Position numbers and translations under genes: made by a program. From NCBI RefSeq assembly GCF_028553745.1, contig NZ_CP067131.1, forward strand, positions 186,001 to 250,000: 64,000 nucleotides of DNA, read 5' to 3'. This DNA is from Paracoccus seriniphilus. GTDB taxonomy: Bacteria > Pseudomonadota > Alphaproteobacteria > Rhodobacterales > Rhodobacteraceae. The number at the start of each line of letters is the position of its first letter. The first letter of the stretch is position 1. Under the pieces are notes generated by a model. It searched no databases, was not told the DNA's origin, and worked only from the letters and a program-made list of their open reading frames with translations. Shown here piece after piece: positions 1-64,000 of this stretch.

Positions 1-2710
1 GCATTGATTGGTTCGGATCGCGGGGCAACAGGCCGACCAACTCGCGACGTGGCTTGCCATTGGCGCGTCGCAGGGCAATGGCGCGCTTGCCGATGAAGTC
101 GGGTTTCGTTTTCGACATTACCCAACTCATACCCAGATCATGAGGGTCGACGGTGCCATCCGCTTCGTGACCAAGCGAGAGAAAGCCCTTTTCGACGCGC
201 AGCACGTGATTGGCCTCCGAGCCGATGGGCGCGATGCCAAGAACGGCCCCGACTTGCAGGATGCTTTCCCACAGGGTTTCAAGGTGTCTTGGCATGACGT
301 TGATCTCGTAGGACAACTCGCCAGTAAAGCTGACCCGCATCACTCGTGCCGGTAGCCCCGCGACATGACCCTCACGCAGCGCCATGAAGGGGAAAGCGCC
401 CGGCGACAGGTCAATATCGGTGCCAAGTGTTTGCAACAGCTTGCGGGCAAGCGGGCCGCAAACCGTGGCGTTGACCCATTGGCTGGTCAGCGGAGTGACA
501 TGGACCTGCCAATGCCGATATTCCGTCTGCAGCAGCTTCTCCATGTGCTGATAGACTGCATCGGCATTGCCGGTCGAACTGGACATCAGCCAGCGCTGTT
601 CATCAAGACGGAAGGTCACACCGTCATCAAGGATCAACCCGTCATCGGTCAGCATCAGCCCGTATCTGCCGTTGCCGGGCTTCAGGCTGGACATGATGTT
701 GGTGTAGATCAGATCAAGAAAGGCGGGCGTGTCGGGACCCTTGAGTTCGAATGTACCAAGCGGAGAGCCATCATAGACTCCGACCGCTTTCCGGACCGTG
801 TCGCATTCGCGATTGACAGTCTGTTGAAGGCTTTCGCCGGGACGGGGATAGTAGCCGGGCCGTTGCCAGCGTGCGCCAGCCTCATACATGACGGCGCCAT
901 TGTCACGGTGCCATTGCGTCAGAGGGGTATGGCGATAGGGCAGGACTACGCTGTCTTCGCGAAGCCCGGCGATGGCACCGAAAGAAACCGGCGTATAGGG
1001 CGAACGGAAGGTGGTGGTTCCGACCTCCTGCAAGGCCAGCCCTTGTTGCAGGGCAATGGTGCCGATGATGTTGATGTTGCCGGTCTTGCCCTGATCGATT
1101 CCCATGCCGCCGGTGGTGTAGCGTTTGACATGCTCGACATTGTCATAGCCTTCGCGCAAGGCCAGATGCACATCATCGACCGAGACATCGTTCTGAATGT
1201 CGAGGAAGGCCTTGCCCCTGGTCTTGCGGGTCTGCACCCGCCACAGCGGTTCGATGGCATAGGGCAGATCTTCGGCATCCGGCACCTCGCCGGGATCCGG
1301 GTCAAGCCCGAGACTCTGGCTTGCCATCCGGGCCACCTCGGCCCCGGTCTGCAGGGCTTCGGCCAGCGACATGCGACCTGAAGCTGCACCCACGCTGTGC
1401 GTCGGCTGTGCCGGCACGTCGGGGATGAAGCTGGCGATACCGGGGTCATATTTCAGGCTGCCGCGAGATTGTGAGAACAGATGCAGCGCCGGGTTCCAGC
1501 CGCCCGACAGGCCAACAAGATCGCAGGCGATGTTCTGCACATTGCTGCCGTCAAGGGCCGCGACCGAGACGCTTCGCACCCGACGATGGCCCTTGCAACT
1601 GGTGATTACATGCCCGGTCAGGACGCGTATCCCGCTGACCATTGCCAGAGCCTGAGGGGGCACCGTGCTGCGGCTGTCGATGATTGCAGCGATCGTGATC
1701 CCGCCCGCGCGCATGTCGGCGGCAACAGAATAGGCGCTGTTGTTGTTGGTGAACAGCACCGCGCGCGTTCCCGGAAGGGTGGCATAGCGGTTGACATAGG
1801 TCTGGATTGCCGATGCCATCATCACGCCGGGTCGATCATTGTTCGCAAAGACCATGCTGCGTTCGATGGCGCCGGTGGCGCAGATGACCTGAGCAGCACG
1901 GACGCGCCAACTGCGCTCGATCACGCCGGATGTCGCGGGAGAGCGTTCATTGACCATCAGCAGGTTGTGTTCGCGGTAGGCCCAGACAGTGGCATTTTGC
2001 AGATGGGTGACATTCTTCATCTCGGCAAGCTGGGCGGTGACGCGCGTGACCCATTCCAGCGCAGGGGCACCGTCAATCCGCAGATTGCGCGCCAGCAGGC
2101 CACCGCCTGGCTCGCTGCCCTCATCTGCAAGGAAGACCCTTGCGCCCGCCCGTCCCGCGACCAGGGCCGCCATCAACCCAGCCGGACCCGCCCCGGCTAT
2201 CAGCACATCGGCATGGGCATTGCGCGCCTCGAAGCGTCCGCTGGCAGGCGGGGCAGAGGGCGCAGGTGCAAGCCCGGCGGCGCGGCGAATGGCAGGCTCG
2301 AACAGGTGCCAGTCGGGCCATTTGAACGTCTTGTAGTAGAACCCCGCCGGGATGAAGCGCGCGATCATCTGGTTGACGCTTCCAATATCGAAGCCGGGCG
2401 AAGGCCAGCAATTGACCGATTTCGCGCGCAGTCCGTCGCGCAATGGCACCAGGGTGACCGGATTGTTCCCCGAGGCATCTTCACCTTCAAGTTCGACCAG
2501 TGTCGCGGGCTCTTCGACGCCGCTGCCGACAATGCCCCGAGGGCGGTGATATTTGAAGCTGCGCGCGGTCAGAGAAACACCATTGGCCAGAAGCGCCGAA
2601 GCCAGCGTGTCGCCAGCATATCCGCTGTAGGGCTTGCCGTTGAAATGGAATCTCAGCTTGCGGCTGCGGTCGATCCGTCCGCCTTCGGGACGACGGTATT
2701 CATAGGCCAT
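1..2710 (-). CDS. soxA: Sarcosine oxidase alpha subunit, C-terminus off the window
   Basis: Large subunit of heterotetrameric sarcosine oxidase, which oxidatively demethylates sarcosine or a related N-methyl amine and passes the one-carbon unit to tetrahydrofolate. The reading frame is open from an ATG at 2710 to the window edge (903 codons); family members are about 970-1000 residues, so roughly the last 70-100 are missing. Visible are an N-terminal 2Fe-2S-like fold starting MAYEYRRPEGG, a dinucleotide-binding loop GAGPAGLMAAL near residue 180, and a C-terminal GcvT/aminomethyltransferase-like half (for example KAVGVYDGSPLGTFELKG). The start overlaps the end of soxD by 11 bases, so the two are probably translationally coupled. 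It ends the minus-strand run GST-soxB-soxD-soxA; soxG would be expected beyond the edge. The natural substrate may be an N-methyl intermediate of this cluster rather than sarcosine. Confidence 0.93.
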   Translation of the reverse strand, partial: MAYEYRRPEGGRIDRSRKLRFHFNGKPYSGYAGDTLASALLANGVSLTARSFKYHRPRGIVGSGVEEPATLVELEGEDASGNNPVTLVPLRDGLRAKSVNCWPSPGFDIGSVNQMIARFIPAGFYYKTFKWPDWHLFEPAIRRAAGLAPAPSAPPASGRFEARNAHADVLIAGAGPAGLMAALVAGRAGARVFLADEGSEPGGGLLARNLRIDGAPALEWVTRVTAQLAEMKNVTHLQNATVWAYREHNLLMVNERSPATSGVIERSWRVRAAQVICATGAIERSMVFANNDRPGVMMASAIQTYVNRYATLPGTRAVLFTNNNSAYSVAADMRAGGITIAAIIDSRSTVPPQALAMVSGIRVLTGHVITSCKGHRRVRSVSVAALDGSNVQNIACDLVGLSGGWNPALHLFSQSRGSLKYDPGIASFIPDVPAQPTHSVGAASGRMSLAEALQTGAEVARMASQSLGLDPDPGEVPDAEDLPYAIEPLWRVQTRKTRGKAFLDIQNDVSVDDVHLALREGYDNVEHVKRYTTGGMGIDQGKTGNINIIGTIALQQGLALQEVGTTTFRSPYTPVSFGAIAGLREDSVVLPYRHTPLTQWHRDNGAVMYEAGARWQRPGYYPRPGESLQQTVNRECDTVRKAVGVYDGSPLGTFELKGPDTPAFLDLIYTNIMSSLKPGNGRYGLMLTDDGLILDDGVTFRLDEQRWLMSSSTGNADAVYQHMEKLLQTEYRHWQVHVTPLTSQWVNATVCGPLARKLLQTLGTDIDLSPGAFPFMALREGHVAGLPARVMRVSFTGELSYEINVMPRHLETLWESILQVGAVLGIAPIGSEANHVLRVEKGFLSLGHEADGTVDPHDLGMSWVMSKTKPDFIGKRAIALRRANGKPRRELVGLLPRDPNQSM

Positions 2711-2954
2711 GGGGGGGCTCCACGATGTCATGGGTTCTGGTGTCGCGCCAAAGGCTGAGCCAGCGTCCGCATCCCGCGGCGTGCCACCAATATTCCTGTA
2801 CCGGGCCAAGCGGATTGGGTACTGTCGTCAGATAGTCGACCCAATCCTCGTCGCTGGTCTCAAGAGGGTTGGGACGCGGCGCCTGGACCGGCCCCCCATA
2901 AGTGAATTCGCCTTCGCTGCGTTCGCCGCAATTGGGGCAGGATATGAGTAGCAT
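2700..2954 (-). CDS. soxD: Sarcosine oxidase delta subunit
   Basis: Small structural subunit of heterotetrameric sarcosine oxidase, 84 residues, the usual length. It shows the zinc-site pattern of the family: CPNCGERSEGEF near the start, then a His and Cys in WWHAAGCGRW around residues 57-64. It lies between soxB and soxA in the conserved B-D-A order, 10 bases after soxB and overlapping soxA. It has no catalytic role of its own that can be seen. Confidence 0.93.
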   Translation of the reverse strand: MLLISCPNCGERSEGEFTYGGPVQAPRPNPLETSDEDWVDYLTTVPNPLGPVQEYWWHAAGCGRWLSLWRDTRTHDIVEPPHGL

Positions 2955-2964
2955 GATGTATCCT

Positions 2965-4218
2965 CTATCGAGCTGTCGTCGTGCCTGATTCCATGACGTA
3001 ATCCAGTGATTTGAAGCGGTTGAGCGTGAAGGCGGCCATCAATGGATGCGGTGTTCCCTTGGCGACCAGATGCGCCAGCGTCAGCCCGCCCGCCGGTATT
3101 GCCTTGTAGCCGCCCCACCAGCCGGCCGTGACGATCAGGCCGGCGACATCGGTCAACGACATGATTGGTGATGAATCATGGGCGATATCCAGATGTCCGC
3201 CCCATTGCCGCATGAGCTTCAGCTTCTTGAAAGCAGGAAACAGCGAAAGCATCATCGAGACACTGTCTTCGAAGACATGCTGCTTGATGTCGCGCCGAAA
3301 GCTCTGGCCCCGGTCAGGAGCGCCGCCGATCACCATTTCGCCCTTGTCGGACTGGCTGAGGTAGAAACCGCTATCGGGGCAATTCACGATGACATCGATC
3401 AACGGCTTTACAGGCTCGGAGACGAAGGCGGTCAGATTCATGGTGCGCAGTGGCAGGCGCAGCCCGGCGGTCTCGGTCAGGGTGGTCGTGTGCCCCGAGA
3501 CTGCGACGACCACCTGCTTGGCCCGGATCGTGCCCCGGTTGGTCTCGACACCCGCAATGGCACCATCGCCCCCCCGGATCAGCGCGGTCACCTCTGTCTG
3601 TTGATGGATCTCGACGCCATGTGAATCGGCGCCACGAGCATAGCCCCAGGCCACGGCGTCATGGCGGTTGACCGCAGCATCCGTGTGAACCATGCCACCA
3701 ATGATCGGCAATCTTGCGTTTGCACCGCCGCCGGTCAACGCCGGGATACGGCGGCGCAGCTCTTGTGTCGTGATCTGCTGATAGGTGGCCCCGTGAATGT
3801 CCATGGCCAGCTGGCGGCGGCGCAATTCGCGCAGACGGCCATAGGTCTGAACCACGTCAATCATGCTGCGTTTGGAGTGCATCATGTTGAAGTTGAGTTC
3901 GCGGGTCAGACCTTCGAACATCTCGACGGATTTGACATAGAAAGGGATTGATTCATCGCGCATGTAGTTCGAGCGGATGGTCACCGTGTTGCGCGCGATA
4001 TTGCCCCCGCCCAGCCAGCCCTTTTCAAGCACTGCGACATTGGTGATGCCAAATTCCCGCGCCAGATAATATGCGGTGGCCAGGCCATGCCCGCCTGCTC
4101 CGATGATGATGACGTCATAGGCGGGCTTCAGCGGTGGGCTGCGCCAGGCTTTTGACCAGTTCTCATGGCTGGAAAACGCGTTGCGTACGAGCGAAAAGAC
4201 CGAGTAGCGCTGTTTCAT
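2965..4218 (-). CDS. soxB: Sarcosine oxidase beta subunit
   Basis: FAD/FMN-containing DAO-type subunit that carries out amine oxidation in the sarcosine oxidase complex. It is 417 residues, normal for the family. The N-terminal ADP-binding motif IIIGAGGHGLATAYYL lies at 37-52, and the conserved segment RHDAVAWGYAR at 185-195 lies in the area where the covalent flavin His is usually placed (H186 or the nearby H178; which one is not settled by eye). GGAPD and AGWWGGYKAIPAGG blocks near the C-terminus are also family-like. The start ATGA overlaps the stop of the upstream GST gene, which indicates coupled expression. Confidence 0.93.
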   Translation of the reverse strand: MKQRYSVFSLVRNAFSSHENWSKAWRSPPLKPAYDVIIIGAGGHGLATAYYLAREFGITNVAVLEKGWLGGGNIARNTVTIRSNYMRDESIPFYVKSVEMFEGLTRELNFNMMHSKRSMIDVVQTYGRLRELRRRQLAMDIHGATYQQITTQELRRRIPALTGGGANARLPIIGGMVHTDAAVNRHDAVAWGYARGADSHGVEIHQQTEVTALIRGGDGAIAGVETNRGTIRAKQVVVAVSGHTTTLTETAGLRLPLRTMNLTAFVSEPVKPLIDVIVNCPDSGFYLSQSDKGEMVIGGAPDRGQSFRRDIKQHVFEDSVSMMLSLFPAFKKLKLMRQWGGHLDIAHDSSPIMSLTDVAGLIVTAGWWGGYKAIPAGGLTLAHLVAKGTPHPLMAAFTLNRFKSLDYVMESGTTTAR

Positions 4219-4910
4219 GTTTGCTCCGGGGTTGGGTCGGGCCAGGCGCGACGCGGATGATCAAGGGTGAATTTCGGGCGCGGAGGGCCATCTGCGAGAG
4301 CAATCTCGCGCCATCGCCTGAATGACGGATCGCGCAGATGCGCCTGCACATAGGCCGCGGCTCTATCGGAAACGGGCAGGTCGAAACCGGCGATGCGCGC
4401 CGCGACCGGGGCAAAGAATGCGTCGGCTGCGCAGTAGTCGCCACATAGCCAGGGGCCGTCACTGTTGCAGATCCTGCGGGCATGATCCCAGATATATTCC
4501 AACCGTTGCAGATTGGCGCGGACGGCGTCATCGACCGGTCTGGCCACAAAGGCCTCGCGCAGGTCCATCGGGCAGGCACGGCGCAGTGAAAGGAACCCAG
4601 AATGCATTTCTGCGGCAAGCGCACGGGCAACGGCACGATGCGCGGGGGCTTTGGGCCATATCCCGGCTTCGGGGTGGCGGCTGGCCAGTTCCTCGGCGAT
4701 GGCCAGGCTGTCCGCGATGGTGACATCGCCAAAATTCACCGCCGGGACACTGCGCGCCGGCGCAAAATCCAGCATCATCGCCTTGAAATCTTCGCTGCCG
4801 AGCCGGGCGAATCTTGGGGTGACGGGAATGTTGAACCGTTCGAACAGCAGCCAGCCGCGCATCGACCAGCCTGAATAGCCCGGGTCGCCCAGGGCAAGTT
4901 CATATGCCAT
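4215..4910 (-). CDS. Glutathione S-transferase family protein
   Basis: Soluble GST-fold protein of 231 residues from the ATG at 4910 (MAYELALGDPG). An upstream extension to 5057 is possible but reads as low-complexity arginine-rich sequence. The N-terminal thioredoxin-like domain has YSGWSMRGWLLFERFNIP, matching the SSWSLR-type glutathione site of bacterial GSTs, and the cis-Pro segment SVPAV. The C-terminal half is helical with WLCGDYCAADAFFAPV. Its stop overlaps the soxB start (ATGA). Within this cluster a glutathione-dependent isomerisation or formaldehyde/epoxide handling role is conceivable but unproven. Confidence 0.85.
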   Translation of the reverse strand: MAYELALGDPGYSGWSMRGWLLFERFNIPVTPRFARLGSEDFKAMMLDFAPARSVPAVNFGDVTIADSLAIAEELASRHPEAGIWPKAPAHRAVARALAAEMHSGFLSLRRACPMDLREAFVARPVDDAVRANLQRLEYIWDHARRICNSDGPWLCGDYCAADAFFAPVAARIAGFDLPVSDRAAAYVQAHLRDPSFRRWREIALADGPPRPKFTLDHPRRAWPDPTPEQT

Positions 4911-4942
4911 CGGTGGCATCCTTTGCTGAGTTGGAGGCGCGA

Positions 4943-6016
4943 TCAAAGTCCGATGCGGCGATCGGGTTGTGCAAAAGTGGCGCGCAGACTGGGGTAGGCA
5001 GCAAGGATCTCGCTCCCTCCGGGGACCGCGTCGGGATCCAGCACGCCGTCCTTCCAAAGGGTAACTCCGTCAACCACGATGGTCGGATCTACCACATTCC
5101 ATGAGATTTCGCCGGGCGCGTATGCGCCGCAAGTGTGAAAATGCAACAGGCGCGGATTGCCGAAGGCTGCGCCGCTCCAGCGCATGAAGTCATCTGTTGC
5201 GGGGGCGGCAAAGCCGCAGCCCGGGTGGATGCCTACATGCCATGAATGGACAAAGTCGCGATCAATGTCGAAAAGCTTCGCAACGTGGTCATAGTGCTTC
5301 TGGGCGGCAGTGATTGCCTCTGAATCCCCGGAAAACCCTGTTATCCGCCCTGCATCGAATTCAGCGAAAAGTGTGCCTTCATATTCCATCATATAGGGCG
5401 TGTAATATTTCGACCCTGTGCCGACCAGAAAGCCGGGCAAGGCAACCCGGCCCGAGAATCCGGCGGCAGGCAGCGGCATGAAAACCGGCATGGGAAAGCG
5501 CCTTAGACCAACATCCTGGGGAGGCACTGCGCTGCCGGGCCCCGCGCCGGTGAATTCGGTGCCATTGGGACAGGTTGCATGGATGATTTCGGCTTTGCCG
5601 AGCATCGAGTTCAGCGCCGATTTCAACGCGTCAAAGCCGTGGTAATCTGCGGTGCCATAGGCCGAACCAAGCATCTCGGCATCCAGCGCGTAAGAGATCA
5701 CGGCCTGCCCATGCGCCCCAATGTCGGTAAATCTTAGCTGATCGCCAATCCGGGCCAGAAACACGGTTTGATCAGCTGCCCGCATCATATCGGTGAGCGA
5801 GTCGGGTAGAGAGGTGGCAATCGGGTCAAAGGGCACTTCGTGCAGGCTGACCCTGGCCCCCAGGCGGCGCGCGACCGTCGCAACCGCAGTGACGATCTCG
5901 CGATCATAATAGCCCAGGTTCTCCGGTTCGTGCAGAATCAGAACCTGGTCGTTCCTGCCGGTGCCGGCGCAGTTGCGAAGCAGGTTCTCTGCGCCCTTCT
6001 CGACATTACACGGCAT
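4943..6016 (-). CDS. NicX/M29-like metalloenzyme
   Basis: Cytoplasmic protein of 357 residues, beginning at the ATG at 6016 preceded by GAGGAG; an in-frame TTG lies six bases upstream. Overall layout and length recall the family that includes NicX (2,5-dihydroxypyridine 5,6-dioxygenase, about 350 residues) and aminopeptidase T-like proteins: an N-terminal Rossmann-like segment (VLILHEPENLGYYDREIV), then HSWHVGIHPGCGFAAP and LLHFHTCGAYAPGE near the C-terminus, where NicX carries its iron ligands. By eye the usual His-x-Asp pair is replaced by HFH, so the metal set may be all-His. It heads the minus-strand operon, divergent from a LysR gene. Ring opening of a pyridine-like substrate is an inference from family and neighbours; a hydrolase is the main alternative. 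Confidence 0.6.
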   Translation of the reverse strand: MPCNVEKGAENLLRNCAGTGRNDQVLILHEPENLGYYDREIVTAVATVARRLGARVSLHEVPFDPIATSLPDSLTDMMRAADQTVFLARIGDQLRFTDIGAHGQAVISYALDAEMLGSAYGTADYHGFDALKSALNSMLGKAEIIHATCPNGTEFTGAGPGSAVPPQDVGLRRFPMPVFMPLPAAGFSGRVALPGFLVGTGSKYYTPYMMEYEGTLFAEFDAGRITGFSGDSEAITAAQKHYDHVAKLFDIDRDFVHSWHVGIHPGCGFAAPATDDFMRWSGAAFGNPRLLHFHTCGAYAPGEISWNVVDPTIVVDGVTLWKDGVLDPDAVPGGSEILAAYPSLRATFAQPDRRIGL

Positions 6017-6106
6017 GATCAACGTACTCCTCGATAGGTGACCGGATTTGGGTCAGGCTAGAGGGGAGCTTCGCGAAGGTTCAATTTGTAAAACATTAAC
6101 AGCTAC

Positions 6107-6121
6107 ATTAGGAACACTAAT
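6107..6121. promoter_or_regulatory. LysR-type operator overlapping ribosome binding site
   Basis: Perfect dyad ATTAG-N5-CTAAT ending one base before the lysR ATG. It contains a T-N11-A core (T6108, A6120), the classic LysR-type recognition pattern. The only good Shine-Dalgarno (AGGAA, 6110-6114) lies inside it, so occupancy would directly limit lysR expression. It sits in the divergent region serving both the lysR gene and the minus-strand NicX/GST/sox operon. Confidence 0.6.
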
Positions 6122-7039
6122 ATGCTTCAGAATCTTCCCTATACTGCATTACGCACTTTCGAGGCCGTAGCCCGTCTGCGGGGCTTTGGCCGGGCCGCAG
6201 AAGAGCTGGGTGTAACCCAGAGTTCCGTCAGTCAGCAGGTCAAGGTGGTGGAAGAATGGATTGGCCGGTCGTTGTTGACCCGCGGCCAACGCAAAACCAC
6301 CCCCACTGCCGAGGGACAACAACTGGCTGATGCTGTGGCCAGCGGGCTTGGGCAAATCGCGGATCTGTGCAACGAACTGCGTCGGAAGGGCCGAAGCGAA
6401 ACGAGCATCGTGATCTCTGTCCCGCCGGGGCTGGCGGTGAACTGGCTGTTCGCAAGGCTGATCAAGTTCGATCTGAGCCATGGTGAAACGCCAGTGTCGA
6501 TTTCGACGGATCCATTGCGCCGTGGCTTTGTCTCTGGCCAGGCCGATTGTGCAATTCTTTACGGATTTGGCGATTATCCCGGCCTGCATGTCGAAAGATT
6601 GCTGAGCGAGAAGATCTATCCGGTCTGCTCTCCGAAGCTGCTTGAACAGGATCCGCCGCTGAACAGCCTTGCAGATCTATCGCAGCATACGCTTCTCGTT
6701 GACAATATCGTCGATATCGGAGGCAACCCGCCGACCTGGAGTTTCTGGGCCGAGCAGACCGGACAGACTACGCCGGAACCTGCGCGTACCCGGAAGTTTG
6801 GTCAGGCCAATATGGTTGTCCAAGCGGCAATTCAGGGGTTGGGTGTGGCGCTTGGACGTGAGCCTCTGGTCAATGAGGCGCTGGCCGATGGCAGTTTGAT
6901 GCGTCCCTTCGAAGGGGAAGCCATGTCGCAATTCTCATATTGGTTTGTCTGCCCTCAGGCCGCGCTGAAGGCCCCGCATCTGCGGAGGTTCCGCGACTGG
7001 CTGTTCGAAGAGGCAGATCTGACCCAAAGGGCTTCATAA
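6122..7039 (+). CDS. LysR-family transcriptional regulator
   Basis: DNA-binding regulator of 305 residues. The N-terminal winged helix-turn-helix is clear (LRTFEAVARLRGFGRAAEEL then GVTQSSVSQQVKVVEEWIG), with a substrate-binding fold after about residue 90 and the GcvA-like feature of aromatic residues and a late GVALGREPLV segment. It is divergent from the NicX-like/GST/sox operon and 97 bases upstream of the Rieske oxygenase, so it most likely controls both directions of the cluster in response to the pathway substrate or an intermediate. A dyad at its own start suggests autoregulation. Confidence 0.92.
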   Translation: MLQNLPYTALRTFEAVARLRGFGRAAEELGVTQSSVSQQVKVVEEWIGRSLLTRGQRKTTPTAEGQQLADAVASGLGQIADLCNELRRKGRSETSIVISVPPGLAVNWLFARLIKFDLSHGETPVSISTDPLRRGFVSGQADCAILYGFGDYPGLHVERLLSEKIYPVCSPKLLEQDPPLNSLADLSQHTLLVDNIVDIGGNPPTWSFWAEQTGQTTPEPARTRKFGQANMVVQAAIQGLGVALGREPLVNEALADGSLMRPFEGEAMSQFSYWFVCPQAALKAPHLRRFRDWLFEEADLTQRAS

Positions 7040-7040
7040 G

Positions 7041-7080
7041 ATGAACTAATGGTTCATATTATAATTCCGTTATTGGGAAC
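7041..7080. promoter_or_regulatory. Candidate regulator sites before the Rieske gene
   Basis: Two dyads lie between lysR and the Rieske gene: ATGAAC-TAATG-GTTCAT (7041-7057, perfect) and TTCC-N7-GGAA (7065-7079). The second includes ATTGGGAAC, close to ATTAGGAAC in the operator ahead of lysR, so the same LysR protein may bind both places. No clear sigma-70 hexamer pair was assigned. Confidence 0.4.
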
Positions 7081-7136
7081 GTCAGTCGCCCTGCCTTAGG
7101 TTTCGATGACAAACATCGAGAAAGGGCGGGCTGGAT

Positions 7137-8174
7137 ATGTATCTCCGAAACGCATGGTATGTCGCAGGCTGGAGCAAGGATTTCGACCGAGGACTGAAGG
7201 CCGAGACCTTCCTCGGTGAGGAAATCGTCATCTATCGCAAGCAGGACGGTACGCCGGTCGCGCTTGAGGACGCCTGCCCGCATCGCAAGCTGCCGCTTTC
7301 GGATGGCAAGATCGACGGAGATGTCGTGGTCTGTGGCTATCACGGCCTGACATTCGACTGCTCCGGTTCTTGCGTGGCGGCGCCCACCCAACCCGGCAGG
7401 GTTCCCTCCAAGGCGGTGGTGCGCTCCTATCCGGTGGTGGATCGTTACCGACTGCTGTGGATATGGATGGGAGATCCGGCGCTGGCCGACCCTGACAAGA
7501 TCTTCAAGATCGAGAATTTCGACAATCCCGACTGGGGATGTACCGATGGTGGCGTGCTTGATATCGACTGCAATTATCTGTGGATCGCGGACAATCTTCT
7601 GGACCCAAGCCATGTCGCCTGGGTGCATGTGACCTCTTTCGCCGGTGCGGGAACTGATGATGAACCGCTGAACGTCGAGGTCACCGATAGCGGGGTCATC
7701 GTCTCACGCTGGATTCATGACAAGCCGCCCTCACCCTATTATGCGGGCTTGGTCAAATTCGAGGGAAATTGCGATCGGTTGCAGCATTACCAGATGGATT
7801 TTCCGGCAATCGGCACAAACAAGTCGGTCTATACGCCTGCTGGTACGGGTGGCCCCGGCGCAGCGCCAAACGCGCAGACCTATATCAACATTTCCTACAA
7901 TTTCATGACCCCGATCGATGAGAACCGCAGTCGCTATTTCTGGTTCCAGCATCGCAATACCGACCCGCAGGACAAAACGATTTCGGAAAAGATGAATGCC
8001 GGGGCCCGGATGGCCTTTGAGGAAGATCGGCAGGTTCTGGTCGCGGTGCACCGCGGCATGACCAACAAGAAGACGCCGAACCTCGACCTTGGGCTGGACA
8101 AGGGGGCCAAGTTGTTTCGCCTGCATTTGCAGCGGCTTATCGAAAAGGAACAGGCCAGAATTTTGGCCAATTGA
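7137..8174 (+). CDS. Rieske non-heme iron oxygenase, VanA-like
   Basis: Aromatic ring-hydroxylating or O/N-demethylating oxygenase of 345 residues. The Rieske cluster ligands are C47-P-H49 and C66-x2-H69 (DACPHRKL, VVCGYHG). The mononuclear iron site is NLLDPSHVAWVH with H159 and H164. The single-component-oxygenase size and layout match vanillate demethylase oxygenase and related N-demethylases. AAAGGGCGGG precedes the ATG. It needs an electron donor; the [2Fe-2S] ferredoxin at 12687 is a candidate, while no reductase is visible in the window. The expected role is the first attack on an aromatic or N-methyl substrate imported by the downstream ABC transporter. Confidence 0.9.
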   Translation: MYLRNAWYVAGWSKDFDRGLKAETFLGEEIVIYRKQDGTPVALEDACPHRKLPLSDGKIDGDVVVCGYHGLTFDCSGSCVAAPTQPGRVPSKAVVRSYPVVDRYRLLWIWMGDPALADPDKIFKIENFDNPDWGCTDGGVLDIDCNYLWIADNLLDPSHVAWVHVTSFAGAGTDDEPLNVEVTDSGVIVSRWIHDKPPSPYYAGLVKFEGNCDRLQHYQMDFPAIGTNKSVYTPAGTGGPGAAPNAQTYINISYNFMTPIDENRSRYFWFQHRNTDPQDKTISEKMNAGARMAFEEDRQVLVAVHRGMTNKKTPNLDLGLDKGAKLFRLHLQRLIEKEQARILAN

Positions 8175-8230
8175 CCCGTGCCGCCATCGCTTTCCCGCGG
8201 TGACGACAAGCTATGGACGAAAGGAATGCC

Positions 8231-8821
8231 ATGTCAGCCTGGATTGAAATGATCTCTGACGAGGATGCCGACCCGGACTTGCAGCAGGTGTTGCAACTGG
8301 CGCGTACCCCGCATGGCACAGTTGACAACGTGATGCGGGTGCATTCCTTGCGCCCAAACACGATGAGGGGGCATGTTGTGCTGTATCGCGCGGCTTTGCA
8401 TGATCCGGCCAACACGTTGCCGATGTGGCTGCAGGAATGTGTCAGCTCCTATGTCTCGATTCTCAACAACTGCCCCTATTCACTGGCCAATCATTGGGCC
8501 AATGCCCGGCATCTGATCGGCAATGAAAGCCGAGCAGATGCGATCGAGGCCGCTCTTCACGCGCGACGCCCCGAAACGGTTTTCGAAGGACGCGAGTTGG
8601 CCTTGATGCGCTATGCCGAGAAGCTGACCCTGCGTCCGGGCGAGATGGTCGAACCCGATGTGACAGTGCTGCGCCAGGCCGGATTGAGCGATGGAGAGAT
8701 CCTCGAAGCCAATCAGATCATCGGTTACTTCAATTATGCCAACCGGTTGCTGAACGGTCTTGGAGTGTCCACCGAGGGAGATGTCGTTGGATATTATGCC
8801 CAAGAAACAAGCAAAATGTGA
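8231..8821 (+). CDS. AhpD-like/peroxidase-related protein lacking second Cys
   Basis: Helical alkylhydroperoxidase D-like protein of 196 residues. The start at 8231 is chosen because AAAGGAA lies 6 bases upstream; an earlier ATG at 8213 has no such site. The core motif region reads ECVSSYVSILNNCPYSLANHW: the family normally has Cys-x-x-Cys followed by His, but here the second cysteine is Ser (C81, S84, H88). Classic disulfide peroxidase chemistry is therefore doubtful, and the protein may act in a lyase, decarboxylase-like or structural role. It follows the Rieske gene by 56 bases, probably in one operon. Confidence 0.75.
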   Translation: MSAWIEMISDEDADPDLQQVLQLARTPHGTVDNVMRVHSLRPNTMRGHVVLYRAALHDPANTLPMWLQECVSSYVSILNNCPYSLANHWANARHLIGNESRADAIEAALHARRPETVFEGRELALMRYAEKLTLRPGEMVEPDVTVLRQAGLSDGEILEANQIIGYFNYANRLLNGLGVSTEGDVVGYYAQETSKM

Positions 8822-8952
8822 TTAGCAAATCTTATGGAGCTTAGTAGTTCTTGGCGATACCGATCCACCGATAAATCTACATAGACTTTGATCAGGCTTG
8901 GCGACGAAAGGCGTTGCAAGCCGGACGATCATGGTTGTGCTTCAGGAAAGGA

Positions 8953-9798
8953 ATGACGATGCAGGCGCAGAGGATCGAGATATCGCGCATCCGCGAGTCC
9001 AGAGGACCGGACCTGCGCGGGCTGAGCCGCGCGATCTGGCAGATATGCCAGGCCGTCCTGGTGCTTGGTCTTTTTGCGCTGCTGATTTGGCGTGGCGCGC
9101 AGTCGATGGAATACAATTGGCAATGGTACCGGATCCAGCCGTTCTTCTACCGTGTGATTGATGGCGAACTGATCTGGGGGCCGCTGATCAAGGGGCTGAT
9201 GGTCACCTTGCAGCTGGCGGCATTAAGCGGCGTGATTACCATTGCCATCGGCCTTGCGACCGCGCTGATGCGATTGTCGGATTCGATATCTGGTCGTGTC
9301 ATCTCGAAAGTCTATCTCGAGGCCATCAGAAATACGCCGCTGTTGGTGCAGCTGTTTCTGTTCTATTTTGTGCTGGCGCCAATTTTCGGGATCGACCGGT
9401 TTTGGGCTGGCGTGCTGTGCCTGTCTTTTTTCGAGGGATCATTCGCCTCGGAAATTATTCGCGGGGGTATCGTCGGGGTTGATCGCGGCCAATATGAAGC
9501 CGCCGATGCAATCGGGCTGAACCGCTACAACAAGTTTCGCCATGTGGTGATCCCGCAGTCACTTCCGATGATCCTGCCTCCCTTGACCGGGGTGATGATC
9601 TCTCTCATCAAACATTCGGCGATCGTCAGTGTCATCGCGGTATCTGAACTGACGACCGCAGGTCTGAACTTGATCTCGGACACTTTCATGGCATTCGAGG
9701 TCTGGTTTCTGGTCGCGGGCATCTATCTTGCCGTCACGATCTCGCTCTCGGTTGGGGTGAGCGTCCTCGAAGTCTTCCTAAACAAAAATAAACGCTGA
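8953..9798 (+). CDS. Polar amino acid ABC transporter permease
   Basis: Inner-membrane permease of the HisM/GlnP type, 281 residues from the ATG at 8953; an ATG at 8959 is better spaced from AAAGGA and may be the true start. Hydrophobic helices begin near VLVLGLFALLIW, and the EAA loop that docks the ATPase is visible as EAADAIGLNRYNKFRHVVIPQSLPMILPP. The four-gene set that follows (binding protein, second permease, ATPase) forms a complete importer. Its substrate is probably the compound degraded by the neighbouring Rieske/sox enzymes. Confidence 0.9.
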   Translation: MTMQAQRIEISRIRESRGPDLRGLSRAIWQICQAVLVLGLFALLIWRGAQSMEYNWQWYRIQPFFYRVIDGELIWGPLIKGLMVTLQLAALSGVITIAIGLATALMRLSDSISGRVISKVYLEAIRNTPLLVQLFLFYFVLAPIFGIDRFWAGVLCLSFFEGSFASEIIRGGIVGVDRGQYEAADAIGLNRYNKFRHVVIPQSLPMILPPLTGVMISLIKHSAIVSVIAVSELTTAGLNLISDTFMAFEVWFLVAGIYLAVTISLSVGVSVLEVFLNKNKR

Positions 9799-9854
9799 CG
9801 CCGGGAAGCCCTGGCAGGGTCAGCGATCAACGATCCAACAGTGGAGAATATAAA

Positions 9855-10685
9855 ATGAAATATTTCGGAGCTTTGAAAGGGATTGTGGTTGCCGCCGCGT
9901 TGGCGGTGACGACGCTAGGAGCGACCTCGTCGCAACTGCACGCGCAGGGACTGGTCGAGGAAATCGCGCAGCGAGGCAAGCTGCGGGTCGGGCTGTCGAC
10001 CTTTGTGCCATGGGCGATGCGCGACAAATCGGGAGATCTGATCGGCTTCGAGGTCGATGTGGCCCGCAAGCTGGCCGAGGATATGGGAGTGGAAGTCGAG
10101 TTCGTTCCCACTGCCTGGGGCGGTATCGTGCCGGCACTTCTGGCCAAGAAGTTCGATGTGATCATCGGTGGTCTCTCGATCACGCCGGAACGCAACATGA
10201 CGATCAATTTCACCATTCCCTATGCCCATTCGGGCCAGCAAATGGCCAGCAATATCGAACTTGCAGGCGACTTCACCTCGCTGGACGACTACAATGATTC
10301 CAGTGTGACTCTGGTGTGTCGCCGTGGCGCGACGCCCTGCGACTTCATCCCGAAACGTTTCCCCAAGGCCACGCTGCGCCAGTTTGACGACGAAGCCCAG
10401 GCCTTTCAGGAGGTTGCGAACGGGAATGCCCATGCGATCGTTTCCTCGGCGCCGAAACCGACATTTTATGCTGCTGACACGCCGGACAAGATCTTCATGG
10501 CCAATGATGGCGAGAACCTGACCAGAGGCAACGAAGGTTTCGGCCTGCGCAAGGGCGACGCAGATGCTCTCAACTTCTTTTCGAACTGGATTCTGTTCCG
10601 CACGTCGGACGGATGGATCGACGAGCGTCATGACTATTGGTTCAAGAACAAAGCCGCTTGGGAAGAACAGATCGGATCCAACTGA
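9855..10685 (+). CDS. Amino acid-type ABC transporter substrate-binding protein
   Basis: Periplasmic solute-binding protein of 276 residues, family 3 (PBPb fold). A signal peptide is evident (MKYFGALKGIVVAAALAVTT, cleavage probably after LHAQ). Family blocks include GKLRVGLSTFVPWAM, GFEVDVARKLAEDMGVEVEFV and DVIIGGLSITPERNMTINFT. A cysteine pair (CRRGATPC) may form a disulfide. It lies between the two permease genes. The pocket residues cannot be assigned by eye, so the ligand is unknown beyond amino acid or quaternary amine-like. Confidence 0.9.
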   Translation: MKYFGALKGIVVAAALAVTTLGATSSQLHAQGLVEEIAQRGKLRVGLSTFVPWAMRDKSGDLIGFEVDVARKLAEDMGVEVEFVPTAWGGIVPALLAKKFDVIIGGLSITPERNMTINFTIPYAHSGQQMASNIELAGDFTSLDDYNDSSVTLVCRRGATPCDFIPKRFPKATLRQFDDEAQAFQEVANGNAHAIVSSAPKPTFYAADTPDKIFMANDGENLTRGNEGFGLRKGDADALNFFSNWILFRTSDGWIDERHDYWFKNKAAWEEQIGSN

Positions 10686-10765
10686 TCTGCGATTGAACCC
10701 GACAAGCCATAGCCGGCGCACGAGGTAACTTGCGCGCCGCCTCCGCCAAGCGAGGACAAAGAACC

Positions 10766-11671
10766 ATGGAACGCAACGCCACCCCGCCGCCGCCGGCCAG
10801 GAAGCGGATGACATTGATTGACATTTTGGCATTCAGCGCGGTGCTGGGGCTTATTGTCTTCGCGGTCTACCGGGTCAATGAGGTGCTGGTCTACAATTGG
10901 GACTGGTCACGGGTCCTGAGCTATATCCTGCGCGTGGATGACGAGACCGGCCAATATGCCGCCAACCTGCTGCTGTATGGTCTTGCGACCACGCTGCGAC
11001 TTGCGGTCTGGGGGACCGTCCTGGCCAGCGTTTTCGGCGTGGTGATGGGGCTCTGGCGGACCAGCGACAATCTCACCTTGCGGATTCTCAGCCGCAGCTA
11101 TGTCGAACTGATCCGCAACCTGCCGCCGCTGGTGTTCATCTTCATCTTCTATTTCTTCGTCTCCAGCCAGATGTTTCCGGCGATGGGGATCGATAATATC
11201 AACCCGGACAATGCTGCGGTGGACAATCGTGTGTTCCGCCTGTTGTTCGGCGATCCGCAGCTACTGCCGAACTTCCTTGCCGGTGCGCTGTGCCTGGCGT
11301 TGTTCGAGGGTGCCTATATCACCGAGATCGTGCGCGCCGGGATCCAATCCATTGCCAAGGGTCAATGGGAGGCAGCGCGCGCCATTGGACTGTCTCGTTT
11401 CAACGTGCTGCGCGACGTCATCCTGCCACAAGCCCTGCGCCGGATCCTGCCGCCGCTGGCCGGGCAGTTCATTACCCTGATCAAAGACTCTGCGATCGTG
11501 TCGCTGATCTCGATTCAGGAACTTACTTTCATGGCCACCGAAGTTGCTGCCACCACCACGAAGGTTTTCGAGACCTGGATCCTGGTTGGCGGGATCTATT
11601 TCGTGCTGTGCTACAGCTTTGCCTTGTTTTTCGGCACGCTTGAACGGCGTGCTTCCAAGACACGCCGCTAG
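10766..11671 (+). CDS. Polar amino acid ABC transporter permease, second subunit
   Basis: Second inner-membrane permease, 301 residues from the ATG at 10766, preceded by GAGGA; the longer frame starts with TTG. Helices occur near [17 protein letters not shown] and [20 protein letters not shown]. The EAA loop reads [20 protein letters not shown]. It pairs with the permease at 8953 to form the heterodimeric channel. The ATPase gene starts 10 bases after its stop. Confidence 0.9.
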
Positions 11672-11681
11672 GAGATATCCG

Positions 11682-12434
11682 ATGCTTGATACAACCACCG
11701 GTCCGCTGCTTGAGATAAGCCAGTTGTGCAAATGGTATGGGACTTTCAGTGCGCTCCACGATATCAACCTGTCGGTGGCAGCGGGCGAAAAGGTCGTGAT
11801 TTGCGGCCCTTCCGGGTCGGGGAAATCCACGGTGATCCGCTGCATCAATCAGCTTGAAGCGCATCAACATGGCCGCATCCTTGTCGACGGCGTCGAGGTG
11901 AAGCCGGGCATGAAGAATATCGCGCAGATCCGCCGTGACGTCGGCATGGTTTTCCAGGGCTTCAACCTGTTCCCGCATCTGAGCATCCTGAACAACCTTA
12001 CCCTAGGCCCGATCCGCAATCTGGGAGTTTCACGCGACGAGGCCCGTGAGCGGGCGATGCACTATCTCAAGCGTGTTCATATCGCCGAACAGGCCGACAA
12101 ATTTCCTTCTCAGCTTTCAGGTGGGCAACAGCAGCGAGTGGCTATCGCGCGGGCCCTGTGCATGCAGCCGAAGATCATGCTGTTTGATGAACCGACATCC
12201 GCGCTCGACCCTGAAATGATCGCCGGGGTTCTGGATGTCATGGCCGAACTTGCGGATGAGGGAATGACGATGATCTGCGTGACCCACGAGATGGGCTTTG
12301 CCCGAAAGGTTGCCGACCGGGTTGTCTTTATGGATGCGGGCGAAATTGTCGAGATCGCAGAGCCGGAAGCATTCTTCAGCGCCCCTAAAACGGAACGCGC
12401 CCAGCTGTTTCTAGGGCAGCTCTTGGGCCATTGA
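11682..12434 (+). CDS. Amino acid ABC transporter ATPase
   Basis: GlnQ/HisP-type ATPase, 250 residues from the ATG at 11682 (GGAG seven bases upstream). Walker [11 protein letters not shown]-loop [11 protein letters not shown], signature [15 protein letters not shown], Walker [13 protein letters not shown] and the switch His in [20 protein letters not shown] are all present, so it should be active. It completes the importer encoded from 8953. Confidence 0.95.
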
Positions 12435-12632
12435 GAAAGGTGGATGGTCCCTGATTTGGCTTTCTGGTCGAAGCTTGCCCCGGACATATGTCCTTCCGGC
12501 TCATCTACACGGTCGGCACATGGCAGAGCGAGTTTGGTGAACTTCTCGGAAAGCTGGTGAAGCCTCAACTGATGCCGCCGACCTCTTGGGCTTCGTGCGT
12601 GATAGGTGGGCTTTCGTCGCAAGACGCAATGA

Positions 12633-13010
<378 letters not shown>

Positions 13011-13488
13011 TCATATGATCACCACAACGGGTGCGGCTTGCCATAAGGTGAGGTGATGGCCTCGGTGCTGAACCGACGGCACCCGATAATTCCTGCTCGC
13101 CCCCGCGAGAAAGGCGTTTGGCGCCGCGCGCCAATCTTTTTCCGAGTCAAACTGGCAAACCCGGGGTTGGGTAGAACTGATTGAGGATCTTCCTCAATAT
13201 CCTCACAAAGAAGGTTCCAGATCTTTCCGGTCTGCAGGCGTCATGCAAGATGCATATGAATGAATTTGGTCTCATAATATGCATTTGGCATTCAAAATGG
13301 CGTGCAAGATGATTTTATTCATGTGATTGTTGTTCTAAATATATCTTGATAATATTAATTTTCTGCATATAGCGAGTAAGTGTGCGATATATTTTTCATT
13401 TCCTTAATTCTGATAATTACGAGGAACTTGAAATTAAAAGTGTTGTTCGGGGCAATATGATTGCCCTTCACCTGAAAGAGAGGTTCAA
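13011..13488. other. Long AT-rich non-coding stretch before ridA
   Basis: No convincing gene. It holds the right part of the 14-bp palindrome at 13008-13021 and a tight hairpin with an 8-bp stem ATTGAGGA/TCCTCAAT (13180-13198, loop TCT). From about 13230 to 13480 a strongly AT-rich tract contains repeated TGCAAGATG words and TATAAT-like segments. This composition is unlike the rest of the window and suggests promoter DNA, a foreign insert or both. A short GTG-started frame at 13382 runs into ridA out of frame and was not accepted. Confidence 0.5.
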
Positions 13489-13884
13489 ATGCCGAGACAG
13501 AACATTCACGTTTATGAAACGCGTTATCACGCCGTTGCAAAATATTCCAAAGCCATTCGTGCTAAAGGAGATTTTGTTTTCATGCAGGGCCAGGTCGGCA
13601 CCTTGCTGGATGGCACGCTGATCGGTGAGGGTGATCCTGGTGCACAGGCCCATCAGGCGTGTCGCAATATCAAACGGTGGATGGAAGAAGCGGGCGGCTC
13701 ACTCAAAGACGTTTGCAAGCTGACCGTTTACGTTACGGATATTTCCTATCGCGCTCCGGTCTATGCGGCAATCAATGAATGGTTCGAAGGCGTTCATCAT
13801 TGTTCGACAGGAGTGGTGGTTCAAGGATTGGCGGATCCTTCCATGCTGGTCGAAATAGATGCGATGGCAATAATTGACGACTGA
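13489..13884 (+). CDS. RidA/YjgF family protein, active-site Arg missing
   Basis: Small trimeric RidA-fold protein, 131 residues. RidA enzymes hydrolyse reactive enamine/imine intermediates; deamination depends on an Arg in the segment normally reading about PARxT before the VEIEA block. Here that segment is HHCSTGVVVQGLADPSMLVEIDAMAI, with Ser or Thr where the Arg is expected (around residue 106), so it may not be a classical imine deaminase. AAGAGAGG precedes the ATG. It is followed 24 bases later by an AstE/AspA-like gene, suggesting joint work on a nitrogenous intermediate. Confidence 0.85.
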   Translation: MPRQNIHVYETRYHAVAKYSKAIRAKGDFVFMQGQVGTLLDGTLIGEGDPGAQAHQACRNIKRWMEEAGGSLKDVCKLTVYVTDISYRAPVYAAINEWFEGVHHCSTGVVVQGLADPSMLVEIDAMAIIDD

Positions 13885-13908
13885 AGTATAGGAACTGCGA
13901 GGCATGAA

Positions 13909-14910
13909 ATGACTAAAAGCGCAGTAACTGCGACGATAGATTTTTCCAAGGACGGGAAGCATGTTGGGGACCTGCGGGTAAAATGGTCGGACAATTCGAT
14001 CCCTCTGGGATTTCATCTCGTTCCCATTATCAGCATTAAAAACGGCCAAGGCCCGGTTGTGCTGATCTTTGGGGGGACGCACGGCGACGAGTTCGAGGGG
14101 CCATCGGCAATGATGCGTTTGGCTTCCGATCTGCCCCTTGACCAGATTGCGGGTCAGATCATCTTGGTCCCCGGTCTGAACGCCCCGGCCGTTCGGCAAT
14201 CAAGTCGGGTGTCACCCCTGGATAACGCCAATCTTAACCGGGCTTTTCCGGGCGATCCATTGGGCGGGGTGACCGATCAGATCGCCTATTATGTGGAAAC
14301 GGAATTGCTGCCCATGGCGAATGCGGCGGTGGATTTGCATTCCGGTGGCAAGGCTTCCGTGTTTGCGGCTTGCGCCCTGGCCACCCGCACCGAAGATACA
14401 GAGCTTTTTGCCCGCAACATCGATCTTGCAAAGGCTTTCGGCCTGCCTCTGATATGGGTGCTCGGCCGGTTCAACGATGCAAGATCTTTGAACTCTGCGG
14501 CCGAGCGAGCCGGAGTGCCAATGATCGCGGCCGAGTTGGGCGGCGGCGGAGGCGTCGATCCCGCTATCACAGCAGCTGCCGAGAAGGGACTTTACGCGGT
14601 GCTGCGCCACATTGGGGTTCTGGCCGGGACGCCGCCGTCATTCACTGATCCAAAACGGGTAGAGATCACCGCGCAGGATCACAGCCTGTTTGCACAGGGC
14701 GAGGGGGTCTTCGACCGCATGGTCAGCGCCGGTGAACATGTCAAAGCGGGGCAAGTCGCCGGACGATTTCACTACATCTCAGAACCGCGCCGGCCTTCAG
14801 AAGATATCCGTTTTGGCCAAGATGGCTTTGTTCTGGCTCATACTAACCGTGGCTATGTCCACCGCGGCGACATGTTGATGCTTGTTGTCCAGGAGGTATT
14901 GTCAGTTTAA
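13909..14910 (+). CDS. Succinylglutamate desuccinylase/aspartoacylase family hydrolase
   Basis: Zinc-dependent M14-like amide hydrolase of 333 residues. Zinc ligands and catalytic residues fit the family: GGTHGDEFEG (H58, E61), DLHSGG (H144) and AAELGGGGG (E209, the general base). A C-terminal beta domain (GEGVFDRMVSAGEHVKAGQ) is present. Relatives remove acyl groups from N-acylated amino acids such as N-acetyl-diaminobutyrate (DoeB), N-succinylglutamate or N-acetylaspartate. In this cluster it may release an amine or formyl/acyl group after ring opening; the actual substrate is unknown. Confidence 0.85.
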   Translation: MTKSAVTATIDFSKDGKHVGDLRVKWSDNSIPLGFHLVPIISIKNGQGPVVLIFGGTHGDEFEGPSAMMRLASDLPLDQIAGQIILVPGLNAPAVRQSSRVSPLDNANLNRAFPGDPLGGVTDQIAYYVETELLPMANAAVDLHSGGKASVFAACALATRTEDTELFARNIDLAKAFGLPLIWVLGRFNDARSLNSAAERAGVPMIAAELGGGGGVDPAITAAAEKGLYAVLRHIGVLAGTPPSFTDPKRVEITAQDHSLFAQGEGVFDRMVSAGEHVKAGQVAGRFHYISEPRRPSEDIRFGQDGFVLAHTNRGYVHRGDMLMLVVQEVLSV

Positions 14911-15007
14911 CTCGTAGAGTTTGCAGGTTGGCATGACATGTGTTGACCAAACGGAATATGCGGCAGAATTCTACGTCGAGATATGCGCAGAAGCTGGTGA
15001 CGCTTGA

Positions 15008-15360
15008 TCAGGCGGCATCTTGAAGCTGGCGGATCCCGTCGCGGAACTCGATCCCCTGGATGATCTCGGGCAGGCGGTTTTGACCGTCGAGTTTTCGCCA
15101 TTTCTTCTGCGCCGACATCATCAGCTTGAAGGCCACACGCCAGCCCGGTCTTGCGGTTGAGGCATCCCTTGGTGCGATGCCGGACGGTGGCGAAGGTGCT
15201 TTCGATCAGATTTGACGTCCGGATGTGCTTCCAATGTTCAGCCGGGTAGTCATGGAAGGTCAGCAACGTGTCCCGGTCCTTGTCCAGCTTGGCGACCGCC
15301 CTGTCCCATTTCACGCCGTAGGTCTCGACAAAGAAGTCGAAGGCGGCCTCTGCGTCAGCC
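15008..15360 (-). pseudogene. IS256-family transposase, C-terminal remnant
   Basis: The minus strand encodes the C-terminal third of an IS256-type transposase: EAAFDFFVETYGVKWDRAV, then HIRTSNLIESTFATVRHRTK and, after a one-base shift near 15143, FKLMMSAQKKWRKLDG and a natural stop at 15008. The N-terminal part is absent. At its left limit it abuts a second transposase fragment in opposite orientation, so this is a rearrangement scar and not a functional element. Confidence 0.8.
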
Positions 15361-15361
15361 G

Positions 15362-15540
15362 GAATCTGTTGATGACGCGCTGACCGAGATCGCCCGTGAC
15401 GGGGCGCGCCGGATGCTGGCGGCTGCGTTGCGGGCCGAGGCTGACGCCTTCGTTGCGCAACATGCCGGAGAGGTTCTGCCGGACGGCCGTCAGCGGGTTG
15501 TGCGGCATGGTTACGGGCCGGAACGCAGTATCCAGGCCGG
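15362..15540 (+). pseudogene. IS256-family transposase, N-terminal remnant
   Basis: Plus-strand fragment with the N-terminal signature of IS256-type transposases: VDDALTEIARDGARRMLAAA followed by GEVLPDGRQRVVRHGYGPER. It lacks both its start and everything after about residue 75. It lies head to head with the C-terminal remnant on its left and abuts the truncated ABC exporter on its right. Confidence 0.75.
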
Positions 15541-15989
15541 GACCGCAACCGCGATGAGCCATGATCAACATCGACTGAACCTGCAGCACATCGTTGGTGC
15601 AGCGGGTGTTGAGCGAGCCGACAGTAAAGCTCTGAACCTGCGACAAGGCGAGGCTGTGCACCTTGCCAAACATATCGGCGCGAAGGCTTTGGCCGATGCG
15701 GTAGGCAATGGATGCACCGAGAAAGACACCCGCGGCGCTCAACACGAGTTGAACCCCGGCGGCGCCCCCCATGAGCCCGCCATAGTGCTGAATGGCTAAA
15801 ATGTCGGCGGCCCCTATCCCGCTGTCGATGATATCGGCACTGAAACTGGGCAAGAGAAGCGGTAACCTGGCCCGCCTGGCTCAGTAACAGGGCGATAAGG
15901 ACCCATTTATACTTCAGGAATTTTTCGCGCCATGTTGGTGCGTTCGAGACGGGAGCGCCATCACGGGCGGCTTTCATTGCATCATGCAT
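15541..15989 (-). pseudogene. ABC exporter, truncated N-terminal fragment
   Basis: The first 145 or so residues of a multidrug-type ABC exporter membrane domain. The start MHDAMKAARDGAP and helix WVLIALLLSQAGQVTASL are in one frame; SADIIDSGIGAADILAIQHY, FLGASIAYRIGQSLRADMF and TNDVLQVQSMLIMA continue in another, showing a single-base shift near 15865. It ends at the IS256 fragment, and the ATPase half is gone. A non-functional relic. Confidence 0.75.
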
Positions 15990-16057
15990 GGCGGTGTGCA
16001 CATTCTATCAAGACCGGTCGCGGTGCGTCTCGCTGATGAGCATGGCGAGAAGTCGGG

Positions 16058-16783
16058 TCATTGGCGGAACTGTTGCTGGAACGCACGAATGCGCGCGGCG
16101 TTGACGCCTTGGTCGCTCTTTCCGACTCTGGATACGCTGCGCAGATCAATGCGACTGCCATTCTCAAGCGGGGTCACTGCAAGAACGACATCGTCTGCAA
16201 AGTAGAATACCGAGGTGCGGGCCGTCGCTTCAAAGCGCCGACGCTCGGCATCCGAGGCAACGATGTCCCAACCCAAGTCCTGCGCGATGGTCAGCGCCCG
16301 CTGATAGGCGTCATCTGCCGTCAGGGCAGTGGTGATCGGAGCAATATCGGGATAGGCCTCTGCCTGAACTGCCGCCACTTCCGGCCCGCCATAGGCAAGA
16401 CTGTTGCGGGCCCCTGCCCGGCTGTCATCGAGAACCTCGAAGGACAGTGGATTGACCATATCCGTGGTGATGTCATGGATTGGGGCCGCGCGTGGCTGAG
16501 GGTTGATTGTCGTCATCATCAGCGGTGTCAGACATGCCAACCCGACAAGCGCGGCAACCGCGGCTGCAAGTATCTCGCCCTTTTCTCGTCGAATGAGTGA
16601 CGAGATCAGCGCCACAAGGCCCGCCACGAGAATCACCAACCCAAGAGGGTTGAGACAGCTTCAATATAGCCCGAAGCCCGTCAGTGGTTCCCACAGCCCC
16701 AGTCGCGCGCCGAACAGCATCAGCGCCACCACAATTGCGCCAAGCAGGGCAAGGACAAGTGCGACTTTTCCAGAATGTTTCAT
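16058..16783 (-). pseudogene. DUF1499 membrane protein split by in-frame TGA
   Basis: Starts with an N-terminal helix (MKHSGKVALVLALLGAIVVA) at 16783, continues WEPLTGFGLY, meets TGA at 16661-16663 and resumes in the same frame with LNPLGLVILVAGLVALISSL. The C-terminal DUF1499 domain follows, with PIHDITTDMVNP, YPDIAPITTALTADDAYQRA, FADDVVLAVTP and DLRSVSRVGKSDQGVNAARI. Everything except one codon looks intact, so it is a recent nonsense mutation, a sequencing error or, less likely, a re-initiated two-part gene (TTG/GTG near 16639). The function of DUF1499 proteins is unknown. Confidence 0.75.
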
Positions 16784-16865
16784 CGGTCTCAAAGGCCTTT
16801 CACCAGCCGTTTCCGTTGCGCAGGCCGTCTTTGCCCTGCATCCGCCTTCGCTGTATCGACGAGGA

Positions 16866-18224
16866 TCAATTCTCTGCAGCCCCCGTCGCACCCGCCCCTG
16901 CACCCGTGGCAATCTTCAAGGTTGCCCAGGCTTTCGCGGCATCATTCACTGCTGACGCGGCAGAGATCCGTGCCGAGTCGGTGTTCCTGTCGGTCTCCAG
17001 CAGGTCCAACAGGGTAATTGCGCCGTTTCGATAATTCTGCTGCGCCAGTTCCAGGGCGTGCCCGTAATCCTGTGCCGCCTTTCTCAACAATGTCGCCCGC
17101 TGCCGATAGCGGGTCAGGTTCGACTGGGCGGTCTGCACGTCTTCCAACGCTTCCAGAACGGACGCACGCCACGAGATCTCGGACTGTCTGGCCGCAGAGA
17201 TCTGTGCATCGCGATATGCGCGCAATTTTCCCTGATTGAGCACGGGAAGCGACAATTGCGGGCCGAAGCTCCACGCATCCGCGCCCTCGCTGCGGCCAAC
17301 CGTGCCTGTCAGGGACAGCGACGGGTAAAGCGCCGCCTCCGCCACGCCGATCTCGGCCACCGCAGCGGCCAGATCGGCTTCGGCGCGGCGTACGTCGGGA
17401 CGGTTGCGCAACAGGTCTGCGGGCACGCCGGTGCGCCCGCCCCCCGGTGTGGACAATTGCGGCGAACCCTTTTGCATCTGTGTCATGATCGGGCCTGCGG
17501 GCTCGTTCAGCAGTGTCGCGATGGCATAGACATTCGCATCGAACAGGGCCGAGTATTGCGGCAGGCTGGCCTGTGCCGTCGAAAGCAGGGCCTGCGCTTC
17601 TGCAACCTCATATTCGGTCGCCGCACCTGCCTCGAACTGGCTGCGGGTAATATTGACCGTTTCCTTGCGCGCATTGATCGTCTTGCGGGTCAGCGCCATC
17701 ACCTCTTGGTAGTAGCGCGCATCCGAATAGGCCGAGAGCAGTTCGGCCAGCCATGCAAGCCTGATTGTCTCGGCCTCGGCCCGTGCAGCTGTCAGCGAGG
17801 CCATGGCGCTTTCGCGTTCACGCCGGATGCCGCCGAACAGGTCGATGACCATCGAGGCACCCAGATCGCCGCTGTCGATGGTGCTGGTGCCGCCCGTTCC
17901 GTCACCACCAGATTTCGTGACCGATCCTGACAGGGAACCGTCTACGGCGGCATTGATCCCGGTCATGCGCAACTCGGCCTGGGCCTGCCGGATGGCCTCG
18001 GTGGCCGACAGCACATCAAGGTTTTGCACCAGCCCGCGCTTGACGAACCCGTTCAATGTGGAATCCTTGTAGCTCAACCACCACTCCTCGGCGGCCACGG
18101 CACCTATCGCCTCGGCATTGCCCCCGGCGAAGCGGGTCTGCAAGTCAACCTCGGGGCGTTGATAATCGGCGCCGACGGCACAACCTGCAACCAGCAGGCC
18201 AATGGTCAGGTGATGAAGTTTCAT
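16866..18224 (-). CDS. RND efflux outer-membrane lipoprotein, OprM/NodT family
   Basis: Outer-membrane channel of a tripartite efflux pump, 452 residues. A lipoprotein signal peptide ends in LLVAGC (C15). The two TolC-like repeats are visible, with LDVLSATEAIRQAQAEL and RPDVRRAEADLAAAVAEIGV, and a final helical stretch. It is the last gene of the efflux operon; its ATG overlaps the stop of the RND pump gene. The substrate range cannot be deduced. Confidence 0.92.
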   Translation of the reverse strand: MKLHHLTIGLLVAGCAVGADYQRPEVDLQTRFAGGNAEAIGAVAAEEWWLSYKDSTLNGFVKRGLVQNLDVLSATEAIRQAQAELRMTGINAAVDGSLSGSVTKSGGDGTGGTSTIDSGDLGASMVIDLFGGIRRERESAMASLTAARAEAETIRLAWLAELLSAYSDARYYQEVMALTRKTINARKETVNITRSQFEAGAATEYEVAEAQALLSTAQASLPQYSALFDANVYAIATLLNEPAGPIMTQMQKGSPQLSTPGGGRTGVPADLLRNRPDVRRAEADLAAAVAEIGVAEAALYPSLSLTGTVGRSEGADAWSFGPQLSLPVLNQGKLRAYRDAQISAARQSEISWRASVLEALEDVQTAQSNLTRYRQRATLLRKAAQDYGHALELAQQNYRNGAITLLDLLETDRNTDSARISAASAVNDAAKAWATLKIATGAGAGATGAAEN

Positions 18225-21200
18225 TGGGCGACCTCCCGTCGGGTGCGCAAGAGTTCCGTGGCTTTGACCACGGCGACATAAAAGACCGGAACCATCACGA
18301 TGCCGATGGCCGCCGAAAAGATGATCCCGCCCAGCATCCCCGTTCCGATGGATTTCTGGGCATTGGCCCCTGCTCCGGACGCCAGAACCAGCGGCAGGAT
18401 GCCGAAACCGAAGGCCAGCGATGTCATCAGGATCGGCCGCAATCGCTGACGCGCCGCCGAAACGGTTGCCTCCAGCAAAGCTTTGCCTTCAGAGCGCAGG
18501 GACTCGGCAAACTCGACGATCAGGATGGCATTTCTTGCGGCCAGACCGATGGTGGTCAGCAGGCCGACCTTGAAATAGACGTCATTCGACTGGCCGAAAT
18601 ACCATGTTGTCGCCAATGCGCCCAGGATACCCACCGGAACCGAAAGCATCACCGCGAAAGGCACGGTCCAGCTTTCATACAGGGCAGCCAGACAGAGGAA
18701 CACGACAAGTGCCGAGATCGCGTAGAGAATGGCCTCCTGATCACCCGAAAGTCGCTCTTGATAGCTGAGCCCGGTCCAGGCGGCGGCATAAGACCCATCC
18801 AGATCGGCGGTCAGTTCTTCCATCAGGTCCATCGCATCGCCGGAACTGATCCCTGCCGCTGCTTCGCCCGAAAGCTCCAGCGCGCGGGTGCCGCCATAAC
18901 GGGCCAGTTTCGGTGTGATCATTTCCCACTCGCGGGTGACAAAGGCGGAGAGCGGCACCATTTCCGAGTTGGAATTGCGCACATACCATTGATCAACGTC
19001 CTCGGGCTGCATCCGCCATTCGGCGCCCCCCTGCACGATCACCTCGCGCAAATTGTTCCCAAGCGGGAAGTCATTGACATATGACCCGGAGAAGACCGTC
19101 GAGAGCATCGCGTTCACATCCGACAGGCTGACGCCCAGAGCTTCGGCCTTTTGCTGATCGATCACCAGTTTCAGGGCCGGTTCGGTGGCATCGTCATTGC
19201 CGCGCAGATTGGTGACCCGGCCGTCGGCGATCCCCTTTGCGACAAGCTGATCCGCGGCGGTGCTGAGCGCTTCCTGTCCGGCGCCGGATTGATCCACGAG
19301 ATACATCGTGAAGCCGGAAGAGGTGCCCAGACCCGGAATGGCGGGGGGTTGCAGCACGAAGATACTGCCCAGCCGCGACTGAAAGAACCTCTGGTTCGCG
19401 CGCATCATCAGATCGGCTGCATCGACGCCCGGACGTTCGTCATAATCCCGGAGGCGGACGAACAGGATACCATAATTCTGGCCCGAGCCGCTGAAACTGA
19501 AACCGACATTGGCGAACACGCCGTCCACCACATCCGATTCCTCGTTCAGCATGTAGTTTTCGATCTGTTCGATGGTGTATTGCGTCTGCTGCACGGTCGA
19601 ACCTTGCGGCAATTCCACCATGGCCATCAGAACACCCTGATCCTCGGTCGGCAGGAACGAGCTGGGCAGACGATCATAGACCCAATAGGCCCCGAAACCG
19701 ACCAGGAAGAGAACCACCAGCATCCGGAACGGCCGCCGACAGGACCGCGCCACCACCGAGCTGTAGCCCCCCGTCAGCCGATCCAGCCCGTCGTTGAACC
19801 AGCGCAGCGGGGCCACCGGGGCCTTGCCATGGCCTGGACGAAGAAGCTGTGCGCACATCGCCGGCGTCAGGATCAGCGCCACGAAGAGCGACAGGACCAT
19901 GGCCGAGATGATGGTGACCGAAAACTGCTTGTAGATCACCCCGGTCGAGCCATCCATGAAGGCCATGGGCAGGAAAACTGCCGACAGCACCATCACGATC
20001 CCGACAAGCGCGGAGGAGATCTCGCCCATGCTTTTTTCCGTGGCCGCAACGGCGTCCAGCCCGTCTTCCTCCATCACCCGCTCGACGTTCTCGACCACCA
20101 CGATGGCGTCATCGACCAGCAGTCCGATGGCAAGCACCAGCGCAAACATCGACAGGGTGTTGATCGACATTCCAAAGGCCGACAGCACGCCGAATGTTCC
20201 CAGCAGAACCACTGGCACGGCAATGGTCGGAATGATCGTTGCGCGCCAGCTTTGCAGGAAGAGGAAGATGACCAGAAAGACCAGAACGATCGCTTCGATC
20301 AGCGTGTGATAGACCTGCTCGATGGATTCCTCGACAAAGGGCGAGGTGTCATAAGGGTATTCGACGCTTACCCCCTCCGGCAGGGCGGAAGACAGACCGT
20401 TCATCACCTCGCGGACCCGCTCGGCAGTGTCGACGGCATTTGCGCCCGTGGACAGGTTGACGGCAAAGCCCGCCGCGGGGTGACCGTTGAAGCGGCTGAC
20501 ACTGCCATAGTCCTCTTCGGCCAGTTCAACCGTGGCCACATCGGCCAGATAGATTGCCGAGCCGTCAGATTCGGTCTTCAGCAGGATGTTCTGGAAGTCC
20601 TCGATGGACTCGAGCTGGGACTGCGCGGACAGGGATACCGTGAATTGCTGCCCCTTGACGACTGGCTGATCACCAAGACTGCCAACGGTCACGTTGGTAT
20701 TCTGCTCCGAGACCGCCGAGGTCACATCGGAAGCCGTCAGCTGATATTGATACAGACGTTCCGGGTCCAGCCAGATGCGCATTGCATATTGGGTCCCGAA
20801 TGTATTGATCGACCCGACACCCTCGGTGCGCTGCACGGCATCCTCGATGGTGCTGCTGAGGATATCGCCCAGTTCCAGAGAAGAATAGCGGTCGTCTTCG
20901 CTGACCAGAGCCCCGACCATCAGGATCGAGCTGGTCGAGCGGGTGACCGAAACCCCGTTGTTGGTCACGGTGTCAGGCAGTTGCGACTCGACAAGCTGCA
21001 GCTTGTTCTGCACCTGCACCTGCGCCATGTCGGGATCGATGCTGTCGTCGAAGGTCAGAGAGATGCTGGCTGCGCCCTCGCTGGAAGACGAGGTCATATA
21101 TGTCAGGCCATCCAGTCCTGTCATGCCGTCCTCGATCACGGCCGTGACCGAGTTCTCGACCGTCTCGGCCGAAGCGCCCGTGTAGGACGCGCTGATCCGC

Positions 21201-21328
21201 ACCGTTGTCGGGGCAATGTCGGGATATTGCGAGATCGGCAGGCTGAGCATGCTGTAGGCGCCCAGCAGCATGGTCGCGATGGCCAGAACCCAGGCGAAAA
21301 CCGGGCGGTGGATAAAGAATGCGGCCAT
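18221..21328 (-). CDS. RND multidrug efflux transporter, HAE1/AcrB type
   Basis: Inner-membrane proton-driven drug exporter of 1035 residues, the typical AcrB/MexB length. The N-terminus MAAFFIHRPVFAWVLAIATM is diagnostic. The proton-relay Asp pair lies in LLVDDAIVVVENVERV (D406, D407). The PN/PC porter domains and docking loops are present, and the last helices include LTTIGLAARNAILIVEFAES. It lies three bases after the adaptor gene and overlaps the outer-membrane gene, so all three are co-translated. Confidence 0.96.
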   Translation of the reverse strand: MAAFFIHRPVFAWVLAIATMLLGAYSMLSLPISQYPDIAPTTVRISASYTGASAETVENSVTAVIEDGMTGLDGLTYMTSSSSEGAASISLTFDDSIDPDMAQVQVQNKLQLVESQLPDTVTNNGVSVTRSTSSILMVGALVSEDDRYSSLELGDILSSTIEDAVQRTEGVGSINTFGTQYAMRIWLDPERLYQYQLTASDVTSAVSEQNTNVTVGSLGDQPVVKGQQFTVSLSAQSQLESIEDFQNILLKTESDGSAIYLADVATVELAEEDYGSVSRFNGHPAAGFAVNLSTGANAVDTAERVREVMNGLSSALPEGVSVEYPYDTSPFVEESIEQVYHTLIEAIVLVFLVIFLFLQSWRATIIPTIAVPVVLLGTFGVLSAFGMSINTLSMFALVLAIGLLVDDAIVVVENVERVMEEDGLDAVAATEKSMGEISSALVGIVMVLSAVFLPMAFMDGSTGVIYKQFSVTIISAMVLSLFVALILTPAMCAQLLRPGHGKAPVAPLRWFNDGLDRLTGGYSSVVARSCRRPFRMLVVLFLVGFGAYWVYDRLPSSFLPTEDQGVLMAMVELPQGSTVQQTQYTIEQIENYMLNEESDVVDGVFANVGFSFSGSGQNYGILFVRLRDYDERPGVDAADLMMRANQRFFQSRLGSIFVLQPPAIPGLGTSSGFTMYLVDQSGAGQEALSTAADQLVAKGIADGRVTNLRGNDDATEPALKLVIDQQKAEALGVSLSDVNAMLSTVFSGSYVNDFPLGNNLREVIVQGGAEWRMQPEDVDQWYVRNSNSEMVPLSAFVTREWEMITPKLARYGGTRALELSGEAAAGISSGDAMDLMEELTADLDGSYAAAWTGLSYQERLSGDQEAILYAISALVVFLCLAALYESWTVPFAVMLSVPVGILGALATTWYFGQSNDVYFKVGLLTTIGLAARNAILIVEFAESLRSEGKALLEATVSAARQRLRPILMTSLAFGFGILPLVLASGAGANAQKSIGTGMLGGIIFSAAIGIVMVPVFYVAVVKATELLRTRREVAQ

Positions 21329-21331
21329 GGT

Positions 21332-22513
21332 TCAGTCCTTCGCAGCCGAGGCGTCGGCATCGCGGGCAACCCCGTCCTCGTCGATGGTTGCGGCGACAGG
21401 GGTCACGGCCTGTCCGTCCCGCAGGGATGACAACCCGTCCACGATCAGCAAATCGCCGTCATTCAGACCCTCGCGCACGATCCATGAGTTTTCGTAGCTG
21501 CCTTCGTCTTCCAGCGTGACCTGCCTCGCAGTGCCATCCTCGTCCACGACATAGGCCGTCAACTGGCCTGAATTCCCCCGCGAGGCCGCGCGCTGGGGCA
21601 CCAGATAGGCCTGCATCGTGCCGATCATGATTTCGCCGCGCACGAACATGCCGGGAATGATCACATGTTCAGGATTGTCGAACTGAAAGCGGATGGTCAC
21701 GGTCCCGGTCGTGGTAGAAACATTGGTTCCCGTCGTCACCAGTTGACCGGTGCCGCGATACACATCGCCGTTTTCCAGCCGCAAGGTCGCCTCCAGAACA
21801 TCGTTCCGTTCCAGCACGCCTTCGGAAATCCCCTTGCGAACGGACAGGATGCGCGCACTTGCTTCCATCATGTCCACATAGACCGGATCGGATTGCACGA
21901 TCGTGGTCATTTCGTCGCTTTGTCCTGCCGTCACAAGATCGCCGACAGACACGGTCGCGACATCCGCGCGCCCTGCGATCGGGCTCTTGATTGTGGTCCA
22001 GGACAGTTCGGTCTGCGCCAGCTCCAATGCAGCCTTGGCAGCATCGAGCGTCGCCTTGGCCTCGGGCAGGCTGGCGCGGGCGGCCTCGACCTCGGCCTCG
22101 GTATAGCCTCGACCTGACAGTTGTACGGCCCGGTCGTATGCCGATTGCGCCACCGGCAGATTCGCCTCTGCCTTCGCCAGATCGGCGCGGGCCGAAGCCT
22201 CGGCTGCGACATAGGATGAATCGTCAATCCGAAACAGCGGGTCACCAACCTCAAGCGGCTGATCGGGCGCATAAAGAATCTCCTGAATGACCCCGCCCAC
22301 CCGCGGACGAACCTCGACTTCCTGAAACGCAACGGCGCGCCCCGGCGAAGTCACGAGGCGCGGAACGTCCTGCAATGCCATTTCGACGACGCCGACGTCG
22401 GTGGGCCCCGATGGTCCAGGTGCCCCGCCAGGTGCCGGTTGCCCATTCGCCATCGTTGCAGCCCCTATCACGGTGAGGACCGCACCCATCATCTTCCAAA
22501 CGCTGAGCTTCAT
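21332..22513 (-). CDS. RND efflux periplasmic adaptor (membrane fusion protein)
   Basis: AcrA/MexA-like adaptor of 393 residues that bridges the pump and outer-membrane channel. It has a signal peptide (MKLSVWKMMGAVLTVIGA), a lipoyl/barrel-sandwich half (VRPRVGGVIQEILYAPDQPL), an alpha-helical hairpin (about residues 105-170) and SPIAGRADVATVSVGDLV. No lipobox Cys is seen. It is the first gene of the efflux operon and is divergent from a TetR regulator with a shared 76-bp control region. Confidence 0.93.
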   Translation of the reverse strand: MKLSVWKMMGAVLTVIGAATMANGQPAPGGAPGPSGPTDVGVVEMALQDVPRLVTSPGRAVAFQEVEVRPRVGGVIQEILYAPDQPLEVGDPLFRIDDSSYVAAEASARADLAKAEANLPVAQSAYDRAVQLSGRGYTEAEVEAARASLPEAKATLDAAKAALELAQTELSWTTIKSPIAGRADVATVSVGDLVTAGQSDEMTTIVQSDPVYVDMMEASARILSVRKGISEGVLERNDVLEATLRLENGDVYRGTGQLVTTGTNVSTTTGTVTIRFQFDNPEHVIIPGMFVRGEIMIGTMQAYLVPQRAASRGNSGQLTAYVVDEDGTARQVTLEDEGSYENSWIVREGLNDGDLLIVDGLSSLRDGQAVTPVAATIDEDGVARDADASAAKD

Positions 22514-22526
22514 CCGCTTTTGATCC

Positions 22527-22578
22527 TTGACTATCGGGATAAGCGATACCTAATAGGCAAATATTGCATAGTGCGCAA
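22527..22578. promoter_or_regulatory. Divergent tetR/efflux promoter with dyad operators
   Basis: TTGACT (22527-22532) and TAATAG (22551-22556) make a reasonable -35/-10 pair towards tetR with an 18-bp spacer. The perfect dyad TATCG-N7-CGATA (22532-22548) fills that spacer, and a second dyad TTGC-N7-GCAA lies at 22564-22578, just before the ribosome site. Both are sized for a TetR-family dimer and could silence both directions. Confidence 0.55.
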
Positions 22579-22589
22579 GAAGGGCAGAA

Positions 22590-23177
22590 ATGACGCTTTC
22601 GTTACGAGAGAGACGGCGGCAACAGACCGCACGCGACATCCAGTTTGTCACGTTGGAGTTGGCGGTCCAGCATGGTCTGGATCATGTTACCACCGAAGAA
22701 ATCGCTGCCGCAGCAGGCATCAGCACGCGGACATTCTTCAACTATTTCACGAACAAGGAATCCGCTGCGATCGGGACGCCGCCAGGGTTTCTCGAGGAGC
22801 ACAAGAGGGCTTTACGCGAAGGAACAGGGTCGCTTTCCGAGGACTTGAGGCAGTTTCTGGGCGAACATATGAAGGTATTGGCTGAACATGAGGCCATTCT
22901 CAAGATGATCGGGGCTGTCCTGCGAACCAATGAAAAAGCCCGCGGTATCCTTGAAGGTTTCCTGAACCAGCACCGGCAGGAACTGACCGAATGCCTGTAT
23001 GCTCGCGTGCAGGATCGTCAAGCGGCTGCTTCACTCGCCGGCAGTATCACTGATGCAATAGGACGGACGATTTACCTCTGGGAGCATGCAGACGACTTGA
23101 CGCTTGCCGCCGCTTTTGATGAGATTTGGAAGGGGATGATCAAAGCATCCCAGCTTCTGGCATTCTCGTCAAAGTAA
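22590..23177 (+). CDS. TetR-family repressor of the efflux operon
   Basis: DNA-binding regulator of 195 residues. The TetR helix-turn-helix is clear: VTTEEIAAAAGISTRTFFNY followed by FTNKESAAIG. The C-terminal ligand domain shows no recognisable subfamily motif. Divergent placement next to the RND adaptor gene, with dyads between the two, points to ligand-relieved repression of the pump and of itself. Confidence 0.92.
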   Translation: MTLSLRERRRQQTARDIQFVTLELAVQHGLDHVTTEEIAAAAGISTRTFFNYFTNKESAAIGTPPGFLEEHKRALREGTGSLSEDLRQFLGEHMKVLAEHEAILKMIGAVLRTNEKARGILEGFLNQHRQELTECLYARVQDRQAAASLAGSITDAIGRTIYLWEHADDLTLAAAFDEIWKGMIKASQLLAFSSK

Positions 23178-23235
23178 TATCACTGGAATTGCCAACTTGT
23201 TTCCGCCCATTTGAGAGGGGCGATGCCTCTGCCTG

Positions 23236-23420
23236 TCAAGCGGTCATTTCGCCAGCATAGCCTCTCCAGAGGTTGAAAGCATCGAACCCGGCGTGGCGGT
23301 ATGAGATGGCGGAGAGTTGATAGCGTCGTGGGCGAAAAACGATGTTGATCTGATCATGTGTTGCCAGAAATCTCTGTGCCTGTCCGTGTGATTTGAACCG
23401 CCCCAGAGAAACGCGCGAAA
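23236..23420 (-). pseudogene. IS6-family transposase, C-terminal remnant
   Basis: The minus strand reads SHGQAQRFLATHDQINIVFR, then PRRYQLSAISYRHAGFDAFN and a stop, matching the C-terminal end of IS6-type transposases. Only about 60 residues remain and no start or terminal repeat was identified. It is one of several IS fragments stacked between the tetR gene and the two-component system. Confidence 0.65.
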
Positions 23421-23500
23421 GTTGGTGATGCCCTGAGGGGCCGCATATCATGGCGGTGTCGAAGCGCCGTCAGTTCTCTGCTGAGAAAGGGATATGCCAC

Positions 23501-23880
23501 ATGTCAGAGTCTACCATCACCCAACTGCCTGATCCATCGGGATTTGCGCCTGACCCATTCACGGACGTCCTGCACGATGGAGCGCGCAAGCTGATCGAAC
23601 AGGCGATCCACGCGGAACTGGCCACGCTCATGGCCGCCTTCTCCGGGGAAAGGCTGGAGGACGGGCGGGCCCGCTTGGTGCGCTATCGTCACATACCCGA
23701 ACGCGAGATGACCAGCATTGGGCCGGTGCCGGTGAAAGTGCCGCGTGTGCGGGATCGTGGCATCGGCGATGACAAGATCACCTTCACACCCAGCATCCTG
23801 CCGCGGTATCTTCGCAAGACGAAATCGGTCGAGGAACTGCTGCCGTGGCTCTACCTCAAGGGCGTGTCCACAGGCAATTG
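23501..23880 (+). pseudogene. IS256-family transposase, N-terminal part cut by ISKra4
   Basis: Begins with an ATG preceded by AAAGGG and encodes about 126 residues of an IS256-type transposase: DVLHDGARKLIEQAIHAELA, ERLEDGRARLVRYRHIPERE, VPVKVPRVRDRG and VEELLPWLYLKGVSTGN. The sequence is lost exactly where the ISKra4 terminal repeat starts at 23880. The remainder was not recognised on the right side of that element, so a deletion accompanied or followed the insertion. Confidence 0.75.
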
Positions 23881-25320
23881 GGAGTGGGCAAAACTTGGGG
23901 GGGCAGGCTGCTGCTCAGCGGTACTCGCTGGTCAATCTTCCGTCGAGAACGGCGACCCACACTACGGCGACGTGATGGGCGCCCGTGGGTGACCATCTCA
24001 TGCGCCGGCGTTTTCCCATGCGTGTGTTGCCGATGTCGTCCATGCAGCCTTCTGTGCGGGACGAAGAGGTCGGAAGACCATTTCGATACGGCTTCCCATA
24101 GTCGGTCAGGCTATCCATATTGTTTGCCAGATAAGTGTAGAGTTCCCGACAACGCGCTTGTATGAGGGTGGCTGCTTCTCGCACTTCGGGATCATCTCTG
24201 CAAAGCCGCTTGCAATCGGTCATCAGCCATCTACGGTTCGTTGTGGTCGTTCGAACCTTTCCATGCCACAGATACCATCGCAACCGCTCTGCGGGCCGTT
24301 CGAACAACACCGGGATGTCCGGGAAGTCCTTGGCTTGTAGCAGCCCTTTCACAGCATTCTCGACATGTTTGACCCGCATCGAGATGTGCCACCAATCGAG
24401 AATGTGGTGAACCGGCCCACCGACGGCGTAGCGCACAAGATTGGGCAAGGCAGGTTCTCCATCCGAAATCACGGTAACCGGGCTCTCGCCGTCCCAGCCA
24501 GTTTCCTGAAGGTCTTGCCGTAACTGCCCGGATGGTGATCGAGTGGCCTGTTGAACAAGCCCGAAGCGACGGGAGATATGGGGGCTTTCGATCTCGCCGA
24601 CCACAAAATCAAGGTGCCTCTTTTGGTATTCCGGTCAGCTCCGAATATGCGCACCGTCCAGAAAGACCGGCAGCGGAGCTGCACTCTTTCCTGCGGACGA
24701 AACAGCAGATTCCGCATACTCGCTGTCGTTGATTTCCCTGGCGATCTTGCCGAAGCGGTTACGTAGCGAAGTGTTCACCTGCTTGGCGCATGGCAGAAAT
24801 ATTTCCATGATACGCGCGGCTTCTCGAAGCGAATGCCGCGCTCCAAGCTCTGCCTGAAGGCGTCGTAATTCAGATGTTGATCGGTCCGGGAAGAAACGGG
24901 TCAGCGGTGAGAGTGGTCCACCGAGGGCGGCGTCAGATTTGGCATTGCAGGCGCAGCGGCGAATGCGTGGCGCTTTGACCTGAAACCGGCCAAACAATGT
25001 GTCCGGAACCCTCGTTCGATAGTCATGAATCGCTCTGGCCCTACTGCATTCAGGGCAAACCCTGCTCGCCACAGAGATCTGCTGGATCTGGTCAAGGAGG
25101 ATCTCTTGCTGCAACGGCCAAAGCATGGATTTTGCATCTTCGAGCAGCATTCCGAAGCCCTCGGGCTGAGTACTTCGAAAGGGGCGGGAAAAGCGTCCAA
25201 GGGGCCGCTTCCTTGTGGTTCCGTTCTCAAATGTCGCTTCGAAGATGATCCGCACATCCATGGCAATTCCTCTGCTGTGAAACTACCATGGACAAAGACC
25301 CCCAGGTTTTGCCCACTCCC
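23880..25320 (-). mobile_element. ISKra4-family insertion sequence, 1441 bp
   Basis: Bounded by 22-bp terminal inverted repeats at 23880-23901 and 25299-25320 that match at 21 of 22 positions (outer part GGGAGTGGGCAAAAC). It contains one transposase gene on the minus strand, broken by a single in-frame TGA. No target duplication was recognised in the flanks (left ...GGCAATT, right CCAAGCTGG...). It lies inside an IS256 remnant. A diverged copy of the same family is at 30794-31005. Confidence 0.82.
23915..25261 (-). pseudogene. ISKra4-type transposase with in-frame TGA
   Basis: Starts at an ATG at 25261 with GAGGAA upstream. N-terminal part: zinc-like CPECSRARAIHDYRTR and CACNAKSDA, then PLPVFLDGAHIRS. 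A TGA at 24635-24637 stops translation, after which the same frame continues PEYQKRHLDFVVGEIESPHI, VTVISDGEPALPNL, HILDWWHISMRVKH and NTRMGKRRRMRWSPTGAHHV, a clear ISKra4 C-terminus. Homologous sequence at this point usually has Arg, so CGA to TGA is likely. Without suppression the element cannot transpose. Confidence 0.8.
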
Positions 25321-25568
25321 CCAAGCTGGTCTCCATCGCAGATACCAGCTTGAAGCACGCTCGCCACGCAGAGGGAACCTTTCTTGTCAACACCGCCTAG
25401 AGATCGCTACAGCGGATCAGCCATGTCCGGAAACAACCCATACTCGGCATCTGGATTGAATGAATTTGAGACAGCGCCAACGCAGTAAGGCCGCGATGCA
25501 CCACAAGTGACGGTGCGGGCGCGTCGGCGATTTGGTCAGGGAAGATGCGACGAAGGGGCGCGCGACTG
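25321..25568. other. Intergenic DNA right of ISKra4
   Basis: No gene could be supported here. The sequence is probably the scarred flank of earlier insertions; a short open frame on each strand shows no recognisable domain. The next gene, the sensor kinase, ends at 25569. Confidence 0.4.
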
Positions 25569-26984
25569 TCAGCGGGGCATGGGGCCTGCGGCATCCCGTG
25601 CGGCTTGGGGCGGCGAAAAGCTGGCGGTCATGCGCAGCCCCGGCATGTTGTCCGAGATGACCAGTGTTGCGCCATGAAGATCGGCGATGGCCTTGACCAT
25701 GGACAGCCCCAGCCCGTGGCCCTGGCTGCTGCGGCTCTGTTCGCCACGATAGAAACGGCGGAACAGCTTTTCGCGATCACCCGCAGGAATGCCCGGGCCA
25801 TTGTCAGAGACCCAGAAACCGACCCCAGCGGCCCCCGCCGTCGTGCCGATTTCGATCCGCGACCCGGAAGGGCTGTGTCGCAGGGCGTTTTCAAGCAGAT
25901 TTGCCGCCATCTGCATCAACAGATTGCGGTCCCCGAAGACGGTTGTCGGTTCCGGGGCCGATACCATGCACAGGCTTTGCCTCGCCTCTTCGGCGGCCGG
26001 TTCGAATGCCTCGAACACGGTCTCGACGATCTGGTTCAGATCGACCTCGGCAAAACGCTCGCGCCGCTCGCCTGCCTCGATCTGGGCAATGCGCAGCAGC
26101 GCGTTGAAGGTCGAGATGATCTCCTCGGTTTCGCGCAGCGCGGCGCTTGCGTCCTCGGGGTCGGGCGGATTGCGCGTCTCCATGCGCTCCAGCCGCTGGC
26201 GCAGACGTTGCAACGGGGTGCGCATGTCATGGGCGATGTCATTCGAGATCTGCTGTTGGCTTTCCAGCAGCGCCTGCAGGCGATCCAGCGTGGCATTGAT
26301 GCGCGAGGATACCCAGGCCAGATCGTCCCGCGCCCCACCCCGGTCAGGCACACGCGCCGTCAGATCGCCATTGGCTGCCTGATCCAGCGTGTCCGAGACC
26401 GCGGCAATGCGTGTTTCGGTGATCCGCCCGATCCAGACCCCGGCCAGCAGGCCCAGCCCGATGACAATCACGTAACCTGCGAACAGCACCCCAAGCAGGG
26501 CTTCCAGCATCTCGGCAATCAGATGGTCGCCCGATCCTTGCAGCAACAGATAGGGTCCGATCTGCGATTGCAGCAGCCAATAGCCCGACACTTCGATATT
26601 ACGTGGTGCCGCGATCAGCGCGACATCGCCAACGGGCAAATAGCCTTCGGTCTGATCGGTGGCGATGGCTTGGATGTTCCCGGCGACAATCCTGCCATTC
26701 TGATCGGTCAGGCGGAAAATGCGGGATTCCTCGAAATTGATTTCCGTCAGCGTGCCGATCCGGTCGATCAGGGCCTCCGCCCCGTTGCTTTCATAGACGC
26801 GGGCCAGAACCCTTGCATCCGAATGCATCCGGTCAGAGATCCAGTCACGCAGTTCGAAATCGGTCATCCAATAGGCACCGAGAAAGATCGTGGCTGACAG
26901 GACCGCATAGAGAAAGGAAAACTGCAGCGACAGCCGGAACGAGGTTCGCCGCAATCCGGCGGGCCGGGGTGGCATCCTATGCAT
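25569..26984 (-). CDS. Sensor histidine kinase
   Basis: Membrane-bound kinase of 471 residues. It has two transmembrane segments (FLYAVLSATIFLGAYWM near 25-42 and LLGVLFAGYVIVIGLGLLAG near 165-185) with a periplasmic sensor loop between, then HAMP, the phospho-acceptor box NDIAHDMRTPLQRL, N box NLLENALRHSPSG, and G boxes DNGPGIP and GHGLGLSMVKAIADLHGA. It overlaps the response regulator gene by 8 bases. The signal is unknown. Location next to envelope glycosyltransferases suggests, without proof, a PmrB/PhoQ-like envelope sensor. Confidence 0.92.
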   Translation of the reverse strand: MHRMPPRPAGLRRTSFRLSLQFSFLYAVLSATIFLGAYWMTDFELRDWISDRMHSDARVLARVYESNGAEALIDRIGTLTEINFEESRIFRLTDQNGRIVAGNIQAIATDQTEGYLPVGDVALIAAPRNIEVSGYWLLQSQIGPYLLLQGSGDHLIAEMLEALLGVLFAGYVIVIGLGLLAGVWIGRITETRIAAVSDTLDQAANGDLTARVPDRGGARDDLAWVSSRINATLDRLQALLESQQQISNDIAHDMRTPLQRLRQRLERMETRNPPDPEDASAALRETEEIISTFNALLRIAQIEAGERRERFAEVDLNQIVETVFEAFEPAAEEARQSLCMVSAPEPTTVFGDRNLLMQMAANLLENALRHSPSGSRIEIGTTAGAAGVGFWVSDNGPGIPAGDREKLFRRFYRGEQSRSSQGHGLGLSMVKAIADLHGATLVISDNMPGLRMTASFSPPQAARDAAGPMPR

Positions 26985-27648
26985 GGCAGGAATAGCCCGC
27001 GCCGCGCACAGTGTGGATCAGGTCCTGGTCGAATGGTTTGTCGATCTTGTTGCGCAGCCGACTGATATGGGTTTCCACGACATTGGTCTTGGGGTCGAAA
27101 TGGAAGTCCCAGACCGCCTCCAGCAACATCGTGCGGGTCACGACGCGATCGGCATTCTGCATCAGATAGACCAGCAGCCGGAATTCCCGTGGTTGCAGAT
27201 TGATCGCCACGCCGGCACGTTTGACGCTGTGCTTGGCAAGGTCCAGTTCCAGATCAGCGACAATCAGACGTGTTGATTGGGTCTGAATCGGCGGACGCCG
27301 GGCCAGAGCTGTCAGGCGGGCCGAAAGTTCCGAAAAGGCGAAGGGTTTGACCAGATAGTCATCGGCCCCGGCCTCCAGCCCGTCGACGCGATCATTGACC
27401 GCGCCCATTGCACTGAGAAACAGGATCGGCGTTTCGACCTTGGCGCTGCGGATCGCCCGCACCAAGGACAGGCCGTCCAGACCCGGTAGCATCCTGTCCA
27501 CGACCATGACGCTGAAATCGCTGTCCAGCGCACTGAACAGCCCCTGTTTGCCGTCCGCCGCATGTTCAAAGACATGCCCCATCGCCTGCAGGCTAGAGCA
27601 GATGTAATCCGCCGTTTCGGCATCATCTTCGACGACCAGAACGCGCAT
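26977..27648 (-). CDS. OmpR/PhoB-family response regulator
   Basis: Two-domain regulator, 223 residues from the ATG at 27648 (GGAG upstream); an upstream ATG at 27678 would add ten residues. The receiver has VLVVEDDAETADYICSS and the phospho-Asp in VMVVDRMLPGLDG. The C-terminal winged helix includes NLQPREFRLLVYLMQNADRV and KTNVVETHISRLRNKID. It is the first gene of the kinase pair and is divergent from the glycosyltransferase operon, its probable target. Confidence 0.93.
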   Translation of the reverse strand: MRVLVVEDDAETADYICSSLQAMGHVFEHAADGKQGLFSALDSDFSVMVVDRMLPGLDGLSLVRAIRSAKVETPILFLSAMGAVNDRVDGLEAGADDYLVKPFAFSELSARLTALARRPPIQTQSTRLIVADLELDLAKHSVKRAGVAINLQPREFRLLVYLMQNADRVVTRTMLLEAVWDFHFDPKTNVVETHISRLRNKIDKPFDQDLIHTVRGAGYSCHA

Positions 27649-27795
27649 GTTTCGCAACTCCGTTGGTCCGCATGTCATAGCCTATCCCACCTTATGCGGC
27701 CATCATTGAAAGATTACGGATTGGTATAGAAACGCCCACGCTGCGACGATTCCGCCGACGCTAGACCACGATCAGAACAAGAGTTGGATCGAACC

Positions 27796-29319
27796 ATGGT
27801 TGCGTTGGAACGGGATTTCACATCTGGCCGGAACCGCCTGTCGCGGATGTTGCCCTTTGCCATCGGCAGGACCGACAGGCGTTTTCTGGTCGCGATGCTG
27901 CTGGCCTTGATCGGAATCAGGCTGCTGGTGATCCTGTGGCTGCCGGTGACGGATACCACCGAAGCCCGTTATATCGAGATCGCTCGCAAGATGCTGGCCT
28001 CGGGCGATTGGATCAACCCGCAATTCGATGTCGGCGTGCCATTCTGGGGCAAGCCTCCGCTGCATACATGGCTGTCTGCCCTTGGCATGAAGCTGTTCGG
28101 GGTCGGCTATTTCGGCGCGCGCATCCTGATCTTTCTGACCGCGATTGCCACGGGGTTGCTCTGTCTGGGTTGGGTCCGTCGCGACCGGGGTCTTGATCAG
28201 GGACTGGTGGCGGTTGCTGTCATGGGCTCTTCACTGCTGTTCTTTGGCGCTTCGGCCTTCGTGATGACCGATATGGTCATGGTGATGGGCACCACGCTTG
28301 GCATGATCGCCTTTTACCGAAGCGTGCAGAACACGCGGGATCGCCGGCTTTGGGGGCATCTGTTTTTCCTCAGTCTGGCCATCGGCTTGCTGGCCAAGGG
28401 ACCGGTGGCCGTGGTGTTGACAGGCATTCCGCTGTTTCTGTGGCTGCTGATCGGCAATCGCTGGCATCTGCTGCGCGGCCTGCCATGGAAAAACGGCCTG
28501 CTGCTGATGGGGATGCTCAGCCTGCCCTGGTATCTGGCGGCCGAGATCAGGACACCCGGTTTTCTGCGCTATTTCATTATTGGCGAACATGTTCAGCGGT
28601 TTCTTGCACCGGGCTGGAGTGGCGATCTTTACGGCAATGGACATGTCGAGCCGAAGGGAATGATCTGGCTTTTCGCGATAGGCGCCTTTCTGCCATGGAG
28701 CCTGTTTGCCGCGGCGCTGCTGTTGCGGTCGCGGGCGGTCGCGGTGGTGCTGCGCCGCGATGATCAAGGATGGTATTCCTATCTGGCGTTCTGGGCGCTG
28801 TCGCCGCTGATCCTGTTCACTCCGGCGGCCAATATCCTGCCTGCCTATGCACTGCCCGCACTGCCCCCTGCCGCAATCCTGCTGACCTCGCTTTGGGCCG
28901 AGAGTCAGGGCCGTCCGGGACAGGCCACGCGCCTGGCGGTTGGTCTGGTCCTGACTGTCATGGCAGGCCTGTATCTGGGTGTTGCGATCATCGCCCAGGT
29001 CGCGCCCGCGAAGCTGACTACGAAGACCGAGCTGATGCTGATCGAAAAACAACGCCAGATCGATCCGGATATGGCGCTGACCTATTGGGGTGGGCGCAGC
29101 TATTCGGGCGAATTCTACAGCCGTGGCACGGCAGGTCATGCCAGCGACCCCGGCGAAATCCGCGCTCTGCTGAGCAATCACCGGCGCGATGCCATCGCAG
29201 TGCCCTCGCGATTTCTGAGCCAGATCACCACAATCACCGGAACGCATTTTGACGACATGGGAATCTATGGCCGCCGCCATCTGCTTGTCGAAAAGCCGCG
29301 CGAGAAAGAAGAACAATGA
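27796..29319 (+). CDS. ArnT-like PMT-family glycosyltransferase (GT83)
   Basis: Integral membrane glycosyltransferase of 507 residues (ATG at 27796; the frame opens at a TTG 12 bases earlier). Features are the early periplasmic DTTEARYIEIARKMLASGDW with the acidic catalytic pair typical of ArnT/PMT proteins, PPLHTWLSALGMKLFG, and about a dozen transmembrane helices. Relatives move aminoarabinose or other sugars from polyprenyl phosphate to lipid A or proteins. The following GT2 gene would provide the lipid-linked sugar, and the divergent two-component system probably controls it. Confidence 0.85.
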   Translation: MVALERDFTSGRNRLSRMLPFAIGRTDRRFLVAMLLALIGIRLLVILWLPVTDTTEARYIEIARKMLASGDWINPQFDVGVPFWGKPPLHTWLSALGMKLFGVGYFGARILIFLTAIATGLLCLGWVRRDRGLDQGLVAVAVMGSSLLFFGASAFVMTDMVMVMGTTLGMIAFYRSVQNTRDRRLWGHLFFLSLAIGLLAKGPVAVVLTGIPLFLWLLIGNRWHLLRGLPWKNGLLLMGMLSLPWYLAAEIRTPGFLRYFIIGEHVQRFLAPGWSGDLYGNGHVEPKGMIWLFAIGAFLPWSLFAAALLLRSRAVAVVLRRDDQGWYSYLAFWALSPLILFTPAANILPAYALPALPPAAILLTSLWAESQGRPGQATRLAVGLVLTVMAGLYLGVAIIAQVAPAKLTTKTELMLIEKQRQIDPDMALTYWGGRSYSGEFYSRGTAGHASDPGEIRALLSNHRRDAIAVPSRFLSQITTITGTHFDDMGIYGRRHLLVEKPREKEEQ

Positions 29320-30317
29320 CCAGAAAATCCGCCAATATGGCCCGCATCCGTCCCGTCCCTTCGGTTGCATCCGAACCGGTCCCCGATCTGTCCTTCATCG
29401 TTCCGGCCTTCAATGAAGAGGACAATATTGCCGAGACCCTGCGCCGGATCGAGGCCGAGGCCGGGCAACTGGTTGCGCGACATGAAATCATCCTGATCGA
29501 CGACGGCAGCAGCGACGCAACCTTCGAAACCGCGATTCAGGCGGGCCGAGCGATGCCACTCCGCGTGATCCGGCTGTCGCGCAATTTTGGCAAGGAACAG
29601 GCGATCATGGCGGGCTTGCAGGCCTCGAAAGGGGCGGCGGTGGTCATTCTGGATGCCGATCTTCAGGAACCTCTGTGTCATCTGAAAACCATGCTGGAGC
29701 ATCGCGCCGCAGGCTATGAGATGATCTTTGCGACCCGCGCCCATCGCGCGGATGAGGGGCTGTCCAAGCGGCTGTTCACCCGGCTGTTCTACTGGCTGCT
29801 CAATCGCGGTGCAGAGACGGAAATTCCGCCGGACGCCCGTGATTTCCGGCTGATGGACCGCAAGGTGGTGAATGCGCTATGCGCGCTGCCCGAACGCAAC
29901 CGCTTCATGAAGGGCCTTTACGGCTGGGTAGGTTTCCGCTCGATCGCTGTCCCGATCGAGCTGGAACGGCGTCAGAACGGCACGTCGAAATTCGGATTTC
30001 GTGGTTTGATGCGCCTTGGCATGACCGGCATGACCTCTTTCACTAACTGGCCGTTGCGGGTCTGGACCGGGATCGGTTTTGCCATTGCGGCGCTGGCAAT
30101 CCTCTATGGGCTGTGGATCACGGCCCGCACGCTGATTTTCGGCGTCGATGTGCCCGGATGGTCGACCTTGACGGTGGCGATCTTCCTGCTGGGCGGCGTG
30201 CAGTTGATCTCGATTGGAGTTCTGGGGGAATATCTGGCACGCATCTTTACCGAGGTGAAGGGCAGGCCGGGATTCATCATCGCCGATGATGTCGTTTCGG
30301 CGCCAAGGGGGTTGTGA
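29316..30317 (+). CDS. Polyprenyl-phosphate GT2 glycosyltransferase, GtrB/ArnC-like
   Basis: Family 2 glycosyltransferase of 333 residues that attaches a sugar to undecaprenyl phosphate at the inner membrane. GT-A motifs are DLSFIVPAFNEEDNIAETLR, EIILIDDGSSDATFE, and the metal-binding DADLQEP. Two C-terminal helices (WTGIGFAIAALAILYGLW and TVAIFLLGGVQLISIGVLG) are typical. Its ATG overlaps the upstream stop (ATGA), and its stop overlaps the GtrA start. Confidence 0.92.
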   Translation: MTRKSANMARIRPVPSVASEPVPDLSFIVPAFNEEDNIAETLRRIEAEAGQLVARHEIILIDDGSSDATFETAIQAGRAMPLRVIRLSRNFGKEQAIMAGLQASKGAAVVILDADLQEPLCHLKTMLEHRAAGYEMIFATRAHRADEGLSKRLFTRLFYWLLNRGAETEIPPDARDFRLMDRKVVNALCALPERNRFMKGLYGWVGFRSIAVPIELERRQNGTSKFGFRGLMRLGMTGMTSFTNWPLRVWTGIGFAIAALAILYGLWITARTLIFGVDVPGWSTLTVAIFLLGGVQLISIGVLGEYLARIFTEVKGRPGFIIADDVVSAPRGL

Positions 30318-30721
30318 TGCTGGCCCAGTTTCTGCGCTTTGGGCTGGTCGGAGCACTGGCGACCCTGTTGCACATGACCATCGGTGTCACCCTGATTGGC
30401 AGCGGTTGGGAGACCTTGTCGGCCAATGTGATTGCTTTTTTCGTGGCTTTTCTGGTCAGCTTTCTGGGCCATTCGGGGTTTTCCTTCCCCGATCACGACA
30501 TGCCGATGGCCCGCGCGCTGCGGCGCTTTCTTCTGGTGGCTGTCGCCGGTTTCGCGGTCAATGAAATGCTGTTGGCGCTGCTGCTGTGGACCGGCATGGT
30601 TACACAAGCCATCGCGCTGGTTGCGGCCACAGGATGCGCGGCGCTGTTCTCCTTTACCGTCAGCCGGAACTGGGCCTTTCGCAAGGCACAGCCCGCGGCG
30701 CAGGTCTGGCGCGCATCCTGA
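30317..30721 (+). CDS. GtrA-like membrane protein
   Basis: Small four-helix membrane protein of 134 residues, thought in this family to flip polyprenyl-phosphate-linked sugars. Starts FLRFGLVGALATLLHMTIGV and ends with FSFTVSRNWAFRK, a common GtrA ending. TGATG overlap with the GT2 stop; a GTG three bases earlier could also start. It completes a PMT-GT2-flippase module. Confidence 0.88.
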   Translation: MLAQFLRFGLVGALATLLHMTIGVTLIGSGWETLSANVIAFFVAFLVSFLGHSGFSFPDHDMPMARALRRFLLVAVAGFAVNEMLLALLLWTGMVTQAIALVAATGCAALFSFTVSRNWAFRKAQPAAQVWRAS

Positions 30722-30793
30722 TTCCGGGCAGCGCTTCCCTGCCACCCGTGGTCCGGGGAAAAATCGGATCGCTCAGGTGATCCGCTCGGCGCG

Positions 30794-31005
30794 GGGAGTG
30801 GACAGAATTTGGTGGTTATGCGGCGCGTTCTCCGTTTGCGGCGGTCAGCCGGCCATCTAAAACTGCAGCCCTTGTGACGGCTACTTGGTGAGCTCCTTTG
30901 GGCGACCACCGCATCCTTCTGCACCTTCCCATGCGGGCATTGGCGATGTCATCGACTGACCCTTCGGCATGAGATGACGAGATGGGCAGCCCGTTACGGT
31001 ATCGT
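30794..31005 (-). pseudogene. ISKra4-family remnant: terminal repeat and transposase tail
   Basis: The plus-strand sequence at 30794-30815 matches the ISKra4 terminal repeat of the 23880 element at 18 of 22 positions. The minus strand above it encodes GRRYRNGLPISSSHAEG, DDIANARMGRCRRMRWSPKG and AVTRAAVLDGRLT before a stop at 30816. The 5' two-thirds of the transposase is replaced by an ISNCY fragment that joins at about 31005. Confidence 0.72.
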
Positions 31006-31690
31006 CGACCAGCCGGAGCTCCTTGACCAACCGGTCTTGCAACGTCCGATTGGCCCGTTCGACGCGCCCCCTGGCCTGAGAGCTGTTGGCGCACAGAATC
31101 TCGATGTTTAACTCGTTCATGGCACGACTGAATTGGGTCGTCCCGTGACCTGTTTTGGCGCCTTGCCGTGCCACACGGAACAGGGAGTGCTTGTCGGAAT
31201 GGAATGCGACCGGTTTGCCATGTGACGTCAGGTGCAGATTCAATGCCTCGAAATAGCTGAATGTGTTTTCCGAGGTCACAAACCGCAGTAGCATCAATGT
31301 GCTGGTCGCGTCACCGATGAACACCAATAGAGTGCAAGCGGGCCCACGATCTTCGAACCAGCGATGATCAGAGCCGTCGATCCGGATCAACTCGCCCAGA
31401 CATTCCCGGCGGAGCCGCGGCTGATGGAACGTGCGCCGCTGCTTGCGCGACAACCAAATTCCGGCATCTTGCATTCACTTCCGTTGCGTCTCGCGCGAGA
31501 CCTTCAGATCGTGGTCTTCTGCTAACTTCTTGGCAGCGAATGTGGGCCCAGAATCGCTATACTTCTCTCTGACCAACGTCACGACGAACTCACGCATGGC
31601 CACGGGAACGGGCATCTTCAGCCCTAACGCTGATTTGCGCAACATCCTGTCCGGCCGAGTGACCAAAGCACCCCCGGCGCGATTTTCGCA
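31006..31690 (-). pseudogene. ISNCY-family transposase remnant with in-frame TGA
   Basis: DDE-type transposase fragment on the minus strand: REKYSDSGPTFAAKKLAEDH, LKVSRETQRK, then TGA at 31475-31477, then in the same frame MQDAGIWLSRKQRRTFHQPR, IRIDGSDHRWFEDRGPACTL and RGRVERANRTLQDRLVKELR. Relatives have Trp at the TGA (KWM), so TGG to TGA is the likely change. Both ends are missing: the N-terminus stops near the eryD end and the C-terminus is fused to an ISKra4 tail. Confidence 0.75.
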
Positions 31691-31744
31691 CCGACATCCA
31701 GCCTGCTGGAACGCCTCACGCTGAAACAGCTTCAGGAAGCCCTG

Positions 31745-32704
31745 TCAGGCCGCGACTTCAAGAATCGCACGTGCCGAGGCCTCATCGGTGATCAGGCCTG
31801 ACAAGCGCCCGCTGCGCAAGACGGCGCGGATGGCCGCAATCTTTTCGCGTCCCCCGGCAATGGCGATAATACGACTGGCAGCGGGACCGTCCAGATCCAC
31901 CGAGAGGGTGCGACTGCTCAGCCCGGTTTCCAGCACCCGGCCCTCGGCATCAAAGAAATTCCCCAGAATCTCGCCCACACCGCCAGCGGCATTGATCTCG
32001 GCAATCTCGTCGGGTTCGATCATCCCCGAAGCCACCAGCTGCGCCGTCGAATCCGCGGGCCCCATGCCGGCAAATTTCAGCGTGGCGCCATTGGACAGGT
32101 CAAAGATCTCGCCCACGCCAGGCTGGGCCAGCAAGATCGCGCGGTCAGATTCGGAATTGGCGAAGAAAGGCACCGGCAAGACATGCGCCACGGCACCAGT
32201 CTTTTCGGCCAGACTATGCATCACGTCATGCGGGTTCGCGGCGTAATTGCGGGAAAAGCCGCCCAACAAGGACACAAAGCGAATGCCGCGCGCGTCAAGG
32301 CGCGGCATCTGCTGGACCGCCGCCGCCAATGTCCGCCCGTGTCCGACGCCGATCACCTTGTGTTCGCCTCGTTCGATCTGACGGCGCAGGAAGGCCGCTC
32401 CGGCCAGCCCCAGCGCCCTGAGCGGCAAGCCCTCTTCCCCCAGATCAGGTGCGACCTCGCAGTAATCCAGCCCATAACGGTCGCACAGTTCGGCCTCGAG
32501 CTTGGCACAGGCCACGATCTCTCCGTCGATGCTGACCTTGACCGCACCATCCGCGACCGCCCGTGCAATCAACCGGTGGGCCTTGACCGAGGGCACGCCC
32601 AGACGCTTGGCCACTGCTGCTTGTGTCAATCCTCCGGCATAGTGCAGCCATGCCGCCCGGATAGACAGGTCTTTCTCGGGATCGGATGTGCCTCGCCGTG
32701 CCAT
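31745..32704 (-). CDS. eryD: SorC/DeoR-type regulator of erythritol genes
   Basis: Sugar-responsive repressor of 319 residues. The N-terminal helix-turn-helix is GLTQAAVAKRLGVPSVKAHR, and the C-terminal sugar-phosphate domain has IGVGHGRTLAAAVQQMP and GVGEILGNFFDAEGRVL, as in EryD of Brucella (316 residues). It is the last gene of eryA-eryB-eryC-eryD, the same order as in Brucella and rhizobia. It would repress the operon and the divergent transporter until a pathway intermediate binds. Confidence 0.85.
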   Translation of the reverse strand: MARRGTSDPEKDLSIRAAWLHYAGGLTQAAVAKRLGVPSVKAHRLIARAVADGAVKVSIDGEIVACAKLEAELCDRYGLDYCEVAPDLGEEGLPLRALGLAGAAFLRRQIERGEHKVIGVGHGRTLAAAVQQMPRLDARGIRFVSLLGGFSRNYAANPHDVMHSLAEKTGAVAHVLPVPFFANSESDRAILLAQPGVGEIFDLSNGATLKFAGMGPADSTAQLVASGMIEPDEIAEINAAGGVGEILGNFFDAEGRVLETGLSSRTLSVDLDGPAASRIIAIAGGREKIAAIRAVLRSGRLSGLITDEASARAILEVAA

Positions 32705-32753
32705 TTCGCTTGCCTCATGCCTTCTGCTTGTGATCGGTTGCCCTGCTATAGCG

Positions 32754-33686
32754 TCACAACCGCAGCTTGTCGCACCCGCTGTCGATATGAGGTGCCCAGA
32801 ACGCCACGCTCTCGGCGATTTGCGAAATCACCTGCCGGTCATCGGGCTCACGCTCCTTGAAACTGAGTTCCAGACAGATCTCGTTGTCGACCGCCCCGCC
32901 CTGCTCCAAGGCCTGCAGCAGTGGTTGCGGCTGGATCCGGCCATGGGCGTTGAATTTGGCTGTAAAGGGGCGATGTCCGCCCTTGTCCATCAGCGATTGC
33001 TTGATGTGGATGATCGGACTGACCGGGGGCACCGCCCGCGCCCAGGCATAGGGATCGAAATCATCGGGATTGTCGGAGGTGACATCGCCATGATCGATAT
33101 CGGCCATCATCCACATCGGCACTGCCATGTCTGCAGCCGTCAGGCGATCCTGCAGCGCCAGACAGCCGGCAATGGTTTCCCCGAATTCCCGGCCAATGCT
33201 CATCGGTTCCCAGAACACATAATCCAGCCCGGCGGATTTGGCGTGTTCGGCAACCTCGGCCCAGCAATCGATGGCAATACGGGTCAGATTCTCGCGCCGC
33301 ACCGGATCGTCAAAATCGCGATAGGTAAAGATCGCGAACTGGGTGCCGACCGATGTACCGCCCAGATCGGCGATGATGTCAGCAAAGGTCTTGAACCAAT
33401 CGACATAATAGCGCCGCACGTCGCGGTCGGGATGACCGAAGTGATTGAGCCGCCCATAGGGGCCGGTCATGCCGCTTGTGACCCGCACACCGCTGCGCCG
33501 CAATGCCGCGCCCATCTGGCGCGTCAGACGACGGACCACCGGGGCAGGCCATGACGGGTTGATGAACTCATGTGTCAGTTGCAGGTCGCGGATCTTCAGA
33601 TCGCGCGCGACCATATCAATCAGATCGTCGGGATCGGCAAAGCGGTTGACCAGAGGATTGGTGTTCAGGGACAGCGTCAGGGGCAT
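32754..33686 (-). CDS. eryC: TIM-barrel sugar phosphate epimerase/racemase, EryC-like
   Basis: Protein of 310 residues with the xylose isomerase-like TIM-barrel pattern: LSLNTNPLVNRF at the start, YVFWEPMSIGREFGETI around 165-180, MADIDHGD, and CLELSFKERE near the end, supplying the acidic/His metal ligands. Brucella EryC is about 309 residues and acts as a tetrulose-4-phosphate racemase. AAGGA precedes the ATG, 9 bases after eryB. Assignment depends on size, fold and operon position. Confidence 0.78.
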   Translation of the reverse strand: MPLTLSLNTNPLVNRFADPDDLIDMVARDLKIRDLQLTHEFINPSWPAPVVRRLTRQMGAALRRSGVRVTSGMTGPYGRLNHFGHPDRDVRRYYVDWFKTFADIIADLGGTSVGTQFAIFTYRDFDDPVRRENLTRIAIDCWAEVAEHAKSAGLDYVFWEPMSIGREFGETIAGCLALQDRLTAADMAVPMWMMADIDHGDVTSDNPDDFDPYAWARAVPPVSPIIHIKQSLMDKGGHRPFTAKFNAHGRIQPQPLLQALEQGGAVDNEICLELSFKEREPDDRQVISQIAESVAFWAPHIDSGCDKLRL

Positions 33687-33695
33687 TGTTTTTCC

Positions 33696-35228
33696 TTAGA
33701 CCGAAGAGAGCAGATCGGATTGATGAAACCAATCCGCGAACGCCTGACGCTGATCCGCGGTCAGATGCAGATAATGCTTGGTGCGCCGATAGAGGATGTC
33801 ATCCGGATGGCGCGCCCATTCCCGCGCCACCAGATAGCGGATTTCGGCCTCATACATCTGCCCTCCGAAATGGCGACCCAGATCCTGCAGTGACGTGGCG
33901 CCCTTCACAATGTCCCTGGTGCGTGCACCATAGAGACGGCCATAATGCTGCACCAATGCACGTGGCATCCAGGGGTTCAGCTCGCGCAGCAGATTGGCAT
34001 AGCTTTCGTAATCGGCATTGGCGATTTCACCCCCCGGCAGTGTCGCCTCTTCGGTCCAGTCCGGCCCCATCTGCGGAAAGATCCCGGCCAGCTTGTGCAT
34101 GCCGCGTTCGGCCAGTTCCCGGAAGGTGGTGATCTTGCCCCCAAAGACGTTCAGCAAGGGCGCGCCCTCGCGGTCTTCCAGATCGAACACATAGTCACGC
34201 GTCACCGCCGAAGGGTTGCCCTGCCCGTCATCGAACAACGGCCTGACGCCGGAAAAACTGTGTTCGACATCTTCGCGGCGCAGCTTTTCCTTGAAATAGC
34301 GGTTCACGGCATTCAGCAGATAGTCGATTTCCCCCTCATCGGCCGTGACATCCTCGGCGCGACCCTCATAGGCAATATCGGTGGTGCCGATCAGCGCCTT
34401 GTCGCCCTCATAGGGGTTGATGAAGATGACCCGCTTGTCGTGGTTCTGAACCAGATAGGCGTTGCTGCCCGACCACCATTTCGGAACGATGATATGGCTG
34501 CCCTTGACCAGGCGCACATTGCGCGAGGATTGCGCCCCCGCCACACGCCCGATGACATCCTTCACCCATGGCCCCGCGCAATTGGCGATGCAACGAGCCC
34601 AGAAGACACGGATTTCCCCGCTTTCCTCGTCGCGGGTTTCGACACGCCAGATTCCGTTTTCGCGGCGCGCCGCGATACAGGGAGTGCGGGTCAGCACCTC
34701 GGCCCCCTTTTCGGCGGCATCCAGCGCGTTCAGAACCACAAGGCGGGCGTCATCGACCCAGCAATCGGAATATTCAAAGCCTTTGACATATTGATCCAGC
34801 AGCGGCGCGCCTTCGGGATCGCGGCGCAGGTCCAGCGTGCGTGTCCCCGGCAGCTTCTTGCGCCCCCCCAGGTTGTCGTAGAGGAACAGGCCCAGACGGA
34901 CCAGCCAGGCCGGACGGTCCTGCGGACTGTGTGGCAGGACGAAGCGCATCGGCCAGATGATATGGGGCGCGGATTTCAGCAGCACCTCGCGTTCGATCAG
35001 GGCCTCACGCACAAGGCGGAATTCGTAATACTCCAGATAGCGCAACCCGCCGTGAACCAGCTTGCCTGACCGTGATGACGTGCCCTCGGCAAGATCATCC
35101 TTTTCACACAGGACGACCTTCAGCCCCCGCCCTGCCGCGTCACGCGCGATGCCTGCGCCATTGATCCCGCCTCCGATCACGAACAGGTCGATCATGTCGC
35201 TGTCAGGGGTCTGTTGTTCGGGCGTCAT
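33696..35228 (-). CDS. eryB: Erythritol-4-phosphate dehydrogenase, GlpD-like
   Basis: FAD-dependent membrane-associated dehydrogenase of 510 residues (Brucella EryB about 502). The start at 35228 follows AAAGGAC; a longer frame to 35264 overlaps eryA. FAD motif DLFVIGGGINGAGIARDAAG, GlpD-type SRSGKLVHGGLRYLEYYEFR, GVRPLFDDG and FGGKITTFRELAE are visible. It oxidises the phosphorylated tetritol made by EryA to a tetrulose phosphate. Plain glycerol-3-phosphate dehydrogenase is the alternative; the eryABCD context favours EryB. Confidence 0.85.
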   Translation of the reverse strand: MTPEQQTPDSDMIDLFVIGGGINGAGIARDAAGRGLKVVLCEKDDLAEGTSSRSGKLVHGGLRYLEYYEFRLVREALIEREVLLKSAPHIIWPMRFVLPHSPQDRPAWLVRLGLFLYDNLGGRKKLPGTRTLDLRRDPEGAPLLDQYVKGFEYSDCWVDDARLVVLNALDAAEKGAEVLTRTPCIAARRENGIWRVETRDEESGEIRVFWARCIANCAGPWVKDVIGRVAGAQSSRNVRLVKGSHIIVPKWWSGSNAYLVQNHDKRVIFINPYEGDKALIGTTDIAYEGRAEDVTADEGEIDYLLNAVNRYFKEKLRREDVEHSFSGVRPLFDDGQGNPSAVTRDYVFDLEDREGAPLLNVFGGKITTFRELAERGMHKLAGIFPQMGPDWTEEATLPGGEIANADYESYANLLRELNPWMPRALVQHYGRLYGARTRDIVKGATSLQDLGRHFGGQMYEAEIRYLVAREWARHPDDILYRRTKHYLHLTADQRQAFADWFHQSDLLSSV

Positions 35229-35229
35229 G

Positions 35230-36795
35230 TCAATGTCCTTTCGAGAAAGCAGCGCGGGCGGCACTCAGGGCCTGCCAGCCGGGGGCAAGCCCCTGACGCG
35301 ATGCGGAAAATGCGGGGAACAGCAGGTCATATGCCGCCACCAGTTCGGGATCGGGGGCTTCGGCCTGCCCCAGCAGCGGCGTGACCCATCGGGCCACACA
35401 GGCATCCATGTCGGAATAGGCGCCAATGGCCACGGCAGCCATCATCGCGGCTCCGGCGGCGCCGGCCTCGTCACGGGTGGAAACCCGCACCGGCGCATTC
35501 AGCGAGGCCGACAGGATCGCGCGCAGCCCCTTGGAACGGGCCGCGCCACCGGTCAGGCGCAGTTCGGAAGGCAACGGCCCCATGGCGCCATAGCAATCGC
35601 GCATGGCCATCCCCAGCCCTTCGGCCACGGCCCGGACCAGATCGGGGAAGCGATGGTTGGATGACAGTCCGACAAAGCCTGCCCGCGCGTCAGCATTCAC
35701 AAAGGGACCACGCTCGCCTGCCTCGGAGATATAGGGATGATAGACGATCTGACCGGGGCGAGATTGCGCCAGCCAGGTTTCGATCCGGCTGACCAGATCA
35801 CGCGGATCTGTCTGATGCCCCATCTCGGACAGGATATCCGCAGCCATTCCCAGGACCCAGTCCAGATTCAGCGTCGCAGCCATGTTGGTCTGCACCTGCG
35901 TGACGATATCGGGAACGGGCAGACAGATCACATAGCCCGTGCCCTCCTTGTTCAGATGCACTTGCTCAGAAGGCATGGCGCGCAGGTGCACCCCGGTCGA
36001 TCCGACCGTCGAGCAGGCGATATCACCTGCCCCGCCATAGACCCCGGCACCCAGGGCCGTCATGACCATATCCACATAACCAAGGCTGACCGGCGTGCCT
36101 GCCAGCAGCCCGGTCTGTGCCGCTGCGCTTTCCGACAGCGGATGGGTTTCTTGCGTGCCGTCAATGATCGTGGGCAGCAGATCGTGGCGATGGGTCAGCC
36201 CCAGCGCGTCAATGACCGTTTCATCATAGCTGCGGTTCCGGAAATTTCCGAAGGTAAAGCTGGCCTCGGAGGGATCGGTGGCACGAATGCCGGTCAGATT
36301 GAGATACAGCCAGTCCTTGCAATGCAGCGCGACCTCGGCCTGATCCAGAAGCTCAGGCATGTATCGGTCCATATGCGCCATCTGGCTGCCCTGCTGACAG
36401 GTGTTCAACCCGGTGCCCGTCGCCTCGAAACGTGCGCGTTCCTTGTTGCTGGCCACCAGCCTTGATACCGTCGGCGCAGCGCGCGCGTCCAGCCACAGCC
36501 AGGCATCACCCACAGGACCGTCGCGCCCGACCAGCCATGTGCCATCGCCCTGCGCCGTCACGGAAACCGCTGCCGTGCGCCCTGCCAGATTGTCCATCTT
36601 GTCGCCCAGCCCGCGCAGCGCCTCGGCGCAATCCGACCAGGTCTGCGCCAGCGATTGCGTCGCCGATCCGTCAATCGTGGTATCATATCGATTGCGCACT
36701 GCAGAAGCCGCCAACTGCTTGCCTGCCAGATCGAAGGCAACTGCCTTGATGACGGATGTTCCCGCATCAATGCCTATCACGATATCTGCGACCAT
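35230..36795 (-). CDS. eryA: Erythritol kinase, FGGY family
   Basis: ATP-dependent carbohydrate kinase, 521 residues from the ATG at 36795 (MVADIVIGIDAGTSVIKAVA), close to Brucella EryA (519). The longer frame to 36909 has no kinase-like sequence. N-terminal phosphate loop DAGTSVIKA, catalytic segment SLGYVDMVMTALGAGVYGG and C-terminal LRLTGGAARSKGLRAILSAS mark the FGGY fold. It is the first gene of the minus-strand ery operon and overlaps the eryB start by its stop. Confidence 0.87.
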   Translation of the reverse strand: MVADIVIGIDAGTSVIKAVAFDLAGKQLAASAVRNRYDTTIDGSATQSLAQTWSDCAEALRGLGDKMDNLAGRTAAVSVTAQGDGTWLVGRDGPVGDAWLWLDARAAPTVSRLVASNKERARFEATGTGLNTCQQGSQMAHMDRYMPELLDQAEVALHCKDWLYLNLTGIRATDPSEASFTFGNFRNRSYDETVIDALGLTHRHDLLPTIIDGTQETHPLSESAAAQTGLLAGTPVSLGYVDMVMTALGAGVYGGAGDIACSTVGSTGVHLRAMPSEQVHLNKEGTGYVICLPVPDIVTQVQTNMAATLNLDWVLGMAADILSEMGHQTDPRDLVSRIETWLAQSRPGQIVYHPYISEAGERGPFVNADARAGFVGLSSNHRFPDLVRAVAEGLGMAMRDCYGAMGPLPSELRLTGGAARSKGLRAILSASLNAPVRVSTRDEAGAAGAAMMAAVAIGAYSDMDACVARWVTPLLGQAEAPDPELVAAYDLLFPAFSASRQGLAPGWQALSAARAAFSKGH

Positions 36796-37105
36796 ACCCA
36801 CCCCGGCGTTGCGTGACCCGATCACTATTCTCTTGATCTGGGGCCGTTTTTGCTCCGCCTCGCGGCGGCTCCTCTGGCATGGGGATCCTATAACATGAAA
36901 ATTCCGCATGGAACGTATTTTTTTACGGACACGGTAATTTTTTTCAGTTAAGTTGAGTTAACAGAGGAGGAGCACCCATGCCTGGATTTGGCCCAAGCGT
37001 CATTTGCGATAGCATTCAAACGGCCTGCATGCGTTATTGCGCCTTCACATTCTCGACGGCGCCCCGCGCCTGATTCTTTCCTATCAAGACATCCGAGGCC
37101 GTCTC
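36796..37105. promoter_or_regulatory. Divergent ery control region
   Basis: 310 bp between eryA and the transporter operon. Two T7 tracts at 36918-36924 and 36938-36944 are exactly 20 bp apart, i.e. two helical turns, and would give phased bending. Between them is the dyad TTAC-N7-GTAA (36923-36937), followed by AGTTAA repeats (36947-36961). These are candidate EryD sites. A strong ribosome site GAGGAGGAG (36965-36972) leads into a short frame. Confidence 0.45.
36978..37073 (+). CDS. Short leader ORF, 31 codons
   Basis: ATG at 36978 follows a near-ideal GAGGAGGAG with 6-base spacing and runs 31 codons (begins MPGFGPSVICDSIQTACMR) to TGA at 37071. It lies 32 bases before the DUF2291 start in the same transcript. 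It has three Cys and no similarity that was recognised. The unusually strong ribosome site is the main reason to list it; it may be a leader peptide or a chance frame. No codon run typical of classical attenuators is seen. Confidence 0.35.
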   Translation: MPGFGPSVICDSIQTACMRYCAFTFSTAPRA

Positions 37106-37762
37106 ATGACATCAAGCACTGCCCCCGCCCCGAAAGCGCCGGCATCCCCGCGGCGCGGGTTGTATATCAGCGTGGCTCTGGCTGTTCTGGTGTTGGCCGG
37201 AATCGCTGTGGACACGACCGTGGTCCATATCGGCTCTGATCAGGACGTGCGCGCCCAGGCATTTTCCCCTGACAGCTACGGCGAATCCGAATTTCCCCGC
37301 ATCCAGTCCATCGTGAAGGACAAGGCGGTCGATGCCGCAACCCTGGCCCCCGCCGTGCTGGCCGACAAGAAGGCCGCCGCCGAGACCTATGGCACGCCCG
37401 CCTCGACCGGCGCGATCATGTTCGTCACCGCGCGCGGCAAGGTTCTGGATGGCAAATCCGGTGTCTACAAGCTGCTAGTCGAAGGCGTGCCCGAGGAAAT
37501 CACCCTGCGCGTCCAGACCGGCCCGGCGATCAACGGCACCGATCTGCGCGACGCGCCCGGCGATATCGCCTTTGGACAGTTCAAGAACCAGATCGAGTAT
37601 CAGGACGCCGGTTCGGGCATCAACCGCGCCATGAAGGCGGCTGTGCTGGATGGTCTGGACCTGTCCGACCTGACCGGCAAGACAATCGAGGTGACGGGCA
37701 CCTTCCGGCTGATCAACCCGAAGAACTGGATGATCACGCCCGTCGAGCTGAAGGTCGAATGA
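37106..37762 (+). CDS. DUF2291 family protein
   Basis: 218-residue protein with one N-terminal membrane anchor (LYISVALAVLVLAGIAV) and a periplasmic DUF2291 domain: DSYGESEFPRIQSIVKDKAV, GIMF-like GAIMFVTARGKVLDG and NPKNWMITPVEL. Proteins of this family are encoded beside ribose-type ABC importers, and this one opens the eryEFG-like operon; its stop overlaps the ATPase start (ATGA). Its role is unknown, perhaps an accessory of substrate capture. Confidence 0.8.
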   Translation: MTSSTAPAPKAPASPRRGLYISVALAVLVLAGIAVDTTVVHIGSDQDVRAQAFSPDSYGESEFPRIQSIVKDKAVDAATLAPAVLADKKAAAETYGTPASTGAIMFVTARGKVLDGKSGVYKLLVEGVPEEITLRVQTGPAINGTDLRDAPGDIAFGQFKNQIEYQDAGSGINRAMKAAVLDGLDLSDLTGKTIEVTGTFRLINPKNWMITPVELKVE

Positions 37763-39297
37763 GCATGTCCCAAACCAGCGCTACGTCCCACCGCGGCGAG
37801 GTCGTTCTGGCGGCCCGCAATGTCGCCAAGATCTATGGCAACGTCCAAGCCCTGAAAGGCGTGAACTTCGACATCCATCGTGGACAGGTCACCACGCTGT
37901 TCGGAGAGAATGGTGCCGGAAAATCGACACTGATGAAGATCCTGTCAGGGGTGATCCAGCCGACGACGGGCGAAATCATCCTTGATGGTCAACCGGTTGC
38001 ATTCAACAACTCGACAGAAGCGCGCGATCTGGGCATCTCGATCATCCATCAGGAGTTGTCTCTGGCTCCGAACATGTCGGTACGCGACAATATCTTCATG
38101 GGCCGCGAGATCATGGGGGCCACCGGCGTCGATTTTGCCGAGGAAGAGCGGCAGACCCGCGCCCTGATGGCCGAACTGGAAGAAGAGATCGACCCGCTGA
38201 CCCCGGTCGAGGAGTTGCGCCTTGGCCAGCAGCAGATCGTTGAAATTGCCCGCGCGCTTTCGGTGGACAGTCGCATCCTGATCATGGACGAGCCGACCAG
38301 CGCCCTTTCGGCCAGCGAGGTCGAGGTGCTGTTCAAGGTGATCCGCGACCTCAAGGCCCGTGGTGTCAGCATCGTCTATATCTCGCACCACCTGGAAGAG
38401 GCGTTGACGATCACCGATCATGCGGTCGTCCTGCGCGATGGCGCGATGACCGCCTATGCGCCGCGCGCCGAAATCGATCTGGAATGGATCGTGCGCAACA
38501 TGGTGGGCGAGAACTATGACCTGGGCAGCCCTCCTGACAGCGACCGGGGTGAGGTCGCCCTGTCGATCCGCGACCTGACCCTGTCCGATCCCGCCGGCGG
38601 CTTCAATCTGGTCGATGGCCTGTCGCTGGATGTCCGGGCGGGCGAAATCGTCTGTATCTACGGCCTGATGGGCGCGGGCAGAACCGAGCTTCTGGAAACC
38701 TGTGCCGGTCGCCTGCGCGCCAGCAGCGGGCAGATCGTTCTGGAAGGCCGGGAAATCTCTCATCTGTCGATTGCCGAACGCATTGCGCGCGGGCTTGCAT
38801 TGGTGCCCGAGGATCGCCAACGCGACGGTCTGGTGCAGACCATGTCGGTGGGTGAAAACCTGTCACTGGCCTCGATCTCGCGCTTCACCAAGGGTCTGTT
38901 CACGCAGAAGCGGCTTGAGCGCAAGCTGATCGAGGACAGCATTCGCGAAGTCACCGTCAAGACCGCGGGCGGACAGGCGGCCATCGGATCGCTTTCTGGC
39001 GGCAACCAGCAAAAGGTCGTCATCGGCAAGATGCTGGCCACCCGGCCACGCGTGATCATGTTGGACGAACCGTCACGCGGGATCGACATCGGCGCCAAGG
39101 CCGAGGTGTTCCGGCTGCTGGCCGAGGGCGCGAAAAACGGTCTGGCCGTCATCTATTCGACCTCCGAAGTCAGCGAATGCCTGTCCATCGCGCATCGGAT
39201 CATCGTCATGCACAAGGGCCGCATTTCGGCCGAATTCGATTCCACCGTCTCCAAGGAAAAGATCATGGCCGCCTCGGGCGAGTCCGTGGCCGCCTGA
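37759..39297 (+). CDS. eryE: Ribose-type ABC transporter ATPase, EryE-like
   Basis: Duplicated ATPase of 512 residues energising import of a polyol, probably erythritol. First domain: Walker A GENGAGKSTLMK, signature LGQQQIVEIARAL, Walker B ILIMDEPTSAL. Second domain: degenerate Walker A GLMGAGRTELLE, signature LSGGNQQKVVIGKML, Walker B VIMLDEPSRGIDIGAK. This is the usual RbsA/XylG pattern. It is divergent from eryABCD, as in rhizobia where eryEFG import erythritol; the ligand assignment is by context. Confidence 0.85.
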   Translation: MSMSQTSATSHRGEVVLAARNVAKIYGNVQALKGVNFDIHRGQVTTLFGENGAGKSTLMKILSGVIQPTTGEIILDGQPVAFNNSTEARDLGISIIHQELSLAPNMSVRDNIFMGREIMGATGVDFAEEERQTRALMAELEEEIDPLTPVEELRLGQQQIVEIARALSVDSRILIMDEPTSALSASEVEVLFKVIRDLKARGVSIVYISHHLEEALTITDHAVVLRDGAMTAYAPRAEIDLEWIVRNMVGENYDLGSPPDSDRGEVALSIRDLTLSDPAGGFNLVDGLSLDVRAGEIVCIYGLMGAGRTELLETCAGRLRASSGQIVLEGREISHLSIAERIARGLALVPEDRQRDGLVQTMSVGENLSLASISRFTKGLFTQKRLERKLIEDSIREVTVKTAGGQAAIGSLSGGNQQKVVIGKMLATRPRVIMLDEPSRGIDIGAKAEVFRLLAEGAKNGLAVIYSTSEVSECLSIAHRIIVMHKGRISAEFDSTVSKEKIMAASGESVAA

Positions 39298-39323
39298 TGG
39301 ACGAGAGCCAGAGAGTAAACATC

Positions 39324-40361
39324 ATGTCGGACACCACCGCCGCACGCCCCACCGACAAGAAGCGCGATTTCAATATCGCGCGGCTGTTGCTGGAAGGCCG
39401 GGCATTCTTTGCATTGATCGCAATCATTGTCGTCTTTTCAATCCTGTCACCCAACTATTTCACGGTCGGAAACTTTCTGATCATGGCCAGCCATGTGGCG
39501 ATCTATGGCATTCTGGCCATCGGCATGCTGCTGGTGATCCTGAATGGCGGCATCGACCTGTCGGTGGGATCCATTCTTGCCTTTGCAGGGGTCGCAGCCG
39601 GGGCCATGATGCAGGGTATCGAGATTCAGGCCATGGGCGTGATCCTCTATCCGCCAGTCTGGGCTGTGGTCGTGCTGACCTGCCTGCTGGGCGCATTGGT
39701 CGGGGCCGTCAACGGCGTGCTGATCGCGATCTTCAAGGTTCCGGCCTTCGTGGCAACCCTTGGCGTGATGTATGTTGCGCGGGGCATTGCCCTGCTGATG
39801 ACGAACGGGCTGACCTACAACAATCTGTCTGGCCGCCCCGAGTTGGGAAATACCGGCTTTGACTGGCTGGGCTTCAACCGGATTGCGGGGGTGCCGATCT
39901 CGGTCATCGTATTGGCCCTGCTGGCGGTTCTGGGCGGGCTGATGCTGTCTCGTTCCTCGTTCGGGCGCTGGCTCTATGCCTCGGGCGGCAACGAGCGTGC
40001 CGCCGAACTGTCAGGCGTTCCGACGCGGCGGGTCAAGATCACTGTCTATACGTTGTCAGGCATGTTGTCTGCCATCGCGGGTCTGGTCCTGGCCTCGCAG
40101 CTGACCTCTGCCGGACCAACCGCCGGTGTCACCTATGAGTTGACCGCAATCGCTGCCGTCGTCATTGGCGGCGCGGCACTGACCGGCGGTCGCGGCACCA
40201 TGCGCGGCACCATGCTGGGCGCTTTCGTGATCGGCTTTCTGTCGGACGGTCTGGTGATCATCGGAGTGTCCTCCTACTGGCAAACCGTCTTTACCGGCGC
40301 GGTCATCGTTCTGGCCGTCCTGATGAATTCGCTTCAATATGGCGGGTCCCGCAAATCCTGA
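39324..40361 (+). CDS. eryF: Ribose-type ABC transporter permease, EryF-like
   Basis: Permease of about 345 residues (ATG at 39324, MSDTTAARPTDKK; an ATG at 39297 overlapping the ATPase stop is an alternative). Hydrophobic helices include FFALIAIIVVFSILSPNYF and VAIYGILAIGMLLVILNGG, followed by the family block GIDLSVGSILAFAGVAAGAM, and NGVLIAIFKVPAFVATLGVM. It forms the membrane channel of the importer with its neighbours. Confidence 0.85.
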   Translation: MSDTTAARPTDKKRDFNIARLLLEGRAFFALIAIIVVFSILSPNYFTVGNFLIMASHVAIYGILAIGMLLVILNGGIDLSVGSILAFAGVAAGAMMQGIEIQAMGVILYPPVWAVVVLTCLLGALVGAVNGVLIAIFKVPAFVATLGVMYVARGIALLMTNGLTYNNLSGRPELGNTGFDWLGFNRIAGVPISVIVLALLAVLGGLMLSRSSFGRWLYASGGNERAAELSGVPTRRVKITVYTLSGMLSAIAGLVLASQLTSAGPTAGVTYELTAIAAVVIGGAALTGGRGTMRGTMLGAFVIGFLSDGLVIIGVSSYWQTVFTGAVIVLAVLMNSLQYGGSRKS

Positions 40362-40461
40362 CCCGTCACCCCATTCCCGCCCGGCGGCGCCTTACAAGAC
40401 CGTCGGGCGGAAAGCCTGCCAGATCCATGGCAGTTCCACCAACCCAAGGGAGAGAAACCAA

Positions 40462-41409
40462 ATGTTCAAACTGACGCGCCGCACATTGCTGGCTGCCGCT
40501 GCAACCATCCCGCTGATGGCCGGTTCCGCATGGGCCGATGGCCTGATTTCGATCATCGTGAATGATCCGGCAAACCCCTATTGGTTCACCGAGGGCGAGA
40601 TCGCGAAGAAAACCGCCGAAGAACTGGGTTACTCTGCCAATGTTGCCGCCCATAAAGGCGACACCAATGCCGAAAGCACGCTGGTCGATACCGCCATCAC
40701 CAATAAATCGGTGGCGATCATTCTGGATCCGGCCAATGCTGACGGTTCGGTCGGCGCCGTCAAGAAGGCCGTCGACGCAGGCATTCCCGTGTTCCTTGTG
40801 AATGCGGAAATCAACCAGGAAGGTCTGGCAAAATCGCAGCTGGTCTCGAACAACGCACAGGGTGCGGCCATGGGCGCACAGCAATGGGTCGAATCCGTGG
40901 GCGACAGCGGCGACTATGTCGAACTGTTCGGCAACCCTTCGGACAACAATGCCGCGACACGATCGAACGGCTATGAAACCGTGCTGACGCAATATCCCGA
41001 TCTCAACAAGGTCGGCCAGGAAGTCGCGAACTGGGATCGCACGCAGGGCTATCAGAAAATGCAGTCTCTGCTGCAGGCCAACCCCGACATCACCGGCGTG
41101 ATATCGGGCAATGACGAAATGGCACTGGGTGCGATCGCGGCGCTGAAAGAGGCCGGCAAGCTGGAACAGGTCAAGGTCGGCGGCTTTGACGGCTCTCCCG
41201 ATGCGGTCGAGGCGGTGAAGGCCGGCGAGATGCAATATACCGTACTGCAACCCGTCGCGGTGTTCTCGGAAGCCGCCGTCCGTCAGGCCGACAACTTCAT
41301 CAAGACCGGTGAAACCGGCGTCGAGAGTGAAAAGCAACTGTTCGATTGCCTGCTGATCACCAAGGACAATGTCGATCAGTACAGCGCGGCTTTCGTTCTG
41401 GACCAGTAA
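40462..41409 (+). CDS. eryG: Polyol ABC transporter substrate-binding protein, EryG-like
   Basis: Periplasmic sugar-binding protein of the RbsB class, 315 residues from the ATG at 40462 (AAGGGAGA upstream). The signal peptide carries a twin Arg (MFKLTRRTLLAAAATIPLMA, cut after SAWA), so Sec or Tat export is possible. Core blocks are ISIIVNDPANPYWFTEGEIA, SVAIILDPANADGSVGAVKK and GVISGNDEMALGAIAALKEA. It is the last gene of the first importer; a hairpin follows the stop. Confidence 0.86.
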   Translation: MFKLTRRTLLAAAATIPLMAGSAWADGLISIIVNDPANPYWFTEGEIAKKTAEELGYSANVAAHKGDTNAESTLVDTAITNKSVAIILDPANADGSVGAVKKAVDAGIPVFLVNAEINQEGLAKSQLVSNNAQGAAMGAQQWVESVGDSGDYVELFGNPSDNNAATRSNGYETVLTQYPDLNKVGQEVANWDRTQGYQKMQSLLQANPDITGVISGNDEMALGAIAALKEAGKLEQVKVGGFDGSPDAVEAVKAGEMQYTVLQPVAVFSEAAVRQADNFIKTGETGVESEKQLFDCLLITKDNVDQYSAAFVLDQ

Positions 41410-41421
41410 GACCATCTTGGC

Positions 41422-41446
41422 GGAACGCGGCCCGGCGCCGCGTTCC
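41422..41446 (+). terminator. GC-rich hairpin after the binding protein gene
   Basis: Perfect 10-bp stem GGAACGCGGC/GCCGCGTTCC with loop CCGGC, 12 bases after the eryG-like stop. There is no T tract, so it more likely protects the 3' end of the abundant binding-protein mRNA or gives partial termination before the downstream kinase. Confidence 0.5.
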
Positions 41447-41572
41447 TGCCCCGCGACGAACCGACCACCATCGCAGTTTACACGGACCTCAGCCTGCCGG
41501 CACAATGCCAGCGGGATAAGGATTGATGTGCCCGCACTACCCCTGTGACACCCGCATGCAAGGACCAGTCCC

Positions 41573-43096
41573 ATGCCCCTGCTGTTAGGCATCGACAATG
41601 GATTGACCGTCACCAAGGCGGTGATCTTTGACGAAACCGGCCAGCCGATTTCCATCGCGCGCCGCCGCGTTGCGCAATCCATGCCTCGGCCACGACATGT
41701 CGAGCGCGACATGGACGACCTGTGGACGCAAACCGCTGCCGCCATTGCCGAGGCCATTGCCAACTGCCCCCGTCCGGCCAGCGAGATACTTGCCGTTGCC
41801 GCCACCGCCCATGGCGACGGGGTGTATCTTCTGGATGAACGGCGCCGCCCGCTAGGCCCCGGCATCCTGTCGCTGGACAGTCGCGCCGCCGAGATCGCGG
41901 CCCACTGGGACACTGACGGCACCGCCGACACCGCCTTGCAGCGCACGGGTCAAACCCCGCATGCCTCGGCTCCCTCGGCCTTGCTGGCATGGATCCGCGA
42001 TCACGATCCGCAGCGATTCAGCCGGATCGCCCATGTCCTGGCCTGCAAGGACTGGCTGCGGTTCTGCCTGACCGGAGAGATCGCCACCGATCTGACCGAG
42101 GCCAGCACATCCTTCACGGATGTAGAGACTCAGGTCTTTGCCAAGGACATCCTGCCGATTTTCGGCCTGGCGCAACTGGAGGGTGCCCTGCCGCCCATAC
42201 TGAATCCTTCCGACATCGCAGGATATGTGACGCCACATGCCGCGCAGGCCACCGGACTGGTCGCCGGCACCCCCGTCGCTGCAGGGCTGCATGATGTGAC
42301 AGCATCATCTCTTGGCGCGGGCGGCTATGGCCACGGGCGCATTGCGATCGTAGCGGGAACCTATTCGATCAATGAAACCGTCTCGGCAGCGCCCCATACT
42401 GACAAACGCTGGTTCTGCCGCAACGGGCTGAGCAGGGGCGAATGGAACAATATGTCCATCTCACCGGCCTCGGCTGCGAATTACGACTGGTTCCTGGATA
42501 CGTTCTGCCAGACCGACAAGCACGCCGCCGAGGCCGCCGGCCGGTCACTGCATGTCGACATCATCCCCGAGATCCAGCAGGCGATGGCCCAACCCTCGAC
42601 AGCGATCTTTCATCCCTTCCTCTTCGGTTCTCCCATGGGGGCCGATGCCAGCGCGGCGTTCTTCGGGCTGCGTGGTTGGCAGGATCGCGGTCAGGCCCTG
42701 CGCGCGGTGATCGAGGGCATCGCCTTCAACCATCGCATCCATGTCGATGCACTGCGTGAGGGCTTTGCTCCGGATTCTGCTGTTCTGACCGGAGGAATAT
42801 CTCGCAGCCCATTGTTTTCACAAATTTTTGCAGATGTTCTTCAGATTCCCGTTGAGGTCACTGACACCGATGAGGCTGCGGCCTGGGGTGCCGCCCTTTG
42901 CGCCGGCGTGGCGGCCGGGATTTTCACGGATTGCGCTGATGAGCCGCGCGATCTGAAACAACTGACCAAGACCTATATCCCTGACCCCACCCGCAGCGCC
43001 CGGCTTGACCGGCGCTATGAGATCTTTCTGGATCTGGCAAAGGTATTAGAGCCCATCTGGCCTCGTATCGAGGCACTGGGCGGAGAGAAGCAATGA
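41573..43096 (+). CDS. FGGY carbohydrate kinase, second copy
   Basis: Kinase of 507 residues, clearly distinct from EryA. It has the FGGY N-terminus LLGIDNGLTVTKAVIFDETG, the substrate-side AGLHDVTASSLGAGGYGHG, and the C-terminal ATP block AVLTGGISRSPLFSQIFADV with EAAAWGAALCAGVAAG. It resembles L-xylulose/ribulokinase-like FGGY enzymes. Its stop overlaps the next gene (ATGA), a GlpD-like dehydrogenase, repeating the kinase-plus-dehydrogenase logic of eryA-eryB. The substrate is probably another sugar alcohol or ketose carried by the same importer. Confidence 0.85.
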   Translation: MPLLLGIDNGLTVTKAVIFDETGQPISIARRRVAQSMPRPRHVERDMDDLWTQTAAAIAEAIANCPRPASEILAVAATAHGDGVYLLDERRRPLGPGILSLDSRAAEIAAHWDTDGTADTALQRTGQTPHASAPSALLAWIRDHDPQRFSRIAHVLACKDWLRFCLTGEIATDLTEASTSFTDVETQVFAKDILPIFGLAQLEGALPPILNPSDIAGYVTPHAAQATGLVAGTPVAAGLHDVTASSLGAGGYGHGRIAIVAGTYSINETVSAAPHTDKRWFCRNGLSRGEWNNMSISPASAANYDWFLDTFCQTDKHAAEAAGRSLHVDIIPEIQQAMAQPSTAIFHPFLFGSPMGADASAAFFGLRGWQDRGQALRAVIEGIAFNHRIHVDALREGFAPDSAVLTGGISRSPLFSQIFADVLQIPVEVTDTDEAAAWGAALCAGVAAGIFTDCADEPRDLKQLTKTYIPDPTRSARLDRRYEIFLDLAKVLEPIWPRIEALGGEKQ

Positions 43097-44751
43097 CCGA
43101 AATTCGCGATGTTGACGTGCTGATCCTTGGAGCTGGCATCAACGGTGCAGGACTGTTTCGCGATCTCTGCGAACAGGGGCTGAATTGCGTCATTACCGAC
43201 AAGGGCGATTTCGGCGGCGGCACATCCTCGGCGCCTTCGCGCCTGATCCATGGCGGCATCAAATACCTCGAGACCGCCGAGCTGGGGCTGGTTGCCCAAT
43301 CCACGCTTGAGCGCAATCTGTTGCTGAAGAACGCCCCGCATCTGGTGCGACCACTTCCGACCGTCATTCCAATCTTCTCATGGTTCAAGGGCATTCCCGC
43401 CGCGCTGCGCACGCTGTTCGGTTCTACAACCGCACCGCGCAGCCGCGGGGCCGTGCTGATGAAGATCGGCCTGTCGATGTATGATTTCTATGGTCGCCGC
43501 CATCGGGTGATGCCTCGCCACGAACTTTGGTCCAAGGGCCGTGCGCTGAAGGAAATCCCCCCCCTGACACCGCGCATCGTCGCGGCGGGACAATATTACG
43601 ATGCCACTGTCACCCAGCCCGAGCGGCTCGTCTGGGAGTTGATCTCCGACGGGCTGCGCGCCTCACCCAAGGCCGCGGCCCTGAACTATACGGATATCAC
43701 GCAAACCGACGGCACGGATGTTCACCTGCGATCTCCGGATGGCCAGATCGCCCTGCGTCCCCGGGTCGTTGTCAATGCGGCCGGGCCATGGATCGATCGC
43801 GTGAACGAACAGCTTGGCGCGCCGTCGCATCTGATCGGCGGCACCAAGGGTTCGCATATCCTGCTGGACCACCCCGAACTGATAGCGGCGCTCAAGGGCC
43901 GGATGATCTATTTCGAGGCCGATGACGGGCGAATTTGCCTCGTCTTTGACTACCTTGGCCGCGCATTGGTCGGCTCAACGGACATTCGCGCCGATGATCC
44001 GGACAATGTCATCTGCGAGGACAGCGAGGTCGCCTATTTCATGTCGGCACTGCGCAGCCTTTTGCCCGGCCTGGACTTCAGCGAGGACCAGATCGTCTAC
44101 GCCTATTCCGGCATCCGCCCCCTTCCTGCCAGCGACGGAACCGACCCCGGGTTGATCAGCCGCGACCACTCGGCCCCGGTGGCCGAGCCAGAGGATCAAC
44201 GCCAATGGCCTGTCATTTCGTTGGTCGGCGGCAAATGGACCACCTTTCGCGGATTTTCAGAAGAAGTTGCGGATATGATCTTGCAGCGCATTGGGATAAA
44301 ACGGCAAACCAGCACGCAGCAGCTGGCCATCGGCGGCGGGCGCGACATGCCTGCCCCGGTTCACCGTGCCGATTGGATTCGCAAGGCCGCGGCGGCCACG
44401 GGGGCAGCTCCGGCACGGGCCGAGTGCCTGCTGTCGCGCTATGGCAGCACCGCGATGATGATGCTTTCCGCTGAGGGCGCGGCACCAGAAATGCTGGAGG
44501 ACGCCAGAGATTACAGCCTCGGCGAACTGGCATGGATCGTCAAACATGAGCGGGTCCGGGATCTGCGCGACCTTGTCATGCGCCGCACGCCACTGGCGGT
44601 CAGTGGTCGCCTGACCTCACGCGATCTTGCCACTATATCAGTGCTTTGTGGTGACATTCTCGGATGGAATGATGTCGAGCGCGAATCCCAGCTGAGCCGC
44701 ACTTCCGAATTCCTGGAAACCCGGCACAGGATCAAGCTGCGCGCGGCGTAA
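43093..44751 (+). CDS. GlpD-like FAD-dependent polyol phosphate dehydrogenase, second copy
   Basis: 552-residue DAO-family dehydrogenase. FAD motif DVDVLILGAGINGAGLFRDL, then GGGTSSAPSRLIHGGIKYLE, VVNAAGPWIDRVNEQLG, GSTDIRADDPDNV, SGIRPLP and GGKWTTFRGFSEE match GlpD proteins. A C-terminal extension from about 400 is the helical cap. It is translationally coupled to the kinase, so it likely oxidises that kinase's product. Either a plain glycerol system (GlpK/GlpD) or a second tetritol/pentitol route is possible. Confidence 0.85.
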   Translation: MTEIRDVDVLILGAGINGAGLFRDLCEQGLNCVITDKGDFGGGTSSAPSRLIHGGIKYLETAELGLVAQSTLERNLLLKNAPHLVRPLPTVIPIFSWFKGIPAALRTLFGSTTAPRSRGAVLMKIGLSMYDFYGRRHRVMPRHELWSKGRALKEIPPLTPRIVAAGQYYDATVTQPERLVWELISDGLRASPKAAALNYTDITQTDGTDVHLRSPDGQIALRPRVVVNAAGPWIDRVNEQLGAPSHLIGGTKGSHILLDHPELIAALKGRMIYFEADDGRICLVFDYLGRALVGSTDIRADDPDNVICEDSEVAYFMSALRSLLPGLDFSEDQIVYAYSGIRPLPASDGTDPGLISRDHSAPVAEPEDQRQWPVISLVGGKWTTFRGFSEEVADMILQRIGIKRQTSTQQLAIGGGRDMPAPVHRADWIRKAAAATGAAPARAECLLSRYGSTAMMMLSAEGAAPEMLEDARDYSLGELAWIVKHERVRDLRDLVMRRTPLAVSGRLTSRDLATISVLCGDILGWNDVERESQLSRTSEFLETRHRIKLRAA

Positions 44752-44806
44752 TCCGAGTGTAGATAATTGAAATATCTATATATTGCAATAGAATATGAGC
44801 TAAATC

Positions 44807-45829
44807 TCATGCTCTTTCGATGACATGGTGCACCTTCAAGGGCATGGCTCCGCGTGCTTGTGCCGGTGTCATGCCCGTCCAGTCATGGAATGCGCGATAG
44901 AAGGAATTCGGATCCTGATAGGCCAGCAGGAAACTGGTTTCCTCGGTGCTCAATTTTCGGTCGCGCAGATAGGTCATGGCCAATGCGGCGCGCGTCTGAT
45001 CCAGCACGGCGCGAAAACTGGAACCCTCCTCCTTCAGCTTGCGTTGCAGGCTGCGCTTGCTGGTTCCCAGCCGCAGGGCGACCTGCTCGGCCGAGACATG
45101 CCCTGTCGGCAACAGATCGGTCAGCGCCTCGCGCACTTGATCGGTAAAAGCCGATGCGTGATCACCATTGCGCAGGCGTGCATTCAGTTCGGCGGCAATC
45201 AGGCGATAGATGTCGGTGTCGGCTGATATCAACGAACGGCGTGCATCCTGCATGGAAAAGGTCAGGACCGTATGCCGACCCGGACGGATCGGGGCACCGA
45301 TGTACTCCTGATAGGCAGGCGTCACGAAGTCCATGCCGGGCAGTGTCACCTCCTGGGGCAGCACGTGATGGGCGGTGAAGGTCCGGGCCAGTTCCAGAAA
45401 GAAGATGATCTCGGTGGCGCACATGACGTCGGGCACGGCAATCCCGCCCGCCGACTCGAAGCGCACGACAAAGCTGGTCGGACTTTCTGAAAGATGCAGC
45501 CGGATCGGCGCGATCAGTGACTTGAACACCTTCAGCCGGTGCAGCCCGGTATAGATGTCCGGGCTGGCCGAGAAAGCCATCAAGGCCGGTTGAAACGGAC
45601 CTCTGGAAGCCCCCTGTCCCAATGTCAGGGCCAGATCGGTGGCATTGCTTTCGCAGGCAATCGCCTGCCATATGGCGAAATAGGTCTCGCCATCCACGCC
45701 CCTGCCCTCGGTCTGCAGGTAATCCGGGTCCAGCCCGCAGCGCGCCAGCACCTGTTCCGGTGCCAGACCAAGCAGATTGCAGCACAATCTGACATGGGTC
45801 GCGATCTTGTATCGTTCGGTTCCGGCCAT
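44807..45829 (-). CDS. AraC-family transcriptional regulator
   Basis: Regulator of 340 residues with a long N-terminal ligand domain of the Arabinose_bd/OruR type (residues 20-210) and a C-terminal double helix-turn-helix: VSAEQVALRLGTSKRSLQRK, then AYQDPNSFYRAFHDWTGMTP. It is divergent from the molybdenum hydroxylase genes with a 232-bp spacer, so it is a probable activator of those and perhaps of the convergent kinase/dehydrogenase pair. No operator could be assigned. Confidence 0.9.
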   Translation of the reverse strand: MAGTERYKIATHVRLCCNLLGLAPEQVLARCGLDPDYLQTEGRGVDGETYFAIWQAIACESNATDLALTLGQGASRGPFQPALMAFSASPDIYTGLHRLKVFKSLIAPIRLHLSESPTSFVVRFESAGGIAVPDVMCATEIIFFLELARTFTAHHVLPQEVTLPGMDFVTPAYQEYIGAPIRPGRHTVLTFSMQDARRSLISADTDIYRLIAAELNARLRNGDHASAFTDQVREALTDLLPTGHVSAEQVALRLGTSKRSLQRKLKEEGSSFRAVLDQTRAALAMTYLRDRKLSTEETSFLLAYQDPNSFYRAFHDWTGMTPAQARGAMPLKVHHVIERA

Positions 45830-46061
45830 GGGTCATCCTTCATTCCAGCCACGGCCCGATGACAGATGTCATCAATGGTTAGAGCTTTGGCGCGTTCTGC
45901 AAGTTCTGCACGACATAGGTTTGCGCTACAGTGAATTCCAGTCAGCAAAACAGAGTTGCTGCGTGGGAAATGGACGGAATGTCGCCGGTGCGGTCGCGCC
46001 GCGTGTACAGACCGGCCATGCTCGATGCGTGCAATCTCTTCAGCCAGCCTCAGGAGGTCCA

Positions 46062-46526
46062 ATGGACTACTCAGTCAAGATCAATGGCGAGACACGGCAG
46101 GTCGAGGCCGAGCCGGGCACGCCGCTTCTTTGGGTCATTCGCGATGAATTGCGGCTGACCGGCACGAAATTCGGATGCGGCGTGGCATCCTGCGGTGCCT
46201 GCACCGTCCATCTGGATGGTGAGCCGGTCCGCTCTTGCCAAACCTACATCGAGGATATCGAGGGTTCCGAGATCACCACCATCGAAGCCGTCTCTGCCGA
46301 TCCGGTCGGTGCAGCGGTCCAGCAGGCCTGGGCCGAACTGGACGTGGTGCAATGCGGCTATTGCCAATCGGGGCAGATCATGTCCGCCATCGGCCTGCTG
46401 CGCGAAACCCCGAAACCCGATGTTTCAGAGATCAACGACTACATGTCGGGCAATGTCTGCCGTTGCGCCACCTATCAACGTATTCGCGCCGCCGTACAGC
46501 GCGCTTCCGAAATTCTGGAGGCCTGA
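46062..46526 (+). CDS. iorA: [2Fe-2S] small subunit of molybdenum hydroxylase, IorA-like
   Basis: Electron-transfer subunit of 154 residues, started at the ATG at 46062 with CAGGAGG upstream; the frame extends further but is not coding-like. Plant-type cluster Cys are C39, C44, C47 and C59 (KFGCGVASCGACTVH), and the second cluster C98, C101, C133, C135 (QCGYCQSGQ, GNVCRCATYQR). This matches isoquinoline 1-oxidoreductase alpha and related aldehyde/N-heterocycle dehydrogenases. The large subunit starts three bases later. Confidence 0.88.
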   Translation: MDYSVKINGETRQVEAEPGTPLLWVIRDELRLTGTKFGCGVASCGACTVHLDGEPVRSCQTYIEDIEGSEITTIEAVSADPVGAAVQQAWAELDVVQCGYCQSGQIMSAIGLLRETPKPDVSEINDYMSGNVCRCATYQRIRAAVQRASEILEA

Positions 46527-46529
46527 ACC

Positions 46530-48704
46530 ATGACAGGTTTGACACGCCGCAGCTTTCTGCAGACCGCCGCTGCTTCGGGCGCCGCGCTGACCCTTGGTTT
46601 CACGCCGAAAGGCGCCTTGGCACAGGCCGCGCAAAGCCGGCAATTGACCCCCTTCCTGTCAATTGACAGCGACGGGAACGTAACGGCCATCGTCAAGCAT
46701 CTGGAAGGCGGTCAGGGTCCGGCAACCGGCCTCAGCACGCTGATCGCCGAAGAGCTGAACATGAAGCTGACCGACATCCGCTTTGAAATGGCCCCCGCCA
46801 ATGCCGCGCTGTACAACAACCTGCTGTTTGGTCCGGTGCAGGCCACGGGCGGATCAAGCGCCATGGCCAATTCCTTTCTGCAATATCGTACCGCAGGCGC
46901 CGCCGCGCGTCAGATGCTGATCGCGGCTGCCGCGCAAAAATGGTCTGTCGCTCCCGAAAGCCTGAGCCTGAAGGACGGTGTCGTCTCTGATGGCGAAAAC
47001 TTCGCCCGGATCGGTGAACTGGTAGGTGACGCAGCCAGGATGGAGGTCCCCGCCGAACCGAGGCTGAAGGATCCGTCGGAATGGACCCAGATCGGCAACC
47101 CCCAGCGCGCGCGCCGCGACAGCCATGACAAGATCAATGGCAAGGCCCGCTTCGGCATGGATGTGCATCTGGACGACATGCTGGTCGTTGCCATCCGGCG
47201 CACGCCCCGCATGGGTGGCATCGTGGCTTCGTTCGACGACAGCGAGGCCAAGGCCGTCAAAGGGTTCGACCACGCGGCCGTCCTGCCCAATGGCGCAGGC
47301 GTTGCGGTCTATGCAAAGAACACCTGGGCGGCCTTTCAGGCCCGCGATGCCTTGACGGTGGAATGGGATTTCAGCAAGGCCGAGGGGCGCAGTTCGGAAG
47401 AGATCAGGGCTGATCTGGCCGCCATGCTGGACGCTGAACCCCAGTATAACGGCAACAAGGCCGACAGGGCGGCGGTCGAAGCCGCCATTGAAGGTGCCGC
47501 GCAAACCATTTCGAGGGAGTTCTATTTCCCTCTGCTGTCCCATTCGCCCATGGAGCCGATCAATGCCACGATCGAGCCTCTGCCCAACGGCGGCATACGG
47601 TATCATGACGGTGCGCAGGGGCCGACCGTCAACCAGATGGTGGCCGGAGAGATCCTTGGATTGACCCCCGATCAGGTCGAGGTCAAATCGCTTTACGCGG
47701 GCGGCTTTTTCGGCCGCAGGCTGAATGCAGGCGCGGACTATCTTGTCGAACTGACCATGGCCTATGCGCTGACCGATCAGAGCCGGCCCGTCAAGCTGGT
47801 CTGGTCGCGCGAGGATGATGTCACCGGCGGCTGGTATCGCCCGCAGGCCCTGCACCGGGTGCGTGTCGGACTGGATGAGGCCGGCAAGATCCTGGGCTGG
47901 GAGCATCGCGTCGCCACACCCTCCATCTTCAAGGGTTCACCCTTTGAAGCCGCTGTCGTCCATGACGGTATCGACGCGGCCAGTATCGAAGGCATTCACG
48001 ACGGCGCCTATTCCATTCCGGGGATGGCGGTCGGGCTGACCGACGCAAAAAAGGCCACCACGGTCAACTGGTGGCGTTCGGTCGGTCACAGTCATACCGC
48101 CTATGTGATGGAAGTGATGATGGATCTGGCTGCCGAAGCGAGCGGCATCGACCCTGTTGAATTCCGTCTGGCCTATCTGGACGAGGAGACCGAGGACGGT
48201 CGCCGCGCTGCACAGGTTCTGCGTCTGGCAGCCGAAAAGGCCGGTTGGGGACAGGTCGCCGAGGGGCGCGCGCTGGGTGTCGCGGTGCACAAATCCTTCA
48301 ACACCTATATTGCCGAGGTCTGCGAGATTTCGACACCGGATGACATGGTGAAGATCGAAAAGGTCACCGCCGCTGTCGATTGCGGTATTGCCGTCAATCC
48401 CGATGTCATCAAGGCGCAGGTCGAAGGGGCCATCGGCTGGGGCATCGGCCACGCGATGCGTGACGAGATCACATTGGAAGAAGGTGCGGTTGTCCAGTCG
48501 AACTTTCCAGATTACGAGCCGTTGCGAATTGCGGATATCGGCGCCATCGAGGTGCATATCGTGCCCTCTGACCTGCCGCCCACGGGCATTGGCGAGCCGG
48601 GAACTCCGCCCGCCGCGCCCGCCTTGGCAAATGCCATTGCCAGGGCGACCGGCCAGCGGATCACCCAACTGCCGATGAGCGCCACCACGGATTTCTATAG
48701 CTGA
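46530..48704 (+). CDS. iorB: Molybdopterin-binding large subunit, IorB-like
   Basis: Catalytic subunit of 724 residues of the xanthine oxidase family, IorB/aldehyde dehydrogenase branch. A Tat signal (TRRSFLQTAAASGAALTLGF) suggests folded export to the periplasm. Cofactor-region blocks include EGGQGPATGLSTLIAEELNM, HSPMEPINATIEPLPNGGIR, GGFFGRRLN, WWRSVGHSHTAYVMEVMMDL and near the end GIGEPGTPPAAPALANAI with the catalytic Glu. It hydroxylates an aldehyde or an N-heterocycle. Its place between polyol genes hints at an aldehyde substrate, but this is open. Confidence 0.87.
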   Translation: MTGLTRRSFLQTAAASGAALTLGFTPKGALAQAAQSRQLTPFLSIDSDGNVTAIVKHLEGGQGPATGLSTLIAEELNMKLTDIRFEMAPANAALYNNLLFGPVQATGGSSAMANSFLQYRTAGAAARQMLIAAAAQKWSVAPESLSLKDGVVSDGENFARIGELVGDAARMEVPAEPRLKDPSEWTQIGNPQRARRDSHDKINGKARFGMDVHLDDMLVVAIRRTPRMGGIVASFDDSEAKAVKGFDHAAVLPNGAGVAVYAKNTWAAFQARDALTVEWDFSKAEGRSSEEIRADLAAMLDAEPQYNGNKADRAAVEAAIEGAAQTISREFYFPLLSHSPMEPINATIEPLPNGGIRYHDGAQGPTVNQMVAGEILGLTPDQVEVKSLYAGGFFGRRLNAGADYLVELTMAYALTDQSRPVKLVWSREDDVTGGWYRPQALHRVRVGLDEAGKILGWEHRVATPSIFKGSPFEAAVVHDGIDAASIEGIHDGAYSIPGMAVGLTDAKKATTVNWWRSVGHSHTAYVMEVMMDLAAEASGIDPVEFRLAYLDEETEDGRRAAQVLRLAAEKAGWGQVAEGRALGVAVHKSFNTYIAEVCEISTPDDMVKIEKVTAAVDCGIAVNPDVIKAQVEGAIGWGIGHAMRDEITLEEGAVVQSNFPDYEPLRIADIGAIEVHIVPSDLPPTGIGEPGTPPAAPALANAIARATGQRITQLPMSATTDFYS

Positions 48705-48812
48705 CACGGTAGAATCCATCATAAGCTCGACCTTCGCGCCCTTGCAGCCTATGCTGCCGCCGCGCGGAGGTTTTCTGAAGACAGGTCGGCCCATCTGGAC
48801 CGGCTCCGGCCC

Positions 48813-49667
48813 ATGAATGAACGGTATCAAGCCATGTCCCTGCCCGATCGCATCGTCTCTGCCACGGCACCCAAGCTGCCCCAATTGCCGGCCAGTGACG
48901 CGCAATCCGTTTTGGCTGCGCTGGCGGAAGGTGGAGGGGTTCTGGCCATGCTGACCGGAATTGAAGGCCGGTTCTATCGGCCGATTGGCGCGATGATGGC
49001 CGTGCTGCCCGACGGCAATCAGGTCGGCCAATTGTCCGGCGGCTGCGTCGAAGGTGACATCGGCCTGCATGCCACACAGCTCGCGGCAGTCGGTGAAGAA
49101 ACCACCCTGCGCTATGGCGCGGGCTCGCCATTCTTCGACATTCGGCTGCCCTGTGGCTCGGGGATCGAGGTCACGCTGCTGCGTGTGTCGGGCGATCAGA
49201 TCCTCCCGGCCTTGCAGGATCTGGCGCAACGCCGCATCGCAACGCTGGAGCTTGGTTCCCTGCCGCGGGTGCAAGTTCAACCCGAAACCCGGATTGTCGT
49301 CACTGGCGAAGGCAACGAAGCCGCGGCCTTTGCAACCCTTGCCCATGCGGCAGGGTATGACGTGTTTCACGCCGCGATACCCGAGCTCGAAACAGTCGAT
49401 GAATTTACCTCTATCGTACTGTTTTTCCACGATCATCAACGCGAAACTGCAATCCTTGAAACGGCGCTGAAATCCCCGGCATTCTGGATAGGCGCTCAGG
49501 GCAGCCGATTGTCACAACAGCGCCGTCTGGATACTCTGCGCGACCGAGGAATCGCGGAATCTCAACTGTCGCGCATACGCGGCCCCATCGGGCTGATCCC
49601 GCAAGCCCGAGATGCCCGCACCCTGGCCATCTCGGTGCTGGCCGAAATCGCTGCCGCGCGGCCATGA
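48813..49667 (+). CDS. XdhC/CoxI-family molybdenum cofactor chaperone
   Basis: 284-residue XdhC-type protein that matures and inserts the molybdenum cofactor into hydroxylases. Family blocks are GQLSGGCVEGDIGLHA, LRYGAGSPFFDIRLPCGSGI and a Rossmann half ending WIGAQGSRLSQQRRLD and IRGPIGLIPQARDARTLAIS. ATGs occur at 48813 and 48834; neither has a strong ribosome site. It overlaps the MocA gene (ATGA), placing cofactor editing and insertion in one unit with IorAB. Confidence 0.9.
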   Translation: MNERYQAMSLPDRIVSATAPKLPQLPASDAQSVLAALAEGGGVLAMLTGIEGRFYRPIGAMMAVLPDGNQVGQLSGGCVEGDIGLHATQLAAVGEETTLRYGAGSPFFDIRLPCGSGIEVTLLRVSGDQILPALQDLAQRRIATLELGSLPRVQVQPETRIVVTGEGNEAAAFATLAHAAGYDVFHAAIPELETVDEFTSIVLFFHDHQRETAILETALKSPAFWIGAQGSRLSQQRRLDTLRDRGIAESQLSRIRGPIGLIPQARDARTLAISVLAEIAAARP

Positions 49668-50218
49668 CGCAAGCGGCCATTCTGCTGGCAGCGGGGCATT
49701 CGCGCCGTTTCGGGGCGGCCAACAAACTCTGCGCCCTGATCAACGGCACGCCGATCCTGTCACACAGCGCAAGCAATCTGGCGGCATCCGGCGCAGATGT
49801 CTTGATCGCGGTTCTGGGCGATCCGGCCTTGGCCGATCTCTTGCCCGAAGGTTACCAGGTCGTGACCTGTTCGGGTCAACAGTCCGACAGCCTGCGCGCC
49901 GGGCTGGCGGCGGCACGGGCCATCGGCGCAAGCGGCTGCCTGATCGCCCTGGGCGATATGCCATTCGTGACCGGGACTTTCTTCCGCCAGATTCTTGACG
50001 CGGCGGATTCCACCACGCCAAGCGCGACATCTGGCGGCGCCGGTGCGATGCCCCCGGCCTGTTTTCCCGCCGCCTATTTCGACCGGCTGGATGCGATACA
50101 AGGGGATCGCGGGGCACGCCAGCTGCTGATCTCGACACCCCGATGCCACCTTGTTCCGGCCCCGCCGGCAATGCTGCGCGACATCGACACGGTGGCCGAC
50201 CTGCGCGCCTGTCGCTGA
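49664..50218 (+). CDS. Molybdenum cofactor nucleotidyltransferase, MocA-like
   Basis: 184-residue MobA-like NTP transferase. The nucleotide loop is ILLAAGHSRRFGAANKLCAL; IALGDMPFVTGTFFR carries the metal-binding Asp; GDRGARQLL is conserved near the end. It probably converts Mo-molybdopterin to the cytosine dinucleotide form (MCD) needed by IorB-type enzymes. It is coupled to XdhC, and a strong terminator follows. Confidence 0.88.
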   Translation: MTQAAILLAAGHSRRFGAANKLCALINGTPILSHSASNLAASGADVLIAVLGDPALADLLPEGYQVVTCSGQQSDSLRAGLAAARAIGASGCLIALGDMPFVTGTFFRQILDAADSTTPSATSGGAGAMPPACFPAAYFDRLDAIQGDRGARQLLISTPRCHLVPAPPAMLRDIDTVADLRACR

Positions 50219-50244
50219 CGACCTGCCTCTGAACGCCCTCGACA

Positions 50245-50269
50245 CCCCCGCTACTGGCGGGGGTTTATT
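50245..50269 (+). terminator. Rho-independent terminator after mocA
   Basis: Stem CCCCCGC/GCGGGGG (50245-50251 with 50257-50263), loop TACTG, then TTTATT. It ends the molybdenum hydroxylase transcript 27 bases after the mocA-like stop and insulates the next transporter operon. Confidence 0.85.
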
Positions 50270-50430
50270 CATGTGCGATTGGCTATTTCGGCCAACACGC
50301 AGAATTGGCTTGATACACATGTAATTTTCAGTTTACATCCGTATTGGCGCTATAGGGAATCTCTGGAACCCATCGCGCTACATGTTCCGGCGTCGCCAAA
50401 TGCGACGCGCCATGTCTGGGAGGACAACGA

Positions 50431-51375
50431 ATGAACAAACTGGCCATGACTCTCGCCGGGGTGGCTATGGCCATGCCCCTGGCTGTCGCCGCGCAGGATG
50501 CTGCGGGCACCGAGAAACAGGACAGCTATCGCTTTCTGATCGTGCCGAAAGTCGTTCACCCCTGGTTCGACAAGGTGAATGAAGGCGCACAGATGGCAGC
50601 GGCGGCATTGGAAGCACAGACCGGGGCCGATGTGGAAATCATCTACTCCGCCCCCCAAACGGCCGATGTGGTGCAGCAGGTGCAAATCGTCGAAAGCGCC
50701 ATCTCGACCCGCCCCGACGGCATTGCCATCGACCTGCTGGACCCTTCGGGCAACCGCGCCTCGCTGGAAACTGCGCAACAGCAGGACATCCCGTTGGTGA
50801 TCTTTGACTCGGTTCCGCCAGAGGGCATGTCGATCCCCTATATCGGCTCGGATTTCTGCGAGCAGGCCAAGATCGCCTCGCGCCGGTTGGTCGAGGTTCT
50901 GGGCGGTGAAGGTCAGGTCGCGATCATGATGGGGGTTCCCACCGCGCCGAACCATGCAATCCGCGCAGAATGCCACCGCGAAGTCTTTGCCGAATATCCC
51001 GGCATCGAGGTCGTTGCCGAAGGCATCGACAATGACAGCATCGAGATTGCCCAGCAGCAGGCTGCGGCGATCATGCAGGCCAACCCCGAGCTGAAGGGCT
51101 GGGTGGCCTCGGATGCGGCAGGCCCGATCGGCATCGGTCAGGCCATCATCGAGGCTGGCAAGGAAGACCAGGTGACGCTGGTCGGGCTGGATAACCTGCC
51201 CGAGATGCTGGACATGATCCGTTCGGGCGTTGCCGACAGCTCTTCGGCCTCGCAGCCGGAACTGCAGGGCTATTGGTCAGTCATGCTGCTTTGGGCTCAG
51301 GCCACCGGCGCACCCGTGCCGGGCTATCTGGACACCGGAAACGCTTTCCTGACTGCGGAAAACGTCGACGGCTGA
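50431..51375 (+). CDS. Sugar ABC transporter substrate-binding protein, second importer
   Basis: RbsB/TorT-class periplasmic binding protein of 314 residues. The signal peptide is MNKLAMTLAGVAMAMPLAVA with cleavage after AAA-like VAAQ; GGGAGGA lies upstream. Core motifs are FLIVPKVVHPWFDKVNEGAQ, IDLLDPSGNRASLETAQQQD and GWVASDAAGPIGIGQAIIEA. It begins a four-gene unit ending in a DhaK-DhaL kinase, so the ligand is probably a short ketose or polyol such as erythrulose or dihydroxyacetone (inference). Confidence 0.88.
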   Translation: MNKLAMTLAGVAMAMPLAVAAQDAAGTEKQDSYRFLIVPKVVHPWFDKVNEGAQMAAAALEAQTGADVEIIYSAPQTADVVQQVQIVESAISTRPDGIAIDLLDPSGNRASLETAQQQDIPLVIFDSVPPEGMSIPYIGSDFCEQAKIASRRLVEVLGGEGQVAIMMGVPTAPNHAIRAECHREVFAEYPGIEVVAEGIDNDSIEIAQQQAAAIMQANPELKGWVASDAAGPIGIGQAIIEAGKEDQVTLVGLDNLPEMLDMIRSGVADSSSASQPELQGYWSVMLLWAQATGAPVPGYLDTGNAFLTAENVDG

Positions 51376-51430
51376 CCCATGTGCCTGCGGATGCCCGACG
51401 CATCCGCAGGCCAACCCTGCCGGAGGAATC

Positions 51431-52975
51431 ATGGCTTATCTTGAAACGCGCGGATTGGGGCGCGACTTCCCCGGTGTGACCGCATTGAACAATGTCGATC
51501 TGTCCATCGAACTGGGCCGCACTCATATTCTTGCCGGGGAAAACGGCGCGGGCAAATCGACGCTGGTCAAGATACTGACCGGCACGGACAACGCCAGCCG
51601 CGGTTCGATCACGATTGACGGGCAGGATCCGACCGAAAACCCCGAACTGTATCGCAAGATCGCCTATGTGCCGCAGGAACTGTCACTGTTCCCCGATGTC
51701 AGCGTGGCCGAAAACCTGTTCATGCCCTTTGACCGCACCGGCCATGGCGGACTGGTCAAACGCCGCCTGATGGAGGCCGAGGCCCAGACCTATCTGGACC
51801 GCTTCGGAATCGAGGCACGCCCCTCGGACCTGGTGCGTCACATCTCGGTCCCTGATCAGCAGTTGCTGCAGATCGCGCGGGCATCCACAAATCGCGACAT
51901 GAAGGTTCTGATTCTGGACGAGCCGACCTCGGCGCTGACCGCGCGTGAAGTCGCGCGGGTCTTCGAAGTGATCCGTGGCTTTCTTGATCGCGATCATGCG
52001 ATCGTCTTCATCTCTCACAAGATGGAAGAGGTCTTCGAGATCGGCGACGACTATACCGTTCTGCGCAATGGCGAAAAGGTCGACGCCGGACAGGTCGGCG
52101 CAATCGACGAGGCCGGTCTGATCCGCGCCATGTCAGGGCGCGAGGTCGCCATCGACGAACATTTCCGCCCCGCTGTCCTGCGCGATGACGCAAGACCGGA
52201 CGAAACCATCATGGAGGTCGATCATCTGTCGGGCCATATGTTCGACGATATCAGCTTCACGCTCAAACGCGGCGAGATTCTTGGCTTCGCGGGACTGGTT
52301 GGCGCGGGACGCTCCGAACTGATGCAGACCATCTTCGGATTTCGCAAGGCCAGCGCCGGTCGGGTCCGTGTCGAGGGCCGGGACTGGAAACTGAATGACA
52401 CCTCGGCCTCGGTCGCGGGCGGGATGCTGTATCTGTCCGAAGAGCGCAAGCAGCACGGGATCTTCCCGCTGCTGTCGCTGCGTGACAATATCGGCATCTC
52501 GGTCCTGTCACTGACCTCGGGGCGCGCGGGGATCGATTTCGGCAAGGAACGCGACATCGTTTCGCGGGTGATGGGCGACTATGGCATTCGTGCCTCGGGG
52601 CCGGGTCAGCGGATGTCGCATCTCTCGGGCGGCAATCAGCAAAAGGCCATCATTGGCCGCGCCATGGCCACCACGCCGCGCATCCTGATCTTTGACGAGC
52701 CCACCAAGGGCATCGACATCCGCACAAAGGCCGAGATCTATCGGATCATGAAGTCGCTTGCCGAAGAAGGCGTCGGCATCATCCTGATCTCTTCCGAAAT
52801 GACCGAGCTGCGACGCTGCGCCAGCCGAATCCTGACCATGCATGGCGGTCGGCTGACCGGCGATTTCGACGCGGCGACCACTGACACAGAAACGCTGGTC
52901 GGGGCGATTTTTGCCACCGGCACCACCTCCGAAGCCGGAGGCATGAATGACGCGGAGACCCGACATGACATCTGA
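51431..52975 (+). CDS. Sugar ABC transporter ATPase, second importer
   Basis: RbsA-type double ATPase of 514 residues; GGAGGA upstream. First domain: GENGAGKSTLVKILTG, LLQIARASTNRDMKVLILDE with PTSALTAREVARV. Second domain: GLVGAGRSELMQTIFGF, LSGGNQQKAIIGRAMATTPR, ILIFDEPTKGIDIRTKAEIY. It drives the importer whose permease gene overlaps its 3' end by 11 bases. Confidence 0.92.
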   Translation: MAYLETRGLGRDFPGVTALNNVDLSIELGRTHILAGENGAGKSTLVKILTGTDNASRGSITIDGQDPTENPELYRKIAYVPQELSLFPDVSVAENLFMPFDRTGHGGLVKRRLMEAEAQTYLDRFGIEARPSDLVRHISVPDQQLLQIARASTNRDMKVLILDEPTSALTAREVARVFEVIRGFLDRDHAIVFISHKMEEVFEIGDDYTVLRNGEKVDAGQVGAIDEAGLIRAMSGREVAIDEHFRPAVLRDDARPDETIMEVDHLSGHMFDDISFTLKRGEILGFAGLVGAGRSELMQTIFGFRKASAGRVRVEGRDWKLNDTSASVAGGMLYLSEERKQHGIFPLLSLRDNIGISVLSLTSGRAGIDFGKERDIVSRVMGDYGIRASGPGQRMSHLSGGNQQKAIIGRAMATTPRILIFDEPTKGIDIRTKAEIYRIMKSLAEEGVGIILISSEMTELRRCASRILTMHGGRLTGDFDAATTDTETLVGAIFATGTTSEAGGMNDAETRHDI

Positions 52976-53957
52976 CACCCAGACGGCGCAGCCTCGCCCC
53001 TCGGCGCTGACGATCCTGATCCGCAATCCGCTGGCCGGCGTCTTTGTCGCGCTGGTAGCGATCTTTGCGATTTCGGCGCTGATCTCCCCCTATTTCCTGA
53101 CCGGCTACAACATGTCGGTGATCGCACGCGGGCTGGCCTTTGTGGGGCTGGTGACGATTGCGCAGTCCTCGCTGATGATCCTTGGCGAACTGGATCTGTC
53201 ACTGGGCACGATTGGCGGGCTGTGCGGAGTCATCTGCGGCATGCTGATGGTGCAGGCCGGGCTTCCCGCCGGTGTTGCGCTGATCCTTGCGCTGCTGATG
53301 GGCACCGCGCTTGGTTTCGTGAACGGCTTTCTGGTCACGCGGCTTGGACTGCATTCGCTGGTGCTGACCATCGGCACCGCCGGAATCTATGGTGGCGCGA
53401 TTCTGGTGCTGACCAAGGGGGTTGCAATCACCGGCATTCCCGAAAGCATCCAGTTCCTGGGGCGCGGGGATGTGCTGGGGGTTCCGGTGCCTTTCATGAT
53501 CATGATCGCCGTGCTGGCCATTGCCCTGTTCCTGACCCTGAAAACGCCGATGGGGCGCTATATGTATGCCATTGGCAACAATGCCGCCGCCGCGCGGATG
53601 CTGGGCATCCGGGTCGACAGGATCCGACTGCTGGTCTTCAGCTTTGCCGGAATGCTTTCGGCGCTGGCGGGCCTGCTGATGGTGGCCCGGCTGGGCACCG
53701 CGCAGCCTTCGATCGGACAGGCATGGGTTCTGGCACCGATCGCCGCCTCGGTGATCGGCGGAGTCGCCACGACGGGCGGCGTCGGATCGCCCCTGGGCGC
53801 AATATTCGGCGCCGGCATCATTGCCATCATCGAAAACATCATCGTGCTGTTCGGGGTCTCCCCTTATTGGCAGGGCGTTGTCTCGGGGGCCATCGTCGTG
53901 CTGGCCATCTCCTTTGACGCCCTGTCCCGTCGCTATCTTCGCCGTGAAGGCGCCTGA
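52965..53957 (+). CDS. Sugar ABC transporter permease, second importer
   Basis: RbsC-type permease of about 330 residues (ATG at 52965 with GGAG upstream; a frame start at 52947 is possible). Helices include VFVALVAIFAISALISPYFL and VAGLLMG-like stretches; family blocks ILGELDLSLGTIGGLCGVIC and GFVNGFLVTRLGLHSLVLTI occur. Overlap with the ATPase gene indicates co-translation. Confidence 0.9.
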   Translation: MTSDTQTAQPRPSALTILIRNPLAGVFVALVAIFAISALISPYFLTGYNMSVIARGLAFVGLVTIAQSSLMILGELDLSLGTIGGLCGVICGMLMVQAGLPAGVALILALLMGTALGFVNGFLVTRLGLHSLVLTIGTAGIYGGAILVLTKGVAITGIPESIQFLGRGDVLGVPVPFMIMIAVLAIALFLTLKTPMGRYMYAIGNNAAAARMLGIRVDRIRLLVFSFAGMLSALAGLLMVARLGTAQPSIGQAWVLAPIAASVIGGVATTGGVGSPLGAIFGAGIIAIIENIIVLFGVSPYWQGVVSGAIVVLAISFDALSRRYLRREGA

Positions 53958-53979
53958 ACCATCTTGAGGGATCGAGTCC

Positions 53980-55743
53980 ATGACGAAAACGAAAAAACTG
54001 ATCAATGCGCCTGAAGACATCATTCCCCAACTGGTGTCCGGCATGGTGGCCGCCCACCCCGACCTGCTGAGCGTCGAAGGCGACAGCGGTCGCGCCATTG
54101 TCGCCGTGGACGGACCGCGCGACGGCAAGGTGGGCGTCGTCGTCGGCGGCGGGTCGGGCCATGAACCTGCCTTTGCAGGTTATGTCGGACGCGGACTTGC
54201 GGATGCGGCGGCGGTGGGAAACATCTTTGCCTCGCCCTCGCCCGAGCAAATCCTCGATGCCGCCCGCGCGGTGGATTGTGGCGCGGGGATCCTGTTCCTC
54301 TATGGAAACTACACCGGTGACGTGATGAATTTCACCATGGCCGCCGAAGAGCTGGAGGCTGCGGGCACAGCCGTTCAGCAGGTTCAGGTGGCCGATGACA
54401 TTGCCTCGGCCCCGGTCGAGCGGCGCGATGAACGTCGCGGCATTGCCGGTGATTTCTTCGTCTTCAAGATTGCTGGCGCCGCTGCCGATCTGGGAGAGCC
54501 GCTCAGCCGGGTGGCCGCTCTGGCCCAAAAGGCCAATCTCGCGACCTTTTCGATGGGCGTGGCACTGGGGGCCTGTTCACTGCCGCAGACGGGCAAGCCC
54601 AACTTCGAAATCGGCGATGACGAGATGGAAATCGGCATGGGTCTGCATGGCGAACCCGGCATTCGTCGTGAAAAACTGGCCAGTGCCGATTCCGTCACCG
54701 ACGAGTTGATGGACACGATCCTTGGTGAAATGGCCCCAAAGCCCGGTGATCGCGTCGCGGTTCTGGTCAATGGCCTGGGTTCGACCTCTCAGGTTGAACT
54801 TTACATCATCTTCAACCGCTTGAAGCAGATCCTTGATGCGCGGGAGATCACCATCCATCGCGCTTGGGTCGGGGAATATGCCACATCGCTGGAGATGGCC
54901 GGCGCCTCGATCACGCTGATCCGGCTTGATGATGAGCTGACCACACTGCTGGATCACCCCTGCCGCTCGGTCGCGCTGACGGTCGGGGCGGTCGAGTCGG
55001 GTTCCACGGCGGATGTGCGGTCCTCGCGCAAGACTGCGGCCAGCACCAATGCCCCGCAGGCCAGCCCTTCGGCACCGGTTGCCCTGAACGAGAGCGGCTT
55101 GATCACACCGACGATCTTTCGCCGGATGATGCAGCATGCCGGGGATCAGATCATCACCGAGCGGGACTGGCTGTCGGAACTGGATGGCGTGATCGGCGAC
55201 GGCGATCATGGCGTCACCATGGAGATCGGCTGGAAGGCCGTGCAGGCTGCGCTGAACAATGCCCCTGCCGAGGAAACCATCGAAGGCAGCTGCAAGCGCA
55301 TGGCCAAGGCATTCCTGGACGCGGTCGGGGCATCCTCGGGGCCGCTTTATGCGACAGCCTTCCTGCGGGCCGGCGCTGCTGTCAGCGACCGGCGAAATCT
55401 GGGCCCGAATGCCCTGGCGCTCTGGCTGGCGGCTGCCCTGCAGGGCATCCGTGATCGCGGACGTGCCGAGGCCGGGGACAAGACCATGATCGACGCCTGG
55501 GTGCCTGCGGTCGAGGCGGCGCAAAAGGCTGCAGCTTCGGGGTCGGAACTGGCGGTCCTTCAGGCCGCGCGCGACGGGGCCGAAGCCGGCATGAAAGCCA
55601 CGGCAGACCTGGAATCGCGGCGCGGACGTTCGGCCAAGCTGGGCGCGCGCTCACGCGGGCATATCGATCCGGGCGCGGCTTCGACCTATGTCATCCTGCG
55701 CGCCATGGCGGCAGCGATGGAACAAGAGGCTGCCGCGCAATAG
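53980..55743 (+). CDS. Fused DhaK-DhaL dihydroxyacetone/erythrulose kinase
   Basis: ATP-dependent ketose kinase of 587 residues with both domains in one chain. DhaK (about 1-330): KLINAPEDIIPQLVSGMVAA, VVVGGGSGHEPAFAGYVG and the substrate-hemiaminal His in GMGLHGEPGIRREK. A linker rich in Ala/Ser/Pro follows (340-365). DhaL (370-587): GVIGDGDHGVTMEIGWKAV supplies the Mg-ATP Asp set, and RRGRSAKLGARSRGHIDPGA the end. ATP-type single-chain enzymes include glycerone kinases and the D-erythrulose 4-kinase DerK of mycobacterial threitol catabolism. The importer upstream and ery genes nearby favour a tetrulose substrate. Confidence 0.88.
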   Translation: MTKTKKLINAPEDIIPQLVSGMVAAHPDLLSVEGDSGRAIVAVDGPRDGKVGVVVGGGSGHEPAFAGYVGRGLADAAAVGNIFASPSPEQILDAARAVDCGAGILFLYGNYTGDVMNFTMAAEELEAAGTAVQQVQVADDIASAPVERRDERRGIAGDFFVFKIAGAAADLGEPLSRVAALAQKANLATFSMGVALGACSLPQTGKPNFEIGDDEMEIGMGLHGEPGIRREKLASADSVTDELMDTILGEMAPKPGDRVAVLVNGLGSTSQVELYIIFNRLKQILDAREITIHRAWVGEYATSLEMAGASITLIRLDDELTTLLDHPCRSVALTVGAVESGSTADVRSSRKTAASTNAPQASPSAPVALNESGLITPTIFRRMMQHAGDQIITERDWLSELDGVIGDGDHGVTMEIGWKAVQAALNNAPAEETIEGSCKRMAKAFLDAVGASSGPLYATAFLRAGAAVSDRRNLGPNALALWLAAALQGIRDRGRAEAGDKTMIDAWVPAVEAAQKAAASGSELAVLQAARDGAEAGMKATADLESRRGRSAKLGARSRGHIDPGAASTYVILRAMAAAMEQEAAAQ

Positions 55744-55747
55744 ATGC

Positions 55748-56704
55748 CTAGCGTGGCCCGGCCAGCAAGGCCCGGGCCACGGCTTCATTCGTGACCAGAC
55801 GATTGACATATCCGGCGCGCAGGATGGCGCGGATGATCTGGGTCTTTTCGGTTCCGCCCGAGACCAGGACCGAGATCGGTTTCAGCTTCAGCTTGTCGGG
55901 GCTGAGTGCCATCAGCGAGTCATTCAGGAAATGGTCGATCGGACGGCCCCGGGCATCCAGAAAACAGCCCAGGAACTCGCCGACGGCACCGCGCTTGACG
56001 ATATCCTCCAGGTGATCCTTGACGACACGGATTTGCGTCAGGGTCGTGTCCTCGGCCAGCGCTCCGCAGGAGGTGATGCCCAGATCGGCGATCTCGGTGC
56101 GCGCCAGAACATCGGTCAACTCGTCAATCAGCAACAGCGTTTCGCGCCCCTCGGGGCTGGCGCAATACAGGGGCGCAGTCAGATAGTGACATTCGACATC
56201 CAGCTGGCGGGCAAAGCTGGTCGCCACCTCGAAGGTATTGGTGCCCGATGAGCGTGTGACACCGCCCGTCAGACCGACCACCCAGCTGTCGGCGTGGGGG
56301 CGGCCGTTCAGCTTGCGCACGGCAAAGCTGAGCGTGCGCCCGGTCGCCACGCCGATGCCAAGGTCGCGGCCTGCGATCAGTTCCGACACCATGTTGCCGG
56401 CGGCCTCGCCGATCACGCGCTTCTGTTCCAGAAAATCGGGCAGGTCAGGCACCACCAGAGCCTCGGCCAGCCCATAGCGCTCGGCCACCCTTTGCGCCAG
56501 ATCGACGCAATCGCTCAGCGGCAGGGCGACCTCGATCTGGACGGCACCATCTTCGCGGGCCTGACCGATGATCCGGTTCACCTTCAGCCGGGTCAGATTC
56601 ATCCGCGATGCTATCTGCTGCTGCGTCAGCCCTCCGACGAAATAGAACCACGCAACCCGCGCCCGCTCCAGTTCTGCAGACAGATCATCAATCGGTTCAT
56701 TCAT
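55748..56704 (-). CDS. SorC-family sugar-responsive regulator
   Basis: Regulator of 318 residues from the ATG at 56704 (GAGGTGG upstream); alternative ATGs at 56740 and 56737. Helix-turn-helix: GGLTQQQIASRMNLTRLKVN. Sugar-phosphate domain: LGIGVATGRTLSFAVRKLNG, GAVGEFLGCFLDARGRPIDH and SVLVSGGTEKTQIIRAILRA. It is a paralogue-like partner of EryD. It lies tail to tail with the kinase gene, 4 bases apart, and probably governs the second importer/kinase unit. Confidence 0.87.
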   Translation of the reverse strand: MNEPIDDLSAELERARVAWFYFVGGLTQQQIASRMNLTRLKVNRIIGQAREDGAVQIEVALPLSDCVDLAQRVAERYGLAEALVVPDLPDFLEQKRVIGEAAGNMVSELIAGRDLGIGVATGRTLSFAVRKLNGRPHADSWVVGLTGGVTRSSGTNTFEVATSFARQLDVECHYLTAPLYCASPEGRETLLLIDELTDVLARTEIADLGITSCGALAEDTTLTQIRVVKDHLEDIVKRGAVGEFLGCFLDARGRPIDHFLNDSLMALSPDKLKLKPISVLVSGGTEKTQIIRAILRAGYVNRLVTNEAVARALLAGPR

Positions 56705-56777
56705 CGGGGCCGCCACCTCATGCCAGATGCCATCCATCATTAGGTTGGCGCGCCGGCAAGAACAAGTTCACCTGGGC

Positions 56778-57731
56778 CTAACCCTGCGGTGTCATGGCCT
56801 TGCGCTGGCGGTTGCGCTCCAGTCCCAGCTTGTGTTCGCGCAGGATGATCAGGATTCCGGCCAGAATGACGACCCCCGCGCCTGCAAGGACAATCCCCGT
56901 CGGGGCCTCGCCAAAGACATACCAGCCGATCGCGATCGCAAGGATCATCGACACATAGTCAAAGGGCGCAATCAGCGAGGCATCAGCGAAGCGATAGGAT
57001 GATGTCAGCAGGATCTGCCCGACTCCGCCCAGCAGGCCCATGATCACCAGCAGGGCAAAGGTTTCGGGCGCAGGCATGATCCAGCCAAAGGGCAAGGTCA
57101 GCAGCCCGAGGATTGCCGAGGTAACGGAAAACCAGAAAACGATCGCCGAGGTTCGTTCCTGCACCACCAGCTTGCGAATGAATATCTGCGCCAGTGCCGC
57201 GCAAGAGGCCCCTCCCAGCGCGACCACAGCCCCCAGGGTCCGCAGCACATCGTCGCCCTCATCGCTGGCAGTCAGCTGCGGTGACAGCACGATCAGCACA
57301 CCGGCCAGCCCCATCGCAACCATACCCAGCCGGAACAGCCGGACGTTTTCGCCCAGGAACATGGCGGCAAAGACCACCACCAGCAAGGGCGCGGCATAGC
57401 CGATGGCCGTGGCCTCGGGAAATGGCAGCAGCGCCAGCGCCCAGAAGTTCATTGCCATGGCAGCGGTGCCGACAATACCGCGATATAAATGCCCCATAGG
57501 TCGGAATGTCTGCAGTCCGACCCCCAGTTCACCGCGCATGACCAGCCAGATCAGGATGACCGGCAGCGCAAAGAACGACCGGAAGAACACCTGCTGTCCG
57601 GGCGGTATGCCCAGCCCGCCATCCGATGTGGCCTTCACCAGGGCCGCCATCACGGTAAAGACCGTGACGCTGCTGCATTTCAAAAGGATACCGCGAATCG
57701 GGCGTTGGGGCTGGTTTTCCATGGGAAGCAT
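56778..57731 (-). CDS. EamA/DMT-family transporter
   Basis: Ten-helix drug/metabolite transporter of 317 residues with two EamA repeats (about 20-150 and 165-300). Hydrophobic blocks are MGHLYRGIVGTAAMAMNFWA, GYAAPLLVVVFAAMFLGENV and IAPFDYVSMILAIAIGWYVF. It likely exports a small metabolite; no substrate can be given. It stands alone on the minus strand, divergent from the phytase-like gene. Confidence 0.88.
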   Translation of the reverse strand: MLPMENQPQRPIRGILLKCSSVTVFTVMAALVKATSDGGLGIPPGQQVFFRSFFALPVILIWLVMRGELGVGLQTFRPMGHLYRGIVGTAAMAMNFWALALLPFPEATAIGYAAPLLVVVFAAMFLGENVRLFRLGMVAMGLAGVLIVLSPQLTASDEGDDVLRTLGAVVALGGASCAALAQIFIRKLVVQERTSAIVFWFSVTSAILGLLTLPFGWIMPAPETFALLVIMGLLGGVGQILLTSSYRFADASLIAPFDYVSMILAIAIGWYVFGEAPTGIVLAGAGVVILAGILIILREHKLGLERNRQRKAMTPQG

Positions 57732-57893
57732 CTTCTAGCCCTGCTCCGCGGCAGGTGCGACCTCTTTTCCGCTGTCTCTGCAAAAGACCCGGACAGGGGC
57801 ATCCGCATCCTGCCATGAAACATTTGCACAACCGTCACGGCAATGACACATGTGCGCGCCATGCCAGCGTGAATCCAACATCAGGGGTGTTTC

Positions 57894-60059
57894 ATGTCCG
57901 GCAAATTTCTTTCGGCGGTATCGGTTCTGGCGCTGGTGGCGACGCCATCCTTCGCCAACAGCTTCAACCGCATCGCGACCTTTCCCGTCATCGCCAATAT
58001 GGGTGCGGATGAAGACCTCGGCCGCGAAACTTCGGCCGAGATCATTTCCGTCTCGGAGGACGGGAACACGCTGATCTATACCGACAGCCCGCTAGGCGGC
58101 GTGGGGCTGATCGACATCTCGGACGCCGAGAACCCGAAGCCACTGGGCAATATCGCCCTGCAGGGTGAACCGACGACCGCGCATATTCTGGGCGACAAGG
58201 CCGTGGTCGGTGTGAACACATCGGAGAGCTATACCGCACCGTCCGGGCGTGTGGCGGTGATCGACATTGCCAGCGCGTCCGAAACCGGTTCCTGCGACCT
58301 GGGTGGTCAGCCGGATTCAGTGGCCGTTGCCCCCGATGGCAGCTTTATCGCCGTGGCCATCGAGAATGAGCGCGACGAAGATCTGGGCGATGGCGGCCTG
58401 CCGCAAATGCCCGCCGGCTATGTCGTCAAGCTGCCGGTCACGGGCGAAGGTGTGGATTGTGCCGCCTTGCAAATGATCGAGCTGACCGGGCTGGCATCGG
58501 TCGGCGGTGAGGACCCGGAACCCGAATTCGTCGATATCAACCAGGCGGGCGAGATCGTCGTCACCCTGCAGGAAAACAACCATATCGTCGTCATCGGCCC
58601 TGACGGTGCCGTCGCCAATCACTTTTCGGCCGGAGAGGTGACGCTGGCCGACATCGACACCCATAGCGACGGAAAGCTTGGCTTTGACAGCGCCCCTGCC
58701 CCGCTGCCGCGCGAACCTGATGGCGTCCGGTGGATCGACGCGGATCATTTCGCCACAGCGAATGAAGGTGACTGGAAGGGGGGAAGCCGCGGCTTCACCA
58801 TCTTCCACAAGGATGGGACCGTGGTCTTCGATTCCGGCAATTCTCTGGAACATGCGATCATCCAGATCGGCCACTATCCTGAAAAGCGGTCGAAATCGAA
58901 AGGTGTCGAGGTCGAGAACATCGAGTTCGCGCGCTTTGGTGATACGCCATATCTGTTCGTCGTCTCGGAGCGCGCCTCGGTGGTGGCGGTCTATGATGTA
59001 ACCGAACTGGCGGCGCCCAAGCTGACCCAACTGCTACCCTCGGGGATCAGCCCCGAAGGCGCGGTCGCCATTCCCTCGCGCAATCTTCTGGCCACCGCCA
59101 ATGAGGCCGATCTGGGCGAGAATGGCGGTGCCCGTGCGCATGTCATGCTCTACAGCCTGCAGGACAGCGCGCCAGTCTATCCGATGCTGACTTCGGAAGG
59201 CGCCGACAGTCTGATCGGATGGGGTGCTCTGGGCGCGCTGACCGCTGTTGGAAGCGAACCGGGTCAGTTGGTTGCGGCCTCGGACAGCGTCTATTCGATG
59301 ATGCCCTCGCTTTATCATATCGACGCCAGCCAAAGCCCCGCGCGGATCACGTCGCAAACTGTCATCACCCGCGGCGGATCTGCCGCGCAAAAGCTGGACA
59401 TCGAAGGCATCACCGCAGATGGTCAGGGCGGTTTCTGGCTGGCGATCGAAGGCAATGCTGCCAAACTGGTGCCTCATGCCATCATGCATGTGAATGGCGA
59501 CGGAGAAATCACCCGCGAAATCGCATTGCCCCAAGAGGTTCTGGCCCATCAGCGCCGTTTCGGCGCCGAAGGCATCGCGATGGTCGGCCAGACCCTGTGG
59601 ATCGCCATGCAGCGCGAATGGGGTGACGACCCCGAAGGCCAGGTCAAATTGCTGGCCTATGATCTGGAAGATGGCACATGGGGCGGCGTTCGCTATCCGC
59701 TGGAGGCAAAGGGCGCGGGCTGGGTCGGCCTGTCGGAAATCGCCATTCATGGCGATTACGCCTATCTGATCGAACGCGACAACCAGATCGGTGATGCGGC
59801 GGCGCTGAAGAAGATCTTCCGCGTTGCCCTGACGGAACTGCAGCCCGCCGAATTGGGGGGCGATCTGCCCGTCGTCGCCAAGGAAGAGGTTCGCGATCTG
59901 CTGCCAGAGCTGACCTCGCTGACCCATGGCTTTGCGGTGGACAAGGTTGAAGGTCTGGCCTTCGACGCAGCGGGCGATGCCTGGGTCGTGACCGACAATG
60001 ACGGCGTTGATGACAGTTCGGGCGAAACCCTGTTCTGGAACCTGGGCAAACTGGACTGA
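57894..60059 (+). CDS. Secreted esterase-like phytase-domain protein
   Basis: Exported protein of 721 residues with signal peptide MSGKFLSAVSVLALVATPSF. The N-terminal half is a beta-propeller-like repeat domain (SEDGNTLIYTDSPLGGVGLI, GQPDSVAVAPDGSFIAVAIE, DGVRWIDADHFATANEGDW). The C-terminal half matches the esterase-like domain of phytase-related proteins (KLDIEGITADGQGGFWLAIE, RRFGAEGIAMVGQTLWIAMQ, KVEGLAFDAAGDAWVVTDND). It probably acts in the periplasm as a phosphatase or esterase; acidic loops could bind calcium. It converges with a TonB-dependent receptor gene across a shared terminator, suggesting linked nutrient scavenging. Confidence 0.82.
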   Translation: MSGKFLSAVSVLALVATPSFANSFNRIATFPVIANMGADEDLGRETSAEIISVSEDGNTLIYTDSPLGGVGLIDISDAENPKPLGNIALQGEPTTAHILGDKAVVGVNTSESYTAPSGRVAVIDIASASETGSCDLGGQPDSVAVAPDGSFIAVAIENERDEDLGDGGLPQMPAGYVVKLPVTGEGVDCAALQMIELTGLASVGGEDPEPEFVDINQAGEIVVTLQENNHIVVIGPDGAVANHFSAGEVTLADIDTHSDGKLGFDSAPAPLPREPDGVRWIDADHFATANEGDWKGGSRGFTIFHKDGTVVFDSGNSLEHAIIQIGHYPEKRSKSKGVEVENIEFARFGDTPYLFVVSERASVVAVYDVTELAAPKLTQLLPSGISPEGAVAIPSRNLLATANEADLGENGGARAHVMLYSLQDSAPVYPMLTSEGADSLIGWGALGALTAVGSEPGQLVAASDSVYSMMPSLYHIDASQSPARITSQTVITRGGSAAQKLDIEGITADGQGGFWLAIEGNAAKLVPHAIMHVNGDGEITREIALPQEVLAHQRRFGAEGIAMVGQTLWIAMQREWGDDPEGQVKLLAYDLEDGTWGGVRYPLEAKGAGWVGLSEIAIHGDYAYLIERDNQIGDAAALKKIFRVALTELQPAELGGDLPVVAKEEVRDLLPELTSLTHGFAVDKVEGLAFDAAGDAWVVTDNDGVDDSSGETLFWNLGKLD

Positions 60060-60082
60060 ACACGCCCCTGACAGCCAACAAA

Positions 60083-60113
60083 AAAGGCCCGGTTCGCAAT
60101 GAACCGGGCCTTT
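60083..60113. terminator. Bidirectional rho-independent terminator
   Basis: Perfect 13-bp stem AAAGGCCCGGTTC/GAACCGGGCCTTT with loop GCAAT. The A-rich left side (60079-60085) gives a U tract for the minus-strand receptor gene, and TTT ends the plus-strand phytase-like gene. It separates the two convergent genes. Confidence 0.9.
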
Positions 60114-61001
60114 GCGTATCGGGAAGGAACAGCCGGATCAGAAATCGAGCGTCAGACCCAGCGTGGCCGTGCGGCCGGGCGCATAGAGCGGATAGACATC
60201 GCGCGGGCTGTACTGAACATAGCTGCTACGTTCGTAATATTCCTCGTCAAAGATGTTATCGATGCTGAAATGCACGACAAGATTGTCGAAACGCGCGGGC
60301 CGCCACTTGGCATAGGCGTTCAGCACGGCATAGGAAGAATGATCGTCATAGCCTGCCTCGGTCAGGTAGTCGCCCGACAGGGTTCCCGCCCATTCCAGTG
60401 TCCCTCCGACGGTCAGATTGTATTGCGGGATTTCCTGATCGATGTAGAGCGTCGCAAGATCGCCGACGGGCATGACCGTACCACCGCTTGGCAGGACGTC
60501 ATCACCGTCCTGAGTGACATCGGCCTTGGTGTAGCTGGCCCCGACGCGTCCCGAACCCCAGCTGTAGCTGCCCTGCAGGGTGAAGCCCTTGCTGCGATAT
60601 TCATCGGCATTGGTCAGCATTCCGGCCGAGGTATCATATTCCCCCAGACCGACAAGATGCGTATCAAAGAAGGTCAGGTTGCCCGTCCAGTTCCCCTGAG
60701 AGGCGTTCAGACCAAGCTTGACGCTTCGTGCCGTGGCTGCCTCGAGATCAGGATCGGTAACGAAATTGGCGTCGCGGGCATGCAGCAGGCCATATTCACC
60801 GACATCATATCCCAGCCATGTGCTGGACGCCCCGGCAAAGAGTTCATATCCCGGCGCGAATTCATAGGACGCCGTTCCGTTGACGCTGATACCCTCATCG
60901 GTAAGGCGCCGGTTGTTCCAATCCGTCAGCCGGCTGTGATCCAGACGCATGCCGGTGGACAGGTCGATCCCGTAGCACGTCGGGAAGAAGCGCTGTTTTA
61001 A

Positions 61002-61104
61002 GGTTATGGCCACGCGCGTAGCCCCCAAATAGCGCAGCGTGTGGCCATAACCGGTCTCAGGTCTCAACAGTGGTTTTGCAGAACCACACCGCTGAGGAGA
61101 CCGG
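61002..61104 (+). ncRNA. Structured left end of the IS110 element (bridge RNA candidate)
   Basis: Two adjoining hairpins. The first pairs GGTTATGGCCAC (61002-61013) with GTGGCCATAACC (61041-61052), a perfect 12-bp stem with a 27-base loop holding CGTAGC, a word also found at the left element end. The second pairs CCGGTCTC (61051-61058) with GAGACCGG (61097-61104), enclosing TGGTT-TTGCAG-AACCA; it buries the transposase ribosome site GAGGAG. IS110-group elements such as IS621 encode their bridge RNA here. RNA identity is inferred from position and folding only. Confidence 0.45.
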
Positions 61105-61106
61105 CT

Positions 61107-62363
61107 ATGCCCGCCAACCATTCTACTGCTGCGACTGTGCTTGTCGCCATCGACATTTCCAAGCACCGCCACGAGGTCTTGATCGAGGTACCGGGCAAGA
61201 AGCGCCGTCGTCGCATGACGATCATGAACACGTTGGAAGACTTCCAGCGCTTGTCCGCGAGCCTGGCCAGCTACGGCCTGCCTGTGCGGGTCGGGTTCGA
61301 GGCGACCGGCAACTATCACAGGCCACTGGCACATCATCTCGGGCAGGCCGGGTTTGACTTGAAGCTCATCCCTTCTGTCGGGCTCGCCCGGACGCGCGAG
61401 GCCCTGCACAACAGTTGGGACAAGAACGACCCGAAGGATGCCCAGGTCATCCTGCACATGCTGGAGATTGGCGCCGTGCAGTTCTTTCATGATCCGCTGG
61501 TCGTCGGGACCGCCGACATCCAGGAATTGTCAAAGACGCACGAGATCGTTTCACGCTCGAAGACCGAGCTCTGGCACCGCATCCTGACCCATTACCTGCC
61601 GCTCTATTTCCCAGAGGCCGAACGGTTTCACCGAAGCTCACGAACCGATTGGTTCCTGGCCTTCCTCGAGAAGTATCCGACACCGACGATGATCACGGCC
61701 ATGAGCCAGGAAACCTTCATCGCAGACGCTTGGCAGGTGGTGGGCAGGAAGGTCGCCAAGGAGCGCCTGCTTTCAGATATTTACGCTACGGCGGTCAACT
61801 CTGTTGGATTGCCCGTGGAACCGGATTCCGACGCCGTTCGCATGTTCCGCCTGGTCCTTTCCGAAGGTAGAAGCCTCGTCCGCCAGCGCAACGAGATCGA
61901 GGCCCGGGCGGTCGCGCTGCTCTCCGATCTGCCGGATTATCAGCTACTGACAACCATCCCCGGCATTGGTCCGATCAATGCCATGACCATCTTGGCCGAG
62001 GCCGGTGACCTACGCCGATTTCGGCATCATCGGCAGTTCCTGAAGTTCTGCGGCATGGATCTTGCCACCGTGCAGTCCGGCATGTTTCGCGGGCAGAGCC
62101 GGATCTCGAAGTACGGCAATGCCCGGCTGCGCCGCACGCTATGGATGGCCGGCCAGACGGCGGTCCAGACAAAGACCAACAGCTTTCGGGACAAGTTCGA
62201 ACGCTACATCTCGAAAGACCGACACAACGCTCATCTGCGCCGCAAGGCCTACACCGCGATCGCGGCCAAGATGGCGCGCACCGTACACGCTGTGGTCAAT
62301 CACGGCGAACCCTATCGCCCCTTCTTCGAGGGGGTGAGCCCAGGCGGAAGGACCTCTCTCTGA
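61107..62363 (+). CDS. IS110-family DEDD transposase
   Basis: Transposase of 418 residues from the ATG at 61107 (GAGGAG upstream). The RuvC-like DEDD site is visible: VAIDISKHRHEV (Asp), VGFEATGNYHRPLA (Glu) and WDKNDPKDAQVIL (two Asp). The C-terminal Transposase_20 domain has LLTTIPGIGPINAMTILAEA, QFLKFCGMDLATVQSG and the catalytic-serine segment GQSRISKYGNARLRR. The frame is complete with no stop or shift, so the element may still be active. It is longer than typical IS110 proteins because of a central insert around 150-240. Confidence 0.92.
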   Translation: MPANHSTAATVLVAIDISKHRHEVLIEVPGKKRRRRMTIMNTLEDFQRLSASLASYGLPVRVGFEATGNYHRPLAHHLGQAGFDLKLIPSVGLARTREALHNSWDKNDPKDAQVILHMLEIGAVQFFHDPLVVGTADIQELSKTHEIVSRSKTELWHRILTHYLPLYFPEAERFHRSSRTDWFLAFLEKYPTPTMITAMSQETFIADAWQVVGRKVAKERLLSDIYATAVNSVGLPVEPDSDAVRMFRLVLSEGRSLVRQRNEIEARAVALLSDLPDYQLLTTIPGIGPINAMTILAEAGDLRRFRHHRQFLKFCGMDLATVQSGMFRGQSRISKYGNARLRRTLWMAGQTAVQTKTNSFRDKFERYISKDRHNAHLRRKAYTAIAAKMARTVHAVVNHGEPYRPFFEGVSPGGRTSL

Positions 62364-62553
62364 CTGAGCCGTGGAGGCAGTCAATCTGACCTCGTAGATA
62401 ATGTTCGGGCCTTCTGCTTGGGATTTGGGATCTCGTATTAAGGACGGTGAGGGCCGCCAGCGCGCGTACCCTGTGTTTGCTATGGATGAGATCATTTCTT
62501 GACGGCAGAGCCCGTCTGGGCAACCTTATCAGGGTATCCGGACAGCCGGATGC
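62361..62553 (+). ncRNA. Structured right end of the IS110 element
   Basis: Downstream non-coding DNA with several hairpins: TGACTG/CAGTCA (62361-62383), GACGG/CCGTC (about 62501-62516) and a strong 9-bp stem GGTATCCGG/CCGGATGCC (62532-62553, one G-T pair). In the IS1111 branch the bridge RNA lies downstream of the transposase, so this is the alternative location. GGGATC (62430-62435) is complementary to GATCCC at the insertion site and AGGACG repeats the right end, but six-base matches can be chance. Confidence 0.35.
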
Positions 62554-63888
62554 CACACGACCTGCTGACCTAAGCAGCCAGATTTTCCTGACATAGGACG
62601 TTGTCGAACTCGAAACGCCCCTGAACGAACGCCCCGATCTGCTGGGTTTCCATGTTGCGCACGCCGGGTTCGAGATCACCGTAATTGTCAATCCGATAAT
62701 CAGTGCTGTTGAAATCGACCCCGGCCGTGACGGTGCCCGCCCCCAGCGTAAAGGTGTTCTTCATCGAGCCACCGAAGACATCGGTTTGCAGGTCCATGTC
62801 GCCATTGATCGCGCGGCCGCTTGCGACGGTTGCATAGTTGGGACGCCAGTATTCATTGCGGCTGAGATACAGCGCAACCTCGGGATCCCACATGTCCGTG
62901 GGCGAGACCTCGGTATATTTCAGGCTCAGCGTATTGCTGGTCACCTTGAGCGGATAGACATCCGTGGCATGGCCCAGATCCATGTTCATCTTGATGACAC
63001 GATCAGCGTCATCCTTGTTGTAGTCATAGGCAAGTTCGATCCGGTGGCCTTCGAATTCATAGCCAAACTTGCTTATGACGCCCTGGGTGGCCGGGGCCGT
63101 GCCGGGCATGGTGTAACCATCGCCGGTTTCGTAATCGTCACCATCGGCTGCATGAAGCATGACAAACCAGTCGAAGCCGTCATAGACGCCATAGCCCGCC
63201 AGACTGGCCGAAACGCCGCGCCCATTGCTTCCATAGGACAGGCCGACCCGGCCACCCTGCGTCTGGCCATCGGTCAACAGATCGCGCGCGCCGACCGTTT
63301 CATAGCGCACCGCACCCGCCGCAGCACCAAAACCGGCATCGGCCGCAGCAGCACCCGCTTCGACCTCGACCGATTTCAGGAAGGCCGGATCGATCACATT
63401 CGAGCCGGTATGGTGCCAGCTGGTAACGCCCTGGGGCACGCCATCAACCGTCACGGCAAGATTGGATTGTTCCATCCCGAAGACATGGATGCGCTTGGAC
63501 GGCCCGGCACCACCGGAGACGGTGATCGCGGAATCCCGGGCAAAGAGTTCGGAAACATCCGCTGGCTGCATGTTCTCGATATCCTCGGATGACACGATGA
63601 CGCCGCCGGTTGCCTCGACATTTTCCTGCCCTTGCGCAACCAGGGTAATCGGATCAAGCGCAATGGTACCCGGCACTTGCGAGATCTGTGTCTCCTGCGC
63701 CAGAAGCGCGGTCGTCATGGCCATCAGCGAAACCCCGGCCAAGGGCATCACGCGTCGTAGCGTCATCATGGTCACTCACTTTATTGTGTCGATACCGTTT
63801 CCCTAGGCAGCACCCCTCATAATTCCAACAATTTCACTTGGGTATTTACGCGAAGAAGAAGAATCTGTTGCAGGAATATCGCAGTAAA

Positions 63889-64000
63889 CTAGTCGGGAAT
63901 ATCTGCAGTGGCCAATGTCGTCACGCCAAGTGGCGCGTGATGCCACCAGACCATCCGCTCTCCGGCCGGCCCGGACAGCCTGAGACGCTGATCCTCGCAT
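63889..64000 (-). CDS. Possible C-terminus of an upstream gene, partial
   Basis: The minus strand is open from the window edge to TAG at 63889-63891, giving 36 residues that end RMVWWHHAPLGVTTLATADI-PD. Codon choice is GC-rich at third positions, as in real genes here, unlike the ATG-started frame that overlaps it. It lies upstream of the TonB receptor on the same strand and could be the end of a co-transcribed gene. No family was recognised, and the piece is too short to be sure. Confidence 0.35.
   Translation of the reverse strand, partial: CEDQRLRLSGPAGERMVWWHHAPLGVTTLATADIPD

Follow-up and report, generated by a model that had tools for sequence, protein, structure and literature searches.

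A conserved catabolic cluster in Paracoccus seriniphilus and other marine Alphaproteobacteria that may act on N-methylated histidine-type compounds

Gene content of the cluster

The window, a 64,000-nucleotide stretch of contig NZ_CP067131.1 of Paracoccus seriniphilus, carries the genes listed in Table 1, and the 15 cluster proteins were scanned against Pfam and NCBIfam models. The LysR-type regulator gene lies between two divergent arms of the cluster, and transposase genes flank the cluster on both sides.

Table 1. Features of the cluster (window coordinates)
Feature	Position	Strand	Evidence
SoxA-like alpha subunit, heterotetrameric sarcosine-oxidase-type	1..2809	-	TIGR01372 1104.6 bits; GCV_T and SO_alpha_A3 domains
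SoxD-like delta subunit	2700..2954	-	PF04267 E 2.9e-27
SoxB-like beta subunit	2965..4218	-	TIGR01373 506.6 bits, cut-off 529.45 (not reached)
GST family protein (start codon at 4910 assumed)	4215..4910	-	PF13409 E 5.1e-6; PRK15113 E 2.1e-16, below cut-off
NicX-fold protein, His-rich putative metal site	4943..6022	-	Profile homology, alignments; no Pfam/NCBIfam model
LysR-type (GcvA-like) regulator	6122..7039	+	PF00126/PF03466
VanA-type Rieske non-heme iron oxygenase	7137..8174	+	PF00355 E 2.8e-22, PF19112 E 4.9e-42, above cut-off
AhpD/carboxymuconolactone-decarboxylase-type "peroxidase-related" protein	8228..8821	+	TIGR01926 98.9 bits, cut-off 81.8
ABC permease, polar amino acid type	8914..9798	+	TIGR01726 78.9 bits, cut-off 42.2
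Solute-binding protein, family 3	9855..10685	+	PF00497 E 7.3e-30
Second ABC permease	10730..11671	+	TIGR01726 66.1 bits
ABC ATPase, GlnQ/EhuA-like	11682..12434	+	GlnQ model 315.9 bits, below cut-off 379
[2Fe-2S] Fer2 ferredoxin	12684..13010	+	PF00111 E 2.5e-13
RidA-family protein	13489..13884	+	PF01042 E 6.8e-24
DoeB-like AstE/AspA-type N-acyl amino acid hydrolase	13909..14910	+	PF24827 E 1.7e-36
Right edge, frame with Mutator-family transposase remnant	14907..16001	-	PF00872 E 7.6e-8, 63 residues

The SoxA-like frame runs past the start of the window (1012 aa at locus L090), and its 1104.6 bits, set against the TIGR01372 cut-off of 1164, are the score of a partial protein clipped there. The SoxD-like protein scored 92.2 bits, below the curated NCBIfam cut-off of 116.5. 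SoxB, SoxD and SoxA lie in the window, and a SoxG-like frame was read by eye at about 13260-13770 of L090. The genome holds four SoxB-type copies, that of the cluster being 44-46% identical to the other three. The Rieske oxygenase carries the [2Fe-2S] motif CPH...CGYH from residue 47 and the mononuclear iron motif NLLDPSHVAWVH from residue 153, and its nearest PDB chain was dicamba demethylase 3gb4 (E 1.1e-41). The ferredoxin is presumed to be its electron donor; no dedicated Rieske reductase was found among the 15 scanned proteins.

The first-pass annotation had read the locus as a catabolic cluster of linked families and had asked whether the same genes are ever linked elsewhere. Linkage was observed in 61 flanked relatives, which left that reading unrefuted and confirmed the cluster as a real and conserved accessory catabolic set of marine Alphaproteobacteria; by family calls from sequence, the conserved set comprises an importer, an oxygenase, an N-deacylase-type hydrolase and a SoxBDAG-type demethylase. 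The LysR-type regulator was linked in 46 of the 61 loci. The earlier assignment of an AstE/AspA-type N-deacylase-type hydrolase to the cluster was likewise upheld, whereas the proposed N-demethylation by SoxBDAG held in part: the demethylase genes are in the cluster, but SoxA was present in only 23/61 loci, so that SoxBDAG is optional and N-demethylation falls outside the invariant core. No paper among the CC-licensed PMC articles, a weak scope, was recognised as joining these gene families.

The DoeB-like protein, whose PDB relatives are 6twm and 3cdx, was encoded in 12 of the 61 flanked loci and a creatininase in 10, with no overlap counted. Since about 2 overlaps would be expected by chance, this is no evidence of exclusivity, and the idea of two mutually exclusive hydrolases was dropped.

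The NicX-fold protein and its putative metal site

The family of the NicX-fold protein has at least 1464 database members, and none of the 120 matches listed carried a Pfam domain. A PDB sequence search with the protein or with alignment A1 gave no match, and before both families were aligned its profile met the single NicX sequence with only 22.6% probability. The protein has the same fold as NicX (2,5-dihydroxypyridine 5,6-dioxygenase; PDB 7cn3 and 7cup) over 307 residues, and the NicX/M29-like call of the first-pass annotation was borne out over the whole chain. No other fold matched better than that of NicX.

Ligand equivalence was taken from the sequence-based profile alignment of both families. 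The NicX ligands H265, S302, H318 and D320, invariant in 20 of 20 NicX-family rows, lie there opposite S258, H294, E303 and S305 of the window family, suggesting, in global and local alignment alike, that the family does not share Ser302, His318 and Asp320 as iron ligands; the position facing His265 is S258, with the invariant H260 two residues off. Among 98 rows of the window family, H260, H292 and H294 were present in all, D310 in 97, Cys149 and Cys296 in 92 each, and E303 in 88 (D in 7). The conserved H260, H294 and E303 could still form a 2-His-1-carboxylate iron site. If the pathway proposed below holds, it would show how a fold for ring cleavage came to be rebuilt with another metal site.

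These residues bear on the pyridine-type substrates, such as homarine and trigonelline, that the first-pass annotation had put forward. An N-methylpyridine such as homarine would be hydroxylated by the Rieske oxygenase and opened by the NicX-fold enzyme to an N-formyl product, which the DoeB-like hydrolase would deformylate; SoxBDAG would demethylate N-methylglutamate. Such a route fits a protein whose best fold match cleaves pyridines, but His294, Glu303 and Ser305 face the NicX ligands Ser302, His318 and Asp320, and histidine utilization (hut) genes are recurrent neighbors of the relatives. The trigonelline route, moreover, uses TgnA/TgnB, a flavin-type system (luciferase-type enzyme plus flavin reductase), and neither family was found among the 15 scanned cluster proteins. 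Homarine and trigonelline were therefore set aside as the leading explanation, and we regard an N-methylpyridine substrate as unlikely.

Linkage to histidine utilization genes

Of 80 Rieske loci, 7 had at least two hut structural genes, and 14 had a hut gene of any kind or a hutC-like regulator. At places chosen by the NicX-like gene alone, hutH lay within 12 kb in 8/29 cases, compared with 1/70 for SoxB controls from the same genomes (2/77 if SoxB copies near a NicX-like gene are retained). Two hut structural genes were lacking at 55 of the 61 flanked loci and any hut gene at 48, and 7 of 10 plasmid regions read were without hut linkage. The hutH, hutU and hutI families were not found among the cluster proteins of the window; the sole hutH match of the genome is at C2:410664, and the cluster is on contig C3.

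In L064, hutC, the NicX-like gene, hutFIHGU and the Rieske gene are interleaved, the hut genes scoring above NCBIfam cut-offs. In the complete genome G213, about 23 kb hold hutCFIHU, the NicX-like, AhpD, ABC importer and LysR genes, a sulfopyruvate-decarboxylase-like pair, a HisC-like aminotransferase, and the DoeB-like, Rieske and SoxGADB genes. A HutG match was absent from G213 and from three more of the 28 hutH genomes (G398, G408 and G439). The DoeB-like gene immediately adjoins SoxGADB in G398 and was not seen in the stretches read of G408 and G439. L004, the relative whose Rieske gene is the most similar, shares with G213 the aminotransferase, the decarboxylase and the DoeB-like gene, and has an ALDH gene as well. 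A ComE-like decarboxylase, absent from the genome of the window and matched in only 4 of 32 NicX-like genomes, was rejected as a core step. Members of the sister Rieske clade adjoin hut genes in the window's own genome, in Mameliella and on Paracoccus yeei pLM20P5. A relative in Leisingera M658 adjoins a set of luciferase-type monooxygenase, flavin reductase, alpha/beta hydrolase, AA_synth, ALDH and GntR genes; a search of the window's genome with its monooxygenase gave no match at E 1e-60.

On the NicX-like tree the hut-linked rows were scattered (14 among 97, with 13 changes, of which starred branches force at least 10) and not clustered, 223 of 500 shuffles being equally low; on the Rieske tree the label was clustered (10 changes, 1/500 shuffles). 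Both trees were made by a quick method, with the same locus twice in some rows (L027/L156, L010/L150, L072/L149) and possible false "not hut-linked" labels at short-contig loci; the Rieske tree includes a second, distant Rieske protein (L084_r21), and the NicX tree has long branches at L070, L165, L029 and L177 to L179. The linkage might reflect no more than co-location in a catabolic island, or common control by HutC there, with a substrate unrelated to histidine. Catabolic genes do group in islands, hut is absent at most loci, and transposase genes flank the window cluster; against this, hut linkage turns up repeatedly, in branches both deep and shallow and in differing arrangements, and is rare for the SoxB-type genes that these genomes carry (1/70), so this explanation seems to us improbable.

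The hut linkage narrows the earlier list of N-methyl heterocycles to methylhistidines, hercynine, ergothioneine and ovothiol, a list short enough to be testable by growth and induction. With an N-alpha-methylated histidine (hercynine or ergothioneine), amino demethylation by an MttB-type, Rieske or SoxBDAG enzyme would yield histidine for hut, and the His-/Cys-rich NicX-fold enzyme and AhpD would handle the thiol or ring. The full hut operons of some relatives and the conservation of Cys149 and Cys296 are consistent with this, as are MttB-family genes lying close to the cluster on two plasmids of Ruegeria, in Alisedimentitalea and in L168 (23% identity). However, MttB was found in 1 of the 61 flanked loci (with a query from one lineage) and was rejected as a general cluster part, the L064 urocanate hydratase fell under the thiourocanate hydratase cut-offs, and the Rieske C-terminal domain is of the VanA type, not the CntA/GbcA type. 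We accordingly give this alternative a low probability.

A proposed pathway

We give an even chance to the reading that this is a LysR-controlled accessory cluster for catabolism of a small histidine-type (imidazole) amino acid bearing N-methyl groups. The genes themselves, their conserved linkage, the repeated proximity of hut genes and the fold are observations, from which we infer a substrate, an order of steps and each catalyzed reaction. In favor of the reading are the linkage in the 61 relatives, the hut neighbors in L064, in G213 and beside the sister Rieske clade, and the gene sets of L004 and G398; against it count the many relatives without hut, the position of the genome's hutH match on another contig, the ComE-like decarboxylase missing from that genome, the further genomes that lack HutG (two of them without a DoeB-like gene in the stretches read), and the NicX fold match with its possible 2-His-1-carboxylate iron site. 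The most likely substrate would be N-pi-methylhistidine, whether free, from anserine or from ovothiol. The ABC importer would take up the N-methylated compound, whose ring would be oxidized and then opened or trimmed by the ferredoxin-fed Rieske oxygenase and the NicX-fold metalloenzyme, giving an N-acyl, probably N-formyl, amino acid. The DoeB-like hydrolase would deacylate this product, SoxBDAG would remove the N-methyl group, giving methylene-tetrahydrofolate, and formate would be released by PurU. The pi-methyl idea draws on the chemistry of the hut pathway, in which the pi nitrogen of histidine ends up as the alpha nitrogen of glutamate. A pi-methylated substrate would thus give N-formyl-N-methylglutamate first and N-methylglutamate next, and this would explain a deacylase beside a SoxBDAG enzyme. 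In its fullest form, which we offer tentatively and consider doubtful, the cluster would be a branch of histidine utilization, so far undescribed, by which marine Alphaproteobacteria degrade N-pi-methylated histidines (free methylhistidine, anserine, ovothiol). Its basis would be a new family of NicX-fold metalloenzymes with a rebuilt metal site (H260, H294 and E303 replacing the NicX ligands), and its last steps would be a deacylation and the folate-dependent removal of the methyl group from an N-methyl amino acid.

Comparison with known systems

The four-subunit gene set of heterotetrameric sarcosine oxidase is present here; the SoxB- and SoxD-like proteins of the cluster are under the curated NCBIfam cut-offs. 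NicX and the window protein are similar in length (350 and 357 residues), show remote profile homology and are about 16-18% identical. DoeB (6twm), which acts in ectoine catabolism as N-acetyl-L-2,4-diaminobutanoate deacetylase, belongs to the same AstE/AspA-type family (E 9.4e-60 to 6twm), but the window protein is far under the TIGR02994 equivalog cut-off (240 versus 402.7 bits), and ectoine genes were not among the names beside the DoeB-like gene in annotated plasmid regions.

The homarine (hom) operon is homABCDER. A paper on this operon (Ferrer-Gonzalez 2026) is cited in PMC13390433, and trigonelline ring opening is ascribed to the TgnA/TgnB oxygenase system in PMC8269262; in contrast to the trigonelline (tgn) pathway, family scans gave no TgnA/TgnB-like flavin system in the cluster. 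The 28 kb plasmid pLM20P5 of P. yeei combines genes for a LysR regulator, a Rieske protein, an AstE-like protein and an ABC importer with hut genes; its Rieske protein, of the sister clade, has a separate reductase gene, and a search of the plasmid record gave no NicX-fold match. The plasmid has "vanillate" and histidine modules, and its authors (PMC4447125) read this Rieske pair as vanillate demethylase. As for the hut pathway with HutF/HutG, the cluster lies within or next to hut operons in a minority of relatives, whereas the window cluster has instead the Rieske oxygenase, NicX-fold enzyme, AhpD, DoeB-like hydrolase and SoxBDAG.

Arrangement and conservation of the cluster

The cluster, in the first 14.9 kb of the window, has a LysR-type regulator between two divergent arms and is flanked by transposase genes at both ends (table). 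The SoxA gene is truncated at the window start; in the genome, where the window is C3:186001-250000, it is followed by a SoxG-like frame (identified by eye) and by PurU, a formyltetrahydrofolate deformylase matched above the cut-off. After the transposase remnant, translations read at window positions 16866-22513 gave RND-type efflux genes and an outer-membrane efflux-type protein, apparently unrelated to the cluster.

Features of the cluster, its flanks and a compact locus in a relative (G213)
Feature	Position	Strand	Content
Minus arm		-	NicX-fold protein, GST, SoxB, SoxD, SoxA
Plus arm		+	VanA-type Rieske oxygenase, AhpD/peroxidase-related protein, four-gene amino-acid-type ABC importer, ferredoxin, RidA-family protein, DoeB-like AstE/AspA hydrolase
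Mutator-family transposase remnant	window 14907-16001		within the frame at this position
Transposase-type protein, other side	L090:7854-8891		HTH_38 domain above cut-off, integrase core below cut-off
G213 compact locus	G213:C1:340254-363430		hutC, hutF, hutI, hutH, hutU and relatives of cluster genes

The Rieske protein was used as the query against named genomes, and the best 80 of 583 confirmed relatives were taken (69 to 81% identity). Linkage was counted from matches of at least 40% identity in the 61 of these 80 loci flanked by 8 kb or more on each side. The NicX-like gene was linked in 50/61 flanked loci, LysR in 46, the ABC ATPase in 43 and AhpD in 39; lower counts were obtained for SoxA (23), SoxB (21), PhyH (14), the DoeB-like gene (11), RidA (10), the Fer2 ferredoxin (2) and GST (0). 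Dropping the identity limit gave 47 for LysR, 45 for the ATPase, 15 for PhyH, 12 for the DoeB-like gene, 11 for RidA and 2 for GST. From these counts the core comprises the Rieske, NicX-like, LysR and AhpD genes and the importer; SoxBDAG, the DoeB-like gene and RidA are additions in part of the loci, and GST and the Fer2 ferredoxin are rare. The cluster is real and conserved, and the co-occurrence elsewhere that the first-pass annotation had proposed to look for does recur for the core in the flanked loci. A search of openly licensed PMC papers found no description of this cluster.

A fatty-acid-desaturase family protein (39/61) and a small Rieske-type ferredoxin (38/61) were present in relatives (e.g., neighbourhoods L047 and L062); neither was seen in the window cluster, where the Fer2 ferredoxin is found instead. 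In an unbiased draw, 24 of 198 genomes of the family had a match to the NicX-like protein, long and strong in 23, the window's genome among them; in the class, 15 of 385 genomes had one, strong in 10, so the trait is patchily distributed. Separate from the cluster's NicX-fold protein, the genome encodes a closer NicX homologue (G000:C4:391667-392680; 46% identity to Pseudomonas putida NicX).

Linkage to histidine utilization genes

In relatives, hutF, hutI, hutH, hutG, hutU and hutC lay next to the NicX-like and Rieske genes or in the interval separating them, all six scoring above the NCBIfam cut-off in one neighbourhood (L064). Among the best 80 of 583 Rieske loci, at least two hut structural genes were present in 7 (6/61 flanked) and any hut gene or HutC-like regulator in 14 (13/61 flanked). 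To avoid selection on Rieske similarity, 32 contexts were picked by the NicX-like protein alone, which with the window's own gave 33 places, 29 of them in genomes with a hutH match. hutH lay within 12 kb of the NicX-like gene in 8 of these 29, two of the eight sharing one genus. As a control, SoxB copies of these genomes were used that lie over 20 kb away from any NicX-like gene; 1 of 70 such places was within 12 kb of hutH (2/77 when SoxB copies near a NicX-like gene were kept). This single SoxB copy (G566:C1:1936701) shares 80% identity with the window's and is probably part of the same system, which lies about 20 kb from it. Kinship is not accounted for in the binomial value of 2e-11 (assumed background 0.7%), which is unusable as a probability.

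A tree was built from 97 NicX-like rows, 59 selected through Rieske, 32 through the NicX-like protein and 6 from plasmid regions. Its 14 rows with a hut link require 13 changes, of which no fewer than 10 are imposed by branches with good support. The link reappears among both deep and shallow branches, and the tree does not distinguish repeated gain from repeated loss. Annotated hut genes were present in 3 of 10 plasmid regions (Leisingera M658, Mameliella and Paracoccus yeei) and absent from the annotation of the other seven, namely two Ruegeria regions whose Rieske is of the window type, Ruegeria AD91A, Leisingera thetidis, Alisedimentitalea, Shinella and Pseudomonas fragi. On the Ruegeria conchae plasmid (L084:22491-26225), RidA is followed by an AEC transporter and then by an amidase, a DUF1116 protein and two hypothetical proteins, the latter four presumably resembling oxamate carbamoyltransferase genes.

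About 12 kb separate the genome's second Rieske gene (C2:423968, 53% identical to the window's) from the genome's sole hutH match. This second gene belongs to a sister Rieske clade and clusters with the Mameliella plasmid copy, which also adjoins hutUGH, LysR and a reductase. The surroundings of the genome's second gene (L091, G000:C2:412000-431900) hold a reductase-like gene and LysR beside the hut genes; a like arrangement with a HisC-like aminotransferase and an FAD-linked oxidase was observed in Mameliella (L087) and P. yeei pLM20P5 (L180). A methylhistidine or imidazole-lactate module is a possible reading of this arrangement.

A candidate role for the DoeB-like hydrolase

The complete genome G213 (a single 2.75-Mb contig) packs hut and cluster genes into about 23 kb. 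Identities to the window proteins were 39% (NicX-like), 70% (AhpD), 63 to 65% (importer), 47% (DoeB-like), 59% (Rieske) and 71% (SoxB); SoxG-A-D-B, a LysR gene (read by eye) and, below cut-offs, a two-part enzyme like sulfopyruvate/phosphonopyruvate decarboxylase and a HisC-like aminotransferase were also present. No HutG-like protein was found in this genome with the L064 query at an E-value limit of 1E-20. The DoeB-like hydrolase is the obvious candidate for the step after HutF there and may be the missing N-formylglutamate deformylase, in which case an N-formyl amino acid would suit as its substrate. A HutG match was absent from 4 of 28 hutH genomes (G213, G398, G408 and G439). In G398 the DoeB-like gene immediately adjoins SoxGADB, and none was seen in the stretches read of G408 and G439, so the substitution is not general. 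In Defluviimonas sp. WL0075 (L004), whose Rieske protein is the closest (81%) among the best 80 of 583, the G213-type decarboxylase and aminotransferase, a DoeB-like gene and an aldehyde dehydrogenase adjoin the core; this decarboxylase is absent from the window's own genome.

Proposed pathway and comparison with known systems

The substrate would be taken up by the ABC importer and oxidized by the Rieske oxygenase and/or the NicX-fold enzyme; the N-acyl amino acid so formed would be deacylated by the DoeB-like enzyme and N-demethylated by SoxBDAG, with PurU downstream. We infer these steps, with N-pi-methylhistidine as the leading candidate for the substrate. From N-pi-methylhistidine the hut logic would lead to N-formyl-N-methylglutamate and N-methylglutamate, and this substrate would explain the otherwise odd pairing of a deacylase with SoxBDAG. 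The transaminase-decarboxylase variant (L004, G213 and R. conchae) would give a product one carbon shorter, an aspartate derivative. The first-pass annotation, which had proposed catabolism of an N-methylated heterocycle such as homarine or trigonelline, was half right on the biochemistry: it anticipated the importer, oxygenase, deacylase and SoxBDAG demethylase, but its pyridine-type substrate is less likely than a histidine-type one. The putative rebuilt carboxylate site of the NicX-fold family speaks slightly for a dioxygenase function, which the histidine and pyridine explanations can both accommodate.

Beside a relative cluster on the Leisingera sp. M658 plasmid (L085:2122-7737) are genes for an aldehyde dehydrogenase, a luciferase-type monooxygenase, a flavin reductase, an alpha/beta hydrolase, an AA_synth protein and a GntR regulator, five enzymes and a regulator that we take to resemble tgn/hom-type pathways. 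In the passages available from the respective sources, the trigonelline ring is opened by TgnA/TgnB (PMC8269262), Mgd is involved in homarine catabolism (PMC13390433), and homarine is among diatom metabolites (PMC9038784; PMC9723723), with no transporter for it confirmed in Ruegeria pomeroyi (PMC9723723); PMC12093977 mentions homarine in its reference list only. The available passages of these five do not describe a set of Rieske, NicX-fold and AhpD genes. The 28-kb P. yeei plasmid pLM20P5 carries LysR, Rieske, reductase and AstE-like genes, an importer, a hut regulator and hutFIHGU, which its authors, in the passages available, interpreted as a vanillate module and a histidine module (PMC4447125). 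What is new here is the association with histidine breakdown, together with a NicX-fold family whose putative metal site differs from that of NicX.
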